Positions 1 through 64,000 of a stretch of 64,000 nucleotides of DNA are shown here, one piece after another (position 1 is the stretch's first letter; each line of letters starts with the position of its first letter). Both the position numbers and the translations under genes were made by a program. The DNA is from Candidatus Terasakiella magnetica (GTDB lineage: Bacteria > Pseudomonadota > Alphaproteobacteria > Rhodospirillales > Terasakiellaceae): the NCBI RefSeq assembly GCF_900093605.1, contig NZ_FLYE01000047.1, forward strand, positions 124,001 through 188,000, written 5' to 3'. A model generated the notes under the pieces. That model ran no database searches. It was not told where the DNA came from and was given only the letters and a program-made list of their open reading frames with translations.

Positions 1-1389
1 TTGGGCATAATAATTTTCAACCCGTTCAAGATGGGCAATAAATTCTGTTTCGAAGGCTTTGCTGTCTTTATAGCCCATGAAAATAGCAAGTCGTTCAATG
101 GCGGCTTCATCTTCAGGGATGGAATGGGTCTGCTCATCGTTGGTCATTTGGATGCGATGTTCGACCGTGCGCAGATATTGGTAACTTTCAATCAACTCAT
201 CACAGATTTTTTGTTCCACCTGTTCAGCATCAACCAAGGCTTGAAGGGCCTTGCATGTGGGGGCTATGCGCACATCAGGATTACGTCCACCCCAAATGAG
301 CTGTTGGGTCTGGGCATAAAATTCGATTTCACGAATGCCGCCATGACCGAGTTTTACATTATGGCCTTTTAAAGCAATGCTGTGACCGCCTTTATGGGCA
401 TTGATCTGGCGTTTAATGGCGTGAATATCCTGAATGGCGGCAAAATCCATATATTTGCGCCACATATAAGGGCGCAAAATATCAAGAAAGGCATAGCCCG
501 CCTTGATATCACCCGCAACAGGGCGCGCCTTGATCATGGCAGCACGTTCCCAGTTTTGCCCAATGCTTTCATAATAGGTTTCAGCCGCAAGGACTGAAAT
601 GGCAAGCGGGGTGGAGCCCGGGTCAGGTCGCAGGCGCAGGTCTGTTCTAAAGACATATCCATCAGCCGTGCGATCATCCATCATCTGCACAAGCTGTTTG
701 GTGATGCGCACCATATTGCCTTGCAGGTCCCATGGATCATCGGTTTCAATGACTTCTGTGTCAAACAGCACGATGATATCTACATCACTGGAATAGTTGA
801 GCTCACGCCCGCCAAGCTTGCCCATGCCTAACACGATAAAGCCGGAGCCTTTTTGCGGATTGTTTTCAGGGTCAGGCAGTTTGAAATATCCACGTCTGTG
901 GCCTTCGCGCAATAAGGTGCCCAAGGCATAATCCAGAGATTTTTCTGCCAGAGTCGTTAAACTTTCAGTGACTTGAAAAACATCCCATTGCTGACATATA
1001 TCAGCTAAAGCGATGGTAAGGGCTGCGCAACGTTTGGTGATTCGCAACTGTCTGGCCATATCATCGCGTGCGGGTTGGGTCTGCCAGAAGCTATCCAACT
1101 CAGAAATGAGGTCATCAAAAGTGGCCTGTGGACCATTGCGCAAAAGGCGGCAAGTAAAGGGAATATCGCTTAAAACACAATGGGTTAGGAAAGGACTATT
1201 GCCAAGAAGAGAGGTTAAAATTGCTTTTGCATTTTCATCTTCAATAAGAGATGTTGCATTTAACTGCTCATCAATGTCATCAATGCGCTGCGTGGCCTCC
1301 TGCCAGTGCTCAAATCCCACATCAGATTTTTCCTGATCAGACGCTTTTGGAAGCGGCGCGTTAACGGTTTGGTACCAAAGTGATGTCAT
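1..1389 (-). CDS. glnE: Bifunctional glutamine synthetase adenylyltransferase/adenylyl-removing enzyme, N-terminal part
   Basis: GlnE adds AMP to and removes it from glutamine synthetase, tuning nitrogen assimilation in the cytoplasm. The minus strand is open from an ATG at 1389 to the window edge, giving 463 residues of a protein that is normally near 950-1000, so the C-terminal adenylyltransferase half is missing here. The visible part has the nucleotidyltransferase signature GMGKLGGRELNYSSDVDI around residues 190-210 followed by the LRPDPGS segment, and the family stretch LGHGGIREIEFYAQ further on. It is divergent from the AsmA-like gene at 1485, with about 95 bp between them. The assignment is secure; nothing suggests damage. 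Confidence 0.95.
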   Translation of the reverse strand, partial: MTSLWYQTVNAPLPKASDQEKSDVGFEHWQEATQRIDDIDEQLNATSLIEDENAKAILTSLLGNSPFLTHCVLSDIPFTCRLLRNGPQATFDDLISELDSFWQTQPARDDMARQLRITKRCAALTIALADICQQWDVFQVTESLTTLAEKSLDYALGTLLREGHRRGYFKLPDPENNPQKGSGFIVLGMGKLGGRELNYSSDVDIIVLFDTEVIETDDPWDLQGNMVRITKQLVQMMDDRTADGYVFRTDLRLRPDPGSTPLAISVLAAETYYESIGQNWERAAMIKARPVAGDIKAGYAFLDILRPYMWRKYMDFAAIQDIHAIKRQINAHKGGHSIALKGHNVKLGHGGIREIEFYAQTQQLIWGGRNPDVRIAPTCKALQALVDAEQVEQKICDELIESYQYLRTVEHRIQMTNDEQTHSIPEDEAAIERLAIFMGYKDSKAFETEFIAHLERVENYYAQ

Positions 1390-1484
1390 ACTAAATATCC
1401 CCAGCTGTGCGCTTTTTGTTTTTTGTAACAGTGCGCCAACTGAATTGATGGGTCAAGAGTGAAAGAAGAGTTGGAATAATCCCG

Positions 1485-4400
1485 GTGGTCTGGAAGACAT
1501 TAAAACATACACTCCAGATAGTTAGCGCAGTCCTTGCGGGCATTGCGCTGTTGGCGCTTGTCTTTGCTTGGAAGCTGTCACAAGGCCCTATTTCAATTCC
1601 ACAACTGACCCCTTATATCGTGGAGGCCGTTTCTAATAATACCCGCGGCATGAGGGTTCGTATTAAAGATACGATCTTAAGCTGGGAGGGCTGGGAACGT
1701 ACCCTTGATATCCGCATTATCGGGACAACGGTATTTGCCCGCGATGGTCGCCGTATTGCCTCAATCCCGCAAGCATCGCTCTCTTTGAGTGGGGGCGCCT
1801 TGTTTGAAGGCACGGTTGCGCCCAGCAGTATTGAGTTGATTGAGCCGCAGATTAACCTGTTGCGCCATGGCGATGGCTCGTTCGCTTTTGAGATGGGTGA
1901 CGGCATGACGGTGCGCGCAGATCGTGCCTTTAATCTGGATAATCTTATTTCCAAAGCGCCAGACCCGTCACGCCCGTTAAGTTACCTCAAAAAGATTTCC
2001 ATCAGTAAAGCGCATCTGGAATATCAAGATAAGAAAAGCGAAACGACCTTTAAGGCCCCAAATACAACATTTGCGGCAGAACGGATTGGCGAAACCATTG
2101 TTTTTGAAACAGGCTTGGAAGTTTTCTTAAGTGGTAAACCTGCAAAAATTGACGTGGATGCCTCTTATAATTTGACGACTGAGATACTGGATACTCAAGC
2201 CTTTATCCATTCCCTTCACTTAGGCGACCTTTCCGGTCTTTGGCCTGAGCTTGCACCGTTAAAACCTTTGCAGTTCTCCCTTGAGGGTAAAACCAACCTT
2301 GCCATTGATAAAGAAGGAAATATCCGTTCCTTCTTTGCTGATTTAAAAACAACGCAAGGCCAAATCCAGCTTCCTGAACCAGTGAAGCAGGTGCTTAATA
2401 TTGATACGCTGTCTTTGCGCGCAGGTTATGAGGATTTTAATTCCAAACTACGTATTGAAGAGGCACTCATTGCGCTGACCAAAGGCTCAATGATCAAAAC
2501 GCCAAAACCGGTTGAAGATTTCATGCCCATGGAAATGATCCGTTTCACAGGGGATTATGAAACCGATACGGATATCTTTAAGCTTGATGAATTGGCTTTT
2601 GATTTAGGCGAAGGTCCAACCGGGACCATTAAGGGCAATGTCGCCGGCTTGCTTAAGGGACCAAGTCGCAAAGTCGATATCATTGGTGAATTGCTCAATG
2701 TACTTCCCACAAAGCTTCATCGTTATTGGCCCAAGGGCTTAAATGATGATGCGCGCGATTGGGTCGTCAATAAAATATATGACGGTGTGGTTCACCGCGC
2801 GGGTATTAATCTATCTGTTTCAGCCCATGAAGATGGCACAGTTGAGCTTCATCACGTTCATGGTGATATGGAAATGGATGGGGTGAGTGTTGATTATCTC
2901 AACCCGCTGCCCGTAGCAAAAAATGCACGTGGTTGGGCCAAGTTTAACGAAAAAGAATTTAAAATCACTGTGACAGGCGGCGGTGTTGACACCATTAAAA
3001 TCAAGAAAGCGCAAATTGATATCATCGGTCTTGATGAATATGACCAACGTCTCAATCTTGATATGACCCTTGAAGGGCCGCTGCGCGATAGCTTGACCTT
3101 TATTGATAAAAAACCATTGGGTTTTGCAAAGGCGCTGGGGATTGATCCAAAGAAAACATCTGGGCATACGGTGACCGATTTAAAAATGTCCTTCTTGTTA
3201 TTGGATGATTTGGACTGGGACGGGGTCGATGTTTCTGCAAAAGCGCGTGGAAAAAATATCTCCATCACCGATGTTATTTTTGATGAAGACCTGAGCAAAG
3301 GTGAGATTGATCTCGTTGTCGATAAAAAAGGCATGGAAGTTGAAGGTAAGATTGTTCTAGGCACAATCCCGGCTGATTTGAAATGGCGTGAAAATTTTGC
3401 CCGCAACACGCTTTTTAAACGTCGCTTCCTGCTTGATGGTATTGTGAACGATAAGCAACGGGTTAAAGAATTACGTCTAAATTTCCCCCCCTTTAATAAC
3501 CAGATCATGTCCGGACCCATCCGTGTGGATGCAACGATCACAGAAAACTGGCAGGGCGTTGGTATTTTGGAAAGCTTTGCCAACCTTGAGGGTGCTGAGA
3601 TTAATATTCCAATCATTCAATGGAAGAAAGAGGCCAAAGGCGCAGGCCAAGCTTATGCAAAGGTCAATTTCAATGCAGAGCGCCTTATTGGTGTGCCGTA
3701 TTTCTCTATTTCCAGTGGGGATTTGAAAGCTTCAGGCTCCATCGCACTGGATGCGGAAGGCCAGCAAATTCAAACCATGCGCATTTCACGCTTTGAAGCC
3801 GGGCGCACTAAGATCAATGGCGGTACGGTCTTAAACTCCCCCATGACAGGGTGGGAGTTGGATGTTCAAGGAGAAAGCCTTGATTTAACGCAAGCCCTTG
3901 CATCCATGCGCAATACAGATAAAACAGCGAGCCCTGAAAATAAAGATACCAATATGCCGGGTACGTTCTCAGGCCGCTTTGATCATATCTGGCTGGATGA
4001 GAAAGAGGCCCTTAATACTGTGGTCGGCGCGGTTAGTTCTGATGGGAAGATTTGGACGAAGGCCTTGCTCACGGGTGTCGTGGGTGGCGGTGAAGAGTTT
4101 AAGATTGCCCTTTCTCCTGAAAATGACAATCGACGCCTAAGAATGCAAACCAAAGATGCCGGGGCTTTGCTGCGTGCGCTTGACTTGTTTGATGATATGC
4201 AAGGCGGTGACCTTGTGATTGACGGCGTGTTAAATGATGATGTGGAAAGTCGCCCCCTTGTTGGGACAATCCGTGTGAAGGATTACCGCATTGTTGAGGT
4301 GCCTGCACTGGCAAAGCTTTTGAGCCTTGTGGCGCTCACAGGGGTGCTTGATAGCCTTGAAGGCGACGGGATTGGTTTTACCTCCCTTACATCACCATTT

Positions 4401-4751
4401 AAATATGACCGTGGTGTGATTGAGTTTAAAGACGGGCGCACCAATGGGATCTCTATTGGGCTGACATGGGAAGGCAAGCTCTATACCCATGCAAACGTTG
4501 CTGATATGACGGGTACGATTGTTCCTGCCTACGGGTTGAACTCATTACTGGGTAATGTTCCCTTGATCGGGAATTTGTTTTCTGCCGGGGAAAAGGGCGG
4601 TGGCCTGTTTGCCTGGACGTATGATGTAACGGGCGACCTTGATGATGCCAAGGTTAGTGTAAACCCCGTGAGTGCCTTGGCACCGGGTTTCTTAAGACGT
4701 CTGTTCCAGTTGGGCGATCATTCAAAGACCGCCCCCGTAGCTGCACAATAA
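1485..4751 (+). CDS. AsmA/YhdP-like envelope protein (DUF3971 plus AsmA-like C-terminus)
   Basis: This is a 1088-residue protein with one N-terminal membrane helix (about residues 12-30) and a very long beta-rich periplasmic part. That is the layout of YhdP/TamB/AsmA proteins, which are thought to carry phospholipids between the inner and outer membrane. The N-terminal half looks like DUF3971. The last 250 residues, including the GTIRVKDYRIVEVPALAKLL and GNVPLIGNLF segments, are typical AsmA-like C-terminal sequence. The start is GTG; an in-frame stop lies at 1446-1448 and I see no better start, although the purine-rich stretch at 1461-1470 is rather far away. The family assignment is good. 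The precise substrate cannot be read from sequence. Confidence 0.85.
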   Translation: MVWKTLKHTLQIVSAVLAGIALLALVFAWKLSQGPISIPQLTPYIVEAVSNNTRGMRVRIKDTILSWEGWERTLDIRIIGTTVFARDGRRIASIPQASLSLSGGALFEGTVAPSSIELIEPQINLLRHGDGSFAFEMGDGMTVRADRAFNLDNLISKAPDPSRPLSYLKKISISKAHLEYQDKKSETTFKAPNTTFAAERIGETIVFETGLEVFLSGKPAKIDVDASYNLTTEILDTQAFIHSLHLGDLSGLWPELAPLKPLQFSLEGKTNLAIDKEGNIRSFFADLKTTQGQIQLPEPVKQVLNIDTLSLRAGYEDFNSKLRIEEALIALTKGSMIKTPKPVEDFMPMEMIRFTGDYETDTDIFKLDELAFDLGEGPTGTIKGNVAGLLKGPSRKVDIIGELLNVLPTKLHRYWPKGLNDDARDWVVNKIYDGVVHRAGINLSVSAHEDGTVELHHVHGDMEMDGVSVDYLNPLPVAKNARGWAKFNEKEFKITVTGGGVDTIKIKKAQIDIIGLDEYDQRLNLDMTLEGPLRDSLTFIDKKPLGFAKALGIDPKKTSGHTVTDLKMSFLLLDDLDWDGVDVSAKARGKNISITDVIFDEDLSKGEIDLVVDKKGMEVEGKIVLGTIPADLKWRENFARNTLFKRRFLLDGIVNDKQRVKELRLNFPPFNNQIMSGPIRVDATITENWQGVGILESFANLEGAEINIPIIQWKKEAKGAGQAYAKVNFNAERLIGVPYFSISSGDLKASGSIALDAEGQQIQTMRISRFEAGRTKINGGTVLNSPMTGWELDVQGESLDLTQALASMRNTDKTASPENKDTNMPGTFSGRFDHIWLDEKEALNTVVGAVSSDGKIWTKALLTGVVGGGEEFKIALSPENDNRRLRMQTKDAGALLRALDLFDDMQGGDLVIDGVLNDDVESRPLVGTIRVKDYRIVEVPALAKLLSLVALTGVLDSLEGDGIGFTSLTSPFKYDRGVIEFKDGRTNGISIGLTWEGKLYTHANVADMTGTIVPAYGLNSLLGNVPLIGNLFSAGEKGGGLFAWTYDVTGDLDDAKVSVNPVSALAPGFLRRLFQLGDHSKTAPVAAQ

Positions 4752-4773
4752 TTGTAAAAGTTTAACAGGCTGG

Positions 4774-4794
4774 ATGCTGGATCGGCTCCAGCAT
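4774..4794. terminator. Hairpin between two convergent genes
   Basis: An 8-bp perfect stem (ATGCTGGA / TCCAGCAT) with a 5-nt loop lies in the gap between the AsmA-like gene and tyrS, which converge. No T-run follows on either strand. It may be a weak bidirectional terminator or one of the short intergenic hairpins ending in ATGAC that also occur at 13311 and 16513. Confidence 0.4.
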
Positions 4795-4806
4795 GACCTT
4801 GGGTTA

Positions 4807-6051
4807 TTAAACAGGCTTGATAAGCGCGTGGCGTTTTTTACCAAATGACAGTTTGATTAAACCATCTTCATTGGCATCCCCAGCTGTAATCAGCTGGTTT
4901 TCATCCCCAATGGCTTTATCGTTTAAGCGTGCACCACCGCCCTTAATGGCGCGGCGTGCTTCACCACCAGATTTTGCCAGCTCCACACGGCGCATGGCGT
5001 CAAATGCGGGAATGCCCTCACCAAGCTCAATATCAAAAGTTGGCAGGTCTTTACCCAACTGGCCTTGCTCAAATGTCTTTTTGGCAGTTTCTGCGGCATC
5101 AAGGGCAGCTTGCTCGCCACGGCACAGTTTTGTGACTTCATGGGCAAGGATTTTCTTGGCTTCATTAAGTTCTTGGCCTTCAAGTGCTTCGAGCTTGGCA
5201 ATCTCATCCATTGGCAACTCGGTAAAGAGCTTAAGGAAACGACCCACATCCGCATCAGATGTATTGCGCCAGTACTGCCAGAAGTCATAGGCAGAAAGCA
5301 TATCATCATTCAGCCAAACTGCACCATTGGCCGTTTTGCCCATTTTCTTGCCATCAGATGTGGTCAAAAGTGGAACGGTCAGGCCAAAGACTTCATTACC
5401 CCCTGCACGGCGTGTCAGCTCAACACCATTGATGATGTTGCCCCATTGGTCAGAGCCGCCCATTTGCAGGGTCAGCCCATGGCGTTTGTTCAGCTCATAA
5501 AAATCATAAGCTTGTAAAATCATGTAGTTGAATTCAAGCAGTGTGAGCGGTTGTTCACGGTCCAAGCGCAGCTTGACGCTATCAAAGGTCATCATACGGT
5601 TGATGGTGAAGTGGCGACCAAAATCACGCAAGAATTCAAGGTAGGAAAGATCAGCCAGCCAGTCATTGTTATTGACCATCATGGCTTCACTCGCACCTTC
5701 ACCAAAATCAAGGTATTTATCAAAAACGGTTTTGATACCTGCCATGTTTGTTGCGATGAACTCATCAGTCATGACCGGACGTGTGGCATCTTTACCGGAA
5801 GGGTCGCCAACCTTTGTTGTGCCCCCGCCCATCAAGACGACAGGCTTATGCCCGGTTTTTTGCAACCAACGCAGCAACATAATGGGCAGAAGGCTCCCAA
5901 TATGCAGGCTGGTTGCGGTACAATCAAAGCCGATATAAGCGGTAATGACTTCTTTTGATGCTTTTTCGTCCAAGGCTTCAAGGTCTGTGCACTGGTTGAT
6001 AAAACCACGCTCAGACAGAATGCGCATAAAATCGGATTTGTAATTGGTCAT
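4807..6051 (-). CDS. tyrS: Tyrosyl-tRNA synthetase
   Basis: TyrS is a class I aminoacyl-tRNA synthetase that charges tRNA-Tyr. It has 414 residues, the usual length. The ATP-binding HIGH-type motif reads HIGS (residues 50-53), and the KMSKS loop reads KMGKT near residue 240, the form common in the TyrRS branch of this type. The [10 protein letters not shown] tyrosine-specificity segment is present, and an S4-like RNA-binding tail closes the protein ([16 protein letters not shown]). It is convergent with the AsmA-like gene and divergent from the MarC gene at 6146. No irregularity is seen. Confidence 0.97.
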
Positions 6052-6145
6052 TGTACCGCTTTTCCTGAAAAATCTTTACTTTAATGAAAGGCGGGCCTAC
6101 TTAGCATGAAATAGCAATGATGCTCTAGATAAAAATGGATAAGGC

Positions 6146-6772
6146 ATGACAGATATTATCCTGCAAGCTTTTGTCACCATGTTTGTGATTATTGACCCCA
6201 TTGGCCTGACGCCCATGTTTATTGGTCTTAGCGCTGGGGCAACTGTGGCGTATCGTCGTAAAATGGCACTGCGCGCTGTGTTCTTTGGGGCCTGCATCTT
6301 ACTGTTTTTTGCCCTTATCGGTCATGAGTTTCTGGGGCTTTTAGGGATCGAGATGTCGTCTTTTCGCATTGCAGGCGGGGCCATGTTGTTTTTAACCGGG
6401 CTTGAAATGGTCTTTGGTAAGCGCACAACACGGCGCAGTGAAAAGGCTGAAGAGATAAAAGCCGATGATGAGATGGAAGATATTTCCGTCTTTCCGCTGG
6501 CTATCCCGTTTTTGGCAGGGCCGGGCTCTATTACCTCCATCATGTTGTTAATGGAAGCCCAAGATAGCAACAGTGAAGGTCAGATGATGATCTTGGCTGT
6601 TACGGGGGCTGTGCTTTTGGTGAGCCTGTTTCTGTTTATGATTTCTGATAAGCTTGAGAAAGTTTTAGGGCAGACGGTTTCAAGTATCTTTTCGCGCATT
6701 TTAGGTGTCTTATTGGCTGCCTTGGCCTCACAATATATAATTGATGGCTTGCGCGATGCGTTGTTTAGTTAA
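6146..6772 (+). CDS. MarC family integral membrane protein
   Basis: This 208-residue protein has about six hydrophobic segments in the MarC (UPF0056) arrangement. The opening segment FVIIDPIGLTPMFIGLS and the central FPLAIPFLAGPGSITSIMLL are family hallmarks, separated by a charged cytoplasmic loop (residues ~92-112). MarC proteins are inner-membrane proteins of unsettled function; the old link to multiple antibiotic resistance in E. coli was not upheld. It lies 15 bp upstream of anmK on the same strand, so the two are probably cotranscribed. Confidence 0.9.
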   Translation: MTDIILQAFVTMFVIIDPIGLTPMFIGLSAGATVAYRRKMALRAVFFGACILLFFALIGHEFLGLLGIEMSSFRIAGGAMLFLTGLEMVFGKRTTRRSEKAEEIKADDEMEDISVFPLAIPFLAGPGSITSIMLLMEAQDSNSEGQMMILAVTGAVLLVSLFLFMISDKLEKVLGQTVSSIFSRILGVLLAALASQYIIDGLRDALFS

Positions 6773-6787
6773 GAAGGATAGAGAGCT

Positions 6788-7870
6788 GTGAAACTTGTCA
6801 TCGGTCTTATGAGTGGTACGTCCCTAGACGGTATTGATGTGGCCTTGATCCGCTCGGATGGGGAAAGCGTTGATGAATGTCTTGGTTTTCAATCCTACCC
6901 TTATGATGAAGAGTTTCGCACATTGGTGCAAAGCTCCTTTGGTAAAAAAGACGGCTTTGGTGATTTAGAAGAACAGATCACCCATCGCCATATTCAGGCG
7001 GTAGAGCGTTTTTTACAAACGGAAGGCTATTCAAGGCAAGAGATTGATCTGATCGGTTTTCACGGGCAAACGGTTTTTCACGAGCCTGAAAACAAACTGA
7101 CCATCCAGCTTGGCAATGGGGCTGAGATGGCGCGCGCGGTAGGCATTGATGTGGTAAATGATCTGCGCACAGCGGATGTGCTTGCAGGTGGGCAGGGCGC
7201 ACCACTCGTTCCGGTTTTTCATGAGGCTATTACTAAGGATATCTCTCGCCCGCTTGCGATTTTGAATTTAGGTGGCGTGGGGAATGTGACGTGGATTGGC
7301 CCTGATGGGGAGTTGCTCGCCTTTGATACGGGGCCAGCCAATGCGCTTGTGGATGATTGGGTTAAACAACATACAGGCAAAGCCTTTGATGAAAAGGGGG
7401 CGATTGCAGCCTCAGGCGATATCCATGATGATGCGGTCAACACATTTATGACCCATCCCTATTTTTCAAAACCGGCACCTAAAAGCCTTGATCGTGACGA
7501 GTTTAAAAAGATCGCTTTTGAGCTGATCGACGATTTGTCTGTGGAAGATGGTGCTGCCACATTGACCGCCTTTACGGTGGCCTCTGTCATGAAAGCACAA
7601 GATGCGTTTCCCTATTTAGCAGAAAACTGGATTGTCTGTGGGGGAGGGCGGCTGAACCGTTCCATGATGAGCGCCTTTAATGCTTATCTCTATGGTCAGA
7701 TCATGAGTGCTGAGCATGTGGGCTGGAATGGTGATGCGATTGAGGCTCAAGCCTTTGCGTATCTCGCAGCACGTAGTGTAAAGGGCTTGCCAATTACATT
7801 TTCCGGTACAACAGGGGTGAAAGAGCCCATGACAGGCGGCGTTCTGCACAGTTCAAGCGCTAGAGATTGA
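6788..7870 (+). CDS. anmK: Anhydro-N-acetylmuramic acid kinase
   Basis: AnmK phosphorylates 1,6-anhydro-MurNAc released in cell-wall turnover, yielding MurNAc-6-phosphate for recycling. The protein has 360 residues, the expected length, and opens with the family signature GLMSGTSLDGIDVAL. Further ASKHA-type nucleotide-binding segments are LNLGGVGNVTW, FDTGPANALVDDW and IVCGGGRLN. The GTG start is chosen because it gives the conserved N-terminus KLVIGLMSG and is preceded by AAGAAGGATAGA at 6771-6782. It follows the MarC gene closely and ends at a bidirectional terminator facing the hydrolase gene. Confidence 0.96.
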   Translation: MKLVIGLMSGTSLDGIDVALIRSDGESVDECLGFQSYPYDEEFRTLVQSSFGKKDGFGDLEEQITHRHIQAVERFLQTEGYSRQEIDLIGFHGQTVFHEPENKLTIQLGNGAEMARAVGIDVVNDLRTADVLAGGQGAPLVPVFHEAITKDISRPLAILNLGGVGNVTWIGPDGELLAFDTGPANALVDDWVKQHTGKAFDEKGAIAASGDIHDDAVNTFMTHPYFSKPAPKSLDRDEFKKIAFELIDDLSVEDGAATLTAFTVASVMKAQDAFPYLAENWIVCGGGRLNRSMMSAFNAYLYGQIMSAEHVGWNGDAIEAQAFAYLAARSVKGLPITFSGTTGVKEPMTGGVLHSSSARD

Positions 7871-7937
7871 AAAACTTCAAATGTAGTTAATTAGATTGTT
7901 TATCTAATTTGATTAGTTATATTGAGATGGTCATTAA

Positions 7938-7963
7938 AAAAGGCCCGACGATGCGGACCTTTT
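7938..7963. terminator. Bidirectional intrinsic terminator
   Basis: AAAAGGCCCG at 7938-7947 pairs with CGGACCTTTT at 7954-7963, with one internal mismatch and a 6-nt loop. A-run and T-run flanks make it serve both the anmK transcript and the convergent hydrolase transcript. Confidence 0.75.
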
Positions 7964-7986
7964 AAAATGCATAATGACAGCAAAAC

Positions 7987-8646
7987 TTATTCAGCAGCAA
8001 GCTCAACAATGCGGCGATCAAGATAGTCGCCTGACATTTGTTTGATCTGATCAGCTTCTTCTTCATTATTGAAGTAGTGCGTTGCTTCAGTGATGCGCTG
8101 ATAGTCAATGGAGATGTTTTTCTGGCTATCAAGTTTTGTCACCAATTTGGCAACAGACTCTTCAGGTACCACATCATCTGCATCCCCATGGATCACCAGA
8201 CCAGACGCCGGGCAAGGCGCAAGGAAGGAGAAGTCATAAAGGTTTGCCGGTGGAGCGATAGAGATAAAGCCATTGATCTCTGGGCGACGCATCATCAGCT
8301 GCATGCCAATCCATGCGCCAAAGGAGAAACCACCAACCCAACAGATACGGGCGTTGGGGTTATGGGTCTGCATCCAATCAAGTGCTGCGGCAGCATCGGA
8401 AAGCTCACCAATGCCGCTATCAAAGATACCTTGGGAACGTCCAACACCGCGGAAGTTAAAGCGCAAAACAGAAAAACCGCGCTCTTTAAAGGTTTTGAAC
8501 AATGTGTATGTCACACGGTTGTTCATGGTGCCGCCCTGTTCAGGATGAGGGTGGAGCAAAAGCGCAACGGGTGCATTTGGATCGTTGCTGTGATGGTAGC
8601 GCCCTTCGAGGCGACCTTCGGGTCCATTGAAAATGACTTCAGGCAT
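7987..8646 (-). CDS. Alpha/beta hydrolase of the COG2945 type
   Basis: This 219-residue cytoplasmic protein has the compact alpha/beta-hydrolase layout. The oxyanion region is LLLHPHPEQGGTM near residue 30, the nucleophile elbow is GFSFGA around residue 106, an acid lies in HGDADDVVP near residue 154, and a late histidine is in THYF near residue 189. These suggest a complete Ser-Asp-His triad. The family is annotated as predicted hydrolases without a known substrate. It is divergently arranged with cysE; the 231-bp gap carries the IscR-controlled promoter. Confidence 0.85.
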   Translation of the reverse strand: MPEVIFNGPEGRLEGRYHHSNDPNAPVALLLHPHPEQGGTMNNRVTYTLFKTFKERGFSVLRFNFRGVGRSQGIFDSGIGELSDAAAALDWMQTHNPNARICWVGGFSFGAWIGMQLMMRRPEINGFISIAPPANLYDFSFLAPCPASGLVIHGDADDVVPEESVAKLVTKLDSQKNISIDYQRITEATHYFNNEEEADQIKQMSGDYLDRRIVELAAE

Positions 8647-8743
8647 CTTTCTCAGACGAATCCTATCGGTAATAAAAACAAAAAATCGTAAATCCGACTA
8701 ACGTGAGTGGTTATTCTTTAGAAAAATGAGAAAATGCACCGAG

Positions 8744-8778
8744 ATAAACTTGACTAGTTTAGTCGGACATTCTATATT
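8744..8778 (+). promoter_or_regulatory. Promoter of the isc operon with an overlapping IscR type 1 box
   Basis: A -35 TTGACT (8750-8755), 17-bp spacer and -10 TATATT (8773-8778) form a strong sigma-70 promoter. Overlapping it, 8746-8770 matches the E. coli IscR type 1 site (GACT then five bases then AGTC, here GACTAGTTTAGTCGGACAT). This is the layout of a promoter repressed by holo-IscR. Transcription would start near 8785, leaving about 93 nt before cysE. Confidence 0.85.
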
Positions 8779-8877
8779 CCTAATCAAATGACTATGAGAA
8801 AAGCACTATTTGTTGCCGAATCAATGCTGATCTCATAGCGCAAAAATGATTAAGATACTAGTAAAACGTGGCCTATT

Positions 8878-9585
8878 GTGTTCAAAAGATTCAAAGAAGA
8901 TATCGATTCATTTATCAAACGTGATCCCGCAGCAAAGTCTCGCCTTGAGGTGATTCTATGTTATCCGGGGCTTCATGCGTTGATGTTTTACCGTGTTGCT
9001 CATGCATTATGGGTGCGTGATTGGCGCTTAATGGGGCGCTTTCTGTCCCATTTTGCAAAAATTGTTTCAGGTGTAGAAATTCATCCCGGCGCGACGGTTG
9101 GTCGTCGTTTTTTTATTGATCATGGCACAGGGGTTGTGATTGGTGAGACGGCAGAAGTTGGCGATGATGTAACGCTTTATCAAGGCGTCACATTGGGCGG
9201 GACCTCACTTGAAGAAGGTAAACGCCACCCCACGCTTGAAGATGGGGTAATTGTTGGTTCTGGTGCGCAAGTGCTTGGCCCCCATGTAATTGGGGCAGGC
9301 GCGCGCATTGGTGCAAATGCGGTTGTCTTGGAAGATGTGCCCCCCGGGGTCACCATGGTTGGGATACCTGCCAAGATGGTGATGGGACGCAGCAAAAAAC
9401 AAGATAGCGAGTTTTGTGCCTATGGTACGCCAGATGGCATGAAAGACCCGGTGGTTCGCACCATTGAGGGACTTCGTGATGAAATCAATGCTTTAAAGAA
9501 TCGTGTTCAAGAACTTGAAGGCGAAACACCACAAGATAATGTTGAGAGCGAACAAAAGCTCGATGTTGTCTCTGGTGGTCGCTAA
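8878..9585 (+). CDS. cysE: Serine O-acetyltransferase
   Basis: CysE transfers acetyl from acetyl-CoA to serine, giving O-acetylserine, the precursor for cysteine. The 235-residue protein is the short (EpsC/NifP-like) form. It has an N-terminal helical part, then hexapeptide repeats forming a left-handed beta helix with the signature [20 protein letters not shown] and [14 protein letters not shown]. It starts at GTG and is the first gene behind the IscR-controlled promoter, 14 bp before iscR. That makes cysteine supply part of the iron-sulfur operon. The C-terminal 40 residues are charged, helical and poorly conserved. Confidence 0.95.
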
Positions 9586-9599
9586 TTGGGAGCTAAAAC

Positions 9600-10070
9600 G
9601 TGAAGTTAAGTACAAAAGGACGTTACGCCGTGATGGCGATGGTCGATCTGGCCTGTAACAGCAAGGGCGCACCGGTTTCTTTAGCCGATATTGCCGATCG
9701 TCAGGAAATCTCCCTGTCGTATCTTGAGCAATTGTTTGGCAAGTTACGCAAAGGTGATCTGGTTAAATCTGTGCGCGGACCAGGTGGTGGATACCTCTTG
9801 GCGCGCGACTGTTCAGATGTGCGTATCTCTGACATTATTATGTCGGTGGATGAACCAATTACGGCTACGCGCTGCACACCGGGTAACCCAAATGGCTGTC
9901 GTGAAAACAAAAGCCGTTGTTTGACCCATGATTTATGGACCGAGCTTGGTAATCAGATTTACCTCTATCTAAGCTCTGTCTCTTTAGAAGATATCGTTCA
10001 GAAACGTCTTTTAGGGACAAGTTCCCTTTTTGATGTGGAAACCCGCGAAAAAGTCGCTGCGGCACAATAA
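9600..10070 (+). CDS. iscR: Iron-sulfur cluster regulator IscR (Rrf2 family)
   Basis: IscR is a winged-helix repressor that binds a [2Fe-2S] cluster and shuts down isc transcription when clusters are plentiful. It has 156 residues. The N-terminal helix-turn-helix reads SLADIADRQEISLSYLEQLF, and the cluster ligands are three cysteines in CTPGNPNGCRENKSRC followed by LTHDLW, where the histidine is the usual fourth ligand. It starts with GTG. It is the second gene of the operon, downstream of the IscR box at 8746-8770, so autoregulation is expected. Confidence 0.96.
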   Translation: MKLSTKGRYAVMAMVDLACNSKGAPVSLADIADRQEISLSYLEQLFGKLRKGDLVKSVRGPGGGYLLARDCSDVRISDIIMSVDEPITATRCTPGNPNGCRENKSRCLTHDLWTELGNQIYLYLSSVSLEDIVQKRLLGTSSLFDVETREKVAAAQ

Positions 10071-10078
10071 GAAGTTAA

Positions 10079-11200
10079 GTGAGTGTGATGAATAAAATTG
10101 TCTACATGGATTATAATGCAACTGCACCAGCCTATGGCTCGGTGATCAGCGCCATGAGTGCTGCATTAAATCATGTGGGTAATCCTTCATCTGTTCATGG
10201 CTCTGGTCGTGGGGCGCGCAAACTGCTTGAAGAAGCCCGTGAAAAGGTCGCAAGGCTCGTAAATGTACCAAGTGATTGGGTGATCTTTACCAGTGGCGGC
10301 ACAGAGGCCGACGCGCTGGCCCTAAACGGTGTAGATGTGGAACGTGTGCTTGTATCAGCCGTTGAACATGTCGCGGTGATGAATGCACGCGATGATGTTG
10401 ACGTCTTGAGCGTTGATGAAAACGGGATTGTTGATCTTAAAGCATTAGAGGATCGCTTAAAAGGTGATGAGCGCACAACATTGGTAAGTGTGGTTGCAGC
10501 CAACAATGAAACAGGTGTGATCCAGCCTTTGGAAGAAATTGTTGAGATTTGCCATGCCCATGGGGCGCTGGTTCATTCAGATGCGGTTCAGATGGTTGGC
10601 AAGTGTGACTTTGATATGCAGGCCTTGGGGCTGGATATGATCAGCCTGTCTGCCCATAAAATTGGTGGACCCCAAGGTGTTGGTGCGCTTGTTAAACGTC
10701 AAGGTGTTGATCTTGAGGCCATGTTTAAAGGGGGCGGTCAGGAACGCTCGCTTCGTGGCGGGACGGAAAATCTCTCTGGCATCGTTGGTTTTGGCGCAGC
10801 TGTAGAAGAAAAAACGGATTATTTGGCAATCAAGGCCTTGCGAGATGACCTTGAACTGCAAATTAAAGCCTTGGGCGCAACAGTTTTTGGCGATGGTGCA
10901 AAACGTTTGCCCAACACAAGTTATTTTGCATTTGCCGGGATGCCAAGTGAGCGCCAAGTCATGGCGCTGGATCTGGCAGGCGTGATGGTGAGTGCGGGTT
11001 CTGCCTGTTCATCGGGTAAGGTGAAAAGCTCCCACGTCTTAAAGGCGATGAAGGTTGAGGATGAATTAGCAGGCTGTGCCATTCGGGTGTCACTTGGATG
11101 GAATAGTACCAAAGAAGATATTGAGTTTTTCGTACAGGCCTATACAAAATTAATAGAGCGTGTGCAAAGCCGAAAAACAGGTAGAAGCAATGCTGCCTGA
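10079..11200 (+). CDS. Cysteine desulfurase, NifS/IscS-like paralogue
   Basis: This is a PLP-dependent class V aminotransferase fold protein that takes sulfur from cysteine. It has 373 residues. The PLP lysine lies in SAHKIGGPQGVGAL, and the catalytic cysteine is in SAGSACSSGKVKSSHVL near residue 310. It is shorter than the iscS product that follows and clearly divergent from it, so the operon has two tandem desulfurase genes. A GTG at 10079 and an ATG at 10088 are both possible starts. A role as a second sulfur donor or dedicated partner is inference. Confidence 0.93.
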   Translation: MSVMNKIVYMDYNATAPAYGSVISAMSAALNHVGNPSSVHGSGRGARKLLEEAREKVARLVNVPSDWVIFTSGGTEADALALNGVDVERVLVSAVEHVAVMNARDDVDVLSVDENGIVDLKALEDRLKGDERTTLVSVVAANNETGVIQPLEEIVEICHAHGALVHSDAVQMVGKCDFDMQALGLDMISLSAHKIGGPQGVGALVKRQGVDLEAMFKGGGQERSLRGGTENLSGIVGFGAAVEEKTDYLAIKALRDDLELQIKALGATVFGDGAKRLPNTSYFAFAGMPSERQVMALDLAGVMVSAGSACSSGKVKSSHVLKAMKVEDELAGCAIRVSLGWNSTKEDIEFFVQAYTKLIERVQSRKTGRSNAA

Positions 11201-11245
11201 ATTGAAAAAATTGAACTGAATAAGAAGAAGAAAAGGAGTGCCCAC

Positions 11246-12472
11246 ATGGGCGTGAATACACAGGACCATCCGGTATACTTGGATTACCAAGCCACCACAC
11301 CGACCGACCCCCGTGTCGTTGAAGCGATGATGCCGTTTTTTACTCAGAAATTCGGTAACCCCCATTCGCGCAACCATGCCTATGGCTGGGATGCTGAAGA
11401 AGGGGTTGAACAAGGGCGCAAGCAGGTTGCTGACATTATCAATGCCAACCCGAAAGAAATCGTCTTTACCTCTGGTGCGACAGAATCAAACAACCTTGCC
11501 TTAAAAGGGGTAGGGGAGTTTTACAAGAAAAAACGCAATCACATCATCACTTGTGTGACAGAACATAAATGTATCCTTGATACATGTCGTCATATGGAAC
11601 AAGAAGGTTTTGAAGTCACTTACCTGCCTGTTCAGGAAAATGGCCTGATTAATCTGGATGAGCTCAAAGCAGCTATGACGCAAAACACATTGCTGGTTTC
11701 TATCATGGCGGTGAATAACGAAATTGGTGTGATCCAGCCGTTAAAAGAAATTGGTGCCATGTGTCGTGCCAACAAAACATTCTTCCACACAGATTGTGCG
11801 CAGGCTGTGGGCAAGATCGATTTGGACGTTGATGAGATGAACATCGATTTGATGTCGATCTCTGGTCATAAAATTTATGGTCCCATGGGGATTGGTGCAC
11901 TTTATGTGCGTCGTCGTCCACGTGTGCGTATCATTGCACAGATCAATGGTGGCGGTCAGGAACGTGGTATGCGCTCTGGCACATTGGCACCGGCACTTTG
12001 TGTTGGTCTGGGGGAAGCCTGTAAGATCGCCAAAGAAGAAATGAAAGCGGAAAATGAGCGTCTGCATGAATTGCAAATGCATATGTGGAACCGTTTTCAA
12101 GAAGAACTGCCTGAAGTCTATCTTAATGGGTCCTTGGAAGAACGTATTCCGGGTAACCTCAATGTGTCTTTCGCCTTTGTTGAGGGTGAAGGCCTCATGA
12201 TGGGGATTAAGGATTTGGCTGTTTCTTCCGGTTCTGCCTGTACATCAGCGTCACTGGAACCCTCTTATGTGTTGCGTGCCCTTGGTGTTGAAGAAGAACT
12301 TGCCCATACCTCACTGCGTTTAGGTATCGGTCGTTTTTCGACAAAGGAAGAAGTTGATTTTGCAACAGACCGCATCATCAAAGAAGTCAAACGCCTGCGT
12401 GAAATGAGCCCGCTTTTTGAAATGGCTCAGCAAGGTATCGATATTAAGTCCATCCAGTGGGCAGAACACTAA
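11246..12472 (+). CDS. iscS: Cysteine desulfurase IscS
   Basis: IscS is the main sulfur donor for cluster assembly on IscU and for tRNA thiolation, for example through MnmA, encoded at 17274. The 408-residue protein has the PLP lysine at about K209 ([18 protein letters not shown]) and the mobile-loop catalytic cysteine at about C332 ([20 protein letters not shown]). The C-terminal tail IKSIQWAEH matches the IscU-binding end of canonical IscS. The AAGGAG ribosome-binding site lies at 11233-11238. It is followed by a small hairpin and iscU. Confidence 0.97.
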
Positions 12473-12486
12473 GATTAGTTAAGACT

Positions 12487-12503
12487 ACCGCCTTTGAAGC
12501 GGT
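12487..12503 (+). promoter_or_regulatory. Small hairpin between iscS and iscU
   Basis: ACCGC (12487-12491) and GCGGT (12499-12503) form a 5-bp stem with a 7-nt loop just before the iscU ribosome-binding site. There is no T-run, so it is more likely a processing or stability element than a terminator. The evidence is weak. Confidence 0.35.
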
Positions 12504-12518
12504 TTAAAGGAGAACAAA

Positions 12519-12902
12519 ATGTCTTATAGCGAAAAAGTAATCGACCATTACGAAAACCCGCGCAACGTTGGCTCAATGGATAATGAAACCACTGAAGTCG
12601 GCACGGGCCTTGTTGGTGCACCTGCTTGTGGCGATGTGATGCGTTTGCAGATCAAAGTCGGCAATGACGGTGTAATCGAAGATGCCAAGTTTAAAACATT
12701 TGGCTGTGGTTCTGCCATTGCTTCAAGCTCACTTGTAACGGAGTGGGTAAAAGGCAAAACCCTTGATGAAGCAGCAGATATCAAAAATACCGATATCGCT
12801 GAAGAGTTGGCCTTGCCACCTGTGAAGATCCATTGCTCTGTTTTGGCAGAAGATGCTATCAAAGCAGCGATTGATGATTATAAAGCCAAGAATGATGACT
12901 AA
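12519..12902 (+). CDS. iscU: Iron-sulfur cluster scaffold IscU
   Basis: IscU is the scaffold on which [2Fe-2S] clusters form before transfer by HscA/HscB. The 127-residue protein has all expected ligands: C37 and D39 (GAPACGDVM), C63 (FGCGSAIASSSL) and H105-C106 (IHCSVLAEDAI). The LPPVK motif recognised by HscA directly precedes H105. It is preceded by AAAGGAGAA and lies 14 bp before iscA. Confidence 0.98.
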   Translation: MSYSEKVIDHYENPRNVGSMDNETTEVGTGLVGAPACGDVMRLQIKVGNDGVIEDAKFKTFGCGSAIASSSLVTEWVKGKTLDEAADIKNTDIAEELALPPVKIHCSVLAEDAIKAAIDDYKAKNDD

Positions 12903-12916
12903 GGAGTGACGTTAGA

Positions 12917-13261
12917 ATGAATGAACGTCCAGCCCCGATCAGTGTGACTGAAAACGCCCTTGCGCGTATCCGCGATCTTTTAGATAGCCGTGGTAAGCCA
13001 AGTGTGGGTATTCGCATTGGTGTGCGCACAAAAGGCTGTTCCGGCTTGTCTTATACGCTGGAATTTGCAGATGAAATCAGTGAGTTTGATGAAGTCTTTG
13101 ACCCTGCTGAAGATGTAAAAATCATGATCGACCCAAAAGCGACCATGTTTATCTTTGGCACGGAGATGGACTTTGTTGAAGAACAGATGGCATCTGGCTT
13201 TGTCTTTAGCAACCCTAACGAAAAAGGTCGTTGCGGTTGTGGTGAATCTTTCCACGTATAA
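12917..13261 (+). CDS. iscA: A-type iron-sulfur carrier IscA
   Basis: IscA delivers clusters, especially [4Fe-4S], to apo-proteins. It has 114 residues. The three conserved cysteines are C41 (RTKGCSGLSY) and C106/C108 in GRCGCGESF. It is close behind iscU. It is followed by an 86-bp gap with two hairpins before hscB, the longest gap between iscU and fdx. Confidence 0.97.
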   Translation: MNERPAPISVTENALARIRDLLDSRGKPSVGIRIGVRTKGCSGLSYTLEFADEISEFDEVFDPAEDVKIMIDPKATMFIFGTEMDFVEEQMASGFVFSNPNEKGRCGCGESFHV

Positions 13262-13275
13262 ATGAGGAAATGTCA

Positions 13276-13333
13276 TTCTCTAGATTGCTAGAGAAGCTTT
13301 TGGGATAAAGATCCCGCGCATCAGTTGCGGGAT
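13276..13333. repeat. Two adjacent intergenic hairpins
   Basis: Hairpin one is TTCTCTA (13276-13282) with TAGAGAA (13289-13295). Hairpin two is ATCCCGC (13311-13317) with GCGGGAT (13327-13333), followed by GACA. Neither has a T-run, and the operon continues. They resemble the dispersed palindromic intergenic repeats common in alphaproteobacteria and may modulate mRNA between iscA and hscB. Confidence 0.5.
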
Positions 13334-13347
13334 GACAGTTTGGGCTT

Positions 13348-13989
13348 ATGGATACTTCGACACTCAATAAAACATTGCGCAATGATCAAAGCGGCTTACA
13401 CCCTTGTTGGTCCTGTAAAGGTCCGGCAGGGGAAAGTGATCTGTTTTGTGAAACTTGTCATGCGGTGCAGCCTCCTGGGCATATTGATCATTTTGCTCGC
13501 CTTGGCTTGCATAAGGATTATGCCATTGATGTGGATGCGCTGGAACTGACCTATTTTGAGCTACAACGCCATCTTCATCCCGATCGTTTTGCCAATAAGA
13601 CGGCGCAGGAAAAATCATTATCTCAACAACAGGCCGTGAGCCTGAATGAAGCCTTTGAGACATTGAAAGACCCATTGTTGCGTGCTGATTACTTGTTGCA
13701 AGTCAGCGGTGTGGATGGGATCAGCCATGATCATACGGTCAATGATCCGATCTTGTTGATGGAAGCCATGGAAACACGCGAAGCTTTGATGGAAGCTGAG
13801 GATGTTGCGATTGTAAACAAGCTTTCTGATAAAGCACGCCGTGATGTGCGCGATTGTGTGAAACTAATCGCCGCTGCCTTTGAAGCCACTAATCTCGATG
13901 AGGCCCGCAAGCTTGCTTTGCGCCTTAAATACCTTACAAAACTTCTTGAAGAAACGCGCCACCATAAAGCGCGTCTGGTAATGAAATAA
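13348..13989 (+). CDS. hscB: Co-chaperone HscB with N-terminal four-cysteine motif
   Basis: HscB (Hsc20) is the J-domain partner of HscA that brings IscU for cluster transfer. It has 213 residues, against about 171 in E. coli. The J-domain has HPDRF, the HPD that stimulates the ATPase. The C-terminal three-helix IscU-binding part follows (residues ~130-213). The extra N-terminus carries two CxxC pairs, CWSC near residue 21 and CETC near residue 38. This arrangement is known from mitochondrial HSC20 and probably binds zinc. Its stop overlaps the hscA start (TAATG). Confidence 0.93.
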   Translation: MDTSTLNKTLRNDQSGLHPCWSCKGPAGESDLFCETCHAVQPPGHIDHFARLGLHKDYAIDVDALELTYFELQRHLHPDRFANKTAQEKSLSQQQAVSLNEAFETLKDPLLRADYLLQVSGVDGISHDHTVNDPILLMEAMETREALMEAEDVAIVNKLSDKARRDVRDCVKLIAAAFEATNLDEARKLALRLKYLTKLLEETRHHKARLVMK

Positions 13990-15884
13990 TGATTGAAAAC
14001 GTTCTGCTTCAAATTCACGAACCCGGTGAAACACCTGCTCCTCATGATGGGGATGATGCCTTGGCTGTCGGGATTGATTTGGGGACGACCAACTCTGTTG
14101 TGGCTGTTTCTAAAGAAGAGGCACCGGAAGTTTTACGTGATGAAAGCGGTACAGCCCTTGTGCCATCGGTTGTGGCTTATGCCCCTGATGGTTCTGCCAT
14201 TGTTGGACAGCTTGCCAAGCAATTGCTTCTGATGCGCCCTGAAACGGTGATTTCTTCGGTCAAACGTTTGATGGGACGTGGCCTTGCTGATGTGAAGTCT
14301 ATTTCAGGCACCCTTCCTTTTGAAGTGATTGAAGGCGAAGGCATGGTGCGCTTGAAGGTGGCGGGTAAAGAACTCACCCCTGTTGAAATTTCAGCCGATA
14401 TTTTGCGCGCTCTAAAAGAACGTTCTGAAGACCAGCTCAAGCAAAAGGTTGAAAAGGCTGTTATTACGGTCCCAGCTTATTTTGATGATGCGGCGCGCAC
14501 AGCCACAAAAGATGCCGCCAAGCTTGCTGGTCTTGAAGTACTGCGTTTGGTAAATGAGCCAACAGCCGCTGCGCTAGCTTATGGTTTGGACCGCCAAGCA
14601 GAGGGCCTTTATGCGGTTTATGACCTTGGTGGCGGCACATTTGATATTTCACTACTACGCATGGAAAAAGGTGTTTTTCAGGTTAAATCCACAGGCGGTG
14701 ATGCTGCCCTTGGTGGAGATGATTTTGATCATGCCATTTTGGAATATTTCCTTGAACAACGCCGCGAAACTTTCGGGGATGAAACCCTCACCACCGATGA
14801 TGTGAAGGTCGCGCTGGTGACGGGACGTATGGCAAAAGAATGCCTGACGGAAAATGACAGCGGTGATTTTATGCTGGAATTTAACGGCAAAACCTCAAAC
14901 CACACCATCACCCGTGAAAAGTTTGAAGAATTAGCAGCGCCCCTTGTTGAGCGCACAATCGATATTTGCCACAATGTTTTAGAAGATGCCGACACATTCC
15001 CTGATGAAGTAAAAGGCGTTGTACTGGTGGGGGGCTCAACCCGTGTGCCGTTGGTGCGCCAGCGTGTGGGTGAGTTTTTTGAACAAGACCCGCTTTCAGA
15101 TATCAACCCGGATGAGGTTGTCTCTGTTGGTGCAGCCCTTCAGGCCGAAGCGTTAACTGTTGGTTCTGACAATCTGTTGTTAGATGTGACCCCCTTGAGC
15201 CTTGGTATTGAAACCATGGGCGGCATTGTTGAAAAAGTTATCCCGCGCAATACGCCGATCCCCGTTGCCAAGGCGCAGGAATTTACCACCTATCAAGATG
15301 GTCAAAGTGCCATGGCGATCCATGTGCTTCAAGGTGAGCGTGAGATGGTTGATCAAAACCGCTCCCTTGCACGTTTTATCTTAAAAGGTATTCCCTCCAT
15401 GACAGCAGGGGCAGCACGCATTCGTGTGACCTTTAGTGTGGATGCAGATGGGCTGTTGACTGTTGGCGCAGAAGAAGTCACAACAGGCGTGTCCCAAGAA
15501 GTTGCGGTGAAGCCATCTTATGGGTTATCTGATGAAGAAATGGCAACCATGCTGCGCGACAGTATGGTCCATGCCAAGGATGATATGGAAATCCGCCTTC
15601 TGACAGAGGCTCGCGTTGAAGCCAAACGTGTGATGGAAGCGGTCTATTCCGCCCTTCATATTGATGGCAAGCTGCTTAATGAAGATGAGCGCGCCCATAT
15701 TGATGTGGAGTTGAACAAACTGGATGAAACCATTTCTGGTGAGGACCGCCATGCCATTAATGCCATGGTGGAAGAACTGGATCGTGAAACCCAGATATTT
15801 GCCCAACGCCGTATGGACAAAGGAATTGAAGAAGCATTGACAGGTATCAATGTCGAGAAACTGGAAAATGCTATTGAAACTTGA
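13989..15884 (+). CDS. hscA: Hsp70-type chaperone HscA
   Basis: HscA is the specialised Hsp70 that uses ATP to release clusters from IscU. It has 631 residues. The nucleotide-binding domain starts with GIDLGTTNSVVAVS near residue 28 and contains YDLGGGTFDISLL and VVLVGGSTRVPLV. The substrate-binding domain starts near residue 390 (LLLDVTPLSLGIETMGG). It overlaps the hscB stop by one base, so translation is coupled. Confidence 0.97.
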   Translation: MIENVLLQIHEPGETPAPHDGDDALAVGIDLGTTNSVVAVSKEEAPEVLRDESGTALVPSVVAYAPDGSAIVGQLAKQLLLMRPETVISSVKRLMGRGLADVKSISGTLPFEVIEGEGMVRLKVAGKELTPVEISADILRALKERSEDQLKQKVEKAVITVPAYFDDAARTATKDAAKLAGLEVLRLVNEPTAAALAYGLDRQAEGLYAVYDLGGGTFDISLLRMEKGVFQVKSTGGDAALGGDDFDHAILEYFLEQRRETFGDETLTTDDVKVALVTGRMAKECLTENDSGDFMLEFNGKTSNHTITREKFEELAAPLVERTIDICHNVLEDADTFPDEVKGVVLVGGSTRVPLVRQRVGEFFEQDPLSDINPDEVVSVGAALQAEALTVGSDNLLLDVTPLSLGIETMGGIVEKVIPRNTPIPVAKAQEFTTYQDGQSAMAIHVLQGEREMVDQNRSLARFILKGIPSMTAGAARIRVTFSVDADGLLTVGAEEVTTGVSQEVAVKPSYGLSDEEMATMLRDSMVHAKDDMEIRLLTEARVEAKRVMEAVYSALHIDGKLLNEDERAHIDVELNKLDETISGEDRHAINAMVEELDRETQIFAQRRMDKGIEEALTGINVEKLENAIET

Positions 15885-15945
15885 TTTATTGTTTGGAATA
15901 AATCAAAACTGAATAAAAAGTTTATGTTAAAGAGGAGTTCTTTTT

Positions 15946-16272
15946 ATGCCTAAAATTATTTTCGTAAACCCTGATGGTTCTGAAAAAGAAGTAGAAGCGG
16001 CAAATGGCCTGTCCATTTTGGAAGTTGCCCACAAAAATGAAATCGACCTAGAAGGGGCTTGCGAAGGCTCTTTGGCATGTTCAACTTGCCATATCGTTGT
16101 TGATGACGAGTGGTTTGACGAGTTGGAAGAACCAACAGAAGAAGAAGAAGACATGCTCGACCTCGCGTTTGGTTTGCAAGAAACCTCACGCTTGGGCTGT
16201 CAGATCATCATGAGCGATGACCTTGACGGTATCAAAGTTCATGTTCCTGCTGAGACACGTAACATCGGCTAA
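15946..16272 (+). CDS. fdx: ISC-type [2Fe-2S] ferredoxin
   Basis: This electron donor for cluster assembly has 108 residues. The four cluster cysteines are C39, C45, C48 ([14 protein letters not shown]) and C85 (LGCQIIM), the adrenodoxin-type spacing. The acidic stretch [11 protein letters not shown], residues 61-71, is the usual partner-docking helix. It has a strong ribosome-binding site, AAGAGGAG, at 15930-15937. Confidence 0.97.
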
Positions 16273-16299
16273 GACCATACATCAAAAGGAGAGCATCTA

Positions 16300-16500
16300 A
16301 TGGGACTACGCTGGACAGATATTCACGATATCGCCATTGAACTTGAGGATGCTCACCCTGATGTAGATATTATGCATGTCCGTTTTACGGATTTGTGGAA
16401 ATGGGTGCAGGCATTGGACGATTTCGATGACGACCCGGAAAAAAGCAACGAAAAAGTGCTTGAAGCCATCCAGATGGCATGGCTTGATGAACGCGATTAA
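16300..16500 (+). CDS. iscX: IscX (YfhJ) iron-sulfur assembly modulator
   Basis: This small acidic protein of 66 residues binds IscS and iron and moderates the assembly rate. The family pattern is clear: GLRWTDIHDIAIEL at the start, VRFTDLWKWVQAL in the middle, and a C-terminal IQMAWLDERD. It is the last isc gene, 27 bp after fdx. A 6-bp hairpin at 16513-16529 follows without a T-run. Confidence 0.95.
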   Translation: MGLRWTDIHDIAIELEDAHPDVDIMHVRFTDLWKWVQALDDFDDDPEKSNEKVLEAIQMAWLDERD

Positions 16501-16551
16501 AACGCTCCAGCTATTGGGTTTATCCCAATATGACAAGGTTTAGGGTGTGTT

Positions 16552-17277
16552 ATGAATATTGAATTTATGCATGGCGTGACCCTTTGGGATTTCATCTCTC
16601 TTTTCTGGTTTATCGCAGCGTGGATGGGCTACACGGCTTGGGCCGATAGCTTTAATCAAAAACGTACAAGCCTGATGAGCGTGATGTATGAATATCGCCT
16701 GCAATGGATGCGCGAATCTTTACATCGTGAAGTCCGTGTGGCTGATGCCGCATTGCTCTCAACCTTGATCCGCTCAATCTCGCTTTTTGCCTCAACCGCG
16801 ATTTTCATTATCGGGGGTACGGTAGCGATGTTTGGCGGGTTGGAACAAATCCGTGATCTCACAGCTGAGCTTACCTATGTGGCGAAAGCATCCAAGGTGA
16901 TGTGGGAAATCAAGCTTTTAACGTTGGCTTTGGTTTTTATCTATGCCTTTTTCAAGTTTGCTTGGGCGTTGCGCCAGTTTAATTATATGCTGATTGTGAT
17001 GGGCGCTTTTCCCGCCCCTGATCGTGCAGAAACGCCAGAAGCCCTTGCGATTGCAGAACGTGCTGCTCGGGTAAATGCCTTGGCGGTGCAGACCTTTAAC
17101 CGGGGGATGCGGGCTTATTATTTTGGGATGGCAGCCTTAGCATGGTTTATCCATCCTTGGATTTTTGTTGGTGCGACCTTACTTGTTGTTTTGGTTATTT
17201 ATCGCCGCGAATTTAAATCCAAAACATTACTGACCCTTGACCCTAGAAGTGATTACGAAGCTGTTTTTAAGTCATGA
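16552..17277 (+). CDS. DUF599 family membrane protein
   Basis: This 241-residue protein has four probable membrane helices, near residues 13-30, 76-97, 118-140 and 185-220. The pattern [20 protein letters not shown] and [14 protein letters not shown] is typical of DUF599, whose function is unknown. The stop overlaps the mnmA start (ATGA), so it is translated with mnmA. No catalytic motif is visible. Confidence 0.85.
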
Positions 17278-18380
17278 ACTCTCTTTTTATTGATAAAGCA
17301 CCTGAAGATACCCGTGTGATCGTTGCCATGTCTGGCGGCGTGGATAGCTCTGTTACCGCAGCGATGTTGAAGGAAGAGGGCTATGACGTGGTGGGTGTAA
17401 CCCTACAGCTTTATGATCATGGTGAGGCCGTGTGCCGCCCCAATACCTGTTGTGCCGGGCGTGATATTTATGATGCGCGCCGTGTGGCTGACCAAATCGG
17501 TATTCCTCATTATGTGCTGGATTACGAAGAAGTTTTTAAACGCGATGTGATGGAGTATTTTGCCGAGACATATGTCCATGGTGAAACGCCGATCCCTTGT
17601 GTGAAATGTAATGAGACGGTGAAATTTCGCGACCTGTTAGAAACAGCCAAAGACCTGGGTGGGGATGCGCTTGTCACAGGGCATTATGTGCAATGGGAAA
17701 TGACAGACCAAGGCGCGATTTTGCTGCGCGGGGATGATCATCGCCGTGACCAAAGTTATTTCATGTTTACCATGACGCAGGATCAGGCAGATTATGTGCG
17801 CTTTCCTTTAGGCGGCATGTGTAAAGATGAAACCCGCGAGCTTGCCAAGAAATTCGGTTTGGCTGTGGCTTCAAAAAGTGACAGTCAGGACATTTGTTTT
17901 GTGCCTGAAGGTAAATATGTCGATGTGGTGGAAAAACTCCGTCCCGGCAGCCTTGAGGCTGGTGAGATCGTACATGTGGATGGCACGGTTGTGGGCAAAC
18001 ATGACGGTATTATCAAATATACGGTTGGTCAACGCCGTGGCCTTGGTATTGCTTGGCCTGAGCCGCTTTATGTGATTAAGCTGGATGCAGAAAACAAACA
18101 GGTGATCGTTGGTCCAAAAGAAGCCTTGATGGAATATGAGCTTACCATCAATGGGGTTAACTGGATTGGCTTTACTGAGCTGCCAGATGAGGGCCGTGAG
18201 CTTGTTGTAAAGGTACGCTCAGCCCAACCGCCACAGCCTGCAACTGTTTATCCCCTTGAAGACGGGCGTGCCCGTGTGACCCTTAAAGACGGTTATGCTG
18301 GTATTGCACCGGGGCAGGCCTGTGTCTTTTATGAAGGTGAAAGAATGTTGGGTGGTGGCTGGATTGAAACCGCAGCTTAA
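17274..18380 (+). CDS. mnmA: tRNA-specific 2-thiouridylase MnmA
   Basis: MnmA places sulfur on U34 of tRNA-Glu, -Gln and -Lys, with sulfur that originates from IscS. The 368-residue protein has the PP-loop ATP motif MSGGVDSSV near residue 19, the first catalytic cysteine in PCVKCN near residue 105, and the second in [12 protein letters not shown] near residue 207. The C-terminal beta-barrel contains [12 protein letters not shown]. It overlaps the DUF599 gene upstream by 4 bp and ends tail to tail with the FkbM gene, sharing 4 bp. Confidence 0.97.
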
Positions 18381-19288
18381 ACCGCTTGCGTCATGACAGA
18401 ACAGACAGAGATGTCTGGTTTTTGGTCTTCTTCCAGATCAATAAGCCCAAGCAAGTGCTTTTTGAAATCTTGCTTCGAGCTTAAAGCCCAATGTTCGCTA
18501 CGATGAACTTCAATAACAATGCGTGAGACTTTATCAAGGCATTTTGAATGGCGCAGAATATCAAACTCAGCGCCTTCACAGTCGAGCTTTAACAGGTCGC
18601 AATGCTCAACCTTGAACTGTTCAAAGACATGGTCAAGGCTGGTTACGTTGAGCTTTTCCGCCTTTAGGCCGAAATCTGTCAGCTCTTGCATATCACTTGC
18701 AAAATAGGCACTGGTGGAAGCGCTTTCTTGGGCGTGATAGAAAAAATCCAAAACATCATCATTGCCGGAAATACCCATATGATGGATTTCAACTTTTGAA
18801 AGTTGATTGAACTCGACATTTTGTTTTAGGGCTTCATAGGTAGCTGCCAGGGGTTCAAAGGCGATGATGCGCGCATCCGGGTATTGTTGAGAGGCCAAGA
18901 TGGAGAAAAGCCCCACATGAGCGCCGACATCAATAATTGTCGGTTTTTCAGGAAGGGGGATTTGAGAGAGACCATATTGGTCTTGATACATTTCTTCCAT
19001 CACCTGAAGAATACTTTCAGAATGCGGGGTATCTTTGATCCTAAAGCTGTTTTCTTTTGCTCTAAACTCAAACATATTTTGGCGACAGCCTAACGCCCAG
19101 GCTTGACGATAAGCCGTGCAGGATTCTGAAGGATGCCCAAGTTTTGCCATGGCATGACCTTTTAACCAGTAGCCATTACCTGTTTTAATATTGTTTTGTT
19201 CAAGCAGTTGGCACATCTGTAGGGCAACGGCTGGTTCGTTACATTCCAAAGCCTGAATGATTTGATTATAAAATTGTGTATAGTCCAT
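18377..19288 (-). CDS. FkbM family methyltransferase
   Basis: This 303-residue protein has a C-terminal SAM-dependent methyltransferase of the FkbM (Methyltransf_21) type. Motif I is [12 protein letters not shown] near residue 118, the acidic loop is IIAFEPL, and the post-I motif is [14 protein letters not shown] near residue 230. The first 100 residues look like a short TPR-type helical repeat region. FkbM proteins O-methylate sugars or small molecules; the substrate here is unknown. It converges with mnmA and is read away from the tRNA gene. Confidence 0.85.
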
Positions 19289-19472
19289 AAACCAAGCCCC
19301 TTCGTGATATTTGGACCTTACTCTTTTTATCTTATAAGAGATAGATATATCGGGGTTTTGTGAACTGTTTTTCGGTGTTTCAAAAAAAAGTCAAAAACAT
19401 TGTCTTTTGTTGCTTGACACTTGGGCACCACTGCCGTAAAAAGCGCGCACTTCGAAGCCAAACGGCTTCTAA

Positions 19473-19549
19473 GGCTGGGTAGCTCAGCTGGTTAGAGCGC
19501 GGCATTCATAATGCCGAGGTCGTGTGTTCAAGTCACACTCCAGCTACCA
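19473..19549 (+). tRNA. tRNA-Met (anticodon CAU), 3' end at the boundary of a mobile element
   Basis: The cloverleaf is complete: acceptor GGCTGGG, D-arm GCTC/GAGC, anticodon arm CGGCA-TTCATAA-TGCCG with CAT, T-arm GTGTG-TTCAAGT-CACAC, encoded CCA. Elongator Met is most likely; an Ile tRNA with a modified CAU cannot be excluded. The first acceptor pair is G1-U72 rather than G-C. Mobile-element genes begin right behind the CCA, so the 3' part may have been supplied by an integrated element. Confidence 0.95.
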
Positions 19550-19585
19550 ATTCAACTGCTAGATATAGATTCTAGCGCACAAATA

Positions 19586-19613
19586 GAACTGGGGCAAGTC
19601 CCCAGTTCTTTTG
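19586..19613 (+). terminator. Intrinsic terminator behind the tRNA
   Basis: A perfect 9-bp stem, GAACTGGGG (19586-19594) and CCCCAGTTC (19600-19608), is followed by TTTTG. A second, imperfect inverted repeat (AGAGCCGCCC / GGGCAGCTCT, about 19639-19675) follows shortly. The rest of 19614-19935 shows only a short ORF (19765-19974) that I do not trust as a gene. Confidence 0.85.
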
Positions 19614-19935
19614 TTTCTGGGTTAAGAAACAAAAAAAGAGCCGCCCCGACGTCGAAAATCATGGGCAGCTCTTTAAGCAAAAGATGCTTATGAAATGTAG
19701 TTTGACACTATCAATAAGTCAAGCGTTCTGCGGTTTATAAGTACTTTTTCTTTGGCTGGGGCCAATGGAAAATGAACAAAAGATGCTTAATGGCCCAGAA
19801 AGTAGGAAAATATGCGGAATTTTTAAATTTCGTGATGTAATCCTCAGTATAATTCTACCGAAAATAGATCTAAACTTATCTCAAGTTAGTCCTTTTGACC
19901 CGATTCGCATGGACCAAAAAACCATGTTTTCTTTC

Positions 19936-19963
19936 TCTTATGGTGTTGCCATGAGAAGGAGGG
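19936..19963 (+). promoter_or_regulatory. Hairpin immediately before the repC Shine-Dalgarno
   Basis: TCTTATGG (19936-19943) pairs with CCATGAGA (19949-19956), one G-U pair included. It directly abuts the SD AGGAGGG at 19957-19963. A second small hairpin, CATGG/CCATG, lies at 19909-19925. In repABC plasmids, repC translation is controlled by an SD-occluding structure and an antisense RNA in this position. That comparison is inference. Confidence 0.5.
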
Positions 19964-19970
19964 TGGCTCA

Positions 19971-21434
19971 ATGACTTTAGCAGTAGAACAGGGGTTACTC
20001 TCTCTTGATGTTGCAGAGGTTATGCGTAGTGCGCAGAGTACACGAAAAACCACATCTCAAAGGCGTTTAACGGAAAGTTTAGTTAAGGATTATAGGGGGT
20101 TACCAGATTATCAGATTAAAGAACGTTGGGAAGTTATTGAAATTTTACGCCGCGTAAAAAAAGATATCGGCCTGACAGATGATCTAATCAATCACATTGA
20201 ATATATTATGAAACGAATCCCGGTTGCGGAATGGGAGCCTGGTGGTTGCCCAGTTTTCTATCAATCGGTCATTAATCAGGCAAAAGACCTGCAATTAACT
20301 GATAGAGCGATTCGGTATCGAGAAAATAAATTAGCCGATCTTGGCTTTCTTGCTTTTTATGATAGCTCAAATGGTCGTCGTTACCCCATTAAAATAAATA
20401 ATCATGTTGTAAAAGCTTTTGGTGTTTCACTTGTCCCGCTGATGATGAGAGTTGATGAGCTTCGTCGTGAGGATTATGAGTACAAACAAAATCTTCTTCA
20501 TTGGAAACATTGTCGTCAAGAAATTGCTGCAATTAGACGACGTATTACTAATTTCATTGCTGACTGCTGCGAAAATTTTGAGGATTTAGATGAATTTATC
20601 ATCGAATGGTCTTCAAGATGGAAAGCTGTGCGTCCTGTACGTTCTTCTGACAGTTTAAAGAGCCTTGTGGGCCGACTTGAAGTTTTACGCGAGCTTGAAG
20701 ACGAAATATTATCTGTTATAGCTGCATGTGAAGGCAGTGGAAAAACATGTGAACAGGAAGAAGCTGAGGCTGGGAAAACCTGTGGATTGACGCAAAATAT
20801 TTCCGCCACGCCTGAAACTGATTTCCGTCACATAGATACCAATACAGAATCCGATATCTCTAAAGGATATTACAGTAATCCGCCTGAGCATAGCTCTGGG
20901 GATAATATTGAACAGTGTTCGCCTAAAGGCTCACAAGAGGGCGGTCTTGATGTGAGCAAAGCTCACACCGCCCCTGTAAATGCCTCCCAAGGAGAGGCTT
21001 GCGCGCAAAATCGAGAAAGCAAGGGCAAAGAGTGGCGTCCTGCCTCTGATTATGGAGAGTATGAACATCTCTCAGGCGCTGAATATCTCACCCCAGCCCA
21101 TATTTACGAGGCGTCTTGCTCAGATTTCCGTCAAGCTGTTGATCGAGTTACCAATGGGGCCAAGGCAGATGAGTTATCTGTAAATGACATCAAACTTGCA
21201 GCAGAATATCTCCAGCCCTTCCTCAATGTTTCTCCTTATACGTGGAAAAATGCCAATCAAACCATTGGGCGCTACGGGGCCGCGATTGGGTTAATGCTGG
21301 CTTGTCGCCCAAATGTGCGCATAGCTGGTGCTTATCTCAATGAATTGATATCCCGCCAAAAGAAGGGCGAGCTTCACTTGCATAAATCGGTCTTTGGTAA
21401 GCTTTACAGGGCTAAAAAGGAGCGCGTTCAATGA
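19971..21434 (+). CDS. repC: RepC-type replication initiator (repABC plasmid family)
   Basis: RepC initiates replication of alphaproteobacterial repABC plasmids and related elements. The 487-residue protein has the family's two-part layout. The N-terminal half is a DNA-binding winged-helix region, with VIEILRRVKKDIGL and QLTDRAIRYRENKLADLGFLAFYDSSNGRRYP. A variable acidic linker follows (about residues 255-370), then a C-terminal domain with YLQPFLNVSPYTWKNANQTI. The start has a strong SD (AGGAGGG). No repA or repB neighbours exist; the only ParA-like gene is 29 kb away. The orphan repC next to a tRNA suggests an integrated plasmid or an element with a replicative phase. Confidence 0.85.
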   Translation: MTLAVEQGLLSLDVAEVMRSAQSTRKTTSQRRLTESLVKDYRGLPDYQIKERWEVIEILRRVKKDIGLTDDLINHIEYIMKRIPVAEWEPGGCPVFYQSVINQAKDLQLTDRAIRYRENKLADLGFLAFYDSSNGRRYPIKINNHVVKAFGVSLVPLMMRVDELRREDYEYKQNLLHWKHCRQEIAAIRRRITNFIADCCENFEDLDEFIIEWSSRWKAVRPVRSSDSLKSLVGRLEVLRELEDEILSVIAACEGSGKTCEQEEAEAGKTCGLTQNISATPETDFRHIDTNTESDISKGYYSNPPEHSSGDNIEQCSPKGSQEGGLDVSKAHTAPVNASQGEACAQNRESKGKEWRPASDYGEYEHLSGAEYLTPAHIYEASCSDFRQAVDRVTNGAKADELSVNDIKLAAEYLQPFLNVSPYTWKNANQTIGRYGAAIGLMLACRPNVRIAGAYLNELISRQKKGELHLHKSVFGKLYRAKKERVQ

Positions 21435-21970
21435 GGGGAATACTCTACCGTTTTTTCTTTCCAGCAATATGGAAGACAGAAGAAACCCATTTAAATTTAC
21501 ATTGGAATGAATACTCTAAGGGTCAGATCTTGGACGAAACAGTCGTCGAAGATAAAATTCTACCCTTGGTCAAGCTGTTAAATTATTCAGCTCGTGGTCT
21601 TAAAACGATAGCAAGTTGCCAGGGGCATTATTTCTCACAACAGCCACCCTATGTGTATTTTTATTGTCCTGTACCATTAGCTGCCGAGCTGGCAGAAGAA
21701 ATATATCAACTGAGCAGCGTAGCGCGTAAGACGTATTTTTCATGGTCCGTTGATCCCCTTTTTAATGAGGAGTTCAAAGTTTGCTTTACTTTGAAAGCTC
21801 ATGTTTTAAATCGGGCATGGAAAGAGCGCGTTAGCGGTCCGTTATATTGGCGTAAATGCCTTCAATCGGATTTTTCTAAACTAAAAGTGCTTATCGAAAA
21901 TATTCTCAAAAATCCTGAAAATGATATTGAGCATTTCCTCTGCAATAGGGGAGGTGCCAGACATGCCTAG
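21431..21970 (+). CDS. Unknown protein coupled to repC
   Basis: I do not recognise this 179-residue protein. It starts in the repC stop (ATGA overlap), so it is translated with repC. It is basic and aromatic-rich, with a central ASCQGHYFSQQPPYVYF segment and two further cysteines. There is no signal peptide or clear membrane helix. The pattern of a short Cys/His-containing segment near ASCQGH recalls small-molecule or nucleic-acid enzymes, but no family can be named. The 3' end overlaps the convergent zinc-ribbon gene. Confidence 0.65.
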   Translation: MRGILYRFFFPAIWKTEETHLNLHWNEYSKGQILDETVVEDKILPLVKLLNYSARGLKTIASCQGHYFSQQPPYVYFYCPVPLAAELAEEIYQLSSVARKTYFSWSVDPLFNEEFKVCFTLKAHVLNRAWKERVSGPLYWRKCLQSDFSKLKVLIENILKNPENDIEHFLCNRGGARHA

Positions 21971-22141
21971 ATACAAAATGATAATAATACCCGCAGCAAA
22001 GAACATTAGAGATAATAGACGTGTATTGGCATTCTTTTCTTGCTCACGTTTTAGTGCAAAGTCATATCCACAACCAGGACAAGCAGGGGCCGTCGAAGAA
22101 ACGCCTTCTTTAGTGCATTCAGGGCAAGAGATTAGGGCCAT
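21881..22141 (-). CDS. Small zinc-ribbon membrane protein
   Basis: This 86-residue protein starts with MALISCPECTKEGVSSTAPA and continues CPGCGYDF, a complete CPxC...CPGCG zinc ribbon. A charged linker and one membrane helix near residues 42-60 (LLSLMFFAAGIIIILYLGM) follow. Such ribbon-plus-helix proteins are widespread and of unknown function. An upstream in-frame start at 22237 exists, but the ribbon normally sits at the N-terminus, so the start at 22141 is preferred. It lies on the strand opposite to its neighbours. Confidence 0.7.
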   Translation of the reverse strand: MALISCPECTKEGVSSTAPACPGCGYDFALKREQEKNANTRLLSLMFFAAGIIIILYLGMSGTSPIAEEMLNIIFRIFENIFDKHF

Positions 22142-22241
22142 AAATTTTGTTCTTTCAGCTAAAGAGATTATATTGGGAACGTGGGCTAAGGTTAGGAGTA
22201 GCCTTGCTGCATATCTAAATTTATCAAACTCTAGCATAGCT

Positions 22242-22724
22242 ATGCAAAAGGCTGGAGTCCATAATCAGGTAAAAAAGGCGCAAAAACGCGGTAAATCAGT
22301 CTATTACGCTCTGGCTGTATGTAGTCTTTTTATGTCATTTCCTGTTTTTGCAGGCATTCCAGCCAAAGTCCTTTATGTGATCGATGGCGATACCTTTAAA
22401 GCCAAGCTGGACCTTGGCGCAGGTAAGGCCATGGTGACGAGTGTGCGCGTGGCCCATATTGACACCCCAGAAACCAAATGGGGTTTTGAATGTTTGGCAG
22501 AAAAAAGGGCAGGCTTACAGGCAAGCTCTTATGCCCGTTTCTTGTTGCGCGAGGGCTCACAGGTCCAGTTAAGCCACTTCAAAAAAGATAAATATGAAGG
22601 ACGGGTTGTTGCCCAAGTCACTTTGGGGGATGGGCGTGATTATGGCGCTGTGATGTTGTCGCAAAAACTGGCGGTTCCGTATGAGGGTGGGCGCAAACAA
22701 AAAATATGGTGTGGTGCAAAATGA
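22242..22724 (+). CDS. Secreted thermonuclease-like protein (SNase fold)
   Basis: This 160-residue protein has a signal peptide (basic start, hydrophobic LAVCSLFMSFPVFA, residues ~22-37) followed by a staphylococcal-nuclease domain. The core motifs IDGDTFKAKL, RVAHIDTPE and KYEGRVVAQVTLGDG hold the calcium-ligand and arginine positions of the family. SNase-like proteins are common on conjugative elements (ParB-like nuclease of IncP) and act in the periplasm. An open frame extends upstream to 21921, but that part is antiparallel to the zinc-ribbon gene; the start at 22242 gives a clean signal peptide. Confidence 0.82.
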   Translation: MQKAGVHNQVKKAQKRGKSVYYALAVCSLFMSFPVFAGIPAKVLYVIDGDTFKAKLDLGAGKAMVTSVRVAHIDTPETKWGFECLAEKRAGLQASSYARFLLREGSQVQLSHFKKDKYEGRVVAQVTLGDGRDYGAVMLSQKLAVPYEGGRKQKIWCGAK

Positions 22725-22849
22725 GTTATGACGCAAAAATCCAACGGACCTTGCGCCAAAGCAATTTTGGTAAGAGCCGATCAGCTTTGTGGTGGTGGGT
22801 TTCAGACCTGATTGATTTTATGCGCTTGCTTAAAAAGGGGCGCGTTTGA
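22721..22849 (+). CDS. Small coupled ORF, 42 residues
   Basis: This short frame starts in the nuclease stop (ATGA) and its stop overlaps the next start (TGATG), so a three-gene translational chain is likely. The product is basic with a tryptophan run (ALWWWVSDLIDFMRLL), possibly membrane-associating. I do not recognise it. The support is the tight coupling on both sides. Confidence 0.5.
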   Translation: MSYDAKIQRTLRQSNFGKSRSALWWWVSDLIDFMRLLKKGRV

Positions 22850-23043
22850 TGAAGGACAAGATTTTCTTTCGAGAGGCGGTTGCGGCCATGGAGGAGGCTT
22901 TAGCCTCCGGTGCCTTATCCGGTCTGGATAACGCAGAAAACTTTATTGGTAATTATAAATATGTAGGGACACACCCAGAGCGCGGCGACATTTTCCAGCA
23001 TCGTCAAACACAGGCCTTTTTGGTCGCTGAGAGGGTCACATGA
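22849..23043 (+). CDS. Small coupled ORF, 64 residues
   Basis: The ATG at 22849 overlaps the preceding stop. The product is a small soluble protein with an alanine-rich helix (REAVAAMEEALASGALSGL) and a polar C-terminal half with HPERGDIFQHRQTQAF. It has no recognised family. Its stop overlaps the start of a further 36-codon frame. Confidence 0.55.
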   Translation: MKDKIFFREAVAAMEEALASGALSGLDNAENFIGNYKYVGTHPERGDIFQHRQTQAFLVAERVT

Positions 23044-23150
23044 CACCATTCCTGTATACGTCACCAAAATCCACTGAGATTTTACCTGTTTTAACTCTTC
23101 TTTTTCACTTTCAGGCCCAATTTAAGCTTGATTGTGGTGAAGAATACTAG
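23040..23150 (+). CDS. Very small coupled ORF, 36 residues
   Basis: It starts at an ATG overlapping the previous stop and encodes a hydrophobic peptide (ILPVLTLLFHFQ). It is the end of the chain nuclease-42-64-36, just before a terminator. It could be a membrane micropeptide or chance; the evidence is only position and coupling. Confidence 0.3.
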   Translation: MTPFLYTSPKSTEILPVLTLLFHFQAQFKLDCGEEY

Positions 23151-23184
23151 TATTCATCACCATATGGTTAATCAAGTCTCCCTT

Positions 23185-23230
23185 GTCCCCGCGTTTTTCC
23201 CGACCCAAACGGCGCGGGGACCTTTTCTTT
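23185..23230 (+). terminator. Intrinsic terminator
   Basis: GTCCCCGCG (23185-23193) pairs with CGCGGGGAC (23213-23221), 9 bp, followed by CTTTTCTTT. It closes the nuclease transcript and separates it from the recombinase, which argues for the recombinase start at 23267 rather than further upstream. Confidence 0.8.
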
Positions 23231-23266
23231 CTTGTCAGCTTTACACTCCTGCGCCATATTGCGCCC

Positions 23267-23863
23267 ATGGAAGAACAAAGCCTCTACGAAGAAGATGGGG
23301 AGCCCCGCTACCTCACACAAGCAGAATGCAAAAAACTGCTGGCCTGTCTCAAAGATTGGCCGGATGTAGAGGCGCGTTATTTTATCAAGTTTCTCTATTT
23401 CACCGGGACACGTCTTGGCGAGGCATTATTAATATTGCCAAGCCATTTTCGTTTCGATCTCATGGCCGTCATGGTGCCGACTTTAAAGAGAAGGCAGAAG
23501 AAAAAACCCTTGCGTCGTATCGACCTGCCAAAACAAGTAATGGAAGAGTTGGACGCGGCCTTTTCGTTGCGTTTACGCCAAAAAGAAGAAGAACAAGCTC
23601 CCTTATGGAGCTGGCACAAAAATACAGCTTTACGTCGGGTGAAAAAGATCATGCTGGAGGCAGGCTTGACGCGCAAAGCGGCCACGGCCAAAGCCTTGCG
23701 CCATGCCTTTGGGGTGCGCGCTATTCAAAAGGGCGTGGATTTGGTCACGCTACAAGACCTCATGGGTCACGCCGATATCAACAATACCGCGCTTTATGCC
23801 CGAGCCATGGGCAAGGAGCGACGCGAGATCACCAGCAAACTTTGGGACGACGAGGAAATCTAG
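23267..23863 (+). CDS. Minimal tyrosine recombinase, 198 residues
   Basis: This is a tyrosine recombinase made of little more than the catalytic domain. Catalytic residues can be read as R in TGTRLGEALLI, the HxxR pair in LRHAFGVRAI, the late H in LMGHADINNTALYARAMG, and the tyrosine (ALYARA) a few residues later. The SAM-like core-binding domain of XerC/D is missing or reduced to about 25 residues. The start at 23267 is preferred because an upstream terminator ends at 23230. It could control excision, an inversion or dimer resolution of the element. No att or dif site is recognised near it. Confidence 0.8.
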   Translation: MEEQSLYEEDGEPRYLTQAECKKLLACLKDWPDVEARYFIKFLYFTGTRLGEALLILPSHFRFDLMAVMVPTLKRRQKKKPLRRIDLPKQVMEELDAAFSLRLRQKEEEQAPLWSWHKNTALRRVKKIMLEAGLTRKAATAKALRHAFGVRAIQKGVDLVTLQDLMGHADINNTALYARAMGKERREITSKLWDDEEI

Positions 23864-23912
23864 AATTTTCCCTCAAAGCTGTGTCCCTTAATCTATCAAA
23901 GGGGCAGCTCTA

Positions 23913-24167
23913 ATGGCGTCACAAACATTCATCAAAAAAGACATCTTTACTCTGGTTCAAGAAATCCATGATCTTGTAAAAAAAGAAGGCTATCAGCCCC
24001 ATGAGATCATTGATGTTTATCAATCTCTCGTGATCAGCAGCTTTTTAGGTATGTGTGATACAGAGGAACAAATCGACAAATTACATGAAGGCTTTAGAAA
24101 TCGCTTGAAAAAAAGCATTGAAGCCCATCGCGATCAGGACGGTTATGTCGCCAAAGGTGAAGCATGA
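23913..24167 (+). CDS. Unknown small helical protein
   Basis: This 84-residue protein is predicted largely helical, with DIFTLVQEIHDLVKKEGY and TEEQIDKLHEGFRNRLKKSI, and charged. It is not recognised. Its stop overlaps the start of the LuxR-type regulator (ATGA), and it probably belongs to that regulator's operon, upstream of the pilus locus. Confidence 0.65.
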   Translation: MASQTFIKKDIFTLVQEIHDLVKKEGYQPHEIIDVYQSLVISSFLGMCDTEEQIDKLHEGFRNRLKKSIEAHRDQDGYVAKGEA

Positions 24168-24751
24168 GAATTTTAATTGCCCATCCTTTGGATATTATTC
24201 GTCAGGGCTTATGCGTTAAAGTCGCAGAGCAATATCCCCATGCCTTAATCATTGAGGCCGATAACGCACAAGCTGTGATTGATCAGCTTTTGTGTAAAGA
24301 ACAATTTGATATGGCTCTGATCGATTATCACATGTTCAGCCTTGAAGAGATGAAGGGCGTGGTGGGCAATAGAGAGGATAGTTGTCATTATGTTTGGATC
24401 AAAAGATACATCAATGAGCTCGATATTGAACAGGCGCAAAAAATTGACCTCAGTGGGGTAATCTCTACAGATTATAATACAATGGTTTTGAAATCTGCGC
24501 TTGGTCTAATCATGGGCGGGGAATGTCATTTTATCGTCTCTTCACGACATGCAGAGCCTTTTAATAGCTTAACTCGTTTAGAGCAGAAAGTTTTAGCTCT
24601 TATTGTAGCTGGTAAAAGCAATAAACAAATTCAAAGAGCTTTAAATATGACAGAGCGTCGTAATAAACAAATACAAAACAAACTTTATAAATGTTTTAAA
24701 GTAACAGGCAGAGTACCTTTAGCTGTCAAAACTTGTCAATATTGCCAATAG
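24164..24751 (+). CDS. LuxR/NarL-type response regulator
   Basis: This 195-residue protein has an N-terminal receiver-like domain and a C-terminal LuxR helix-turn-helix, LTRLEQKVLALIVAGKSNKQIQRAL, from about residue 133. The phospho-acceptor position is present (ALIDYHM), but the usual acidic pair near the start is degenerate (LIAHPLD), so phosphorylation-dependent control is doubtful. It sits 144 bp upstream of the secretin gene, facing it, and is the obvious candidate regulator of the pilus locus. A small inverted repeat, GGTAG/CTACC, at 24781-24793 in the gap is a possible operator. Confidence 0.85.
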   Translation: MRILIAHPLDIIRQGLCVKVAEQYPHALIIEADNAQAVIDQLLCKEQFDMALIDYHMFSLEEMKGVVGNREDSCHYVWIKRYINELDIEQAQKIDLSGVISTDYNTMVLKSALGLIMGGECHFIVSSRHAEPFNSLTRLEQKVLALIVAGKSNKQIQRALNMTERRNKQIQNKLYKCFKVTGRVPLAVKTCQYCQ

Positions 24752-24895
24752 CTATCGTATAAATACTTACTATACTATAGGGTAGTTGCTACCTTATCCA
24801 TATTAGCCAAAACGTCCCGCTTTCCTGTTTTATTTATAGTGTGCCACCTGATAATTTCGGCGGTGGTAGAACAGTAAATATTTAGGGGACGTAAC

Positions 24896-26860
24896 ATGGT
24901 TGCTCCGGTTTGGCGAAAACTCTTTTTATCTTCATCTTTGATGGTCCTTATGGCGGCTTGCTCAACGCGAGAGCCCCTAAAGGCGGATTTTCCAGACGCG
25001 CCAGAAAAACCCACGTTTGAAGAAAAACAATCCATGTTGGGCATGGCCGAAGAACCCGTTGTTGAAATCTTCCTACCTGAAAATAGTCTTGTGCCTCTGG
25101 TCAATAATGACTCTGATCCTTTGCCAGATATCACCATTAGTAACCTTAATCATAATGGCACTGCGCTTGATTTGTTTCGCGCCATTGCGGCAAAAGCAGG
25201 GATGCCCTTTGCCGTTCAAGGATCCATTGCCTTGACTGAGGAAAATTCTAAAGGTCGCGATGAAATCAAAGAAGACCGCTTTCCCATTGAGAATTATTCC
25301 GGCTCCCTGTTTGATATTTTAGAAGCGGCCTCAACCATCACAGGTCTGTTCTGGCAATATAAACATAAGATGTTAAAAGTCTCTAAAACACGACGCTTTA
25401 ATGTCTATGTGCCACCCGTTCAGGCAAGCAAGGATGCAAAAGGTAATTTATCCTCGGAAATTAAAACCCATATGACGGATTTGGGCGCGCAGAAGGTTAT
25501 TTATAATAATAACTCCATGTTGTCCTTTAGAGCCAACCGCTTTGTTTATGATGAAATTGCCGCCTATCTTAAAGAAGTCACAGAAAATCTCTCCGTTGTG
25601 GTGGCTGATATTCATATTTGGGAAGTCGCCTTAAGTGATGACAATAAACGCGGCCTTGATTTTCAGCAGTTAAACTATCAAGCAACAAAACTCGGAGCCT
25701 CTTTATCAGGCGGTGCACAGGTCACAGGCGGGGCCATTGCCGGGCTGACCTATGCAGGGGGGCGCTTTACCCTGAATTTATTAGCCTCCTTGCTCAATGA
25801 ACAAGGCACCTTGCAAACCGTGACAAAGCCCATTGTTCCGGTGCGCTCCGGTCAAAGAACTCAGTTTTCGGTAGGCAAAGAAACCCCCTATCTTTCTGAA
25901 GTGGGGGCCGTGGCCGTGGGCGATAGTCCGCAAACCACCTCTAAAATTGACTTTTTACAAACTGGTACAACAATTGATGTGGCCGCAAATTATATCAATG
26001 GTCTGGTCTATCTCGATATTAACTTGAGCGATACAGCCGCCACAGCTCCGCTTTCCATCACGCAAAATGGGCAGACCTCAACACAATATGAAACATCTAA
26101 AAACAAGATTGTGATCAATACGCCGATCTTGCCCGGTCATACCCATCTACAAGGCGGTTTAATTCGCTCAAAAGATCAGCGGATTTCTAAAGGCATCCCC
26201 CTGGGCAGTAGTCATATGATCCCCAGTGATGACCAAACCCTGATTGAGCGTAGTGAATATGTCATAGCCGTCACAACCCGTGTCCTGAAATATCGCGTAG
26301 CCCCAAGCCAAACCTCATTGCCCCCTGTGGTCTATCAAAGACCAGTACAGCAACCACAGCCGCAAGTTCAACAACGCACCCCCCAAAGAGCTATAACGCC
26401 ACAGCGCCAGCAGCGCCAAGCACCGCATCTGTGGCAAAAAAGACAATCAAACAAGAGACAGCAACAGCCTTATCCTTTGTTTGAATATGAGAAAAGTGCG
26501 CCCCTTCAGCCGCGCCCAGCTCCGACAAAATCTGTGGAATCTTATGAGCTCCCCCCATTTCCATCACCACGTGGTGAAGGATTAGAGCGTCAAAACGGGA
26601 TTGAGCAAAAAATTGAAGCTGAAGGTTTTTATCACGTCACACCTAAGGTGCAAAATATCAGCTTCAGCCCGGCGACCTCTTCCATGTTTAGGCGGGTCAA
26701 AAGGATCAAAAAAACACCGCCTAAATCCTATAATGAAGGGGTGATGAAAGCAGTTGCCATTAAGCTGTGCGGCTCAGTTAAACCCGCCTGCGTGAATATG
26801 GAAATGGAGCGTATGAAAGCGCTCATAACCCAAACATCAATGGAGGAAATAAGCCTATGA
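24896..26860 (+). CDS. PilN-like secretin of a type IVb pilus
   Basis: This outer-membrane secretin lipoprotein is the exit channel of the pilus. It has 654 residues. The lipoprotein signal ends in LMAAC (C22). The N-terminal periplasmic region contains the ALDLFRAIAAKAGMPFAVQG secretin/TonB short-domain pattern. The secretin core runs from about residue 225 to 470 (VADIHIWEVALSDDNKRGLDF, VPVRSGQRTQFSVGKETPYL, and the LPGHTHLQGGLI segment). The C-terminal 180 residues are proline/glutamine-rich and end with a small structured tail. It is first in a run of closely spaced genes to 37415. PilN of plasmid R64 is the nearest known type. Confidence 0.88.
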   Translation: MVAPVWRKLFLSSSLMVLMAACSTREPLKADFPDAPEKPTFEEKQSMLGMAEEPVVEIFLPENSLVPLVNNDSDPLPDITISNLNHNGTALDLFRAIAAKAGMPFAVQGSIALTEENSKGRDEIKEDRFPIENYSGSLFDILEAASTITGLFWQYKHKMLKVSKTRRFNVYVPPVQASKDAKGNLSSEIKTHMTDLGAQKVIYNNNSMLSFRANRFVYDEIAAYLKEVTENLSVVVADIHIWEVALSDDNKRGLDFQQLNYQATKLGASLSGGAQVTGGAIAGLTYAGGRFTLNLLASLLNEQGTLQTVTKPIVPVRSGQRTQFSVGKETPYLSEVGAVAVGDSPQTTSKIDFLQTGTTIDVAANYINGLVYLDINLSDTAATAPLSITQNGQTSTQYETSKNKIVINTPILPGHTHLQGGLIRSKDQRISKGIPLGSSHMIPSDDQTLIERSEYVIAVTTRVLKYRVAPSQTSLPPVVYQRPVQQPQPQVQQRTPQRAITPQRQQRQAPHLWQKRQSNKRQQQPYPLFEYEKSAPLQPRPAPTKSVESYELPPFPSPRGEGLERQNGIEQKIEAEGFYHVTPKVQNISFSPATSSMFRRVKRIKKTPPKSYNEGVMKAVAIKLCGSVKPACVNMEMERMKALITQTSMEEISL

Positions 26861-27447
26861 CTTTTTCCTCTTTCCTGTATAACACGAGTTTGAACCCTAT
26901 GGTTCAAGCACCGGAAGGGTGGGATTTAAGCCTCCCCCATAGTACTGTTCTACCAAATAGAGCTATGTCCAAGGCTAAGGTGGTCCTCACCTGTCTCACC
27001 CTTCTAAGCTTATCATCTGGGCCGCTTTTAGCTGAAATTCGTAGCCCGTTTAAAACAGCGCCTGCGCCCTTGATGGAAAATCAAGTTGAAACTCAACAAT
27101 CATACGGCCCCCTTGCGCCCAATGGGTCAGGCTGGCTTGATCGTATTTTAAGAGCCGATAGCAGCGCTTTTGATATTGCCTCTTATGAAGACTATCTGTT
27201 GCAAAATACCGCCCCGGCAAAAGCTGAACTGAGCGACTTGAAGGTCTTGACCACCTTAAAAACACAGCAAGGGCAAAAAGAAAGCTATTCAGCCCTAATC
27301 CAGATCGATGAGCAGAAATATACTGCCTTCCACGGCCAACCTCTGACCATTGGTTTTACTCGCTATCAGGTCAAGATTGAAGAGACCCGCGTAAGCTTAC
27401 TCCATAAAGGGCGCACAGCCCTTCAAGGGTCAATGTGGGGGGAATGA
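26857..27447 (+). CDS. PilP-like pilus assembly protein
   Basis: This 196-residue protein overlaps the secretin stop (ATGA). A strong SD (GGAGG, near 26841) supports the ATG at 26857. A hydrophobic segment at residues ~41-57 (VVLTCLTLLSLSSGPLLA) could be an internal anchor, or a signal peptide if translation starts at 26965 (MSKAK). The C-terminal half (YSALIQIDEQKYTAFHGQPLTIGF) resembles the small beta domain of PilP proteins, which link inner-membrane parts to the secretin. Position between secretin and ATPase matches pilP of R64-type loci. Similarity is otherwise low. Confidence 0.6.
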   Translation: MTFSSFLYNTSLNPMVQAPEGWDLSLPHSTVLPNRAMSKAKVVLTCLTLLSLSSGPLLAEIRSPFKTAPAPLMENQVETQQSYGPLAPNGSGWLDRILRADSSAFDIASYEDYLLQNTAPAKAELSDLKVLTTLKTQQGQKESYSALIQIDEQKYTAFHGQPLTIGFTRYQVKIEETRVSLLHKGRTALQGSMWGE

Positions 27448-27450
27448 GCC

Positions 27451-29358
27451 ATGTCTGTTTCCCTTGCACCGGATTACTCTAAGGCGCAACGATTAGTTGA
27501 CAAAAACGTTTTAAAAAACAACCATTTCCACATGATGTTGCAGCAATATTCCTTGTTGCACTCTCAGATTAATAGCGGCACTGATGAGCCGGAATATGAT
27601 TATTGGAAAGCCAAGTTTAATGCGCCAGAACCTTTTGGCCTGCTCGATCTTGGTATTGAAAACGGCTTTCTCACTCGACGCGATATTGTTGATGTTCTAG
27701 GTGATAAATACGATAAGACCTTTGGTCGGATTGCGCCTTATACCTGCCAGAAATTACAAGTCCATATTGTGTCTTGGGAACGCGATACCCATACGCTTCA
27801 TTATGGAGCTGTGCGCCCTTTAAAAGAGAGCCAGAAAAAAGAACTCATCACGGCCATCAATGAAGAAGGCTTTAATGTTCGACACCTAAAATATCGCGCT
27901 ATTGATACTAAAAGAATTCTGCAAATTAATAGCCGTCAGAAAATTGTCACTGACGATGAAATAAGCACGTTAATTTCTGAGTTTAATCACGACCCGCAAG
28001 ACCCGCTGCGTCTTAAAAAAGTTAAAGAATATATTCTCCTTCAGGCGCTACAGGCAAAAGCCAGTAACATCAAACTGGTGAAATCTAATGACGTTCTTGA
28101 ATGTGTGATTAGTTTTACCATTGGGCAAACCACGGCACCAAAACACGTTCTTTCCGTTAAGGCCGCAGGGCGCTTGATGCAGGCCTTTAAAGATGATGCC
28201 AAGATGGACCCCATCATTAAGGACCGCCCCCAAGATGGTCATATTGAGATGGTCTTTCAGGACCGTAAAGTAAACTTCAGGGCAGCAACCGGGGCAACGG
28301 TGAGCGGCGAATTTATGTCGCTTCGGGTTCATGACCTAGGCTCTATCATGAGCTTGCACATCCTCTTGAACCGCTTTCCTGAACTGGCTGATAATTTACG
28401 CCACTATATGCGCCAAAAAGATAAGGGCGGCTCTCTTATCTGTCTGTCTGGTACAACAGGGTCCGGTAAAACAGCTTTGCTGGCGGCCCTACAGCGTGAA
28501 GCAGATCGTCTTGGTTGCACGATTATTTCTATTGCCGCTCCGGTAGAAATGCGTGTGCGCCATACTCAGCAAATGCAAATCAATGAGGATATCGGTCAAA
28601 CAGCTAATGTCCTGACTAAAGCGGCCATGCGTCTCTTTCCAGATATTCTTATTCAAGAAGAAGTGCGCGATCCTCAAACTGCTGAAGGCGCATTGCGCAA
28701 TGGTGATACAGGCCATAAAACAGGCTTCACCATCCATGCGGTGTCTGCGATTTCAGCAGCGGCTAAAATTGTCTCCATGGTGCCAGAAGAGTTTAAAGAA
28801 CAAGCGTGGAATATCATTGGCGATATTTTACATTATAGTCTTCATTTAAAGCTGATTAAAAAGCTGTGTAGCTGCGCTTTGGTCGATGAAGACGCAGGCG
28901 GCAATATTTTAAAACGCAATCCCCATGGCTGTCCAAAATGTGACTACACAGGTTATGACGGCATGGTGCAATGCCCAGAAACCCTGCAAATCGGGGATGG
29001 CTTAGAAGTCCGTCATGAAGCACTCAAAGCCCTTAAAGAACACCGTTTGGCCGATTTGGTCAAGCTGGATGGCGTCACCTATCGACCACGCGATTATTAT
29101 GCCCGTCGTCTCTATGATGAAGGCGTGATCGACCATGAAACCTATCAACGTCAAAGAACAATTGATGTGCTTGAAGTTATCCAGCAAAAGCGGGATCAAA
29201 AAGCGCAAGAGATCATGGACACAATCAACAATATCGATATCGATCAATTAAATGAAGAATATAGCGCCCGTGATGAGCGTGAGCCCGTTATCTCAATTGA
29301 AGAAATTGAAGAATTGTTCATGAATGAAGATGATGAGGCGACAGATGAAGATCGTTGA
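27451..29358 (+). CDS. PilQ/GspE-like pilus assembly ATPase
   Basis: This cytoplasmic motor ATPase for pilus extension has 635 residues. Walker A GTTGSGKT lies near residue 334, the Walker B region DILIQEEVRDPQTAEGAL near residue 396, and the His-box FTIHAVSAISAAAKIV near 427. A C-terminal zinc-binding segment (LCSCALV ... GCPKCDYTGYDG, residues ~470-510) is typical of GspE/PilB proteins. The first 200 residues are an N-terminal docking domain. The last 60 residues are acidic. Only one such ATPase is in the locus, so there is no separate retraction ATPase. Confidence 0.93.
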   Translation: MSVSLAPDYSKAQRLVDKNVLKNNHFHMMLQQYSLLHSQINSGTDEPEYDYWKAKFNAPEPFGLLDLGIENGFLTRRDIVDVLGDKYDKTFGRIAPYTCQKLQVHIVSWERDTHTLHYGAVRPLKESQKKELITAINEEGFNVRHLKYRAIDTKRILQINSRQKIVTDDEISTLISEFNHDPQDPLRLKKVKEYILLQALQAKASNIKLVKSNDVLECVISFTIGQTTAPKHVLSVKAAGRLMQAFKDDAKMDPIIKDRPQDGHIEMVFQDRKVNFRAATGATVSGEFMSLRVHDLGSIMSLHILLNRFPELADNLRHYMRQKDKGGSLICLSGTTGSGKTALLAALQREADRLGCTIISIAAPVEMRVRHTQQMQINEDIGQTANVLTKAAMRLFPDILIQEEVRDPQTAEGALRNGDTGHKTGFTIHAVSAISAAAKIVSMVPEEFKEQAWNIIGDILHYSLHLKLIKKLCSCALVDEDAGGNILKRNPHGCPKCDYTGYDGMVQCPETLQIGDGLEVRHEALKALKEHRLADLVKLDGVTYRPRDYYARRLYDEGVIDHETYQRQRTIDVLEVIQQKRDQKAQEIMDTINNIDIDQLNEEYSARDEREPVISIEEIEELFMNEDDEATDEDR

Positions 29359-30571
29359 AGCCCGTTATCGCAGATCGTTTGAAGGTGAAATCGTCAAAGA
29401 GACTTTTTATCTCTCAAGCGTAGAAGAGGTTAAAGAAGGGCTGCGCGAACAGAATTATACGATCCTTTCTGTTCGAGAAAAGAAACTTGATCTTACTCTT
29501 TGGCGCTTCTTTCGCTTGCGTGAACAATTGGCCTTATTAGAAAGCCTAAGTACAGATATCAATCACGGTACAACAACAGGGATGGCGCTGCGCATCTATG
29601 AAGAAGCGGCCACACCTAGGGTGAAACGCAAACTTCAACCTGCCATTGCCATGATTAATCAAGCGGATGCCACATTAAGTGATGCCTTAAAGGCTTTGAA
29701 GTTTGACCATCGGGTGATTGCCTTGGTTCAGGCTGGTGAGTTGATGCCAGGCAAAGATAATGAACAGCTTAAAATCAATATAGCTAAAGCCATTGATGTT
29801 TTAAGTGAGAAGGCAAACCGTCTTGGACCTATAAATGTCTGGTCTTTGTGGGGAGTTATTGAAGTTGTTATTCTTGCCGATTTTCCCTTCTGGCTCCATT
29901 TTGAACAAATTCCCAAATATAAAAGGCAAGGGGTTTTAAGTGATAGTCCAGCCGCCGCAGATCAATTCGCCCAAACAATGGCAACAATTGAGCTGATTAG
30001 TTTGAATTGGCTCATGTTTGCAACATGTTTTATGACCTTCTTGTTAATAACAATTGTCATCTGTTTTATCGCAAAACGTGAGGGTGAAGCCTATCCGGCT
30101 TATGTGGATTATCTGCCCTTTTATGGCAAGCAAATCAGGCATAACGATATGGCCTTAAGCTATTCTCTGCTAAGTCCGTTAATCCTGGGTAAAGTTAATT
30201 TCAATGAAGCCTTGGATTATGTCATTAAGTCGGTCTCTTCAGCAGGCGTGCGTGGCCTTTGGCAAGACGCTAAGACAGCGATTGTTGCCAATGATAGTTT
30301 CAAAGATGCAATTGGACAGCATAAATATATTGAAGATGAAGAACGTATTCGCCTCATCCGTCTGGGCGATAGTGTGCAGCTTGCAAATGTTGTGGAGACA
30401 TTGAGCGCCCATCGTTTGCTAAAGGCTAAAAGTTATAATTTAAAACAAAAATATATTGCTTGGGCAGTAACAGGGCTTCTCCTGATTGTCCCAACCTTCC
30501 TCTATGCATGGATCATTGTCTCTCAAAACGATCTTCTTACTGAATCAGTTAAAGGGTTAATGCCGGGATAA
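29345..30571 (+). CDS. PilR/GspF-like inner-membrane platform protein
   Basis: This polytopic membrane protein is the base on which the pilus is built, partner of the ATPase. It has about 408 residues from the ATG at 29345, which has GAGG upstream and overlaps the ATPase end by 14 bp. Two GspF-type helical domains are visible (residues ~55-150 and ~255-370), with membrane helices near 165-185, 220-245 and 375-400. The motif GELMPGKDNEQL stands where GspF proteins have GExxG. An upstream in-frame ATG at 29324 is less likely. Confidence 0.87.
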   Translation: MKIVEARYRRSFEGEIVKETFYLSSVEEVKEGLREQNYTILSVREKKLDLTLWRFFRLREQLALLESLSTDINHGTTTGMALRIYEEAATPRVKRKLQPAIAMINQADATLSDALKALKFDHRVIALVQAGELMPGKDNEQLKINIAKAIDVLSEKANRLGPINVWSLWGVIEVVILADFPFWLHFEQIPKYKRQGVLSDSPAAADQFAQTMATIELISLNWLMFATCFMTFLLITIVICFIAKREGEAYPAYVDYLPFYGKQIRHNDMALSYSLLSPLILGKVNFNEALDYVIKSVSSAGVRGLWQDAKTAIVANDSFKDAIGQHKYIEDEERIRLIRLGDSVQLANVVETLSAHRLLKAKSYNLKQKYIAWAVTGLLLIVPTFLYAWIIVSQNDLLTESVKGLMPG

Positions 30572-30573
30572 GA

Positions 30574-31455
30574 ATGATGAATAAACAAAACTTTATACCC
30601 CATGGGGCTATTGCAGGCAGTCTTCGCGCCGATCCCAGTGGTGTTGATCTAGAAATCATTTATGAAAATGTTGAAGGTGATTTAGGGACTGAAAATGTCC
30701 ATTTGGTCTATCAACGTCAAGGAAACGTCATTCATTATATGGCGGCAGCTTCGCGTGAGTTTAAGAACCATAAAAAACCAATCAACCCTTTAGCGACATT
30801 TTTGCCCGGTGGTAATGACCATCAAGGACCGGGTATCTATCACGAGCCCAATAGTAATACGCTTCTTGTTGTCCCTGAAACAACACAGGAAATCTCACTT
30901 GCTTATGGTTTGCCATCTGAATGGTATGGGGAAGAGGACCTACAAGTTTTTGATATCTCTGAGTTTGAAACGACAGAAACGGTGCAATGGCAATCCTATA
31001 TTCTTGCGCGGCTTAATCGACAAAATCAGATTTTTAAATTTCTGTTCTATCCCGGTGCCGCTTTCTTATTGGTATTAATTGGCCTGCTTTATTTACAGGT
31101 CACTCAAAAAGAAATTCTGCAAACTGAAGTCTCGGAGATTTCTAGGGAAATAGAACGCTCCATGCATCAGGCTTTACGCGAGATGAAACGCCATAGAGAA
31201 GATAAACATCTTGAAGTGTTGGCGGACTATTCAACCATCGTTAAAGACGTTCTCAGTATGGATGGGGAGCTTCTTTTTTATAAATATGAAAATGGCAAAT
31301 CCGCTTGGCAGGCGAAAATCCCCAAATGGGCTTCAGAAACATATGCAGATAAGTTGGAAAAGCTAAAGCGTAAAGACAGCTTCAGCCCAAGAAATGACCA
31401 TAAAGAAGGCACCGTTTTAATTGGGGTAGGGTCTTTGGTGGAGAAGGTCAAATGA
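30574..31455 (+). CDS. Bitopic pilus-locus protein (possible PilO/PilM-like)
   Basis: This 293-residue protein has about 150 soluble N-terminal residues, one membrane helix near residues 163-182 (FYPGAAFLLVLIGLLYLQV), then a coiled-coil stretch (TEVSEISREIERSMHQALREMKRHRED) and a small C-terminal domain. The order, cytoplasmic domain then helix then periplasmic coiled coil, is that of the PilO2/PilL-type alignment proteins of type II and IV systems. Sequence is too divergent to name it. Confidence 0.6.
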   Translation: MMNKQNFIPHGAIAGSLRADPSGVDLEIIYENVEGDLGTENVHLVYQRQGNVIHYMAAASREFKNHKKPINPLATFLPGGNDHQGPGIYHEPNSNTLLVVPETTQEISLAYGLPSEWYGEEDLQVFDISEFETTETVQWQSYILARLNRQNQIFKFLFYPGAAFLLVLIGLLYLQVTQKEILQTEVSEISREIERSMHQALREMKRHREDKHLEVLADYSTIVKDVLSMDGELLFYKYENGKSAWQAKIPKWASETYADKLEKLKRKDSFSPRNDHKEGTVLIGVGSLVEKVK

Positions 31456-31967
31456 AAATGAATAAAATCAACTTACCTTCTTTTGGCGCTTTTACCTCGG
31501 AATATAATTTCTTGTTAAAGCATAACAGGCGTTACGACCAGTTTGTCTGGATTGCCTTGCTTTACCTCGCGATTGCGTCCTTTGTCGTCATTAATGCCTT
31601 TATTTATTACGATTTCTTATTTGCTCAGGCACGTCATGACAATGCCAAAAATAGTTATGTGAAACTGCATTACAAAACAGAGCAAAAAAGTCTGACCGAA
31701 AATGATTATCTCCGCATTATTCAGTTGATCAAAACGGAATATGATGAAGTTAGGTTGTCAACTCAGCGCAATACACTCATCATAGAAACGCCGGATACTA
31801 AACTGCATCAAGAATGGCTATATGCCCAAGTTGCAGCCCATCGTTATCGCGGCAACCTCCATTGGAAACCTAAATATTTTTGTGCCGTTAAATGTAAAAA
31901 CGGTGCGCCTTTTCGTGTCGAGTTAGAAGCTCACGACTTGAAACTCTCTCTCTCTCCTTCTCATTAA
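31452..31967 (+). CDS. Small bitopic pilus-locus protein
   Basis: This 171-residue protein overlaps the preceding stop (ATGA). One membrane helix lies at about residues 32-52 (WIALLYLAIASFVVINAFIYY), with a periplasmic domain of about 115 residues that contains two cysteines (YFCAVKCKNG) able to form a disulfide. The layout resembles PilO/GspM-type alignment proteins. No family can be named from sequence. Confidence 0.55.
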   Translation: MKMNKINLPSFGAFTSEYNFLLKHNRRYDQFVWIALLYLAIASFVVINAFIYYDFLFAQARHDNAKNSYVKLHYKTEQKSLTENDYLRIIQLIKTEYDEVRLSTQRNTLIIETPDTKLHQEWLYAQVAAHRYRGNLHWKPKYFCAVKCKNGAPFRVELEAHDLKLSLSPSH

Positions 31968-31982
31968 CTTAGGAAATAGATA

Positions 31983-32600
31983 ATGAAAAAAATGCTCATT
32001 GGCCTTTTGCTGGTCTTAACCATTGCAGCCGGTATTCAGTTTACGCTTAATAAATATACTGCATCGGGTAAAAAAGATGCCTCAGCCACAAATAAAGCAA
32101 CCCAAGCCGTGGCCCTCAAAATCTTGTTTGATAACTATGCGGGGGTGTATGACAAAATTACCCTGCAATATGCTTCTGAAGAAGTGACGCTAGATAAAAC
32201 GGTAAATACAGGCTTTTATCATGCAGATAGTGAGATTATTGATGAGGCGGTGCCAAATGTCTGGACAACCAAAGATGATCAAAAGATCATTATTAAATAT
32301 AATGTGATAATCAAGGGTTTGGGTGATGATGCAAAGGCTGAAAAAGTCGCTGTTCTGCCAAACACCTCACTTGCTTTATGTCAGGCCTATAATAAAGAAA
32401 TCATTGAAGCCGATGCCGATGCCACACCACCAACAGGAGTGGGCGCGATTGCTGATTGGGAGTCTGGTGCAACCTCTTCTGATATTACCGCAGGTACGGC
32501 CATTGATGCATCAAGCTCCACAACCATGGAGAATAAACTTTCTCAATGTATCAAAGTTGGGACAAGCTATGTGACTTATATGGTGTTGGAATATAGCTAA
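31983..32600 (+). CDS. Probable major pilin-like subunit
   Basis: This 205-residue protein starts with two lysines and an immediate hydrophobic helix (MLIGLLLVLTIAAGIQFTL). A soluble domain with a C-terminal cysteine pair (LALCQAY and LSQCIKV) follows. That is the silhouette of a type IVb pilin: N-terminal helix, beta domain, C-terminal disulfide loop. It lacks the leader with a G(F/M)xxxE cleavage site expected for a prepilin. Position directly after the platform genes, before two minor-pilin-like genes, supports the pilin call. Confidence 0.55.
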   Translation: MKKMLIGLLLVLTIAAGIQFTLNKYTASGKKDASATNKATQAVALKILFDNYAGVYDKITLQYASEEVTLDKTVNTGFYHADSEIIDEAVPNVWTTKDDQKIIIKYNVIIKGLGDDAKAEKVAVLPNTSLALCQAYNKEIIEADADATPPTGVGAIADWESGATSSDITAGTAIDASSSTTMENKLSQCIKVGTSYVTYMVLEYS

Positions 32601-33085
32601 TGGGAAAAGCTTTCATTGCTCTCTTAGTTGCCCTTTCTGTTTACTCAGGCTTAGTATTCAAACTAAGCGGGATTGGGGGCAATACGAAAGCTGTCACGGC
32701 CATGACTGAGGGTGCGGAAATCAAAGGCCGCGCCCTCCTTTTAACAAACCAAATTCAACATTGCGCCAGCCTCTATCAAGGCGATAACGCCACAAGCTAT
32801 CACCCCATGTATCCAGCAGCCGTGGATAAAACAGCTTTAACCGATTTAACCTGCCCCGGCGCACCAGATACGTTTCAGCTTTGGGGGCATAGACCAACGG
32901 GTCTATCCGGCTTTAAGCCCTGGTCTTATGAAAATGATGAACTCGGTATTCGTCTTTACCTTGAAGCTGAAAAAGACACCACAAGAACACAAAGAATTTT
33001 AAGAGACGCACAATTGTTTCTGGGTGAACAAGCTCAAGTGAATGATGCGATTTTAACCGTCTGGCTCCTTAAAGAAAACAGTTAG
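32600..33085 (+). CDS. Minor pilin-like protein
   Basis: This 161-residue protein, whose start overlaps the preceding stop (TAATG), has an N-terminal hydrophobic helix (FIALLVALSVYSGLVF) without a prepilin cleavage motif. A soluble domain with two cysteines (QHCASLYQG and LTCPGAP) follows. Length and order fit a minor pilin or pseudopilin of the same system. The family is not recognised. Confidence 0.5.
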   Translation: MGKAFIALLVALSVYSGLVFKLSGIGGNTKAVTAMTEGAEIKGRALLLTNQIQHCASLYQGDNATSYHPMYPAAVDKTALTDLTCPGAPDTFQLWGHRPTGLSGFKPWSYENDELGIRLYLEAEKDTTRTQRILRDAQLFLGEQAQVNDAILTVWLLKENS

Positions 33086-33096
33086 AGTTCCCCCTT

Positions 33097-35967
33097 ATGA
33101 AAAAGTTAATCCTCCTTTTTCTCGCAAGCCTGATCATTACAGGTAATGTCTCCAACATCAGTAGTGATGTTGTTCGACAGCTCTATAATAACTTTAAAAC
33201 AAGCCAACAGTTTGAAACTGAAACCCATGTTCAGTCCGTTATTCAGGTTCTAGCCCAGAGCCTAAGTGATAGCGATAGTGACAACACTCTTGAAGCACCA
33301 GCCTTTATAGAGGCAAACCATGCCCCAACAGGGGGCGGCGCACTGCCTGAGACGATCTTAGGCATTAAGAAAGATGGCTGGAACCGCAGTCTTGGTTATT
33401 GTGTTTATGATCATGGCACAACAAATAGCTCAACAGGCCGCATAGACGGCCAAACAACGCCCGATCCCGGTGGAATTTCCTTTGCAGTGGTCTCATCTGG
33501 GGCCAATCGCACTTTTGACAGTACATGTGCAGACCTTGCATTAGGCAGCGCCGTTGGTGACGATAGAGCTGACTTTATGCCCTTGGGTGTGTCCGATGCA
33601 GCCTTTATTCTGGCTTCAGGTGGCGGAACGCCCACAACAAGTGGTTCAGGGACAGATACTGGTTCAGATGAAGGGGATGGCGGTACAACTGTTCCCGGTG
33701 GCGGCGTTACTCTTCCCGGTAGCTCGACCTATAGCGTCGCAGGCGCTGCTTTGTTCGATGGGTCTACGGGGTATTTATCTTGGGTGCCTTCAACTGCGGG
33801 AAGCCGCAAAGTATTTACAATTTCTGCATGGGTAAGAAAGGGGCAAGGTACTCAACAGGTAATTGCAAATGCAAATAATGCTGGATTGACGAGCTATTTA
33901 TTTGTTCGTTTTCAAGATACAGGTGTCATCCGTATTAAAGAGTTATCTGGCGGTACAACAGAAATGTACCTTCAGACCAATGCCCTTTACCGTGATAATG
34001 CATGGTATCATGTTGTTTTTGAAGTCGATACCACACAAACCACGGCGTCTGAACGTCAAAAGTTATATGTAAATGGTGAACGTGTTACGTCATTCTCTAC
34101 TGAGGATGCCTACAGTCTTAACTTTCAGTCACAATGGAATAATACAGAGACCCACAATATTGGGCGTTATACGTCTGGTATAAAATACCTAAATGGTTAT
34201 GTCGCTGAATTCCAAAACGGGTTTGGGACAGTAACAGACTTTGGCGAATTCACCAGTTCGACGGGAGCTTGGGACCCTATTACCTATTCTGCTGATTTTG
34301 GCTCCAACGGGTTTCATTTAGATTTTGCCGATTCAACTGATCTTGGAAAAGACGTTTCAGGTAATGCAAACCATTGGAGTGTTCATGGTGGGGTGACGCC
34401 AGTAGGAAACTCCCCCACTGATAGTGCAGCAACCTTTAATCCTTTGGATATCGGTAACACAAGCGCAGTGTTCTCAAACGGCAACCGTACTGTGGATAGC
34501 ACGACATCGGGCCAAGGCATTACCCCTGCAACCCTAGCAATTAATGATATTGATCAGGTTCATTTTGAGTTTGAGGTGGATGCAAGTACCAGCAATATTC
34601 AATTGCTCTTTATGGACCCATCCGATAACGGGACTAGAAACGGTGTGTCACTACAAAGTGCAGGTAATATCGCAAATTATGTTAATGGCTCGTTAGGGTC
34701 AACATACGGTAGTTGGTCTGTGGGGGATCGTTTCACTTTTGAGGTGGATACGTCTGCAAAGACTTTCACAATCGACCAAAACGGCACTGAAATCGTATCG
34801 GAAACATACACGACTACAGCGCAATTGTTCCCCGCAATTCGTGATGGTTCGGGTTCCAATCGTGGGGTTGTTACAGCAAATTTCTCAGAAAATGAATTTG
34901 TAGATACACCTGACACAGGTTTCAAAGCCCTCACAACAGCAAACCTAAGCCTCCCGACCAGTAAGCTTTCTGACCACTTCGTCCAAGGCACCTATAAAGG
35001 TAACGGTACCTCTCAAACCATCCTCTTTGGCGATGGAGTGGATTGGGGAGATGATGATTCTTTAATTATTGTCAAAAACCTAACCGCAGCACGCAGTTGG
35101 AAAATTGTTGATAGTCTCCGTGGAAACGGAGAAACACTTGATTTCAGTGGAACGACAGAAGAAAAATACAAAAGTAATTCAATAACAAACCTAACTGGTA
35201 CAGGGTTTGACTTAAGTACTGAGAATAATACAAACGCGGCTAATGAAAACTTTGTCTATTACGCCTTAAAAGCGGGTTCATCTAGCTCACGTGTTACAGG
35301 TACAACAAATCACGGGAAAGCTTATACCGTAAGTGCCAATCCTGAATTTGGCTTTTCCACAGTAACCTATAAAGGTTCAGGCTCTGCGGGGCATGAAGTT
35401 CCCCATGGACTTTCCCAAGACGTTGGGATGTCTATAGTTAAGTCACGGATTGCTGGGGGATGGTACATTTACCATCATGAACTTGGTGCAACTAAGTTCA
35501 TCTCTTTTGATGAATATTACGCTTTTACGAGTTCAGGGCCTTGGAACAATACTGAGCCATCAGAAACAATATTCACTCTTGGTAAGGGCTCCTCAACAAA
35601 CAGTAATAATGTAGATTTTATTGCCTATGTCTTCGCCAAAGATAGCCCATATATAAAAACCTATGAGATGATCGCAAATGGAACATCTAATAATGTTTTT
35701 GTTCCTTTGCAGGGTGCATCTGTCTGGAATTTACATAAAAACTCATTGATTAAAGATTGGTGGAGTTTATACGACCGGGCAAGAAACCCAAGTAATCCAG
35801 TAACCGGATGGCTTGCTCCTAATGATCCATCTGCTGGCGGTTATCTTAGCTCTGATAAAGGTAAGGATTTCCATCATAACGGCATTAAAGAACATAATAC
35901 CTCAACAAATGGCACATACATTGGCCTCGCCATCGTAGACCCTCACCAAATTGGCAGAGGGCAATAA
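33097..35967 (+). CDS. Pilus tip adhesin candidate: pilin-like stalk fused to phage tail-fibre domains
   Basis: This 956-residue protein begins with a short hydrophobic N-terminus and a helical stalk. An N-terminal domain (about residues 85-170; LGYCVYDHGTTNSS, AVVSSGANRTFDSTCADL) is repeated in the protein at 36367. A Gly/Ser/Thr-rich linker follows (~178-212). Then comes a LamG-like domain (~213-370; FDGSTGYLSWV, FTISAWVRKG, AWYHVVFEVD, LYVNGERV), a SPRY-like domain (~450-610; NGVSLQSAGNIANYVNG, DRFTFEVDTSAKTFTI), and two copies of a domain typical of marine phage tail fibres (YKGNGTSQTILFGDG and FGFSTVTYKGSGSAGHEVPH with WNNTEPSETIFTLG). It takes the place of PilV, the R64 tip adhesin, so a role in recipient recognition is inferred. 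No shufflon-like inverted repeats are evident. Confidence 0.75.
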   Translation: MKKLILLFLASLIITGNVSNISSDVVRQLYNNFKTSQQFETETHVQSVIQVLAQSLSDSDSDNTLEAPAFIEANHAPTGGGALPETILGIKKDGWNRSLGYCVYDHGTTNSSTGRIDGQTTPDPGGISFAVVSSGANRTFDSTCADLALGSAVGDDRADFMPLGVSDAAFILASGGGTPTTSGSGTDTGSDEGDGGTTVPGGGVTLPGSSTYSVAGAALFDGSTGYLSWVPSTAGSRKVFTISAWVRKGQGTQQVIANANNAGLTSYLFVRFQDTGVIRIKELSGGTTEMYLQTNALYRDNAWYHVVFEVDTTQTTASERQKLYVNGERVTSFSTEDAYSLNFQSQWNNTETHNIGRYTSGIKYLNGYVAEFQNGFGTVTDFGEFTSSTGAWDPITYSADFGSNGFHLDFADSTDLGKDVSGNANHWSVHGGVTPVGNSPTDSAATFNPLDIGNTSAVFSNGNRTVDSTTSGQGITPATLAINDIDQVHFEFEVDASTSNIQLLFMDPSDNGTRNGVSLQSAGNIANYVNGSLGSTYGSWSVGDRFTFEVDTSAKTFTIDQNGTEIVSETYTTTAQLFPAIRDGSGSNRGVVTANFSENEFVDTPDTGFKALTTANLSLPTSKLSDHFVQGTYKGNGTSQTILFGDGVDWGDDDSLIIVKNLTAARSWKIVDSLRGNGETLDFSGTTEEKYKSNSITNLTGTGFDLSTENNTNAANENFVYYALKAGSSSSRVTGTTNHGKAYTVSANPEFGFSTVTYKGSGSAGHEVPHGLSQDVGMSIVKSRIAGGWYIYHHELGATKFISFDEYYAFTSSGPWNNTEPSETIFTLGKGSSTNSNNVDFIAYVFAKDSPYIKTYEMIANGTSNNVFVPLQGASVWNLHKNSLIKDWWSLYDRARNPSNPVTGWLAPNDPSAGGYLSSDKGKDFHHNGIKEHNTSTNGTYIGLAIVDPHQIGRGQ

Positions 35968-35968
35968 A

Positions 35969-36367
35969 ATGAGACAGTGCCAAATCGCGCCATATTACAC
36001 TGAAGCCTTTGAGGATTTCGATGAAGCGTTGCAAGAATTAAGCGCTCTAGATGGAAAACTGTCTGCGCGCCAACGAAAGCGCCTGCATGAGGAGATTCTA
36101 CACAAGGGGCTCAAACATCTCTTAGAAGTAAATAATTCCCCCATGGGGAAAACAACTGAAGAACTCAAATGTAAAGAAATTGTCAGAAAAGAAGGCAATG
36201 TTTTTGGTGCAGTTCTTAATGAATATATGAATTGCAATTCAGTATTTGAACAGCAGGAACTTATTCTAACTTGGATTAGAGATCGTCTCTTGCCACTGGA
36301 AAACCGCTGTTTCTCATGTGAAGGCTATCAAGAAAGAGAAAACCTTACAAAGAGGGGTGGTGAATAA
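35969..36367 (+). CDS. Unknown cytoplasmic protein behind the tip adhesin
   Basis: This protein of about 132 residues has no signal peptide and is mostly helical, with five to six cysteines including RCFSCEGY near the end. It starts one base after the adhesin stop and its own stop overlaps the next start (TAATG). Its position directly behind a fibre-bearing protein is where phages keep a tail-fibre assembly chaperone; whether it plays such a role is pure inference. The start at 35969 (MRQCQIAPYY) is preferred over an in-frame TTG upstream. Confidence 0.6.
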   Translation: MRQCQIAPYYTEAFEDFDEALQELSALDGKLSARQRKRLHEEILHKGLKHLLEVNNSPMGKTTEELKCKEIVRKEGNVFGAVLNEYMNCNSVFEQQELILTWIRDRLLPLENRCFSCEGYQERENLTKRGGE

Positions 36368-36858
36368 TGATTGAAACCCTCTATACGGCACTCCTCTTGG
36401 CAGTGGGGGCCGCTGACGTAAATTCTGTAAACAATCAAATGGCGGCACAATCACTTGAAACAACTCGTTATCAGGCAACGAGCTTTTGGGCTAATGCCAA
36501 TCGAAATAAACTTCTTACATTGGTGTCTGACCTTGATGCAGATAGCACAAAAGAGCTGCCAGCAGTCAAAGAAGGTCAATCTGTTATAAATGGAGGGCTC
36601 TTGCCCGACACATATGGCCTCGTGCTTACAGACCGTTTTAAACGACTGTTTGGCTATTGCTCTTATGACCATGGCACAATGAAAACATCTTCAGGATATT
36701 ATCAAGGAATAGATACGCCAAATGATGAGACCGTCATTGGAGTTGTTATTTCTTCAGGAGCAGATGGTTTGTTTCAATCTGACTGTAAAGACTTGCTCAG
36801 CAGGGAAGCTCAAAATGATGACTTGGCCATCTATATTACACAGGGGCAAATTCCATGA
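36367..36858 (+). CDS. Stand-alone paralogue of the tip adhesin's N-terminal domain
   Basis: This 163-residue protein has a weak N-terminal hydrophobic segment (LYTALLLAVGAAD), a helical stalk, and a domain clearly related to residues ~85-170 of the 956-residue adhesin. Both contain LPxT...D/R..R.LGYC.YDHGT..SS.G, then V.SSGA...F.S.C.DL and a DD shortly after. It ends right after this shared domain, with no fibre part. It may be a minor pilin that the adhesin competes with or sits on, or a fibre-less variant of the tip. Confidence 0.7.
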   Translation: MIETLYTALLLAVGAADVNSVNNQMAAQSLETTRYQATSFWANANRNKLLTLVSDLDADSTKELPAVKEGQSVINGGLLPDTYGLVLTDRFKRLFGYCSYDHGTMKTSSGYYQGIDTPNDETVIGVVISSGADGLFQSDCKDLLSREAQNDDLAIYITQGQIP

Positions 36859-37415
36859 AAATAAAGCAAAAAAAGACAGCAAAAACCATAATAGCTCTTA
36901 GTTTTATTATCTCTTTTTGGTCCGTTTCACAAACGGCTTCAGCCAATGAGTGTTTAAGGGAGATAAAACAAATAAAAAACCCGATGTTGCAAAAACTATT
37001 GCTGGCGATTGGTAAGCAAGAAAGTCGTTTTTCTCCCTATGTCGTTAGATTAGGGAAGGAGTCCCATTGGGCAAAATCAAAAGCAGAGGCAAAAAGACTT
37101 GTTGAAAGCTTCACAGGTAAACTCTCTGACGTGGATGTGGGATGTATGCAAATCAATTTACACTATCATAAAGAGGCGATCAGCCTAGACGATATGCTCA
37201 CTCCGGCAAAGAATGTTCGTTTTGCTTTAAGCCTACTTGCACGAAACTATAAAGAATATGGCAATTGGACACATGCCATTGCCCATTACAATGCAGGAAA
37301 TTGTGAAAAACAAGCACAATATGTTTGCGCCATAGGTAAGAAACTAGCTCATCTCTATGGCCTGCCAGATAAAGAATGCCCTGCTTATAACAAACCTAAA
37401 AGCTGTACTCGTTAA
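36855..37415 (+). CDS. Lytic transglycosylase (PilT/VirB1-like)
   Basis: This periplasmic muramidase opens peptidoglycan for the pilus. The 186-residue protein has a signal peptide (residues 8-30, ending SQTASA). The catalytic glutamate is E56 in AIGKQESRF. Further goose-lysozyme-type motifs are DVGCMQINLHYH and AIAHYNAGN. Five cysteines suggest disulfides. It is the last gene of the tightly spaced pilus run and overlaps the preceding stop. It corresponds to pilT of R64-type loci. Confidence 0.92.
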   Translation: MKIKQKKTAKTIIALSFIISFWSVSQTASANECLREIKQIKNPMLQKLLLAIGKQESRFSPYVVRLGKESHWAKSKAEAKRLVESFTGKLSDVDVGCMQINLHYHKEAISLDDMLTPAKNVRFALSLLARNYKEYGNWTHAIAHYNAGNCEKQAQYVCAIGKKLAHLYGLPDKECPAYNKPKSCTR

Positions 37416-37435
37416 ACCTTAATTGGACATATAAA

Positions 37436-38386
37436 ATGCGATCCGTCGATCTTGCAAAGGTTAGGGTTATTATTGCCGACCCAGACCCGAAATCACTAAT
37501 ACTTACTCGAAAAACACTGTTACAAGCAGGTTTTAAAGATATTATTCAGGGGAGTGATCTTGCGTTTATTACTCAGGCTTTCTCTTCAAAAATGCCTGAA
37601 CTCTTAATTTCAGAAATTACTCTGCCTGATGGTGAACTAAGTGGTTTTGTGAGGAAAATCAGACATAAAAAAGTCGGCGATAATCCTTTCCTTGTCATTG
37701 CTGGCTTGAGCCAAACACCAACACCTGAATTAGTCACCAGAATTACAGAAGCAGGCGCAGATGACTTACTGGCAAAACCTATAGCCGTTGAAAAACTTCA
37801 TGCCCGACTTATTCGATTGATAGAGGAGAGAAAACCTTTCACGATCAATGGGAATTATATTGGCCCAATAAGAAAACCAAGAAATTCATTTGAAGCAATG
37901 GCAGACCGAAAACAAGTTCCAAATAGTCTGCGTATGAAGGCTGTTGACGGCTTAACCTCAGATGAAGCAGATGATATTATTCAGTCAGCTATGCATGAGG
38001 TAAATGCTTCCATGGTAAAGAGCCATGCAAAGGAAATTGAACTTCATATCAAATGGCTTAAAACTATAGAAAATTCATCTGCATTGGATGAAAAGACAAA
38101 AAAGTGCGTTAAGAAACTTGTTTCTATTGTTGAAGATACAAACAGAAGATTAGACGGATCAAACTATGAGCATATTGGTGAATTATGCATGGCATTATGG
38201 GGTATTCTCTGTCAGATCGATGAATCTGGACAGTTTGAAAAATGGAATCTCCCAATCATTGAACAAATAAATGAAGCAATCAAAATGGGAATTAGCACTA
38301 GTCCAAATTTAGCAACAATCCGACTTATAACGAATGTGGTTCATGAGAAAATCAACTCACTTAAAGAGCAGTATTCGAGCTTGTAG
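37436..38386 (+). CDS. Receiver-domain protein with Glu at the phospho-acceptor position
   Basis: This 316-residue protein has an N-terminal receiver fold (residues ~8-125) with VRVIIADPDPKS at the acidic site and LLAKPIAVEKL carrying the conserved lysine. Where response regulators have the phospho-accepting Asp (LxxxDxxxP), this one reads LLISEITLPDG, with Glu at that place. Glu can mimic the phosphorylated state, so it may be permanently active. The remaining 190 residues are helical, without a DNA-binding motif. Position right behind the pilus locus suggests a role in its assembly or control. Confidence 0.75.
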   Translation: MRSVDLAKVRVIIADPDPKSLILTRKTLLQAGFKDIIQGSDLAFITQAFSSKMPELLISEITLPDGELSGFVRKIRHKKVGDNPFLVIAGLSQTPTPELVTRITEAGADDLLAKPIAVEKLHARLIRLIEERKPFTINGNYIGPIRKPRNSFEAMADRKQVPNSLRMKAVDGLTSDEADDIIQSAMHEVNASMVKSHAKEIELHIKWLKTIENSSALDEKTKKCVKKLVSIVEDTNRRLDGSNYEHIGELCMALWGILCQIDESGQFEKWNLPIIEQINEAIKMGISTSPNLATIRLITNVVHEKINSLKEQYSSL

Positions 38387-38422
38387 GTATGGGAGAGCAA
38401 AATAAGGTATCCATCCTATCTT

Positions 38423-38458
38423 TTTTTGGAAATAATTAAATTTATTCTTTTCCAAAAA
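38423..38458. repeat. AT-rich inverted repeat
   Basis: TTTTTGGAAA (38423-38432) and TTTCCAAAAA (38449-38458) are perfect inverted arms in the 121-bp gap behind the receiver gene. It could act as a terminator or an operator for the next gene. Confidence 0.5.
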
Positions 38459-38507
38459 TGTATTTATGTTATATTTAGAATACAGATGAACAAGATGGGT
38501 AAGTCTA

Positions 38508-38903
38508 GTGGGTAGGCAAAAAATAGAACGGTTAATGAATAAGGGGGAATTTATAAAGATTGCCCAATTCTTAACAGGCGAAAAGGAAAAATGGTTAGAT
38601 CAAATGCATGTTCTGACCCAAATCTCTAAACCTCATTTGGTTTCTTATGGCAAAGGAGAAAGAGATATTCCAAATGTACATGCTCTATTTTTGCGGCATA
38701 TGTACTATTTGTTAAAAGTGTATCCTGACCTATATGTTGATTTAAATGTTTTAATGCGCAAGCCAGTTACATGTGATGAGACTTTGCCAAACTATAAAGA
38801 TATTTCACAAAAAACTGCGTTGTTGGGTAAAATTAAATCACTAGAACAGCAGCTTAGAAAAATTCATCGTTTAAGTGATATTGATAAGTCGAATGATGAT
38901 TAA
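38508..38903 (+). CDS. Unknown small protein, possibly helix-turn-helix
   Basis: This 131-residue protein starts at GTG (38508) or at an ATG (38535). The segment THISKPHLVSYGKGE-like (read here as TQISKPHLVSYGKGERDIPN, near residues 37-56) resembles the recognition helix and following turn of XRE-type regulators. The C-terminal 25 residues form a charged helix. Not identified further. An AT-rich gap with an inverted repeat precedes it. Confidence 0.5.
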   Translation: MGRQKIERLMNKGEFIKIAQFLTGEKEKWLDQMHVLTQISKPHLVSYGKGERDIPNVHALFLRHMYYLLKVYPDLYVDLNVLMRKPVTCDETLPNYKDISQKTALLGKIKSLEQQLRKIHRLSDIDKSNDD

Positions 38904-38930
38904 AGTCTCCTAAGATCGAAGGTAAGTAAG

Positions 38931-39137
38931 ATGAGCAGTTCAAATGGTTTCTCAATTTATTTTTGGGCGAACGTAATTATGATTTCTGTAGTGATATTTA
39001 TGGCTACTCGTAGTTTTACAAAGATGGCAGACATGCAAGAATTACAATCAAGGTATAATGTTTCAATGACTACTTATGCTTGCCCAATCGAAGAGTACGG
39101 CATTAAGAAAGCTTGTTTACCACCAAGTTCTAAGTAA
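38931..39137 (+). CDS. Small membrane protein, unknown
   Basis: This 68-residue protein has a single N-terminal membrane helix (FWANVIMISVVIFMATRSF) and a short soluble tail with two cysteines (YACPIEEYGIKKACLPP), probably periplasmic. The next gene also encodes a small exported two-cysteine protein, so they may act together. Family unknown. Confidence 0.55.
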   Translation: MSSSNGFSIYFWANVIMISVVIFMATRSFTKMADMQELQSRYNVSMTTYACPIEEYGIKKACLPPSSK

Positions 39138-39191
39138 GCCGTAATCATATATTCGACAATTCGACACCCGAACAATAAGGAAAAACTTCTA

Positions 39192-39368
39192 ATGAATACG
39201 TCAATATTTCTTTTGCTTTTCTCAGTTATCCCATTGAATGTGGGGGCTCATCTGGATAATCAGCAAGTCTTACCAATGCCAACAATGCAAGCATGTGAAG
39301 CTCTTTTGAAAGAGGCAAAGACTATCGATATGAATGGGCGGTGTGTTGATATTTCAAAGGCTGAGTGA
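39192..39368 (+). CDS. Small exported protein, 58 residues
   Basis: The frame starts with a signal peptide (NTSIFLLLFSVIPLNVGA) followed by a 38-residue mature part containing two cysteines (QACEALLK, GRCVDIS). AAGGA lies at about 39178-39182. It has no recognised family. It ends 25 bp before the convergent integrase gene. Confidence 0.55.
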   Translation: MNTSIFLLLFSVIPLNVGAHLDNQQVLPMPTMQACEALLKEAKTIDMNGRCVDISKAE

Positions 39369-39393
39369 AGTACTTATGAAGTAAGCTGAAATC

Positions 39394-40374
39394 TTAGAAC
39401 CCTATCAAGTTTGCTGGATTATCTGCAAAAAGTTCGCTGTCCTCGATGTAGGGCAGGAGAGATTGAACGGATTTATGGCGCGTGTGTTGTTTCAGTCTCG
39501 CCAGTGGCACATTCGCCTGTGATGCAGCCGTAGCAAGACCACGGCGCAAGCTATGACCACCATATATAGCCGAATCAATCCCAATCAGTTCAACACCACG
39601 TTTCACCACCTGAGAAACCGTTTCTTTATAAATTGGTTCATTCTTCCAAATTTCTTGTCCTAAAGGCGGTTTCATAGGAAGGAATAACGGCCCTTCGGTT
39701 GCTTTTGTGAAGGCTAGCCATTTGCGAAGGTTCTGTATGGGACAAATCATGGCATTTTGGCCCATAGGAATGCCGACACGCTGCACTTCTCCTTTTCTGG
39801 CACCTTTGGCATCCCAAAGATTTAGAATGGCACCGTCATTCATAAAAACAACATCCTGTACTTTCAGGTTCGCTACTTCGGATCGACGGAGTGCGCCAGC
39901 AAAGCCCATCGTTAAAATAGCCCTGTTGCGCCACCATATAGGTTTATCCGGTGCGGCTTGGCAGATAGAAGCCAGATCAATAATCGTCAGGTTCTTTTTC
40001 GATTTGCTCTTTGTTTTGAGAGAACGTCGAATACCGTCTAATTGTTTTTTGACTTTGATATGCCGTGTTTGGGCTGTTTCTTCTTCTAGATCGTGGAATT
40101 TAGAAATAGCGCAAACCGTTCTTTCAATTGTAGGCCAGCTATATTCCTCTTTAACCAACCAAGATAAGAAGGCTTGGATTGTTTTTAGTTCGGCAGGGAG
40201 AGGGGAGGCATCAACCTTTTTGCACCATGCCTTGAATTGCTTCCAAGAGTGATTGTAGGTTTTCCATGTCTCTGAAGAGTACGCTTGATCTTCAAGTTCT
40301 TGTGTTAAAGAATGAAGCTGATCTATATCGAAATCCGCAATCTTCTCTACATCTGAATGTCGTCGCTTGACCAA
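39394..40374 (-). CDS. Tyrosine recombinase/integrase
   Basis: This full-length 326-residue tyrosine recombinase has an N-terminal SAM-like core-binding domain (residues ~10-120) and a C-terminal catalytic domain. Catalytic residues are R in FAGALRRSEVANL, the HxxR pair in GGHSLRRGLATAA, the third basic site in HTRHKSVQSLLPY, and the nucleophile Y in LLPYIED. It lies at the border between the pilus part and the small-gene part, read leftward. No matching att repeat was recognised within the window. It could integrate the element or mark the edge of a second, nested element. Confidence 0.9.
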   Translation of the reverse strand: MVKRRHSDVEKIADFDIDQLHSLTQELEDQAYSSETWKTYNHSWKQFKAWCKKVDASPLPAELKTIQAFLSWLVKEEYSWPTIERTVCAISKFHDLEEETAQTRHIKVKKQLDGIRRSLKTKSKSKKNLTIIDLASICQAAPDKPIWWRNRAILTMGFAGALRRSEVANLKVQDVVFMNDGAILNLWDAKGARKGEVQRVGIPMGQNAMICPIQNLRKWLAFTKATEGPLFLPMKPPLGQEIWKNEPIYKETVSQVVKRGVELIGIDSAIYGGHSLRRGLATAASQANVPLARLKQHTRHKSVQSLLPYIEDSELFADNPANLIGF

Positions 40375-40499
40375 AAATATCTCCTTACTTGATGTAACAG
40401 ATATCTACAGTGTAGAGGCTATTTAGTATGCCGACCACGTTTAAGATTAGCAATGTAAAGCCCCCTATATAGTTCTAGGAGCTATGGAGGGCGTAGAGG

Positions 40500-40715
40500 T
40501 TATTTTGTCGGCAGGGCTTGAAAAAGATAGTCTTCTAGCCTGTTTTCCTCTTTCAGCATTTCAAGAGCCAGCACAAGACTTTCCAGATCATGCGTAACCT
40601 TCATACCTTCACCACCGTTCAATTGACGGGAAATAGTATGGCGTTGCTTGCCAAGTAGTTCTGCAATCTTCTTTTGATTAAGCCCAAGGGCTTTTATGCG
40701 GTCTTTCATATCCAT
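40500..40715 (-). CDS. Small HTH repressor, copy 1
   Basis: This 71-residue XRE/Cro-type protein has the helix-turn-helix LGLNQKKIAELLGKQRHTIS and a short helical tail. It is clearly paralogous to the protein at 44502-44735 (shared MDMK.RIK.LGLNQ...LLG...TI..-LNG). The start at 40715 is chosen by that comparison; an in-frame ATG lies at 40730. It is divergent from a small-gene operon whose promoter contains two perfect palindromes, the expected operators of this repressor. Confidence 0.8.
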   Translation of the reverse strand: MDMKDRIKALGLNQKKIAELLGKQRHTISRQLNGGEGMKVTHDLESLVLALEMLKEENRLEDYLFQALPTK

Positions 40716-40740
40716 GTTTTCTATATACATGAAAAAAAAT

Positions 40741-40791
40741 GTACCGTCACGGTATTTTTATCTTGTTTTATGTGTACCGTCACGGTACTAT
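40741..40791 (+). promoter_or_regulatory. Divergent promoter with two palindromic operators
   Basis: GTACCGTCACGGTAC at 40774-40788 is a perfect 7-1-7 palindrome. A second copy at 40741-40754 differs only at its last base. Their centres are 33 bp apart, three helix turns. A promoter TTGTTT (40763-40768), 17 bp, TACTAT (40786-40791) overlaps the second operator. This fits repression of the rightward operon by the HTH protein encoded alongside. Confidence 0.75.
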
Positions 40792-40825
40792 AAAGAGGAT
40801 CAAACACAAACGAAGGCGAGATGTG

Positions 40826-41074
40826 ATGTTTAAATTAGTACGCGAAACAAGTGACGGTATTCTTGAACGTGGCACAGTTGAAATGTCTGTCTATATGCCT
40901 TCGGAATTGTCTGAAAAATTCCATGCAGCATTTGATAATTATTGGGGTGATTTTAACTCTGGTTGTGCTGATGACTCATACGGTACTTACACAACTGAAT
41001 TTATGATTGAACCGCCAGAGATCAAATCTTTTCGTAGAGCTTGGAAAGAATTTAAACAGTCAGTTAAAGGCTAA
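40826..41074 (+). CDS. Unknown small acidic protein
   Basis: This 82-residue protein is the first gene behind the operator pair. The start at 40826 has AAGGCGAG five bases upstream; the open frame extends through the operators but that part is not plausible. The product contains MPSELSEKFHAAFDNYWGDF and is acidic. Not recognised. As a repressor-controlled first gene of a mobile element it may be expressed on entry into a new host; that is inference. Confidence 0.6.
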   Translation: MFKLVRETSDGILERGTVEMSVYMPSELSEKFHAAFDNYWGDFNSGCADDSYGTYTTEFMIEPPEIKSFRRAWKEFKQSVKG

Positions 41075-41078
41075 AGAT

Positions 41079-41285
41079 ATGCAATTTAATACTTTTAAGA
41101 TTTGGTCTACTGAAGATCAGTTTAGCGAGTTTGTTATGACAGCAGATCATTGCATTGATAGTGACGGGTCGTGGTCTGATGATTGGTGCGTAGCGCAGAT
41201 GGATAGTCGCTTTCCTCATAAAAAATGGGACCGTGGGAATATTTCATGGGACTGTATCGACACATGGGAAGAGGATGACGAATAA
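41079..41285 (+). CDS. Unknown small acidic protein
   Basis: This 68-residue, strongly acidic, tryptophan-rich protein (WSDDWCVAQMD, ISWDCIDTWEEDDE) starts 4 bp behind the preceding stop. Its own stop overlaps the next start (TAATG). Small acidic proteins of this kind include DNA mimics such as antirestriction proteins, but no such family is recognised here. Confidence 0.55.
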   Translation: MQFNTFKIWSTEDQFSEFVMTADHCIDSDGSWSDDWCVAQMDSRFPHKKWDRGNISWDCIDTWEEDDE

Positions 41286-41563
41286 TGATTGAGCAAGACG
41301 AACGTAAATCACAATTCCTATCAAGTTTTCATGATTACTTGCCACACTATCTTAATCAGGTAGAAGAAAGTCGCAAACGCGCTTGTGAAGAAGATGATCC
41401 AGACTATGAGCCTGAAATTGATTATACAGTAGAGACAATCGAAGGCTTGCAAGGTAAGATTACAAAAGTAAATAAAGATAAATCCATTTGGATGCTTACA
41501 GACAAATATAATAGAAAAATAAAAATCCCATTTAGACAATATTGCATCATTAGCACATGGTAG
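41285..41563 (+). CDS. Unknown small protein
   Basis: This 92-residue protein is acidic in the first 60 residues and basic at the end, with a beta-rich GKITKVNKDKSIWMLTDKYN segment that could be a small OB- or SH3-like fold. It is translationally coupled to the gene before. Not recognised. Confidence 0.55.
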   Translation: MIEQDERKSQFLSSFHDYLPHYLNQVEESRKRACEEDDPDYEPEIDYTVETIEGLQGKITKVNKDKSIWMLTDKYNRKIKIPFRQYCIISTW

Positions 41564-41571
41564 GAAAAGAA

Positions 41572-41733
41572 ATGTCAGCAGATCAAACGGTATATGAAAA
41601 AGAAGACGGCATTCATGCTCAATTTTCTTTTGATGAACAATCCAAATCCATTCCCTTAGATATTATTGATTTGGATGAATTGATTGAGGCGGCACAAAAA
41701 GCAAAAGAGCTTATCTGTGCGAATGCTCATTAA
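41572..41733 (+). CDS. Unknown small acidic protein, 53 residues
   Basis: The frame starts 8 bp behind the preceding stop, with GGAAAAGA just upstream of the ATG. The product is acidic and helical at its end (LDELIEAAQKAKELI). Its stop codon is the first triplet of a 30-bp repeat (41731-41760). Confidence 0.5.
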   Translation: MSADQTVYEKEDGIHAQFSFDEQSKSIPLDIIDLDELIEAAQKAKELICANAH

Positions 41734-41760
41734 CTAGCTCAGTAAGCTTCACTAATGGAA
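41731..41760 (+). repeat. GTAAGCTTCAC intergenic repeat, copy 1 (long form)
   Basis: This 30-bp sequence, with core GTAAGCTTCACTAATGGAA at 41742-41760, recurs at 43009-43038 with a single difference. It overlaps the stop codon of the gene before and ends 35 bp before the next start. Confidence 0.85.
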
Positions 41761-41795
41761 CCAGATGTAAGCAGAACGCAGGATAGGAAAGAGAT

Positions 41796-42149
41796 ATGAG
41801 ACAACATTTACCACATATCCATTGTTCATCGAAAACAGAACCGCCGACAGGCTGGACGGTATTTCTTCGCTCTGATTATGGGCTGGAAGTCGTAGAAGTC
41901 GATTACGATCCAAAATCGCCGGATGATCAAAAGTCCATTGTAAATGACCTAGACGTTCTTATTAGCTGCAAGATTGATAGCATTTCAATCTACATGGTTT
42001 ATAAAAACCGTCATGCTGATCATATCAGATCAATCGTTAAAACGTTGAATGAAGACGACGATATAGAACAGCTAATCAAGGCACTCGAACAACAAGTGAC
42101 TTGTCAGCATGATTTCTTTTTTGCGTGTGACCCACGCGATTATATGTAA
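41796..42149 (+). CDS. Unknown protein, 117 residues
   Basis: This soluble protein has a central VDYDPKSPDDQKSIVNDLDVLI segment and is acidic overall. It has Cys and His residues at both ends (PHIHCSS, TCQHDFFFACDP) that could bind metal. Not recognised. Its stop codon is part of the GTAAGCTTCAC repeat, copy 2. Confidence 0.55.
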   Translation: MRQHLPHIHCSSKTEPPTGWTVFLRSDYGLEVVEVDYDPKSPDDQKSIVNDLDVLISCKIDSISIYMVYKNRHADHIRSIVKTLNEDDDIEQLIKALEQQVTCQHDFFFACDPRDYM

Positions 42150-42163
42150 GCTTCACAAATAGA
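42146..42163 (+). repeat. GTAAGCTTCAC intergenic repeat, copy 2
   Basis: GTAAGCTTCACAAATAGA. The TAA within it is the stop codon of the preceding gene; the next gene starts 15 bp further on. Confidence 0.85.
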
Positions 42164-42178
42164 TAAGGAATAGGAAAA

Positions 42179-42613
42179 ATGAAAAAGATTATCCTTACAG
42201 CACTTGCAGCTGCCGCGATCCACGTGACCTGTGCGCAAGCTGGAGAGATTAAAGCTATCCCTCATTCAGATTTATATGCTGATCCATGTGATATACGTAT
42301 CGTCGAAGAACGTATTGTTTATACAAATGATTATCATGTTCCTGAACCGCAGAATGGTAAAGGCGTAGATAACTTTACATATGCCATTGATCTTTATATG
42401 GCAGGCCGAGATAAGCCTTTCACTGTGTTTGATGGATATACAGAAAATGGCGCGCAGGAAGCGATTAAAAATATTGTCAATTTCCGTAATTCGGCAGAAT
42501 GCAGACCTTTACTTGTTTCTGTTAAAGATGAACGTTTAGAGCAACGAGTTAAGCAGCAATATTTGATTAATGAAGCGATTAAAAAGGCATGGAAAGAGAA
42601 TAAGGGGAAATAA
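42179..42613 (+). CDS. Exported protein, unknown
   Basis: This 144-residue protein has a clear signal peptide (ILTALAAAAIHVTCAQA, cleaved near residue 21), so it is periplasmic. The mature part is charged with two cysteines (DPCDIRI, SAECRPL). Not recognised. It is followed by another exported protein, suggesting a pair. Confidence 0.6.
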   Translation: MKKIILTALAAAAIHVTCAQAGEIKAIPHSDLYADPCDIRIVEERIVYTNDYHVPEPQNGKGVDNFTYAIDLYMAGRDKPFTVFDGYTENGAQEAIKNIVNFRNSAECRPLLVSVKDERLEQRVKQQYLINEAIKKAWKENKGK

Positions 42614-42632
42614 ATTTAACAGGATTAAAACA

Positions 42633-42992
42633 ATGAAAAAACTATTCCTCTTTTCTGCCTTGCTCGTCGGGATCGGCGCGACCAGTGTTCAAGCTGAAAC
42701 ACTCAAAGCCGCAAAACAACGTTGTGCATTACAAGGTGGTGTGGCTGTAGAAACGGAAAGCAGAAGCGGTGAATTTGATTGTGTTGTTGCCAGCTACAAA
42801 ACATTTCCGACATTCAACTATTCAAGAGAATGGTCAAAAGAAACTACTGCTCAAGATCATGTTGTAGAACTTGAACGCCGGATTGTGTCGTTAGAACAAC
42901 ATGTGATCAAATTGACGGAAGCCTTAAAGGTTGTTGCTGAAATGGCAAGCTCGGCTCAATTGTCACAAGTGAAACCGATGAAAGCCAAATAA
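42633..42992 (+). CDS. Exported coiled-coil protein, unknown
   Basis: This 119-residue protein has a signal peptide (LFLFSALLVGIGATSVQA) and a mature part with two cysteines (QRCALQGG, EFDCVVAS). A C-terminal coiled coil follows (VVELERRIVSLEQHVIKLTE). The start at 42633 has AGGA upstream and gives the signal peptide; a longer frame runs back into the previous gene. Not recognised. Confidence 0.6.
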   Translation: MKKLFLFSALLVGIGATSVQAETLKAAKQRCALQGGVAVETESRSGEFDCVVASYKTFPTFNYSREWSKETTAQDHVVELERRIVSLEQHVIKLTEALKVVAEMASSAQLSQVKPMKAK

Positions 42993-43008
42993 GTCTTTCG
43001 TAAGCATT

Positions 43009-43038
43009 TAACTAGTTCAGTAAGCTTCACTAATGGAA
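43009..43038 (+). repeat. GTAAGCTTCAC intergenic repeat, copy 3 (long form)
   Basis: Identical to copy 1 over 30 bp except one C/T difference. It is preceded by TTTCGTAAGCAT (42997-43008), a string found again at 45488-45499. Confidence 0.85.
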
Positions 43039-43057
43039 GGAACGAAAGGGGGAGGCG

Positions 43058-43528
43058 ATGACAATCAAAGTAGGAGACACATTGTATAATGTTTTTGTTT
43101 GGCTCGGTGACGATCCCAACGATCCTATGTTTAAAGAAGGTGAAGAAGACGAAGATTTTATGAAGCCTTCAACAGAATTGGAAACCTATCAGGTTCGCTC
43201 AATTCGTCGGCCTAACACCAAAAGAGAATATTGGTCAACTCAAGAAGAACGAGATAGCCGCCCACAAATGGTTACAGCATTTCAAGTTAATCAGTGGACT
43301 CAAAATAGAAAAGGCAAATGGCTTAAAAACATTGATGAGTTTTATCGTAAGCAATGGAAGGTAACAGAAGACATTCCATTCTCACGAACAAAAGCCGGAG
43401 CCTATCGCAAGGCCATTTCTCAAACTAAAAAAGCTTCTGAGTTTGATCCAAAAAAGCCAGTGCATAAACGATTACTGGCGGGACTAAAAGCTAGATACAC
43501 TAAGGTTAAAAACGCAAAGTCTAATTAA
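43058..43528 (+). CDS. Unknown basic protein, 156 residues
   Basis: The product has an acidic N-terminal third and a lysine-rich C-terminal half (SRTKAGAYRKAISQTKKASEF, LKARYTKVKNAKSN) that could contact nucleic acid. Upstream GGGGGAGG gives a strong ribosome-binding site. Not recognised. Confidence 0.55.
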   Translation: MTIKVGDTLYNVFVWLGDDPNDPMFKEGEEDEDFMKPSTELETYQVRSIRRPNTKREYWSTQEERDSRPQMVTAFQVNQWTQNRKGKWLKNIDEFYRKQWKVTEDIPFSRTKAGAYRKAISQTKKASEFDPKKPVHKRLLAGLKARYTKVKNAKSN

Positions 43529-43535
43529 GACTTTT

Positions 43536-43553
43536 GTAAGCTTCACAAATAGA
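43536..43553 (+). repeat. GTAAGCTTCAC intergenic repeat, copy 4
   Basis: GTAAGCTTCACAAATAGA, 8 bp behind the stop codon of the gene before. The link TAAGACTTTT to that stop resembles TAAGTCTTTC before copy 3 and TAAGATTTCA before copy 5. Confidence 0.85.
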
Positions 43554-43628
43554 TGGGCGATAAATGGTCTACTTTAAATGATGTAGTCCACCCAATTCGA
43601 AAACACTAGGAAATGCAAAGGAAAGCAG

Positions 43629-43889
43629 ATGGGCGACAAAAAGAAATTTATGGTGCATGTGTCCGCAAAAATGTCTGATGGCGGTATTGTCGTTGTCGAA
43701 GCTGAAAGCGAAGAAGACGCAAAGCACATTGTAGAAGCGGCTGGCCCGTCCGGTTTGGACAATGGAGAACTGGAAGTCTATTCAGGCTTTGACGATCCCC
43801 AAGTGTCCAGTATCGAAATTGGCAATGTGCTGTCTTTGAGAACCAACCCAGATGTAATGCTGCATGGTGGCACTCGCAAGGCCAAGTAA
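43629..43889 (+). CDS. Unknown small protein, 86 residues
   Basis: The product has a beta-alpha-beta-like first half (KKFMVHVSAKMSDGGIVVVEAESEEDAKHIVEAA), the layout of small DpnD/PcfM-type or sporulation-control-like folds. Nothing closer can be said. Upstream GGAAAG serves as ribosome-binding site. Confidence 0.55.
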   Translation: MGDKKKFMVHVSAKMSDGGIVVVEAESEEDAKHIVEAAGPSGLDNGELEVYSGFDDPQVSSIEIGNVLSLRTNPDVMLHGGTRKAK

Positions 43890-43896
43890 GATTTCA

Positions 43897-43914
43897 GTAA
43901 GCTTCACAAATAGA
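43897..43914 (+). repeat. GTAAGCTTCAC intergenic repeat, copy 5
   Basis: GTAAGCTTCACAAATAGA, 7 bp behind the stop of the preceding gene and 12 bp before the next start. Confidence 0.85.
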
Positions 43915-43926
43915 AGGTAAAAAGAT

Positions 43927-44475
43927 ATGAACAAATACAGTCTCTTTGAGAAAACTCAATTTGCGACGATCGGGATCGGTGCAATCATTGGTGTGTTGCT
44001 GGTGTTTTTGAACCACACATCACTTTTGGATAAAGCATTAGGTGATTTTGAAGGCAAACTAGATCACTTGTTCAATATTTCTTTTATCTTTTTTACAGGG
44101 TTATCTATCGGTGGCGTGTTGAAAGAACGTCAGATTACAGAAGTTGAACAGACAAACAGTAATGTTGAGCGCAACGGCATGGCTTCAAATGTTGTTATTC
44201 CAACACTCTTTAATAGCGATATTGTCAGCCTAATACACAATGATATGCGTCAAATCCAAGGTGAAGCAGCAGAGGCCGCAGAAGATGCAGATAGCATCGT
44301 AGACAGATATAAAAAAGCTGATTACTTATGGGAATATGCAAGCCGCGCACTGGATCATGACGATCTAACCAAAGAAGAATTTAGCAAGCTTGAACATATC
44401 TCAGGAATATTAAAGGACTTTGTAATGGAAGCACGAAGCCAAGGTCTTTTAGAAGGTCCAACGAGTTCTAGGTAA
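43927..44475 (+). CDS. Small membrane protein with helical tail, unknown
   Basis: This 182-residue protein has two membrane helices (IGIGAIIGVLLVFLNH near 15-32 and FNISFIFFTGLSIGGVL near 48-65) followed by about 115 cytoplasmic helical residues. It is the last gene of the small-gene operon, ending within copy 6 of the repeat and just before a terminator. Not recognised. Confidence 0.55.
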   Translation: MNKYSLFEKTQFATIGIGAIIGVLLVFLNHTSLLDKALGDFEGKLDHLFNISFIFFTGLSIGGVLKERQITEVEQTNSNVERNGMASNVVIPTLFNSDIVSLIHNDMRQIQGEAAEAAEDADSIVDRYKKADYLWEYASRALDHDDLTKEEFSKLEHISGILKDFVMEARSQGLLEGPTSSR

Positions 44476-44489
44476 GCTTCACTAATGGA
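44472..44489 (+). repeat. GTAAGCTTCAC intergenic repeat, copy 6
   Basis: GTAAGCTTCACTAATGGA. The TAA at 44473-44475 is again the stop codon of the gene before. It is followed at once by a terminator. Confidence 0.85.
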
Positions 44490-44492
44490 TAA

Positions 44493-44519
44493 AAGGGGCC
44501 GTTACGCCCCTTCTTTTTT
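44493..44519 (+). terminator. Intrinsic terminator of the small-gene operon
   Basis: AAGGGGC and GCCCCTT with a 6-nt loop, followed by CTTTTTT. The structure overlaps the 3' end of the HTH gene on the other strand. Confidence 0.85.
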
Positions 44520-44735
44520 GTCTGCAAGAAGGGTATTTACTGTCTTGCCGTAAAGGTCTGGATCAACACTCTTTAACGCCTCACCAAAAGCCACCAGTGA
44601 TATAATATCTTGTGTGATGGTCGCGTTCTTCTTGCCATTCAAACGGTTGTTTATTGTAACCCTGTTATGGCCTAACAAATCTGCAAGGTCTTGCTGATTA
44701 AGCCCAAGGGATTTTATGCGAGTTTTCATATCCAT
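44502..44735 (-). CDS. Small HTH repressor, copy 2
   Basis: This 77-residue protein is paralogous to the protein at 40500-40715. HTH: LGLNQQDLADLLGHNRVTIN. Like copy 1, it is divergent from a small gene and faces two palindromic operators, but the operator half-sites differ (GTAG... instead of GTACC...). The two modules have therefore probably diverged to separate specificities. Confidence 0.8.
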   Translation of the reverse strand: MDMKTRIKSLGLNQQDLADLLGHNRVTINNRLNGKKNATITQDIISLVAFGEALKSVDPDLYGKTVNTLLADKKEGA

Positions 44736-44759
44736 AGGTTTTTATACTGTAAAATATTT

Positions 44760-44812
44760 GTAGTGTCACGCTACTTTTTGCATTGACTTAAAATGTAGTC
44801 TCATGCTACATT
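44760..44812 (+). promoter_or_regulatory. Promoter with two palindromic operators, second module
   Basis: Operators: GTAGTGTCACGCTAC (44760-44774) and GTAGTCTCATGCTAC (44795-44809), centres 35 bp apart. Both share the frame GTAnnnTCAnnnTAC with the first module. A promoter TTGACT (44783-44788), 18 bp, TACATT (44807-44812) overlaps the second. Confidence 0.7.
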
Positions 44813-44847
44813 ATTATCAAGATAGGAACTCAACAGGATACGTCACA

Positions 44848-45150
44848 ATGTTCAATATTTCCAAAACAACTTACAATATGGCTCGTAAACGAGGTTTTAT
44901 TATTGAGCTTGATACATGGCCTTCCGCTTTTGGTGAAGATCATGAAGACGTGCTGTCTCTTACTTTTCATGAACTGGATGAAGATGGTCATCCTGATTAC
45001 GATAATTTCTTTGCCTCCTATCGGGTTGAGGAGCAAGGCTTGTTTTGGAAAGGACAGATTTACGGAAACGGTGAAGAGTTTCCACATTGGATCGCAAGTG
45101 AAGAAGCTTTGCGCCATGTAATTAAACATGCAATGTCTACAATTCAATAA
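44848..45150 (+). CDS. Unknown acidic protein behind the second operator pair
   Basis: This 100-residue protein is acidic and aromatic-rich (SLTFHELDEDGHPDYDNFFASYRVEE). The start at 44848 is preferred since the longer frame begins inside the operators. It occupies the same place as the 82-residue protein in the first module and has a similar charge, but similarity by eye is weak. Confidence 0.55.
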   Translation: MFNISKTTYNMARKRGFIIELDTWPSAFGEDHEDVLSLTFHELDEDGHPDYDNFFASYRVEEQGLFWKGQIYGNGEEFPHWIASEEALRHVIKHAMSTIQ

Positions 45151-45191
45151 AGGTTTTCAAAATCAAACGGAACGGATCACACAAAACCGAT

Positions 45192-45425
45192 ATGAAAATA
45201 GCCTTCAACGTTCACGCCGTTGATTTGGGTATCTGTACACTGTCTGGCAAGGGCGATACGGGCGATGTAAAGGCCGCTTTGCAAGCTGCGCAAATTGCAG
45301 CAACATTTAAAAAACGCTACACAGATTTATTGAAGCGTATTGATGACGCAAGCGGGGCGGGTATAATGACAGCCGAAGAACATCAAGAGGCTATGGAATG
45401 GCTGGGCGAAGCTGGAGGGAATTAA
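45192..45425 (+). CDS. Unknown small helical protein
   Basis: This 77-residue protein is alanine-rich and helical (VKAALQAAQIAATFKKRYTDLLKRI). Not recognised; no clear ribosome-binding site. Confidence 0.45.
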   Translation: MKIAFNVHAVDLGICTLSGKGDTGDVKAALQAAQIAATFKKRYTDLLKRIDDASGAGIMTAEEHQEAMEWLGEAGGN

Positions 45426-45519
45426 ATGTCAGCTTTTAATTTACACCCATTAAAGCGAAACAGTTTACAGTCGTCGTATATTGAACGTTTCGTAAGCATA
45501 ATGTGAAAAGGAATTGCAG

Positions 45520-46083
45520 TTGTCTTATGTAGAAGAATTTAAGAGCGCAGTATCTAGAAGTAACGAGAATGGAATTGACGTTACATTCCCATTGATTAAG
45601 AGAAAGCCATATCTCGATAAGAAGACACTCAATAAGTATAGTCGATTTTTCAGTCAAAAATTCACAGATATCGGATATGAAGCATTTAAAGGTCAATGTT
45701 TGGCTATTTCCCAAGCGACGCATGAGTATCTAGAAGAAAAGGTAAAAATACCTTCAATATTGACGTTTGGTTACGTTGTATTAGATGATGATGACTATTT
45801 CAAGCAGGATGAAAACTTCTATTCAGCTTTAGTACGAAACCCTAGCCGTAAACAAAGTGAAAATATTCACGCTTGGGTAACCCTGACAAGTGGTGAGATT
45901 ATTGATCCAACCTTTGCAACATCTTATGCGTATGCTCATGGTATTGAAGAAATGAAGGGTAGCGTTGTTAGCGGCTATGCCGACAAGTTAAATAAGGGCA
46001 TGTCATATCATCCAATGATTGTAGGTTCTGATTTTTTGATCAAAGCTGGATTCATACGAATAGGTCGCTTTGCTCTTACTTGA
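45520..46083 (+). CDS. Transglutaminase-like/papain-fold protein with a Cys-His-Asp triad
   Basis: This protein of about 187 residues has the three catalytic marks of the transglutaminase-like superfamily in order: Cys in GQCLAISQATHEYL, His in NIHAWVTL, and Asp in GEIIDPTFA. Such domains include peptidases, lasso-peptide B proteins and some toxins. Neither a signal peptide nor an added domain is seen. A TTG start at 45520 is chosen because AAAAGGA lies 7 bp upstream; TTG at 45514 is too close. It is monocistronic with its own terminator. Substrate unknown. Confidence 0.6.
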   Translation: MSYVEEFKSAVSRSNENGIDVTFPLIKRKPYLDKKTLNKYSRFFSQKFTDIGYEAFKGQCLAISQATHEYLEEKVKIPSILTFGYVVLDDDDYFKQDENFYSALVRNPSRKQSENIHAWVTLTSGEIIDPTFATSYAYAHGIEEMKGSVVSGYADKLNKGMSYHPMIVGSDFLIKAGFIRIGRFALT

Positions 46084-46130
46084 AATGAAAAAAGGCTAAG
46101 AATCAGCGTTTCTCCGGCTTTTTTCATTTC
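46082..46130. terminator. Long bidirectional terminator
   Basis: GAAATGAAAAAAG (46082-46094) pairs with CTTTTTTCATTTC (46118-46130), giving T-runs on both strands. It separates the Cys-His-Asp gene from the convergent serine recombinase. Confidence 0.8.
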
Positions 46131-46159
46131 GGTGTATTAGTTACAAAATACTGGTGATT

Positions 46160-47647
46160 TCATGGATTACTTAATTCAGATATTGACCACTTTAAAATGG
46201 CTTCATAATTAGGATTAACGAAAATATTTTGAAATTCATCAACTCTAATTTCAGTTATTAGTGAAGCGAAGTCTTTTTGGAACTCAATGTCTTTATATAA
46301 AAGGGCTCCACGTTTTAAATAGTCTTCTAATGGCCTAGTTGCTCTTCCAGCTGGAGTTAATGTTTTTTCTGATCTAGATTTTATTACAGCAAGCCGATGT
46401 TCATATTCTGCAATTTTCTTTTTTATTGAGGGGGTAAGTGTTCCTTTAGCAACGAATTCGTAGAGGTTTGAAAGTTGCACTTTATATTTATTTTGCTCAA
46501 CCGTGATTTCTTGTTTTTGGTCTGAGATGAACTTTTGAACTTTATACAAATTATGATGTCGATTATTTTTCAAGGCTTTTCTTAATTGAATGCTGATTTC
46601 TTCCATTAGTTTTTCTAGTGAAATAGATTTCTTATTTTTGCAGTTTTTGTGTTTGGTATGCTGAATGCAGAAATATCTTTCTTTCTTTTGTAGATTTAGA
46701 GAGCTACCACAACATTTACAAAATAACTTTTGGGTTAATGGGTTTGTTGTTCTTGTTCTGTTGCCTTTGGTTACTAATAGTCGATCTTGTCTCAATCTTA
46801 CTTTTTTTTCAGTTTCTGGATCGATAATTCTTAAAGATGGCATATCTTTAAAAACCCATTCTTCACGCGGGTTTAGTTTCTTCAGTCTTTTTCCTGTAAT
46901 TGGGTCTCTTATGTGCCTTTCTTTGTTAAAGACAATCTGTCCCACATACATAGGATTATTAAGAATACCAATTAATTTTTGCCTGTTTCCTAGTAGCGTA
47001 TTAATTTTCCAGAGTTTACCAGATGGGCTGGGAATGCCATCTTTGTTTAACGTCTCAACGATCTCAGAAAGTAGCAGCCCTTCAGAATATTCTTTATAAA
47101 TACGTTTGATAACTTCTGATTGATCTGGGTTGATTTCACGAAGGCCTCGAATTGGTTCACCTTTTTCATCATATTTTTTGCAAACATTGTAGCCATAACA
47201 AATACCAGAAGCCACTTTACCTCTTTTTACGGCTGCGACTTGGCCACGTTTTGTTTTTTTTGCCACATCGTCCGTGTAGGCTTCAGAAAGATATGCTTTT
47301 ATGGTTAAGCCAGGCTTGTTAAGGCGGCCATCTTGAACTGTATGTAGCTCGACGTCGTTAAATTTTAATAATTTAAAGAAAAAAAGTATGTCTGATTGAT
47401 CACGGCTTATACGATCAAGGGCTTCGCATAGTAATATTACCCCAGGACGTGCTTGGATCACCTCAAGGACTTTCTCAATGCCCTGTCTTTTCATTGTTTT
47501 ACCAGTTATAGCATCGTCAGAGAAAGCTTGAGCAACATAGCCCCCCTGTCGTTCTACATATTCAGTGCATAATTGAATTTGGTCTTCGCAAGACTTTGGA
47601 TTTTGGAGATCAGAGCTATATCTTGCATAAATAATGAATGTTTTCAT
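46160..47647 (-). CDS. Large serine recombinase
   Basis: This 495-residue site-specific recombinase has an N-terminal resolvase domain with the catalytic serine in YARYSSDLQNP (S11 or S12) and the LCEALDRISRDQ motif. A recombinase domain follows from about residue 160 (GICYGYNVCKKYDEKGEPIRG). A zinc ribbon with LFCKCCGSSLNLQ and later FCIQH and NCKNKK comes next, then a coiled-coil stretch. It is of the phage/ICE integrase type and needs no host factor for integration. It is the third unrelated recombinase in the element. Confidence 0.92.
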   Translation of the reverse strand: MKTFIIYARYSSDLQNPKSCEDQIQLCTEYVERQGGYVAQAFSDDAITGKTMKRQGIEKVLEVIQARPGVILLCEALDRISRDQSDILFFFKLLKFNDVELHTVQDGRLNKPGLTIKAYLSEAYTDDVAKKTKRGQVAAVKRGKVASGICYGYNVCKKYDEKGEPIRGLREINPDQSEVIKRIYKEYSEGLLLSEIVETLNKDGIPSPSGKLWKINTLLGNRQKLIGILNNPMYVGQIVFNKERHIRDPITGKRLKKLNPREEWVFKDMPSLRIIDPETEKKVRLRQDRLLVTKGNRTRTTNPLTQKLFCKCCGSSLNLQKKERYFCIQHTKHKNCKNKKSISLEKLMEEISIQLRKALKNNRHHNLYKVQKFISDQKQEITVEQNKYKVQLSNLYEFVAKGTLTPSIKKKIAEYEHRLAVIKSRSEKTLTPAGRATRPLEDYLKRGALLYKDIEFQKDFASLITEIRVDEFQNIFVNPNYEAILKWSISELSNP

Positions 47648-47738
47648 AAGTGGAATTTAAATTCTGAATATTTCTCAACTTCAAAGTAATATACAGACAA
47701 AAAAACTTTAAACAATCACCCTCAAGCGTCTGGCAATA

Positions 47739-48209
47739 TTATTCGGTAATTAGGTCTTCAAAACGTTCAATTTCATTTACAAAATCTTTCTTCGTTTCGT
47801 TAAACCAAGAAAGGCAGTGTATAGTTGATTTGTAATCATCTTTTTCTAAACTATCTAATAATGCAGCGCTAAATTTCTGAATATATATGAGGGATTTGGC
47901 AAGCTCTGGATTTGAGATTGCTGTTTTAGGGAAGTGTGCCAAAGATAAGTCGCGAAATTTCACAAAATCTTCTGTTTTATTTAAGCTCCCTATGAATTCA
48001 CCTTTATCAAGCAGACTGGTAAAAACACGATGAATTTTCTTGGCTTGTGAAACAGCTTCAGACAAATTCTTAACGTTAGTCGTGTAATTTTTTATGATAA
48101 GTAAGAAACCTGTATCAAGTTCTCCAATGCCTCCGATATACTCACCGTCTGCAAAAATATGAAACAATTCGTCGCTTATGGGTTTAATAGTATATTTTAT
48201 CTTACTCAT
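47739..48209 (-). CDS. Unknown protein, 156 residues
   Basis: This soluble protein is mostly helical after a short beta-rich start (FHIFADGEYIGGIGELDTGFLLIIKNY). It has no recognisable motif. A perfect 14-bp palindrome lies 80 bp upstream (48289-48302) and may be its operator. Confidence 0.5.
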   Translation of the reverse strand: MSKIKYTIKPISDELFHIFADGEYIGGIGELDTGFLLIIKNYTTNVKNLSEAVSQAKKIHRVFTSLLDKGEFIGSLNKTEDFVKFRDLSLAHFPKTAISNPELAKSLIYIQKFSAALLDSLEKDDYKSTIHCLSWFNETKKDFVNEIERFEDLITE

Positions 48210-48288
48210 ACTTTTTGTTTATCCATTACCAACTGTACTGAAAATCAAGCATCCACAATTTCATTAATATTTTGAAGAGTTTGATTAG

Positions 48289-48302
48289 TCGCACTAGTGC
48301 GA
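48289..48302. promoter_or_regulatory. Perfect 14-bp palindrome
   Basis: TCGCACTAGTGCGA lies in the 158-bp gap upstream of the 47739-48209 gene and downstream of the parA partner. It may be an operator or partition site; no second copy was noticed. Confidence 0.45.
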
Positions 48303-48367
48303 TTATCTAGGCTAGGTACACTAACTCGCTGTGAAAGGTTGACAATAAGGGGGAGTATTTAACTATC

Positions 48368-48790
48368 TTAATTATCTATAATATCTTTAATAGTTAAGTT
48401 AGCTGCATTATCTCTATTAACTTTATTAGGGCGGATATCTGGTAAATATTTTTCAGGTATCGGTATTCCGTAATCGGCTAGTGCCAATAGCAAAACATCT
48501 TTTTTGCCAATATCAACCAGATCACCATCAGTTTGTTTTAGGTTTTTTGAAAAAGTGTCAAAAACCGTTCTAACAGGTTCTGGAATTCCGCTAAAATTCA
48601 ATTGAACTTTCTTGTCTTTGAATTTTGGCTTAGGCCCTGGCTTCTTTTTGGGTAGGTCTTGATCCAGATTGCGTTCGCCACTTAATGAAGGTTTGTGATT
48701 AACGCTTTGATCAACTTTTTTGTGAAGTTCTTCTTGTGCTAGAACTTCAGCATCATTTAAATTGAAATCTTGAACGCTTCTGCGAGCCAT
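48368..48790 (-). CDS. Partner protein of the ParA-like ATPase
   Basis: This 140-residue protein has a disordered basic first half (KKKPGPKPKFKDKK) and a C-terminal helical domain (PVRTVFDTFSKNLKQ and KKDVLLLALADYGIPIP) that resembles small ribbon-helix-helix or ParG-like centromere-binding proteins. It follows parA by 2 bp on the same strand. A classical ParB is absent. The assignment rests on position, size and charge. Confidence 0.6.
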   Translation of the reverse strand: MARRSVQDFNLNDAEVLAQEELHKKVDQSVNHKPSLSGERNLDQDLPKKKPGPKPKFKDKKVQLNFSGIPEPVRTVFDTFSKNLKQTDGDLVDIGKKDVLLLALADYGIPIPEKYLPDIRPNKVNRDNAANLTIKDIIDN

Positions 48791-48792
48791 TG

Positions 48793-49485
48793 TTACCTCT
48801 TTTTCTTATCGTAATAATCCAGAGCATTTGCGATCTGCAAGGAGGCCAAAACATCTTTTGCGGCTGAACGGGCGTTTCCTTCGAGGAAACCTCCAAAGCT
48901 GATAAAATCCTCAAATAGTGTTCGATGTAGCATTTTTCCATCAAGGACAGTGATATCCTTTGCTTTAGCCTTTTGGATAATCAGCTGACTTGAAATTTTT
49001 GCCATTTTTGTATTGGGTTTGAAGTCTGAGAAGACGATATAAGTAGGAACTTTGAAATTGTCTTCCCCAATGTGGGCTGCTTTAAGAGCAGCTTGTGTTT
49101 CAATCGTTTCAAGAATATGTACCAACCCTTTTGCATCAGGTTTTGCCGCCTTTACAGGGACAAGTATTAAGTCTGAAAGCTGAATGGAATGGTCGGTTGC
49201 TTTTGAATCGATACCAGCAGTATCGATAAGAACAATATCGTATTCTTTTTTGTAAGCGAGAATGAGTTTGGGAAGTGCGCGTTCATCTGTCTCAATCTCA
49301 TAATCAATTTCGATGCCTTGCTTGTTGCAGGCCTCAACGAAATCGGCAAGAGGCGTGAGAGGGTCTGTATCAATCGCAGCAACTTTAGCACCATCTTCAT
49401 GCATCAATGTAGCGATTGAAGCTAAAACCGTGGTTTTGCCAGATCCGCCTTTTTTTTGGACGACTGAGAGAACTTGTCCTGTCAT
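48793..49485 (-). CDS. ParA-like partition ATPase
   Basis: This 230-residue MinD/ParA-family ATPase has the deviant Walker A KKGGSGKTT (residues 11-19), switch I region AAIDTDPLTPLADF and Walker B IVLIDTAG. It is the short form without an N-terminal DNA-binding domain, as in ParF/type Ib partition. With the 140-residue partner it would segregate a replicating form of the element. It is read away from the AT-rich region at 49486-49640, which would hold promoter and centromere. Confidence 0.88.
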   Translation of the reverse strand: MTGQVLSVVQKKGGSGKTTVLASIATLMHEDGAKVAAIDTDPLTPLADFVEACNKQGIEIDYEIETDERALPKLILAYKKEYDIVLIDTAGIDSKATDHSIQLSDLILVPVKAAKPDAKGLVHILETIETQAALKAAHIGEDNFKVPTYIVFSDFKPNTKMAKISSQLIIQKAKAKDITVLDGKMLHRTLFEDFISFGGFLEGNARSAAKDVLASLQIANALDYYDKKKR

Positions 49486-49640
49486 AAAAAATCTCCTTAC
49501 TGGGATATCTATATTAATTCAACTATCTGAATTATGCCAGATAATATGGATATGTCAATTAATTATACTAGTTTAGTTATTATAATTATCTATAATAATA
49601 TTATTATGTGAAATATGGCTGATATCTTAGTTAATTATAA
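49486..49640. promoter_or_regulatory. AT-rich region upstream of parA, possible centromere
   Basis: This very AT-rich stretch has recurring TTAATTATA, AACTATCT and AATTATCTATAATA strings. Similar strings (AACTATCTTAATTATCTATA) recur at the 3' end of the operon near 48362. This is the usual place for the parA promoter and the partner-binding centromere repeats. No strict iteron could be fixed. Confidence 0.45.
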
Positions 49641-49652
49641 TAGCAGTGTTCC

Positions 49653-49847
49653 GGCCACGCCCTAAACGGGCGCGAAGTTATTTGCGCCCCTATGGGGCTT
49701 TGGCCCTTCGCCCGAATACTCAATCCCAAGCCCTACGGGTTAAAAGGGGCTCGTGTCCTCGGCTACGCCTGCGGGCCGCGCAATCGCCCCTTTTAAGGGT
49801 TGATTATTCTCCTCCGCTTTTTGTCTGCAAGTAAGAAGTCGAAACGG
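49653..49847 (+). repeat. Structured repeat R1, copy 1, upstream of the SSB-like gene
   Basis: This is a ~195-bp element found three times. The main stem pairs 49714-49726 with 49797-49809 and, inside it, TTAAAAGGGGC (49740-49750) with GCCCCTTTTAA (49786-49796). Smaller hairpins: GCCCC-TAT-GGGGC near 49686 and an outer CGGGCG/CGCCCG pair. An anti-Shine-Dalgarno-like CTCCTCC follows at 49809-49815. The SSB-like gene starts 55 bp downstream. Confidence 0.85.
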
Positions 49848-49901
49848 GCATCAGCTCATTGACTTAATTTTAAAATACATCAAATTGCAAAGGACTAAAT
49901 C

Positions 49902-50243
49902 ATGTCACAGTCATACAAATACACAGGCCACTCTGAAGCGAAATTTAACTTTGAAGGTCGTCTTGTTTCTATTAACGAGAAAGAAGGTAAAACCTATATC
50001 TCCATTGGAACGACCAAGCATTATCAAGATGCAAATGAAGAATGGCAAGAAAGAGATATGATCCATTTCACACAGACATATTCTCCAGTCATCATTGATA
50101 AAGTCAAGAAGTGGAACCCCGGCGATATTATCAAATTGAAAGGTGATGTTGAATCTTGGCAATCTGGTGAAGGCGATACATTTGAATGTGGTTCAAATCA
50201 TATCGTCAAAACAGCAAAGCGCATCGCCATTAAGCAAGTTTAA
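49902..50243 (+). CDS. Single-stranded DNA-binding-like protein (OB fold)
   Basis: This 113-residue protein looks like a single OB-fold domain: KFNFEGRLVSINEKEGKTYISIGTTKHY, WQERDMIHFTQTYSP, and WNPGDIIKLKGDVESW match the strand pattern of plasmid SSB-like proteins. It lacks the acidic C-terminal tail of chromosomal SSB. A protein covering incoming single-stranded DNA is a typical leading-region product of conjugative elements. AAAGGA precedes the ATG; R1 copy 1 lies upstream. Confidence 0.72.
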   Translation: MSQSYKYTGHSEAKFNFEGRLVSINEKEGKTYISIGTTKHYQDANEEWQERDMIHFTQTYSPVIIDKVKKWNPGDIIKLKGDVESWQSGEGDTFECGSNHIVKTAKRIAIKQV

Positions 50244-50315
50244 TTTGAAATTGGAGAGGGTATTTGAACTCTCTCCATTTTCTGCTATATTATACCTATA
50301 AGGAGTTACACTAAT

Positions 50316-50549
50316 ATGTCTGGTACTAAAACAGCGTCAAATGCAGAACTAATTGCCAAAATAGATGAACTTGAATCCTTTGTTGGGGCCGAAGTTCGTG
50401 AAATGCGCAATATGGTTACTGAAATGATGCAAACAGTAGGCTTTGTTTCTGGTCGTGTTGAAGAACAATCAAAAAGAATAGATGATTTAAGGCGTCATGT
50501 TCCAACTGTTGTTGGAGTGCACCCTAAAGGGGCTGAACCAGCGGAGTAA
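50316..50549 (+). CDS. Small coiled-coil protein, unknown
   Basis: This 77-residue protein is mostly one helix or coiled coil (IAKIDELESFVGAEVREMRN and FVSGRVEEQSKRIDDLRRH) with a flexible acidic end. It has AAGGAG upstream. It follows the SSB-like gene by 72 bp and ends 20 bp before a terminator, so the two form one transcript. Not recognised. Confidence 0.55.
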   Translation: MSGTKTASNAELIAKIDELESFVGAEVREMRNMVTEMMQTVGFVSGRVEEQSKRIDDLRRHVPTVVGVHPKGAEPAE

Positions 50550-50569
50550 GGTTAAATAAATGGAGTAAC

Positions 50570-50601
50570 AAGGCACTGGCTTTAAAGTCGGTGCCTTTTT
50601 T
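50570..50601 (+). terminator. Intrinsic terminator
   Basis: AAGGCAC (50570-50576) pairs with GTGCCTT (50591-50597), then more T. It closes the SSB-like transcript. Confidence 0.85.
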
Positions 50602-50633
50602 GTTGCGCGAATCTGTATGGCGTTAGACGTTGG

Positions 50634-50897
50634 GCGAGTGTGTGGCAAATTCGGTTAGGTCGCTTCGCGAACTAATCATATTCCGAATTTGCCACACACT
50701 CGCTAGACGCGCCTTTTTAGCTGTGGGCATTGAGGCGCGTCTATGACCTATGGATATGTGGACAATCGCAAGCGAACGGCGATTTTACCCACCGCCGCAA
50801 GCGTCCGTGGATAAAAACACCTTTGACCACATAGCCACAGGCCACAACAACCTAGTTCCGTAGCACCGCTTTGCGGCGCAAGTTGTCTATTTGTCTG
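50634..50897. repeat. Structured repeat R2, copy A
   Basis: Four hairpins in a row: a perfect 21-bp inverted repeat (50634-50654 with 50683-50703); AGACGCGCCT (50705-50714) with AGGCGCGTCT (50733-50742); a long arm whose inner part is TTTTACCCAC (50783-50792) with GTGGATAAAA (50817-50826); and CCGC-TTT-GCGG at 50866-50876. The same four recur in copy C with different bases but kept pairing. Confidence 0.85.
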
Positions 50898-50950
50898 GGA
50901 ACTGACATTAAAACTCCTGCTTAAGCTAATGAATAATTATCGTTTAGCCA

Positions 50951-51108
50951 ATGGGGTTAGGCCCTTCGCCCAAAAATTCAACCCCAAGCCCTTCGGGTCA
51001 AAAGGGGCTCGTGTCCTCGGCTACGCCTGCGGGCCGCGCAATCGCCCCTTTTGAGGGTTGAATTTTTTCCTCCGCTTTTTGTCTTCAGGTGAAGAAAGCG
51101 AAACACAC
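50951..51108 (+). repeat. Structured repeat R1, copy 2, upstream of the methyltransferase gene
   Basis: This copy lacks the left ~45 bp of copies 1 and 3. The main stem is AAAAATTCAACCC (50972-50984) with GGGTTGAATTTTT (51055-51067), perfect over 13 bp, and inside it TCAAAAGGGGC (50998-51008) with GCCCCTTTTGA (51044-51054). CCTCC follows at 51069-51073. The methyltransferase gene starts at 51127. Confidence 0.85.
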
Positions 51109-51126
51109 AATAGCGGAGTATCTAAA

Positions 51127-53166
51127 ATGAAAACCTCAAATGTAATCAACTTTCCCACCAAAATTGAAACATTAACTTTAGGTTTGCCAGTCGTTTCAAC
51201 ACATGGCCACAAAGAAGGCTATATTGTTGATGTAAGAGAGCTAAAAAATAAAACTTGCATGCTCATTGGTTCTGGCATGAAACCAGAAAAGCATGAATAT
51301 CAAGTTGCTTGGTGCGATGATAAAAAACAGCCGCATTCGTTAGATTGGTATCTTGAAAGCCTAACTCTCGAATTCGCAGAAAATGCAGTTAATCAAAATC
51401 TTTTTATGTCTTTAACAGAATTGGAGATTGCTTTTTATCAAACAGGTGCAGCGGCCGCAACAGCAGATAGAAGAAGAAAGCAAGAGCATGAACAAAATCT
51501 AAAGGCTGTTGAACGTGCGTCTTTCTTGCTCGATGCTGAAGACAAATTTAAAGAAGCAACAAAACAATTAGGGCAAGAGCCTAAATCTATAATTGTTGCG
51601 GAACTCATTCAAAATAAGAGTGATTTACAATCTGATTATTGGGGGCATAGCACCCTTAAAACTATCATTTTAGGTTTTTCAAAATCAAAGCGCCAAAATT
51701 TCAATGAAATGCGCAAAATGGCAATTAATGCCAAAGAAACAAAGCACCTTGTGGAAATGGGAAAGGATGCAGAACACCGTGACGCAGGTCATTATTGTAA
51801 TGGTTTTTATCTGAAGGATGGTCACGAACACGCCAGTGGATGGCAGATCGTCAAGAATGAACTTTATAGTGGTGTAGAAAGTATTCCATCTGGTGAATGG
51901 TGTTTATCTCCTTTTGAAATTTCAACAAAGATAGAAAAGGAAATCGCAAAGCAAACTGAAAATTCAACATTTGAAATTGAAGAACACACGCACACTAAAA
52001 AAGGCTTTCAAATGTTTATTGCTGTGCCTCAATTTGAAGCTGAAAGAGAAACCTTTGTAGATTGGCGTGAAAAGGCGAGAGCTTTAGGCGGTTGGTATTC
52101 AAAGAAATGGGGAAAGACACCACGAGGTTTTGCATTCAAATCAATAGAAGCAGCAAAAGAGTTTGTTTCTTTGTTTGATCAAGGCACAGATCCAGACGGA
52201 CCAAACACACCACAGCCTAAAAAGAAAAATGAAACAGTTAAGAAATCACCTTCTAATAAGTTTCGTGAACTAGCCGACAATATGCAAAAACAGATTGACG
52301 ACAAATTATGTTCAAACCGTTTAGCAAATACTCCAAAGCGTCAAAAAGAAGCTGGATATGCTCGGATCGACGGGAACCATTTAAAACGTACACAACAAGC
52401 TTTGCGCATTCTTGCAAACCTTCATGATGAAAATAAAGTTCCTGAAGAATTAAAAAACCTAAAAAGTAAAAAGGCAATTCATGAGCTTACACAAAGCAAA
52501 TTAGACACTTCAAATTGTGGTTACTATGACACGGCAATTGATACAAACAAACCTTATCATGATACAGCACAGTCGAAAATTTTGTGGAGCTTGCTTGAAG
52601 GTCCAAGCGAAGAAGAACAAAAAGCGGAAGCATTGAGACGAGATATTGAAAGTCTCGCATTCTCAAAAATTCCGGGATATTTCCCAACGCCCAAAAGCAC
52701 AATCAAAAATAAAATGTTGCCATATGCACAAATTGAAAAAGGTATGCGTTGTTTAGAACCTCAAGCTGGAAGCGGTTATATTGCCGATGAGTTAGGCGAG
52801 GGCGTTGATTGTTGCGAAGTAAATCACAGCTTACGTGAGATTTTAAAAAAGAAAGGTCATTTCTTAATCGGTGATGATTTCTTGAATTTAGAACCAACAC
52901 CACTTTATGACCGCATTGTGATGAACCCACCATTTGAAAATGGTCAAGATATTGATCACGTACAACATGCATTTCAATTTTTAAAACCGGGTGGTCGATT
53001 GGTAGCGATTACTAGCCAAGGGGCATTCTTCCACAGCACAAAAAAAGCAAAAGCGTTTCAAGAATGGATAAATAACGTTGTTGAACATATGGAAGATTTA
53101 CCCGCCAGAGAATTTAAAGAAAGCGGAACTAATGTTTCATCAAAATTAATTGTTTTGATGAAATAG
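51127..53166 (+). CDS. DNA adenine-type methyltransferase with long N-terminal extension
   Basis: This 679-residue protein ends in an N6-adenine-type SAM methyltransferase domain: RCLEPQAGSGYIADELG (motif I region, ~540), the catalytic NPPF in IVMNPPFENGQDIDHV near residue 599, and LKPGGRLVAITS. No target-recognition partner or nuclease is near, so it is an orphan methylase. A middle segment, ALGGWYSKKWGKTPRGFAFKS, is seen in large plasmid-borne proteins of this kind. The first 130 residues are unassigned. In a transfer leading region it would fit modification of incoming DNA against host restriction (inference). The start at 51127 excludes the R1 repeat from the coding region. Confidence 0.8.
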   Translation: MKTSNVINFPTKIETLTLGLPVVSTHGHKEGYIVDVRELKNKTCMLIGSGMKPEKHEYQVAWCDDKKQPHSLDWYLESLTLEFAENAVNQNLFMSLTELEIAFYQTGAAAATADRRRKQEHEQNLKAVERASFLLDAEDKFKEATKQLGQEPKSIIVAELIQNKSDLQSDYWGHSTLKTIILGFSKSKRQNFNEMRKMAINAKETKHLVEMGKDAEHRDAGHYCNGFYLKDGHEHASGWQIVKNELYSGVESIPSGEWCLSPFEISTKIEKEIAKQTENSTFEIEEHTHTKKGFQMFIAVPQFEAERETFVDWREKARALGGWYSKKWGKTPRGFAFKSIEAAKEFVSLFDQGTDPDGPNTPQPKKKNETVKKSPSNKFRELADNMQKQIDDKLCSNRLANTPKRQKEAGYARIDGNHLKRTQQALRILANLHDENKVPEELKNLKSKKAIHELTQSKLDTSNCGYYDTAIDTNKPYHDTAQSKILWSLLEGPSEEEQKAEALRRDIESLAFSKIPGYFPTPKSTIKNKMLPYAQIEKGMRCLEPQAGSGYIADELGEGVDCCEVNHSLREILKKKGHFLIGDDFLNLEPTPLYDRIVMNPPFENGQDIDHVQHAFQFLKPGGRLVAITSQGAFFHSTKKAKAFQEWINNVVEHMEDLPAREFKESGTNVSSKLIVLMK

Positions 53167-53180
53167 AAGGGCGCGAAATT

Positions 53181-53264
53181 ATGAATATATATAATTTTCT
53201 AAAAAATGCCTTTGGGCTTTCGTTCTTTCTTTTCTCAATAGTTATTTTCTTTTCAATTCAATAA
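53181..53264 (+). CDS. Membrane micropeptide, 27 residues
   Basis: The frame encodes a short hydrophobic peptide (FGLSFFLFSIVIFFSIQ) 14 bp behind the methyltransferase stop. Its stop overlaps the next start (TAATG). AAGGGCG lies upstream. Coupling supports it; nothing else does. Confidence 0.4.
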   Translation: MNIYNFLKNAFGLSFFLFSIVIFFSIQ

Positions 53265-53623
53265 TGGGTGTATGTAACATGTCTAACAAAATTAAAATAG
53301 TTTGTACCTCTTGTGGTAATAACGAAATCTTAGTTGATGCATATGCGACATGGAGTATTGAACTGCAAAAATATGAATTAAGCTCAACCTTTGAAAAAGC
53401 GCACTGTGAAAAATGCGATTGCATGGTTTCATTTCATGAAGTGAAAATAGATGCTGATCCAGAAGAACAAACTAAGCCGCAAAATACATTACAAAAGATA
53501 ATGGCTGCGGAAAATATTCTAAACGTTTGGCTTATTGATCATACAGAAAACGTATTTGAAGAATTCCCTGAGATTGATGAAGCGCGACTGTTGTTGTCGG
53601 AATGTCTTGAGGTAATGAAATAA
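53264..53623 (+). CDS. Small zinc-ribbon protein, unknown
   Basis: This protein of 119 (or 114, from 53279) residues has a zinc ribbon, CTSCGNNEI and HCEKCDCMVSFHEV, in its first half and a helical acidic second half. It probably belongs to the methyltransferase transcript and ends before a terminator. Not recognised beyond the ribbon. Confidence 0.6.
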   Translation: MGVCNMSNKIKIVCTSCGNNEILVDAYATWSIELQKYELSSTFEKAHCEKCDCMVSFHEVKIDADPEEQTKPQNTLQKIMAAENILNVWLIDHTENVFEEFPEIDEARLLLSECLEVMK

Positions 53624-53633
53624 AAAAAAATCG

Positions 53634-53665
53634 GGTGCTGCGGAAAATGCGGCACCTATTTTTTT
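53634..53665 (+). terminator. Intrinsic terminator
   Basis: GGTGCTGC (53634-53641) pairs with GCGGCACC (53649-53656), one T-G pair included, followed by TATTTTTTT. It closes the methyltransferase/zinc-ribbon transcript. Confidence 0.85.
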
Positions 53666-53691
53666 GTTTTCATTTTTGCGGCATTGCTAAT

Positions 53692-53887
53692 GGCCGCACC
53701 CTAATCGGGCGCGAGGTTGTTTAACGCCCCTATGGGGCTTAGGCCCTTCGCCCGAATATTCAATCCCAAGCCCTTCGGGTCAAAAGGGGCTCGTGTCCTC
53801 GGCTACGCCTGCGGGCCGCGCAATCGCCCCTTTTGAGGATTGATTATTCTCCTCCGCTTTTTGTCTGCAAGTAAGAAGTCGAAGCGG
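53692..53887 (+). repeat. Structured repeat R1, copy 3
   Basis: Full-length copy, close to copy 1. The main stem pairs 53754-53766 (GAATATTCAATCC) with 53837-53849 (GGATTGATTATTC) and TCAAAAGGGGC (53780-53790) with GCCCCTTTTGA (53826-53836). CTCCTCC follows at 53849-53855. The next gene starts at 53908. Confidence 0.85.
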
Positions 53888-53907
53888 TATTAACCAAGGA
53901 GCTTAAA

Positions 53908-54177
53908 ATGTTTATCATCATCAAAAGAGATATTCCATCTTCCATCAATGAGAACATTATGTGTGACTTTGAAAAGGCAGCAATGCTTCTTACAAAACCT
54001 TGTCATATCTCTTTTATCTTCGAAGGTTTCTTTAATGATGATGAAACTCAAATCACAAAAGACAATACAAAATACACTCACCTTGAAGAAAGGTTAGAGC
54101 AGTATAAAGCAAAAGCAATCGCAGCACGTCAAAGGAGTGTCGCAATCTTTAAATCAAAACAAGAGCAAGTAGGGTAA
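53908..54177 (+). CDS. Unknown protein, 89 residues, behind R1 copy 3
   Basis: The product has a beta-rich first half (FIIIKRDIPSS, HISFIFEGFFNDDE) and a charged helix at the end (LEERLEQYKAKAIAARQRS). It has AAGGAG upstream. Not recognised. Its place behind an R1 element in the presumed leading region makes it a candidate establishment or anti-defence protein. Confidence 0.55.
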   Translation: MFIIIKRDIPSSINENIMCDFEKAAMLLTKPCHISFIFEGFFNDDETQITKDNTKYTHLEERLEQYKAKAIAARQRSVAIFKSKQEQVG

Positions 54178-54189
54178 AGGAATTATAAA

Positions 54190-54420
54190 ATGATTTATTT
54201 CTTCACTAACAATAAGGTCGATAACATCACAAACAGTCTTGATGATCTAGTCGTTAACGATCTTGAAGGGGAACATATTATTACAATTGCCAATAATGGT
54301 CTTTGGACAAAAGAGAAGATCGAAAATTTAAACTATAGTGATGTATGGCCAGATGGAATGAATGATAAAGGGGCTAATGCATACTTAGGTGATAAATGGG
54401 TTGGGACAACAGAGGATTAA
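54190..54420 (+). CDS. Unknown small acidic protein, 76 residues
   Basis: This acidic protein (pattern VDNITNSLDDLVVNDLEGEH, WTKEKIENLNYSDVWPDG) lies 12 bp behind the preceding gene with AAAGGA upstream, so it is cotranscribed. Not recognised. A terminator follows. Confidence 0.55.
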   Translation: MIYFFTNNKVDNITNSLDDLVVNDLEGEHIITIANNGLWTKEKIENLNYSDVWPDGMNDKGANAYLGDKWVGTTED

Positions 54421-54446
54421 ATTATCTAATTCATTAAACAGATTAG

Positions 54447-54475
54447 GGTGCTGCATTACGCAAGCACCTTTTTTT
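54447..54475 (+). terminator. Intrinsic terminator
   Basis: GGTGC...TGC and GCA-A-GCACC form a bulged stem followed by TTTTTTT. It closes the two-gene transcript. From here to 55346 I see no credible gene, only repeats, the oriT candidate and a promoter. Confidence 0.8.
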
Positions 54476-54697
54476 GTGTCTGACAAAATGAACGAAAAAT
54501 AGAAACAGTAAACATCAATTCCAATTGCGCAAAGCGCGTAGACTTTCTTAGTTTCCACGATTTTAAAATGTAAAATGATGTGAGGTGGTGTTTTAAAAAC
54601 TTGCATTAAAGCCCCTCGCGACCTGAAGACAAAATATTATAAGCATCCGATGAGGCAATGCGGTTTCAACTATCTACATTCCTAAACCAATACAATG

Positions 54698-54808
54698 CGT
54701 TGATGTGGATATATGGACAATCGCAAGCGAACGGTAAAGTTACCCACCCCCTTCGGGCATGGATAACTATACCTTTGACCACATATCCACATTAGAACAC
54801 AACAACTC
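54698..54808. repeat. Structured repeat R2, copy B (third hairpin only)
   Basis: ATGTGGATATATGG at 54703-54716 pairs with CCACATATCCACAT (54779-54792) with one mismatch. The inner arm AGTTACCCA (54738-54746) pairs with TGGATAACT (54760-54768) around CCC-TTC-GGG. The conserved CGCAAGCGAACGG and CCTTTGACCACATA strings are shared with copies A and C. Confidence 0.8.
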
Positions 54809-54892
54809 ATGATGAGAGTTGCAGAAAAGGTATGTTGATTTTTTAATAATTATTCTCGCTGAATGCGATGCTCTTACGATCATCGCGGGCGG

Positions 54893-55150
54893 GGCGGGGG
54901 TGTGGCAAATTCGGTAAGGCCGCTTCGCGAACTTATCATTTTCCGAATTTGCCACACCCCCGCCAAGGCGCGCCTCTTTAGCAATGAGGGCATTGCGGCG
55001 CGCCTATGGCCTGTGGATATATGGACAATCGCAAGCGAACGGCACAGTTACCCACCCCCTTCGGGCATGGATAACTGCACCTTTGACCACATACCCACAG
55101 GCCACAACAACCCTTTGATGAAGCGCTACGCGCAAGTTGTTTGTTTGTCT
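54893..55150. repeat. Structured repeat R2, copy C
   Basis: Full-length copy: a 22-bp perfect inverted repeat (54893-54914 with 54943-54964); AGGCGCGCC (54966-54974) with GGCGCGCCT (54997-55005); outer arm 55008-55024 with 55087-55103 and inner AGTTACCCA (55046-55054) with TGGATAACT (55068-55076); and GCGC-TAC-GCGC at 55123-55133. It lies about 130 bp from the oriT candidate. Confidence 0.85.
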
Positions 55151-55162
55151 GAAGTCAACTCG

Positions 55163-55180
55163 TGTCTCCCTTTGGAGACA
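55163..55180. repeat. Short perfect hairpin
   Basis: TGTCTCC and GGAGACA with a 4-nt loop, between R2 copy C and the relaxase promoter. No T-run follows. Confidence 0.5.
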
Positions 55181-55274
55181 ATACGGTTTTTCACCTGATG
55201 TATGACCTAAACAAAGAAAAGGGAATGAGTATGTAAGTTACCGTTCTGGCGTTAATACGACGTAGGAGTATTTC

Positions 55275-55302
55275 TTGACGACATGCGCACTTATTGTATA
55301 AT
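55275..55302 (+). promoter_or_regulatory. Promoter of the relaxase gene
   Basis: TTGACG (55275-55280), 16 bp, TATAAT (55297-55302), a strong sigma-70 match. It overlaps the oriT candidate, so the relaxase bound at oriT would be expected to repress its own gene. Confidence 0.75.
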
Positions 55303-55328
55303 GCTTCCACTTCGTGAAAACATTATAC
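55281..55328 (-). other. Candidate origin of transfer (oriT)
   Basis: On the minus strand, inverted arms GTATAATG (55328-55321) and CATTATAC (55303-55296) are followed at once by AA and TAAGTGCG then CATG. MobQ-type oriTs such as RSF1010 have the same order: inverted repeat, then TAAGTGCG with the nick right behind it. The nick would lie between 55286 and 55285 of the minus strand, 60 bp from the relaxase gene. Confidence 0.7.
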
Positions 55329-55346
55329 GTGGGCCTACGGCGTTTT

Positions 55347-58300
55347 ATGGGTTGGATACATTATCAGCGGCAAGTTATTTACCGACATGGAGGTAATCTC
55401 CAATCAGTTGGTAATGCTGCATATATCCATCGTCGCGAAGGATATGACACGCTCAATAGAGAGCATTTCAATTACACAGATAGAGATGATCTTTTGTCTT
55501 CAGGAATGACAGTTCCAGATGATGCACCAGAGTGGATTAAGCAACATGCGCGTGATGGAAGTTATGTTGAGTTCTGGGAAGATATTGAAAATCGTGAAAA
55601 TCAATATTTAGAAAACCGCTGGCACAAACAAACCAGTGACACGATTTTAGAAAAACAAGCAAAGGCAATGTCTTATTTTCGTGAGATCGTTGCTATTCCA
55701 AATGAGCTTAATAAAGAACAGTCTGTTCGCTTTATTGAAGATTTCATAAAAGAGAGTTATGCGGATAGAGGCATAGTCACACAGCACGCAATCCACTGGG
55801 AAGATAATAATCCACACGCACACATCATGGGTGTTGTGCGCAAGGTTAATGAACAAGGTCTTAGTTCACGCCATGCAGATTTTGGTTCTACATTTTTTAA
55901 ACAACGCGATTTACTGGAATTGTCTCGTAAGACATATGCAGATATCGGAAACCGTCATTTAGTGGAAGCAGGACATGAACCACGCTTAGATCATCGTTCT
56001 TACAAAGATCAAGGTTTGGATATCGAACCAACTGTGCATGAAGGATATCATGCGCGAAAGATGCATGAAGAAGGGAAAACATCAAAACTCGTAAGTGAGA
56101 ATGATCGTATCAGAGCAGATAGGGCCGCTAAGTTCGATAAAGTAGCGGATATGATTGTTAAGGATATCAATCTCACCAAGGCGACATTTACAGAAGCAGA
56201 CCTTATGCGCCAAGTATCAAACGTTGTTGGTGAGGATTTGACCGCCTATAACGTTCTATCTGCTAAGGTTATGGCACATCAAGACCTTGTGAAAGTTGGT
56301 GTTGATCTACGTGGAAAAGATCGTTTCTCAACAATTCAATATGTTGAAACAGAGAAAAAGATGTTTGCGGCCTTGGATCGTTTGCAAGCACAAGAAACAG
56401 CCATTTCAATCAATCATGAACGAGTGAATGAGAAGATTGCAAAAGATTTCTCTTTTCTAAATAGGCAACAGCGAAGAGCAATCGAACGTATTATTTCTAA
56501 AGAGAGTATTGTTGTCATTGAGGGTAGGGCTGGTTCCGGTAAGACAACACTTGTGGAAGTCGCAGCTGATGAACTGAAAACATCCGGTTATAAGGTTCGT
56601 GGTATGTCACTTGCCGGGGCGGCAGCAGAAAATCTTGAATTAGAGGCAGGCGTTAAATCAACTACAATTGATAAGTTCCTCTATCCAGACAAGCTGCGTG
56701 AAGATGCAGAGGTTGCTTTGCAATCTGGCAAGAAAGATTTAGCGGCAGCATTGATTGAACGTGCAGAGCGTCTTGAGATTGATCAGAAGCTTCTTCCCAA
56801 TGAAGTTGTCTTTGTCGATGAAGCGGGTATGTCTGGCACTAAACATCTTGAAAAGGTTCTCACTAAAATTGCCGATGCAGGGGCCAAGGCGGTTCTTATT
56901 GGTGATAGTGCGCAGAAAAAGTCAGTTGCGGCGGGTGGAGCCTTTGAGGAGATATCCAGACGAACAAACGCAACTATTCTTTCTGATATTCGTCGTCAGA
57001 ACATTGAATGGCAGAGAGAAGCTAGTATCAATCTTTCAGATGGTGATGTTCGTAAAGCCCTTCACGCATACAATGATCATGATCGTGTTTTCATTGGTTC
57101 ACGCCAAGAGATGTTTGAAAATCTCGTTGGTGATTATGTCGGCTCATTGCAGGGTGAAATCAAGAATACTGCCGAACGTTTGACGATGGCCGCGACGAAT
57201 AAAGACGTTGGTGAATTGAATGCAGCTATTAGGGAAAGGCTTGTTGAAAGAGAACTTATAGAGAATACACATAACATCCGTGGGCGAGATTGGGGTGTTA
57301 ATGATCGTATCGTATTCCTGAAGAATGAAAATAACGATCTTAACGTGAAGACTCTTTCAGGTGATGGGGTAGGGGTCAAGAACGGTTCATCCGGTTTCGT
57401 TGAACAGATCTTTGAAAAAGGCAAGGCCGTTTACTTTGATGTTCGCCTAGATAGTTCAGAACGATTAGTGCGTTTTCGCGCAGATCATGGAAACGTCAAT
57501 TTCAATCATGCCTATGCTGTCACAATTGATAAAGCGCAGGGTAAAACCGTTGACCGGGCCTTCCTATGGTCATCTGAGCATATGAGAAGTGATGCAGCCT
57601 ATGTAGGTCTGACACGCCACCGGGACGATGTGAAACTTTATGCTGATGATCATCTTATAGCTGGTGATGTTGATGATCTGGCCAGTGTCTTTAATCGCAC
57701 AGACAATAAAGATCTGGTTTCTGATTATAACCCGCCAGATAATCTTGTGGGTGTTCAGCAAGATATGAACCGTTTCCGTGAAATCGGTGATGAACTTAAA
57801 TCCATGTATTCCGATATGCAATTGGAGGCCTTGGAGCAGAATAAAGAATTTTATGAACTGGAAGGCTTTGAAACTTTCTCTGAGTTAAGTGCAGAACGAA
57901 ATGACCTGGCAAGGCGGGCATTAGATGATTGGAAAGACTATGCAAAGGCTGTTCGTCAAATTAACGTGACACAGGAACAGCTAAAAGTTCTCGTCGGTGA
58001 TATGGATAAACCACTTACGAAAATTGAAAAGGTCGCCTTTGAACAGTTGCGTGATTACGCCGATGTAACAGAACATGCGCGAGACCTCTGGAATGAAATT
58101 AAGGTAAGTCATCCTGGTTACGCTAGCCGCTTGCATCCTAAATGGCAAGAGTACGACCAATTGCGCCTGGAACGTAATGGCTACGCTCATAAGTTCCTTC
58201 AGGAAAAAGAACTATACGGTCCATTGGTGAAGTTTGTTAAAGACAAAGCGAAGGATCAAAAAAGTCCACATGCGATGGTCAAGAATGGAGAAAAGCCAAA

Positions 58301-60026
58301 ACAGCGCATTAGCTGGAAGGGGATCAAGTCACAGGCGCAGCAATATGAAAGTGTCATTGATCTGCGTAAAATTAAAGTAAGTGCAGATGATATTGCATTC
58401 TCTAATATTGACAAAGTTGAAACTTATATTGATGCACGTTCATTAGCAGCGAATACATATGAAGAATTAAAAGACCAAAAAATAGCAACGAAATCACCAA
58501 TATTTGAAATTGAAGGGTATAGCAAATGGCGTGAACAAATGGCCAAAGTGGAGCGAATGGCATTTACCTTGCGTGAAGATGGTCAAACTGATATTTGGCG
58601 TTTGCATGGGATTAAAGAAACAGAAATTCATCGTCATGCACGTAATCATGAATTACGACTTGCCATTGATGATTATAATCAAGTGCCAACTAACGATTAC
58701 AAAACTCGTGATGCAAAAGCATTTGGTATTGAGAGTATCGTTGCTCAAGACCCTGAAAAACGGGCAGGGAAAGCCGTTGTTGGTTTGGCCAAAGAAGTTG
58801 AATCCGACTATTGGAAGATTAAACGTCATGCCGCATATCATGAGTTACGTGGTTTAGATCGTGTTGGTGACAAGATCGACGCAGGCCGCATCATGGAACA
58901 TTATGATAGAGCCAGCCGCGCTGTCAGTGAATTGCGCAAAGAAGCCAAAAGAGCAGGGCTGAAGCCTTGGGGTGATCTTTATGGTGATCGTCATCGGGAT
59001 CTGATTAAACAACGTGAGAAAGCAGCATGGACTATTCATAATCGTGGTTTAGAAAGTGTGGCTACAAAGTCTTCAAAATATCCAGAAATGTTCCGCAAGG
59101 ATGTTTTGAGCCACGGCATTAGAAATGCACTTGAAGGCTATAAGAAAGCTGAAGAGATTGGCCAACTGCAAGTGCGTGATAAGAAGGCTGCGGAGGTTAT
59201 GCAGCGTCTTAATCAGCATCCAGCATATAAGATAGCTAAACATATGGGTGGTTACGCTTGGAGCGAAGGCGTGTCACTTTATAGTGTTAAAGAGAATGCT
59301 TACTTCCATACAATGCGTAATATTGCCCTGTCTAAAGGTCATGAACAGGTGGCCAAAGTTGTGGACGCCACGCAGGAGTATATGAATATTCGCCGCCGGG
59401 TTGGCCTGGCCGGAGATATTATGGCGAAGACAGGCAATAAAGAACTCTTCAAAAAAGAACTTCATTTGCGCAATAAGCAAGCTTCAAAAATTGTTGAACT
59501 CGGTGGTTCTGAATTTACGACCAAACTGGGGCTGAAGCCGGAACAAGTTAAAGAACAGGCCAAGGCATATCGACTTGATAAAGCTATCACGGCTTATACG
59601 AAAGCTGATGAACTGAAACTTAACAAAGGGCGGATTGCACTTGATATTGTAAGATATGGGGTAGATGTAACAGGGAAGTTCGATAAAGAAACAGCACAGC
59701 TTCTGAAAAGAACAGGTATTGAACAAGAAGTGCTTAAAAGAGATGCGTCAAATGCCATTATGCGAGATCGTATTCAACAGGGTAAGGATGCCGATGGTAA
59801 GCCAGCACAGACAGTACGTGACCAGATTAATGATCATAAATTCAAAGACGCATTTGCTGAAGATCGACAAACGGCTAACAAACACCGCAATGCATTTGAA
59901 GCATTAGAGAAAGAAACCAGAGAGCTCAAAGATTATTATCGTCAAAAACAGGCGACAGATGCTGTTCAGAAATCACTGAAGCCGATGAAAGCTATTGTCA
60001 AAGGTTTGGATCTGGATGGGCCATGA
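55347..60026 (+). CDS. MobQ/TraA-type relaxase fused to a TraI-like helicase
   Basis: This protein nicks oriT, stays bound to the 5' end, and unwinds the transferred strand. It has 1559 residues from the ATG at 55347, chosen because the protein then starts with the relaxase strand (GWIHYQRQVIYRHGG). Relaxase domain: candidate nucleophile Y in VGNAAYIHRREG and the histidine triad HxDxxxPHAH-like stretch HAIHWEDNNPHAHIMG near residue 146. Helicase part: Walker A GRAGSGKTT near residue 392, VVFVDEAGMSG, DIRRQN, and the late VTIDKAQGKTVDRAFLW. About 700 C-terminal residues are helical and unassigned. It is cotranscribed with nothing obvious. Confidence 0.9.
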   Translation: MGWIHYQRQVIYRHGGNLQSVGNAAYIHRREGYDTLNREHFNYTDRDDLLSSGMTVPDDAPEWIKQHARDGSYVEFWEDIENRENQYLENRWHKQTSDTILEKQAKAMSYFREIVAIPNELNKEQSVRFIEDFIKESYADRGIVTQHAIHWEDNNPHAHIMGVVRKVNEQGLSSRHADFGSTFFKQRDLLELSRKTYADIGNRHLVEAGHEPRLDHRSYKDQGLDIEPTVHEGYHARKMHEEGKTSKLVSENDRIRADRAAKFDKVADMIVKDINLTKATFTEADLMRQVSNVVGEDLTAYNVLSAKVMAHQDLVKVGVDLRGKDRFSTIQYVETEKKMFAALDRLQAQETAISINHERVNEKIAKDFSFLNRQQRRAIERIISKESIVVIEGRAGSGKTTLVEVAADELKTSGYKVRGMSLAGAAAENLELEAGVKSTTIDKFLYPDKLREDAEVALQSGKKDLAAALIERAERLEIDQKLLPNEVVFVDEAGMSGTKHLEKVLTKIADAGAKAVLIGDSAQKKSVAAGGAFEEISRRTNATILSDIRRQNIEWQREASINLSDGDVRKALHAYNDHDRVFIGSRQEMFENLVGDYVGSLQGEIKNTAERLTMAATNKDVGELNAAIRERLVERELIENTHNIRGRDWGVNDRIVFLKNENNDLNVKTLSGDGVGVKNGSSGFVEQIFEKGKAVYFDVRLDSSERLVRFRADHGNVNFNHAYAVTIDKAQGKTVDRAFLWSSEHMRSDAAYVGLTRHRDDVKLYADDHLIAGDVDDLASVFNRTDNKDLVSDYNPPDNLVGVQQDMNRFREIGDELKSMYSDMQLEALEQNKEFYELEGFETFSELSAERNDLARRALDDWKDYAKAVRQINVTQEQLKVLVGDMDKPLTKIEKVAFEQLRDYADVTEHARDLWNEIKVSHPGYASRLHPKWQEYDQLRLERNGYAHKFLQEKELYGPLVKFVKDKAKDQKSPHAMVKNGEKPKQRISWKGIKSQAQQYESVIDLRKIKVSADDIAFSNIDKVETYIDARSLAANTYEELKDQKIATKSPIFEIEGYSKWREQMAKVERMAFTLREDGQTDIWRLHGIKETEIHRHARNHELRLAIDDYNQVPTNDYKTRDAKAFGIESIVAQDPEKRAGKAVVGLAKEVESDYWKIKRHAAYHELRGLDRVGDKIDAGRIMEHYDRASRAVSELRKEAKRAGLKPWGDLYGDRHRDLIKQREKAAWTIHNRGLESVATKSSKYPEMFRKDVLSHGIRNALEGYKKAEEIGQLQVRDKKAAEVMQRLNQHPAYKIAKHMGGYAWSEGVSLYSVKENAYFHTMRNIALSKGHEQVAKVVDATQEYMNIRRRVGLAGDIMAKTGNKELFKKELHLRNKQASKIVELGGSEFTTKLGLKPEQVKEQAKAYRLDKAITAYTKADELKLNKGRIALDIVRYGVDVTGKFDKETAQLLKRTGIEQEVLKRDASNAIMRDRIQQGKDADGKPAQTVRDQINDHKFKDAFAEDRQTANKHRNAFEALEKETRELKDYYRQKQATDAVQKSLKPMKAIVKGLDLDGP

Positions 60027-60253
60027 TGGAAAGTGATTCCATTTTGATACCTATTCTTCCCGGGTAATCATGTCTTCAGCAGCAGATCTCGTGCCGGCAA
60101 TGCTTCTGTAACTGAAGAAATAGGACAGCGTCTGTGACGTAAAAACGTGCCGACCGCGGCTAATCCGGAGATCGATCGCAAACCAGGTATGCCATATTAG
60201 AGCAGATAGACTTACCTTTTTTATTCATAGAACGTACAAGCTATTCTGGTCAC

Positions 60254-60613
60254 TCATTCCATGATTAAGTCTGGTGTAATTCCGGTTGGATCAGCCCCCC
60301 AGATAAAGAAAGTAAATCCACGCCATACGACTAAAGCCACCGCTAAATATGAAAATACCTGTGCGAAACCCTTAAAGAACAGAAGGAATTCGTTTTTTTC
60401 CTCTGCTGATAAAACAGACTTGTCGAATAACTCCCTTTTTACTAAGGGGCGTGTTTTTATCCAGATAACGCTGCATATAAACACAAAACCAAGATAGTAA
60501 CAGGTTTGGATGGGGGTAAGAGGGAACACGTTTAGGGAAAAAACCGATAAACTAAGAAGTATTAAGCTGGAAGCCTTATACATTTCATTTGAAAAGTCGC
60601 AATCTGGTTTCAT
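60254..60613 (-). CDS. Small membrane protein, unknown
   Basis: This 119-residue protein has about three hydrophobic segments (LILLSLSVFSLNVFPL, CYYLGFVFICSVIWI, FSYLAVALVVWRGFTFFIW). It is downstream of the coiled-coil membrane protein on the same strand and probably in one transcript with the transfer genes to the right. The 227-bp gap between it and the relaxase stop shows no gene. Not recognised. Confidence 0.6.
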   Translation of the reverse strand: MKPDCDFSNEMYKASSLILLSLSVFSLNVFPLTPIQTCYYLGFVFICSVIWIKTRPLVKRELFDKSVLSAEEKNEFLLFFKGFAQVFSYLAVALVVWRGFTFFIWGADPTGITPDLIME

Positions 60614-60659
60614 TATTCTACAATGCTGTAAAGGGTGAAGAAAAAAAGTCTAGCACTGG

Positions 60660-61304
60660 TTACTTTCGGTTGGTGTCAGGGCGTATTGTTACTTTGCAGC
60701 TATAAGCACGATTATCTCGTTGTACTGCTGTATAGCATTTATCTAATGCACTCATGACTTCGGGAGTTAGAATGGGGTTCATTGATATAGCTAAATAGAC
60801 ACCTACAACGAGAGTAAGAATAAAATAGGTAAGAGACCCATAAAGGAGCCATTTTCGCGTAGAAGGCTTACCGTTTATTCGCGCTTCAGCAGCTTTGTTC
60901 AGGTTTCTTATAGTTGTTTCCAAAGATGCCTTAAGGTCTTCGAGGTCCCGGCCTCCCATTTCATCTTTGATACTCTTGAGGTGACTAGTGTTTTCCTTTG
61001 TAAGTATTTGAACTTCTGCAATTTTTTCTTTGTTTTCCTTGGCAATCTGCTGGGCGTTCATTACATCAGTGCCGACACGTTGAACAGTTTCTTCCTTAGC
61101 TTTGCTTGCTTCAAGGTCTCTTGTGGCAACAACAACAGCGTGGATACTTGAATTAATCTGCTGAAGGTGTTTGTTGGTTTTCTCTGCTTCAGAAACAGGT
61201 TCATTTATTTCTTCAATCTCACCTGTTGATGGATCGTGTGGCGGGGCTTCATCACGAAGATAGGCATCAAAATCTTCGAAAGAAATTCCCTCATCATTTG
61301 ACAT
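60660..61304 (-). CDS. Coiled-coil membrane protein, unknown
   Basis: This 214-residue protein has an acidic N-terminus, a long coiled coil (about residues 40-140) and one membrane helix near residues 151-172 (LLYGSLTYFILTLVVGVYLAI). A short tail with two cysteines (DKCYTAVQRDNRAYSCK) follows and is probably periplasmic. Such a layout occurs in accessory proteins of conjugation systems, but no family is recognised. Confidence 0.6.
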   Translation of the reverse strand: MSNDEGISFEDFDAYLRDEAPPHDPSTGEIEEINEPVSEAEKTNKHLQQINSSIHAVVVATRDLEASKAKEETVQRVGTDVMNAQQIAKENKEKIAEVQILTKENTSHLKSIKDEMGGRDLEDLKASLETTIRNLNKAAEARINGKPSTRKWLLYGSLTYFILTLVVGVYLAISMNPILTPEVMSALDKCYTAVQRDNRAYSCKVTIRPDTNRK

Positions 61305-61442
61305 GTTTGTATTTCCTTTTTCTAAATGTTAGCAATGTTTTCAATGAATATTTTAGTTTATATTTAAGATTGTTATTCAGAGAAAGTTTAACGCCAAACG
61401 TTGTTAATTCCAAAGCTGGAGTAGGAAGCTAAACCTGCCGCT

Positions 61443-62561
61443 TTATCCTGTTTGTGAAGCCAAAAAGAGCTTCTCATCTTCCATTAAACCACCATCACCA
61501 AATTGAGACTGATAGTTTGGTTTTTTATAGAGACCCTTAAGATTGCGTTTCACAAACGGGTTGTGAATACGCTCCAATCTGTTGTCATTGGCGTTGTCAA
61601 TATCTTCACCACCAACAAGACTTCTCCACGGGAGGTCTTCAGGATCAACGAGATCTTTAATCACACGTTTTTCACCATCACGACCCAGTTGAATGATCAG
61701 ATCCAGACGACGAACAAGACCTTCCACAACGCCAGAGGCGTTGTGTCCGTCCAGCATGACGCGCGTTCTAAAACCATCCAGAAATTCCAGAGGATTGTTT
61801 GCGTGTGCAGTTGAATAAAAACTCTCATTACCCAGGTTCATGATGTTGAAACTAGGGAAGGCATTGAAAATAGAAAGCTCACCGACACCCAAAGCATCCG
61901 GATTTTCACGAATGACGGTATCCATTTTACGGTCATAACCAAGTCCGGTTCCTGTATCAAAGCGTTTGGCAATATGGCGTACTTGGTTTAAATGCGGTGC
62001 TTCCAGCTCCGCCGTATCTTCAATAAGGATAAGGCGCAACCTTGGATCAAGAAGATGAAGCAGAATTTTAAGAAAAGTTGTTTTTCCTGTGGATGTACCG
62101 CCGACTACATAGATGTTACCGCCTCTTGCCAGAACATCCATGATGATACGAATCTGTTCCGGCGTGACACCAAAATCTTCAAAGGTGGCTACAAAGGGGC
62201 GTTTGATACGGATGGAAATAGCGACCTTGTTAATGACGCTTCCCCCAAATGTACCTTGAAAACGATGGCCACCGGGTATTTGGGTGGCCACCACTTGATT
62301 GTTGAGAGTATCAAACGGAAGATCGTTGAATGTAGCTATGCCTGCCATCATGTCGTGGATCTTCATTTGGGAGAGATTATTATCAACAACACGTTCTTGA
62401 TATTGCTGTCCCCAACGGTCAACCCATACCTCGCCAAATTCGTTGATATTGATTTCAGAGATTTCCCAGAACTTATCCCCTTCATTGCAGTAAAGGTAGG
62501 GATGTAGAGGTTTAAGTTCGTTGTCTCTGAGATTGCAGAAATTTGAATTACTATCAAGCAT
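61443..62561 (-). CDS. VirB11/TrbB-like secretion ATPase
   Basis: This hexameric traffic ATPase of a type IV secretion system has about 372 residues. Walker A is GGTSTGKTTF, the Asp box LILIEDTAELEAP, Walker B reads ALGVGELS where most homologues have VGEVRG, and the His box is STAHANNPLEF. The start at 62561 (MLDSNSNF) is preferred; a longer frame overlaps the gene upstream by 25 bp. It implies a mating-pair-formation cluster continuing beyond the right end. Confidence 0.87.
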   Translation of the reverse strand: MLDSNSNFCNLRDNELKPLHPYLYCNEGDKFWEISEININEFGEVWVDRWGQQYQERVVDNNLSQMKIHDMMAGIATFNDLPFDTLNNQVVATQIPGGHRFQGTFGGSVINKVAISIRIKRPFVATFEDFGVTPEQIRIIMDVLARGGNIYVVGGTSTGKTTFLKILLHLLDPRLRLILIEDTAELEAPHLNQVRHIAKRFDTGTGLGYDRKMDTVIRENPDALGVGELSIFNAFPSFNIMNLGNESFYSTAHANNPLEFLDGFRTRVMLDGHNASGVVEGLVRRLDLIIQLGRDGEKRVIKDLVDPEDLPWRSLVGGEDIDNANDNRLERIHNPFVKRNLKGLYKKPNYQSQFGDGGLMEDEKLFLASQTG

Positions 62562-62563
62562 GA

Positions 62564-64000
62564 TTAATAACCGTACTTTGCACGCCATTCTGCTACTTTG
62601 GCAGCGGTAGGATTAGGGGCGCAGTCACCTGGATTAGTACGAAGGTCGTTGTACCCAGAATGGAAATAAGCGGTACTAGCTGACCGGGTTTGTGTTGTTG
62701 AATGAGTGATATCCTCATCATATGTGTTTGAGCTGATTTCTAGACCGTCATCACGGGTGACTATTACGGTCGCTTTATAGGTGCAGGTGCGGATACTTGT
62801 AACATGCGCATTTCTACAGGTGTTAATACCGCAGACATAAGACGACATTGCATTTTGATAGGACATCTGATCATTTATGAGGGTCCAGTCGGTAGTACCT
62901 ATGCCACCAAATTTTTGGCAGGCATTTTCAGGGCCAATAGGAGTGCCAGTACCAATTGGATATCCTACGTCGTCATTGTCTGCATTTGTCCACACTTCTG
63001 TTGTGGCAACATCAGCAAACTTGTTACAATCTTCATAAGAGTAAGTACCTGTCGGACGATCTTCTGTTTTGCTGTAAAGATAGGGAATGGCAGTTGCATC
63101 TGCTTTTACACGTGAGCTTTCCGCAATTTTTTTACCAAACTCGGTGTTGATATAAGTTTCGGTAAGTGGATAAGAATTCTTTTCTTCATTTTTATGCTCA
63201 TACCCAGTGATTTCTATGTTGTGATCATAGGAACGGCTTGTATCAGCAACGCAGAGGCCATTCTTAAGCCACTGTTGGACACCGTTTTCCAAGTGGTAGT
63301 ATTTCTTGGTACCAAGGCTTGTCCCACCAGACACGTCATGCAGAAAATCATTATCACCACTACATCCAGTCGTTGTTGACTTAATATCAAAAGAACCATT
63401 TGGGTCTGGCTCACATGGTGTAATATAAGGAGATCCTTCTGGTGTAACGATATACTTACGGATCTGTTTAACGTACTTCATGACACCTTCAGAATAGTTT
63501 TCATCAGGGCCACATGATGTACGGTCATATTCATGAGGGTAGGTTACACCGTTTTCGATGCAACCTCGCGCTTGTTGAGTAGTTCCCAGTTTGTCATAAA
63601 CGTAGCGAGAGAGTTGCGCTGAATAACCATCTGCATCTTTGAAATAATCCTTAATTCCACAGATATCTGTGGTTTCAGTAATCGGTACAGGCTTATAGGT
63701 ATCATCCTCAAAGTCTTTACAGTCTTCGACGGTTTCAAGATTGTTATTTACACCTCGATAGACGCGTTTGGCCTGCGGATAGGCTTTCTTTTCTGCACTA
63801 ACCATATCTTCTCGCCAATTCGGGCAAAGAGACGGATCATCTACGATATCAAAAATATAATCAGGATCTGTGTCTTTACGGCAATCGCCTTCGGCATCAA
63901 TGAACTTTTGACCATCTACCGGGTGCATGTAGTAGTATCGGAAAGTAGATATGGCCTTATCGCCCTCAATAACATCAGGACAAGATGCGCGACCTTTTTT
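62564..64000 (-). CDS. Large cysteine-rich protein, C-terminal part
   Basis: The frame is open to the window end, so at least 478 residues are present and the N-terminus is missing; the first ATG inside (63928) is not the start. The visible part is rich in cysteine (about 20), aspartate and tyrosine, with recurring short D-C-[RK] strings, and lacks membrane helices. That suggests an exported, disulfide-stabilised protein, as expected for surface or mating-pair-stabilising proteins such as TraN, but no homology is recognised. It is 2 bp upstream of the VirB11-like gene. Confidence 0.7.
   Translation of the reverse strand, partial: KKGRASCPDVIEGDKAISTFRYYYMHPVDGQKFIDAEGDCRKDTDPDYIFDIVDDPSLCPNWREDMVSAEKKAYPQAKRVYRGVNNNLETVEDCKDFEDDTYKPVPITETTDICGIKDYFKDADGYSAQLSRYVYDKLGTTQQARGCIENGVTYPHEYDRTSCGPDENYSEGVMKYVKQIRKYIVTPEGSPYITPCEPDPNGSFDIKSTTTGCSGDNDFLHDVSGGTSLGTKKYYHLENGVQQWLKNGLCVADTSRSYDHNIEITGYEHKNEEKNSYPLTETYINTEFGKKIAESSRVKADATAIPYLYSKTEDRPTGTYSYEDCNKFADVATTEVWTNADNDDVGYPIGTGTPIGPENACQKFGGIGTTDWTLINDQMSYQNAMSSYVCGINTCRNAHVTSIRTCTYKATVIVTRDDGLEISSNTYDEDITHSTTQTRSASTAYFHSGYNDLRTNPGDCAPNPTAAKVAEWRAKYGY

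Follow-up and report, generated by a model that had tools for sequence, protein, structure and literature searches.

A folded repeat of 163 nt, R1, is present in three copies in a 64,000-nucleotide stretch of Candidatus Terasakiella magnetica DNA (the window), each copy immediately 5′ of a gene group. The best explanation of the region is that a conjugative element, integrated or plasmid-borne and equipped with a Ti-type TraA-like relaxase, has its leading region here. R1 covaries in its stem, is widely conserved, keeps its gene context and follows a strand rule with exceptions. We infer that R1 folds as single-stranded DNA and initiates transcription and that R2b, another hairpin of the region, primes synthesis. 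Judged from sequence, the joint reading of R1 as a non-Frpo single-strand entry promoter or initiator and R2b as a priming hairpin has about an even chance of being correct.

Gene Groups and R1 Copies

Mechanical ORF calling yields six plus-strand genes in three groups between 49902 and 54420, each group behind an R1 copy; the choice of these six from the mechanical ORF list was our own. ORF and repeat calls together confirm the original prediction that all genes here lie on the plus strand in three groups, each preceded by R1. All three R1 copies are on the plus strand. R1a, the repeat reference (49685–49847; core start 49753; model score 47.9 bits), heads the group with the SSB-like gene, R1b (50943–51105; 80% to the reference; core start 51011; 46.2 bits) heads the methyltransferase group, and R1c (53725–53887; 96% to the reference; core start 53793; 47.3 bits) heads the two small genes nearest oriT. 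With R1c as query, the other two copies match at E values of 9e-57 and 8e-47; the host genome holds no further match at E up to 0.001, and 59 other genomes hold none. Terminator-like hairpins close groups 1 and 2 (50570–50597 and 53633–53657), and terminator-like sites in 49600–54200 number 8 versus 4.8 in shuffles.

The first group encodes a 113-aa protein (49902–50243, plus), a candidate OB-fold or SSB-like protein, and a 77-aa protein (50316–50549, plus) with a weak HSBP1 match below cut-off. The earlier description of the 113-aa protein as SSB-like is weak: its predicted β-β-β-α-β-β fold is of low confidence (pLDDT 46), Pfam gives no match at E up to 0.5 and NCBIfam only two spurious ones, and tblastn against plasmids returns no match. 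Its predicted structure is too uncertain for a search of fold libraries.

The second group contains a 679-aa protein (51127–53166 from an ATG start, plus) whose C-terminal part is DNA-methyltransferase-like by protein homology. The methyltransferase domain shares 31–38% identity over parts with plasmid methyltransferases among the 25 matches listed. The N-terminal part is homologous to a 348-aa protein behind R1 in Leisingera and Tritonibacter plasmids (34% identity between the window and Leisingera genes), and this relation to an R1-following gene of other plasmids speaks for the leading-region interpretation. The protein resembles M.EcoGIX and M.BceJIII, which are single-strand-specific leading-region enzymes, in being a plasmid methyltransferase in an early-entering region. 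The remaining plus-strand proteins, called from ORFs and domain searches, are a 119-aa protein with CxxC pairs (53264–53623), an 89-aa protein (53908–54177) and a 76-aa protein (54190–54420). Domain matches place a ParA/VirC1-like ATPase (48793–49485, minus) at the far end of the leading region. On the other side, the Ti-type TraA-like relaxase-helicase (55314–60026, plus) combines MobA/MobL and RecD-like domains; it matches TraA_Ti at E 5e-134, yet below the curated cut-off of that model, and translation may in fact begin at the ATG at 55347.

Origin of Transfer and Polarity

The oriT candidate (55279–55328, minus) consists of an inverted repeat (55321–55328/55296–55303) followed by AATAAGTGCG/CATG. 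The window holds a single copy of its nic-like motif YAAGTGCGCNNNNCG, at 55279–55293 on the minus strand, against 0.02 expected. Three TraA relatives were picked from 15 among the matches listed. The exact AAGTGCGC was not found near traA in these three relatives; a looser comparison, read by eye, succeeded, and in all three plasmids a hairpin is followed by ATAAGCGCGC on the same strand and in the same place. The hairpin with ATAAGYGCGC is thus on the minus strand in the window and in 3/3 relatives examined, and because the relatives keep it in the same place and on the same strand, the predicted oriT call is supported. By analogy with MOBQ systems, the nick presumably falls between 55286 and 55285 on the minus strand; the minus strand would therefore enter first, toward lower coordinates. 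The polarity originally predicted, with the minus strand transferred first toward the genes and the T-strand serving as their template, is accordingly supported by the comparison with relatives. The candidate oriT adjoins TraA and the predicted T-strand runs into the region, a layout typical of MOBQ leading regions.

Distribution and Gene Context of R1

At least 119 genome stretches contain the R1 apex pattern, which rules out a local repeat of one genome. The model search took in 82 sequence sources; the collection pattern fixes 20 apex positions, so the "invariant" apex columns are partly a product of selection. Pattern matches in L025, L101 and the viral contigs L141–L143 and L145 have weak stems, look like chance and were set aside. 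Yield in class-wide sampling was poor (2/385 genomes and 1/36; 18/394 in one family).

With blastn, the apex matches 123 of 72,556 plasmids. The original prediction had named a location mostly outside transfer elements as evidence against it; instead, 105 of the 123 plasmids are typed as conjugative, 8 as mobilizable and 10 as non-mobilizable. Many of these plasmids may carry an inserted ICE, as seen in some Tn4371-type cases. A few counter-examples exist: R1 homologues on a 2-kb plasmid, next to Tn3/integron genes and on plasmids of the non-mobilizable type. Multiple copies are spread over leading regions, and identical copies occur within single elements.

R1 heads DUF932-ParB, ArdC-like, DUF4942/methyltransferase and small-gene operons. 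Downstream genes were named with annotated proteins as tblastn queries; these came from the R1 neighbourhoods of nine loci, so the names are biased toward them. The first downstream gene was recognised at 87 of 133 R1 instances (46 stayed unnamed) and lies on the strand of R1 in 83 of the 87, 51 of these 83 being DUF932 genes. Gene calling around R1 by ORF length or BLAST support was dropped, GC-rich loci giving many shadow ORFs.

The expectation that R1 stays before leading-region genes on the T-strand template side mostly holds: among 50 copies with a relaxase on the contig, 42 are on the strand of the relaxase, and 40 of them are also upstream. This sample comprises 34 copies with a PF03432 match on the contig, some of these relaxase matches being below the Pfam cut-off, and 16 copies from the window and annotated records; 33 of 67 copies had no PF03432 match on the contig and were left out of the count. 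At least six of the eight copies opposite the relaxase apparently form one ParA-linked subfamily, in which R1 still heads a small-gene operon.

Tn4371-type ICEs share the order R1-DUF932-ParB…S26 peptidase-relaxase, with R1 about 11–14 kb before the relaxase. In a Tn4371-type ICE, oriT has been mapped experimentally in the traF-traI gap (PMC11448139). R1 lies before DUF932-ParB on the leading side of this mapped oriT; the window element is alike in the leading-side position of R1 and differs in its TraA-like (MOBQ) relaxase and its other genes. The accessible parts of two papers on the Tn4371 family contain no mention of R1.

Stem Covariation and the Folding Strand

R1 has a fixed apex, and the stem near the apex is variable yet compensating. 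In a 10-sequence model seed, hand-picked for one loop size, all seven modelled outer pairs change on both sides, and 0/500 shuffles reach the score. Across 86 distinct rows of 102 matches, the covariation score is 0.41 versus 0.12, again reached by 0/500 shuffles; pairs changed on both sides number 8 versus 7.3 in shuffles, which is not above shuffles.

The mismatches in the stem point to the gene-template strand as the one that folds, although some data speak against it. Isolated mismatches are A.C in 45 and G.T in 16 unique contexts, and A.C predominates in 20 of 27 untied clusters (20 versus 7, of 42 clusters in all); related sequences enter the strand tests as partly independent, and the cluster figure is the safer one. 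With DNA parameters the template strand folds better in 32/51 (p=0.003); with RNA parameters neither strand does (p=0.47). The outer stem of the model-based alignment is neutral, with 15 A.C and 14 G.T cells. At one apex pair, 18/86 rows carry T.G, a point for the transcript strand. Other pyrimidine mismatches (CC, CT, TC) are in excess on the plus strand, which fits template-strand folding or a base-composition bias.

These data bear on the main rival reading, in which a structured 5′ leader RNA, transcribed from an ordinary upstream promoter, has R1 at its top and controls translation or termination of establishment operons as a riboregulator or antiterminator. RNA families normally show a strong G.U excess. 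Neither mismatch comparison shows such an excess on the transcript strand, both being made without an RNA control, and none of 4227 Rfam families matches R1 at E up to 1 (window 46000–61000 and L004–L007), so that R1 as a known RNA family is rejected. However, R1 precedes genes in their own direction, also in the ParA-linked subfamily that departs from the T-strand rule, the leader of Tn4371-type ICEs is alignable for about 480 nt, far beyond R1, as would suit a regulatory RNA, and the T.G apex pair points the same way. A CTCCTCC motif in R1a and R1c could also pair with a ribosome site. Taken together, a leader RNA is a possible but doubtful account of R1.

Promoter-Like Signals and Known Single-Strand Promoters

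The original prediction saw no canonical -35/-10 pair inside the stems. A TTGACA-like box (5/6 or better) does recur at the stem base in 21/41 clusters (2.6 expected), mostly 47–51 nt after the core start. No -10 match of at least 4/6 lies 15–19 nt from the box toward the gene in any of these 21 clusters, and an outward match on the other strand occurs in 3/21. Its complement occupies the other arm (left flank) in 15 of these 21 clusters; paired with its own complement, the box is therefore palindromic. The window copies have only a 4/6 match at this position, and the window stretch has about as many promoter-like sites as chance would give (13 versus 11.3). Complete sigma-70 promoters in the R1 stem were therefore set aside. 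The box itself cuts both ways and leaves the probabilities of the readings as they were.

To our knowledge, most single-strand promoters described so far come from F- and IncI-type plasmids. R1 resembles the Frpo/ssi elements of F and ColIb-P9 in placing hairpins, several per element, before leading-region operons (ssb, DUF932, ParB, anti-restriction) with the T-strand as template, and in carrying the TTGACA-like box in a folded stem in about half of its clusters. It differs in that its apex is fixed and a -10 match is absent. In F, repeats precede ssb and the genes with DUF932, but the R1 model does not find R1 in the leading region of F (50000–69000; best score 12 bits, E 0.5), and the identification of R1 with Frpo of F is not supported. 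Searches for Frpo depend on -35 and -10 sequences within the fold (PMC11541004). An R1-like element would be missed by such similarity searches.

Proposed Function of R1

In the favoured reading, the minus strand would enter the recipient first, from oriT at about 55285 toward 49650. On this strand R1 would fold into its fixed-apex stem once before each gene group and act as a single-strand entry control site, most likely recruiting transcription, and hence primer synthesis, on the incoming strand. R1 would thereby do the job of Frpo/ssi by another code: a fixed apex, a free stem near the apex and, in roughly half of the clusters, a TTGACA-like box at the base.

A priming function could instead be primary, R1 serving mainly as a second-strand priming site (ssi) whose place before genes is secondary. 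The spread of multiple copies over leading regions would suit such a site, as would one copy on a plasmid of 2 kb, neither of whose two proteins has a Pfam match, and Frpo itself primes synthesis (PMC7736820). Yet the window has one R1 per gene group, near the start codon, R1 elsewhere precedes same-strand genes, and R2b already fits a priming site better, which makes this reading improbable. Least probable is that R1 binds a protein as duplex or cruciform DNA, or travels with these regions as a mobile repeat: copies beside transposon/integron genes, identical copies within elements and the palindromic box (15/21 clusters) are in its favour, but a duplex site needs no free yet complementary stem near the apex, and R1 stands in fixed relation to downstream genes.

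More tentatively, and with less than even probability, the single-strand entry element could found a new class: strand-specific, folded single-stranded DNA entry-control elements read through a fixed apex, with at most a -35-like base box, spread over conjugative elements of alpha-, beta- and gamma-Proteobacteria. If so, many unrelated relaxase systems would express anti-defence and establishment genes before second-strand synthesis. In any case, the apex with its covarying stem is a signature by which leading regions can be searched for, both in ICEs and in plasmids, across MOBP, MOBQ and MOBF relaxases. It flags operons that are candidates for establishment and anti-defence functions, among them operons of Tn4371-type ICEs that reside in plasmids of clinical isolates. 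A question that follows is whether the conserved loop, alone or together with a -35-like box, brings polymerase to single-stranded DNA as it enters.

R2 Hairpins

R2 elements had been placed next to two R1 copies and before oriT. The position before oriT is borne out, but they adjoin one R1 (R1b), the rest lying between the last gene and oriT. All are described on the minus strand. R2b is a branched hairpin in three copies: a diverged copy with DnaA-box-like sequences (about 50750–50850), the 88-nt reference copy (54704–54791) and the copy nearest oriT (about 55007–55104, with the repeat match at 55012–55099). The DNA fold of the minus strand is the stronger in all three (-33.2, -26.3 and -24.4 versus -25.3, -21.5 and -20.3 kcal/mol on the plus strand). 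Two relatives in other plasmids differ from each other: L193 folds better on minus (-23.4 versus -20.4 kcal/mol) and L194 on plus (-18.9 minus versus -21.4 plus).

A DnaA-like box of 8/9 or better is present in 5/5 R2b elements. The three related window copies have 8/9 boxes (shuffle P 0.0025, 0.0125 and 0.04), L193 has a 9/9 box and L194 one 8/9 box (P 0.06). Unlike R1, R2b looks like a candidate priming hairpin bearing a DnaA box. Like the A-site of the ABC primosome, it is a hairpin of the predicted T-strand, the one to be copied, and bears DnaA-box-like sequences; it differs in its branching, its conserved GACAATCGCAAGCGAACG segment and the 8/9 match of the window boxes. Placed nearest oriT and between gene groups, R2b would likely load DnaB and primase for second-strand synthesis, as at A-site hairpins. 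This reading would make second-strand priming from a DnaA-box hairpin testable in conjugation.

R2a is an inverted repeat, with perfect 21-bp arms in one copy (50634–50703, minus) and 25-bp arms of 96% complementarity in the other (54893–54964, minus). The best Rfam matches in the window are miRNA models on R2a, below their cut-offs.

Organization of the leading region and transfer polarity

The presumed conjugative leading region (49653-55328) carries six genes (49902-54420), which ORF calling places in three groups, all on the plus strand, with terminator-like hairpins closing groups one and two. Each group is headed by one copy of R1, a 163-nt repeat found three times (R1a, R1b and R1c, at 49685, 50943 and 53725), and the ORFs and the three-copy repeat confirm the original prediction of three plus-strand gene groups, each preceded by R1. 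R1 has no further match elsewhere in the host genome, nor any in 59 other genomes sampled as relatives. R2 comprises two kinds of hairpin, the near-perfect R2a (two copies) and the branched R2b (three copies), situated in two intervals, one from the second gene to R1b and the other from the last gene to oriT. R2 had been placed beside two R1 copies and before oriT; the latter position holds, but R2 adjoins only one R1 copy, R1b. R2a (50634-50703 and 54893-54964) is a hairpin of 21-25 bp, starting GTGTGGCAAATTCGG, and accompanies R2b at two of three sites.

The oriT candidate (55279-55328, minus strand), an inverted repeat followed by AATAAGTGCGCATG, directly precedes the relaxase gene (55314-60026, plus strand), and its nic-like motif occurs once within the window. 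Profile matches identify the relaxase as a Ti-type TraA-like protein, sharing approximately 27-32% identity with the plasmid TraA proteins in the 15 matches listed, most of which are from Sphingomonadales. In all three TraA relatives compared, taken from those 15, a hairpin followed by ATAAGCGCGC is kept at the same place and strand. MOBQ nick sites provide the model for the predicted nick position. From this predicted nick, the minus strand would enter first, toward 49650, in agreement with the polarity originally proposed, and would therefore be the template of all six genes.

A large serine recombinase with resolvase, recombinase and zinc-ribbon domains is encoded just outside the leading region (46160-47647, minus strand), and may have integrated the element, which would then be an ICE. 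The GC content of the window drops from 0.42-0.49 to 0.35-0.43 beyond 36 kb.

R1 in transfer elements

R1 is a widespread hairpin of entry regions, apparently unnamed so far. Its apex was found in 123 of 72,556 plasmids (blastn, query R1c), and these homologues lie mostly inside transfer elements, as had been anticipated: 105 of the plasmids are typed conjugative, 8 mobilizable and 10 non-mobilizable. In four annotated cases on conjugative plasmids, R1 sits inside a Tn4371-type ICE carried by the plasmid. Across 84,980 species genomes, a scan with the apex pattern returned at least 119 stretches with the R1 apex; Ruegeria, Paracoccus, Variovorax, Achromobacter, Pseudomonas and Stenotrophomonas are among the matches listed. 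The same scan of IMG/VR gave 13 matches, of which at least four are probably due to chance. Homologues also occur on very small or mobilizable plasmids (L020, a Cobetia plasmid of 2,015 bp, 1765-1826; L019, 4674-4733) and next to recombinase, Tn3-transposon or integron genes of resistance plasmids (L181, 19992-20049; L017, 12711-12768).

Frpo-type promoters, the single-strand promoters of leading regions, and their benefit to anti-defence genes are described in published work (PMC11541004, PMC7736820), and the Frpo search outlined in PMC11541004 was based on similarity to known Frpo or on a -35/-10 consensus. R1 takes the place of Frpo in similar gene contexts, yet it differs from F's Frpo, and a search of F's leading region did not find R1. 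Among the titles listed from the openly licensed PMC literature, none describes R1, five R1 apex strings had no occurrence in openly licensed PMC text, and R1 has no Rfam match.

R1 was expected to stay before leading-region genes on the template side of the transferred strand. Of 50 R1 copies, not independent of one another, on 29 contigs that encode a relaxase, 42 share the relaxase strand and 40 of these are also upstream, at 1.5-37 kb; the window, a Paracoccus plasmid and four Tn4371-type ICEs comply. G475 and W06 carry R1 on the relaxase strand, yet not upstream in linear coordinates. For the Tn4371-type family, oriT is reported to have been placed by experiment between traF and traI (PMC11448139). 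If the annotated S26 peptidase is TraF, R1-DUF932-ParB lies on the traF side in these ICEs, with the relaxase gene approximately 11-14 kb further on. Two genes of the R1-DUF932-ParB region are described in an earlier paper on the family as resembling proteins encoded near F's transfer origin (PMC2789088). Tn4371-type ICEs with R1-DUF932-ParB are carried by plasmids from clinical isolates of Enterobacter, Citrobacter and Pseudomonas aeruginosa and from P. putida S12 (L180, 3077-6054; L183; L184; L186); the L180 ICE includes efflux genes among its cargo.

Eight copies are opposite to the relaxase strand. Three annotated cases lie between a ParA operon and small genes, heading the small-gene operon (L005, 5992; L016, 22369; L182, 19992); G786 and G473 have flanks of the same kind, G875 resembles a Paracoccus copy adjoining the same ParA pair, and G884 and G881 are the remainder. 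R1 is also beside a ParA operon in L007 (10219), a plasmid in which no relaxase was found.

In 87 of 133 R1 instances, a name could be given to the first gene recognised downstream; 83 of these genes are on R1's own strand, pointing away from it, and 51 encode DUF932. Other genes behind R1 encode an ArdC-like zincin, DUF3768 or ParB; small genes also occur there, as does the gene of a 348-aa protein with DUF4942 next after it. The 679-aa methyltransferase of the window shares 34% identity (354 aligned columns) with this 348-aa protein, which stands directly behind R1 in a Leisingera plasmid, and the tail of the methyltransferase shows 29% identity with a DUF4942 protein. In a Tritonibacter plasmid, the matches to the two pieces are adjacent and follow R1. 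R1 and this gene therefore travel together across distant plasmids.

Apex and stem of R1

The apex consensus is CCGTGTCCTCG-SCTNCGS-CTGCGGGCCGCRCCA. Part of its invariance is fixed by the search pattern itself; outside the pattern, CC is found 5' of the apex in 130-132 of 135 sequences and CCGC 3' of it in 127-131. The apex-near stem has little sequence in common between families, yet complementarity is kept, exceeding the 95th percentile of shuffled arms in 103 of 133 instances. All seven outer pairs change on both sides in a 10-sequence seed, and the inner three-base stem exchanges GGC/GCC for GCC/GGC. An alignment of 86 distinct rows from 102 model hits gives a covariation score of 0.41, versus 0.12 shuffled and at most 0.09 slid; the number of double-changed pairs is not above shuffles in this alignment.

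The stem is more constrained at its base. Of 41 clusters, 21 (against 2.6 expected) have a TTGACA-like hexamer (at least 5/6) 3' of the core, in most cases 47-51 nt past the core start, and its complement is present in the left flank in 15 of the 21. The window copies have TTGATT at this position. Originally, no canonical -35/-10 pair was evident inside the stems; the box does recur, but no -10 was found 15-19 nt toward the gene (0/21 clusters). In the opposite orientation, the box appears in 21 of 42 clusters (5.3 expected), three of them with a -10 matching at 4/6. In about half of the clusters, the stem base is closed by two TTGAC-like boxes in inverted orientation, one at core +47 to +51 and the other in the matching left flank. 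Tn4371-type leaders are alignable over approximately 480 nt (core -260 to +220), and one block in them, GCGGGCGATGAACTCAGGAA, at 80-100 nt past the core start, is fully conserved.

DNA or RNA as the folded molecule

In place of lost pairs, G.U is expected if the folded molecule is the transcript, and A.C on the plus strand (G.T on the minus) if it is the template strand. Isolated mismatches comprise 45 A.C against 16 G.T distinct contexts in a strand-neutral arm alignment, where base composition predicts a ratio of about 1.1; per cluster, 20 favour A.C and 7 G.T, of 42 (p=0.019). Family alignments point the same way (6 vs 4, 8 vs 1 and 6 vs 4 distinct types, at pairs common to both folds), as does the extended Tn4371-type alignment (10 vs 4). 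Measured against shuffles, folding with DNA parameters favours the minus strand (mean z -1.69 vs -1.31, p=0.003), whereas RNA parameters give no difference between strands. Against template-strand folding, the model-based alignment is balanced (A.C 15, G.T 14) and has one apex pair as T.G in 18 of 86 rows. In F, used as a weak control, the template strand gives the better fold in 11 of 14 overlapping windows across the repeated region upstream of ssb, but in 5 of 11 across the gap upstream of the antirestriction gene. These results favour, but do not prove, action of R1 as single-stranded DNA; the original observation was right overall, and its single-strand entry idea is promising.

R2b as a candidate priming hairpin

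R2b is a candidate priming site because its minus strand gives the stronger fold in all three window copies, DnaA-box-like sequences (at least 8/9) occur in 5/5 elements (0.04-0.13 expected each; the three window copies are related), and a hairpin with a DnaA box is described as an established means of loading DnaB onto SSB-coated single strands (PMC6127211). Judged by eye, A.C accounts for most of the plus-strand gaps in the stems of the window copies, equivalent to G.T on the minus strand. In two other plasmids, the minus strand folds more strongly in one and not in the other. The R2b segment GACAATCGCAAGCGAACG is exact in an Acinetobacter plasmid and has one change in a Citrobacter plasmid, and a wider R2b match (E up to 1) is present in 24 plasmids, including 14 from Acinetobacter.
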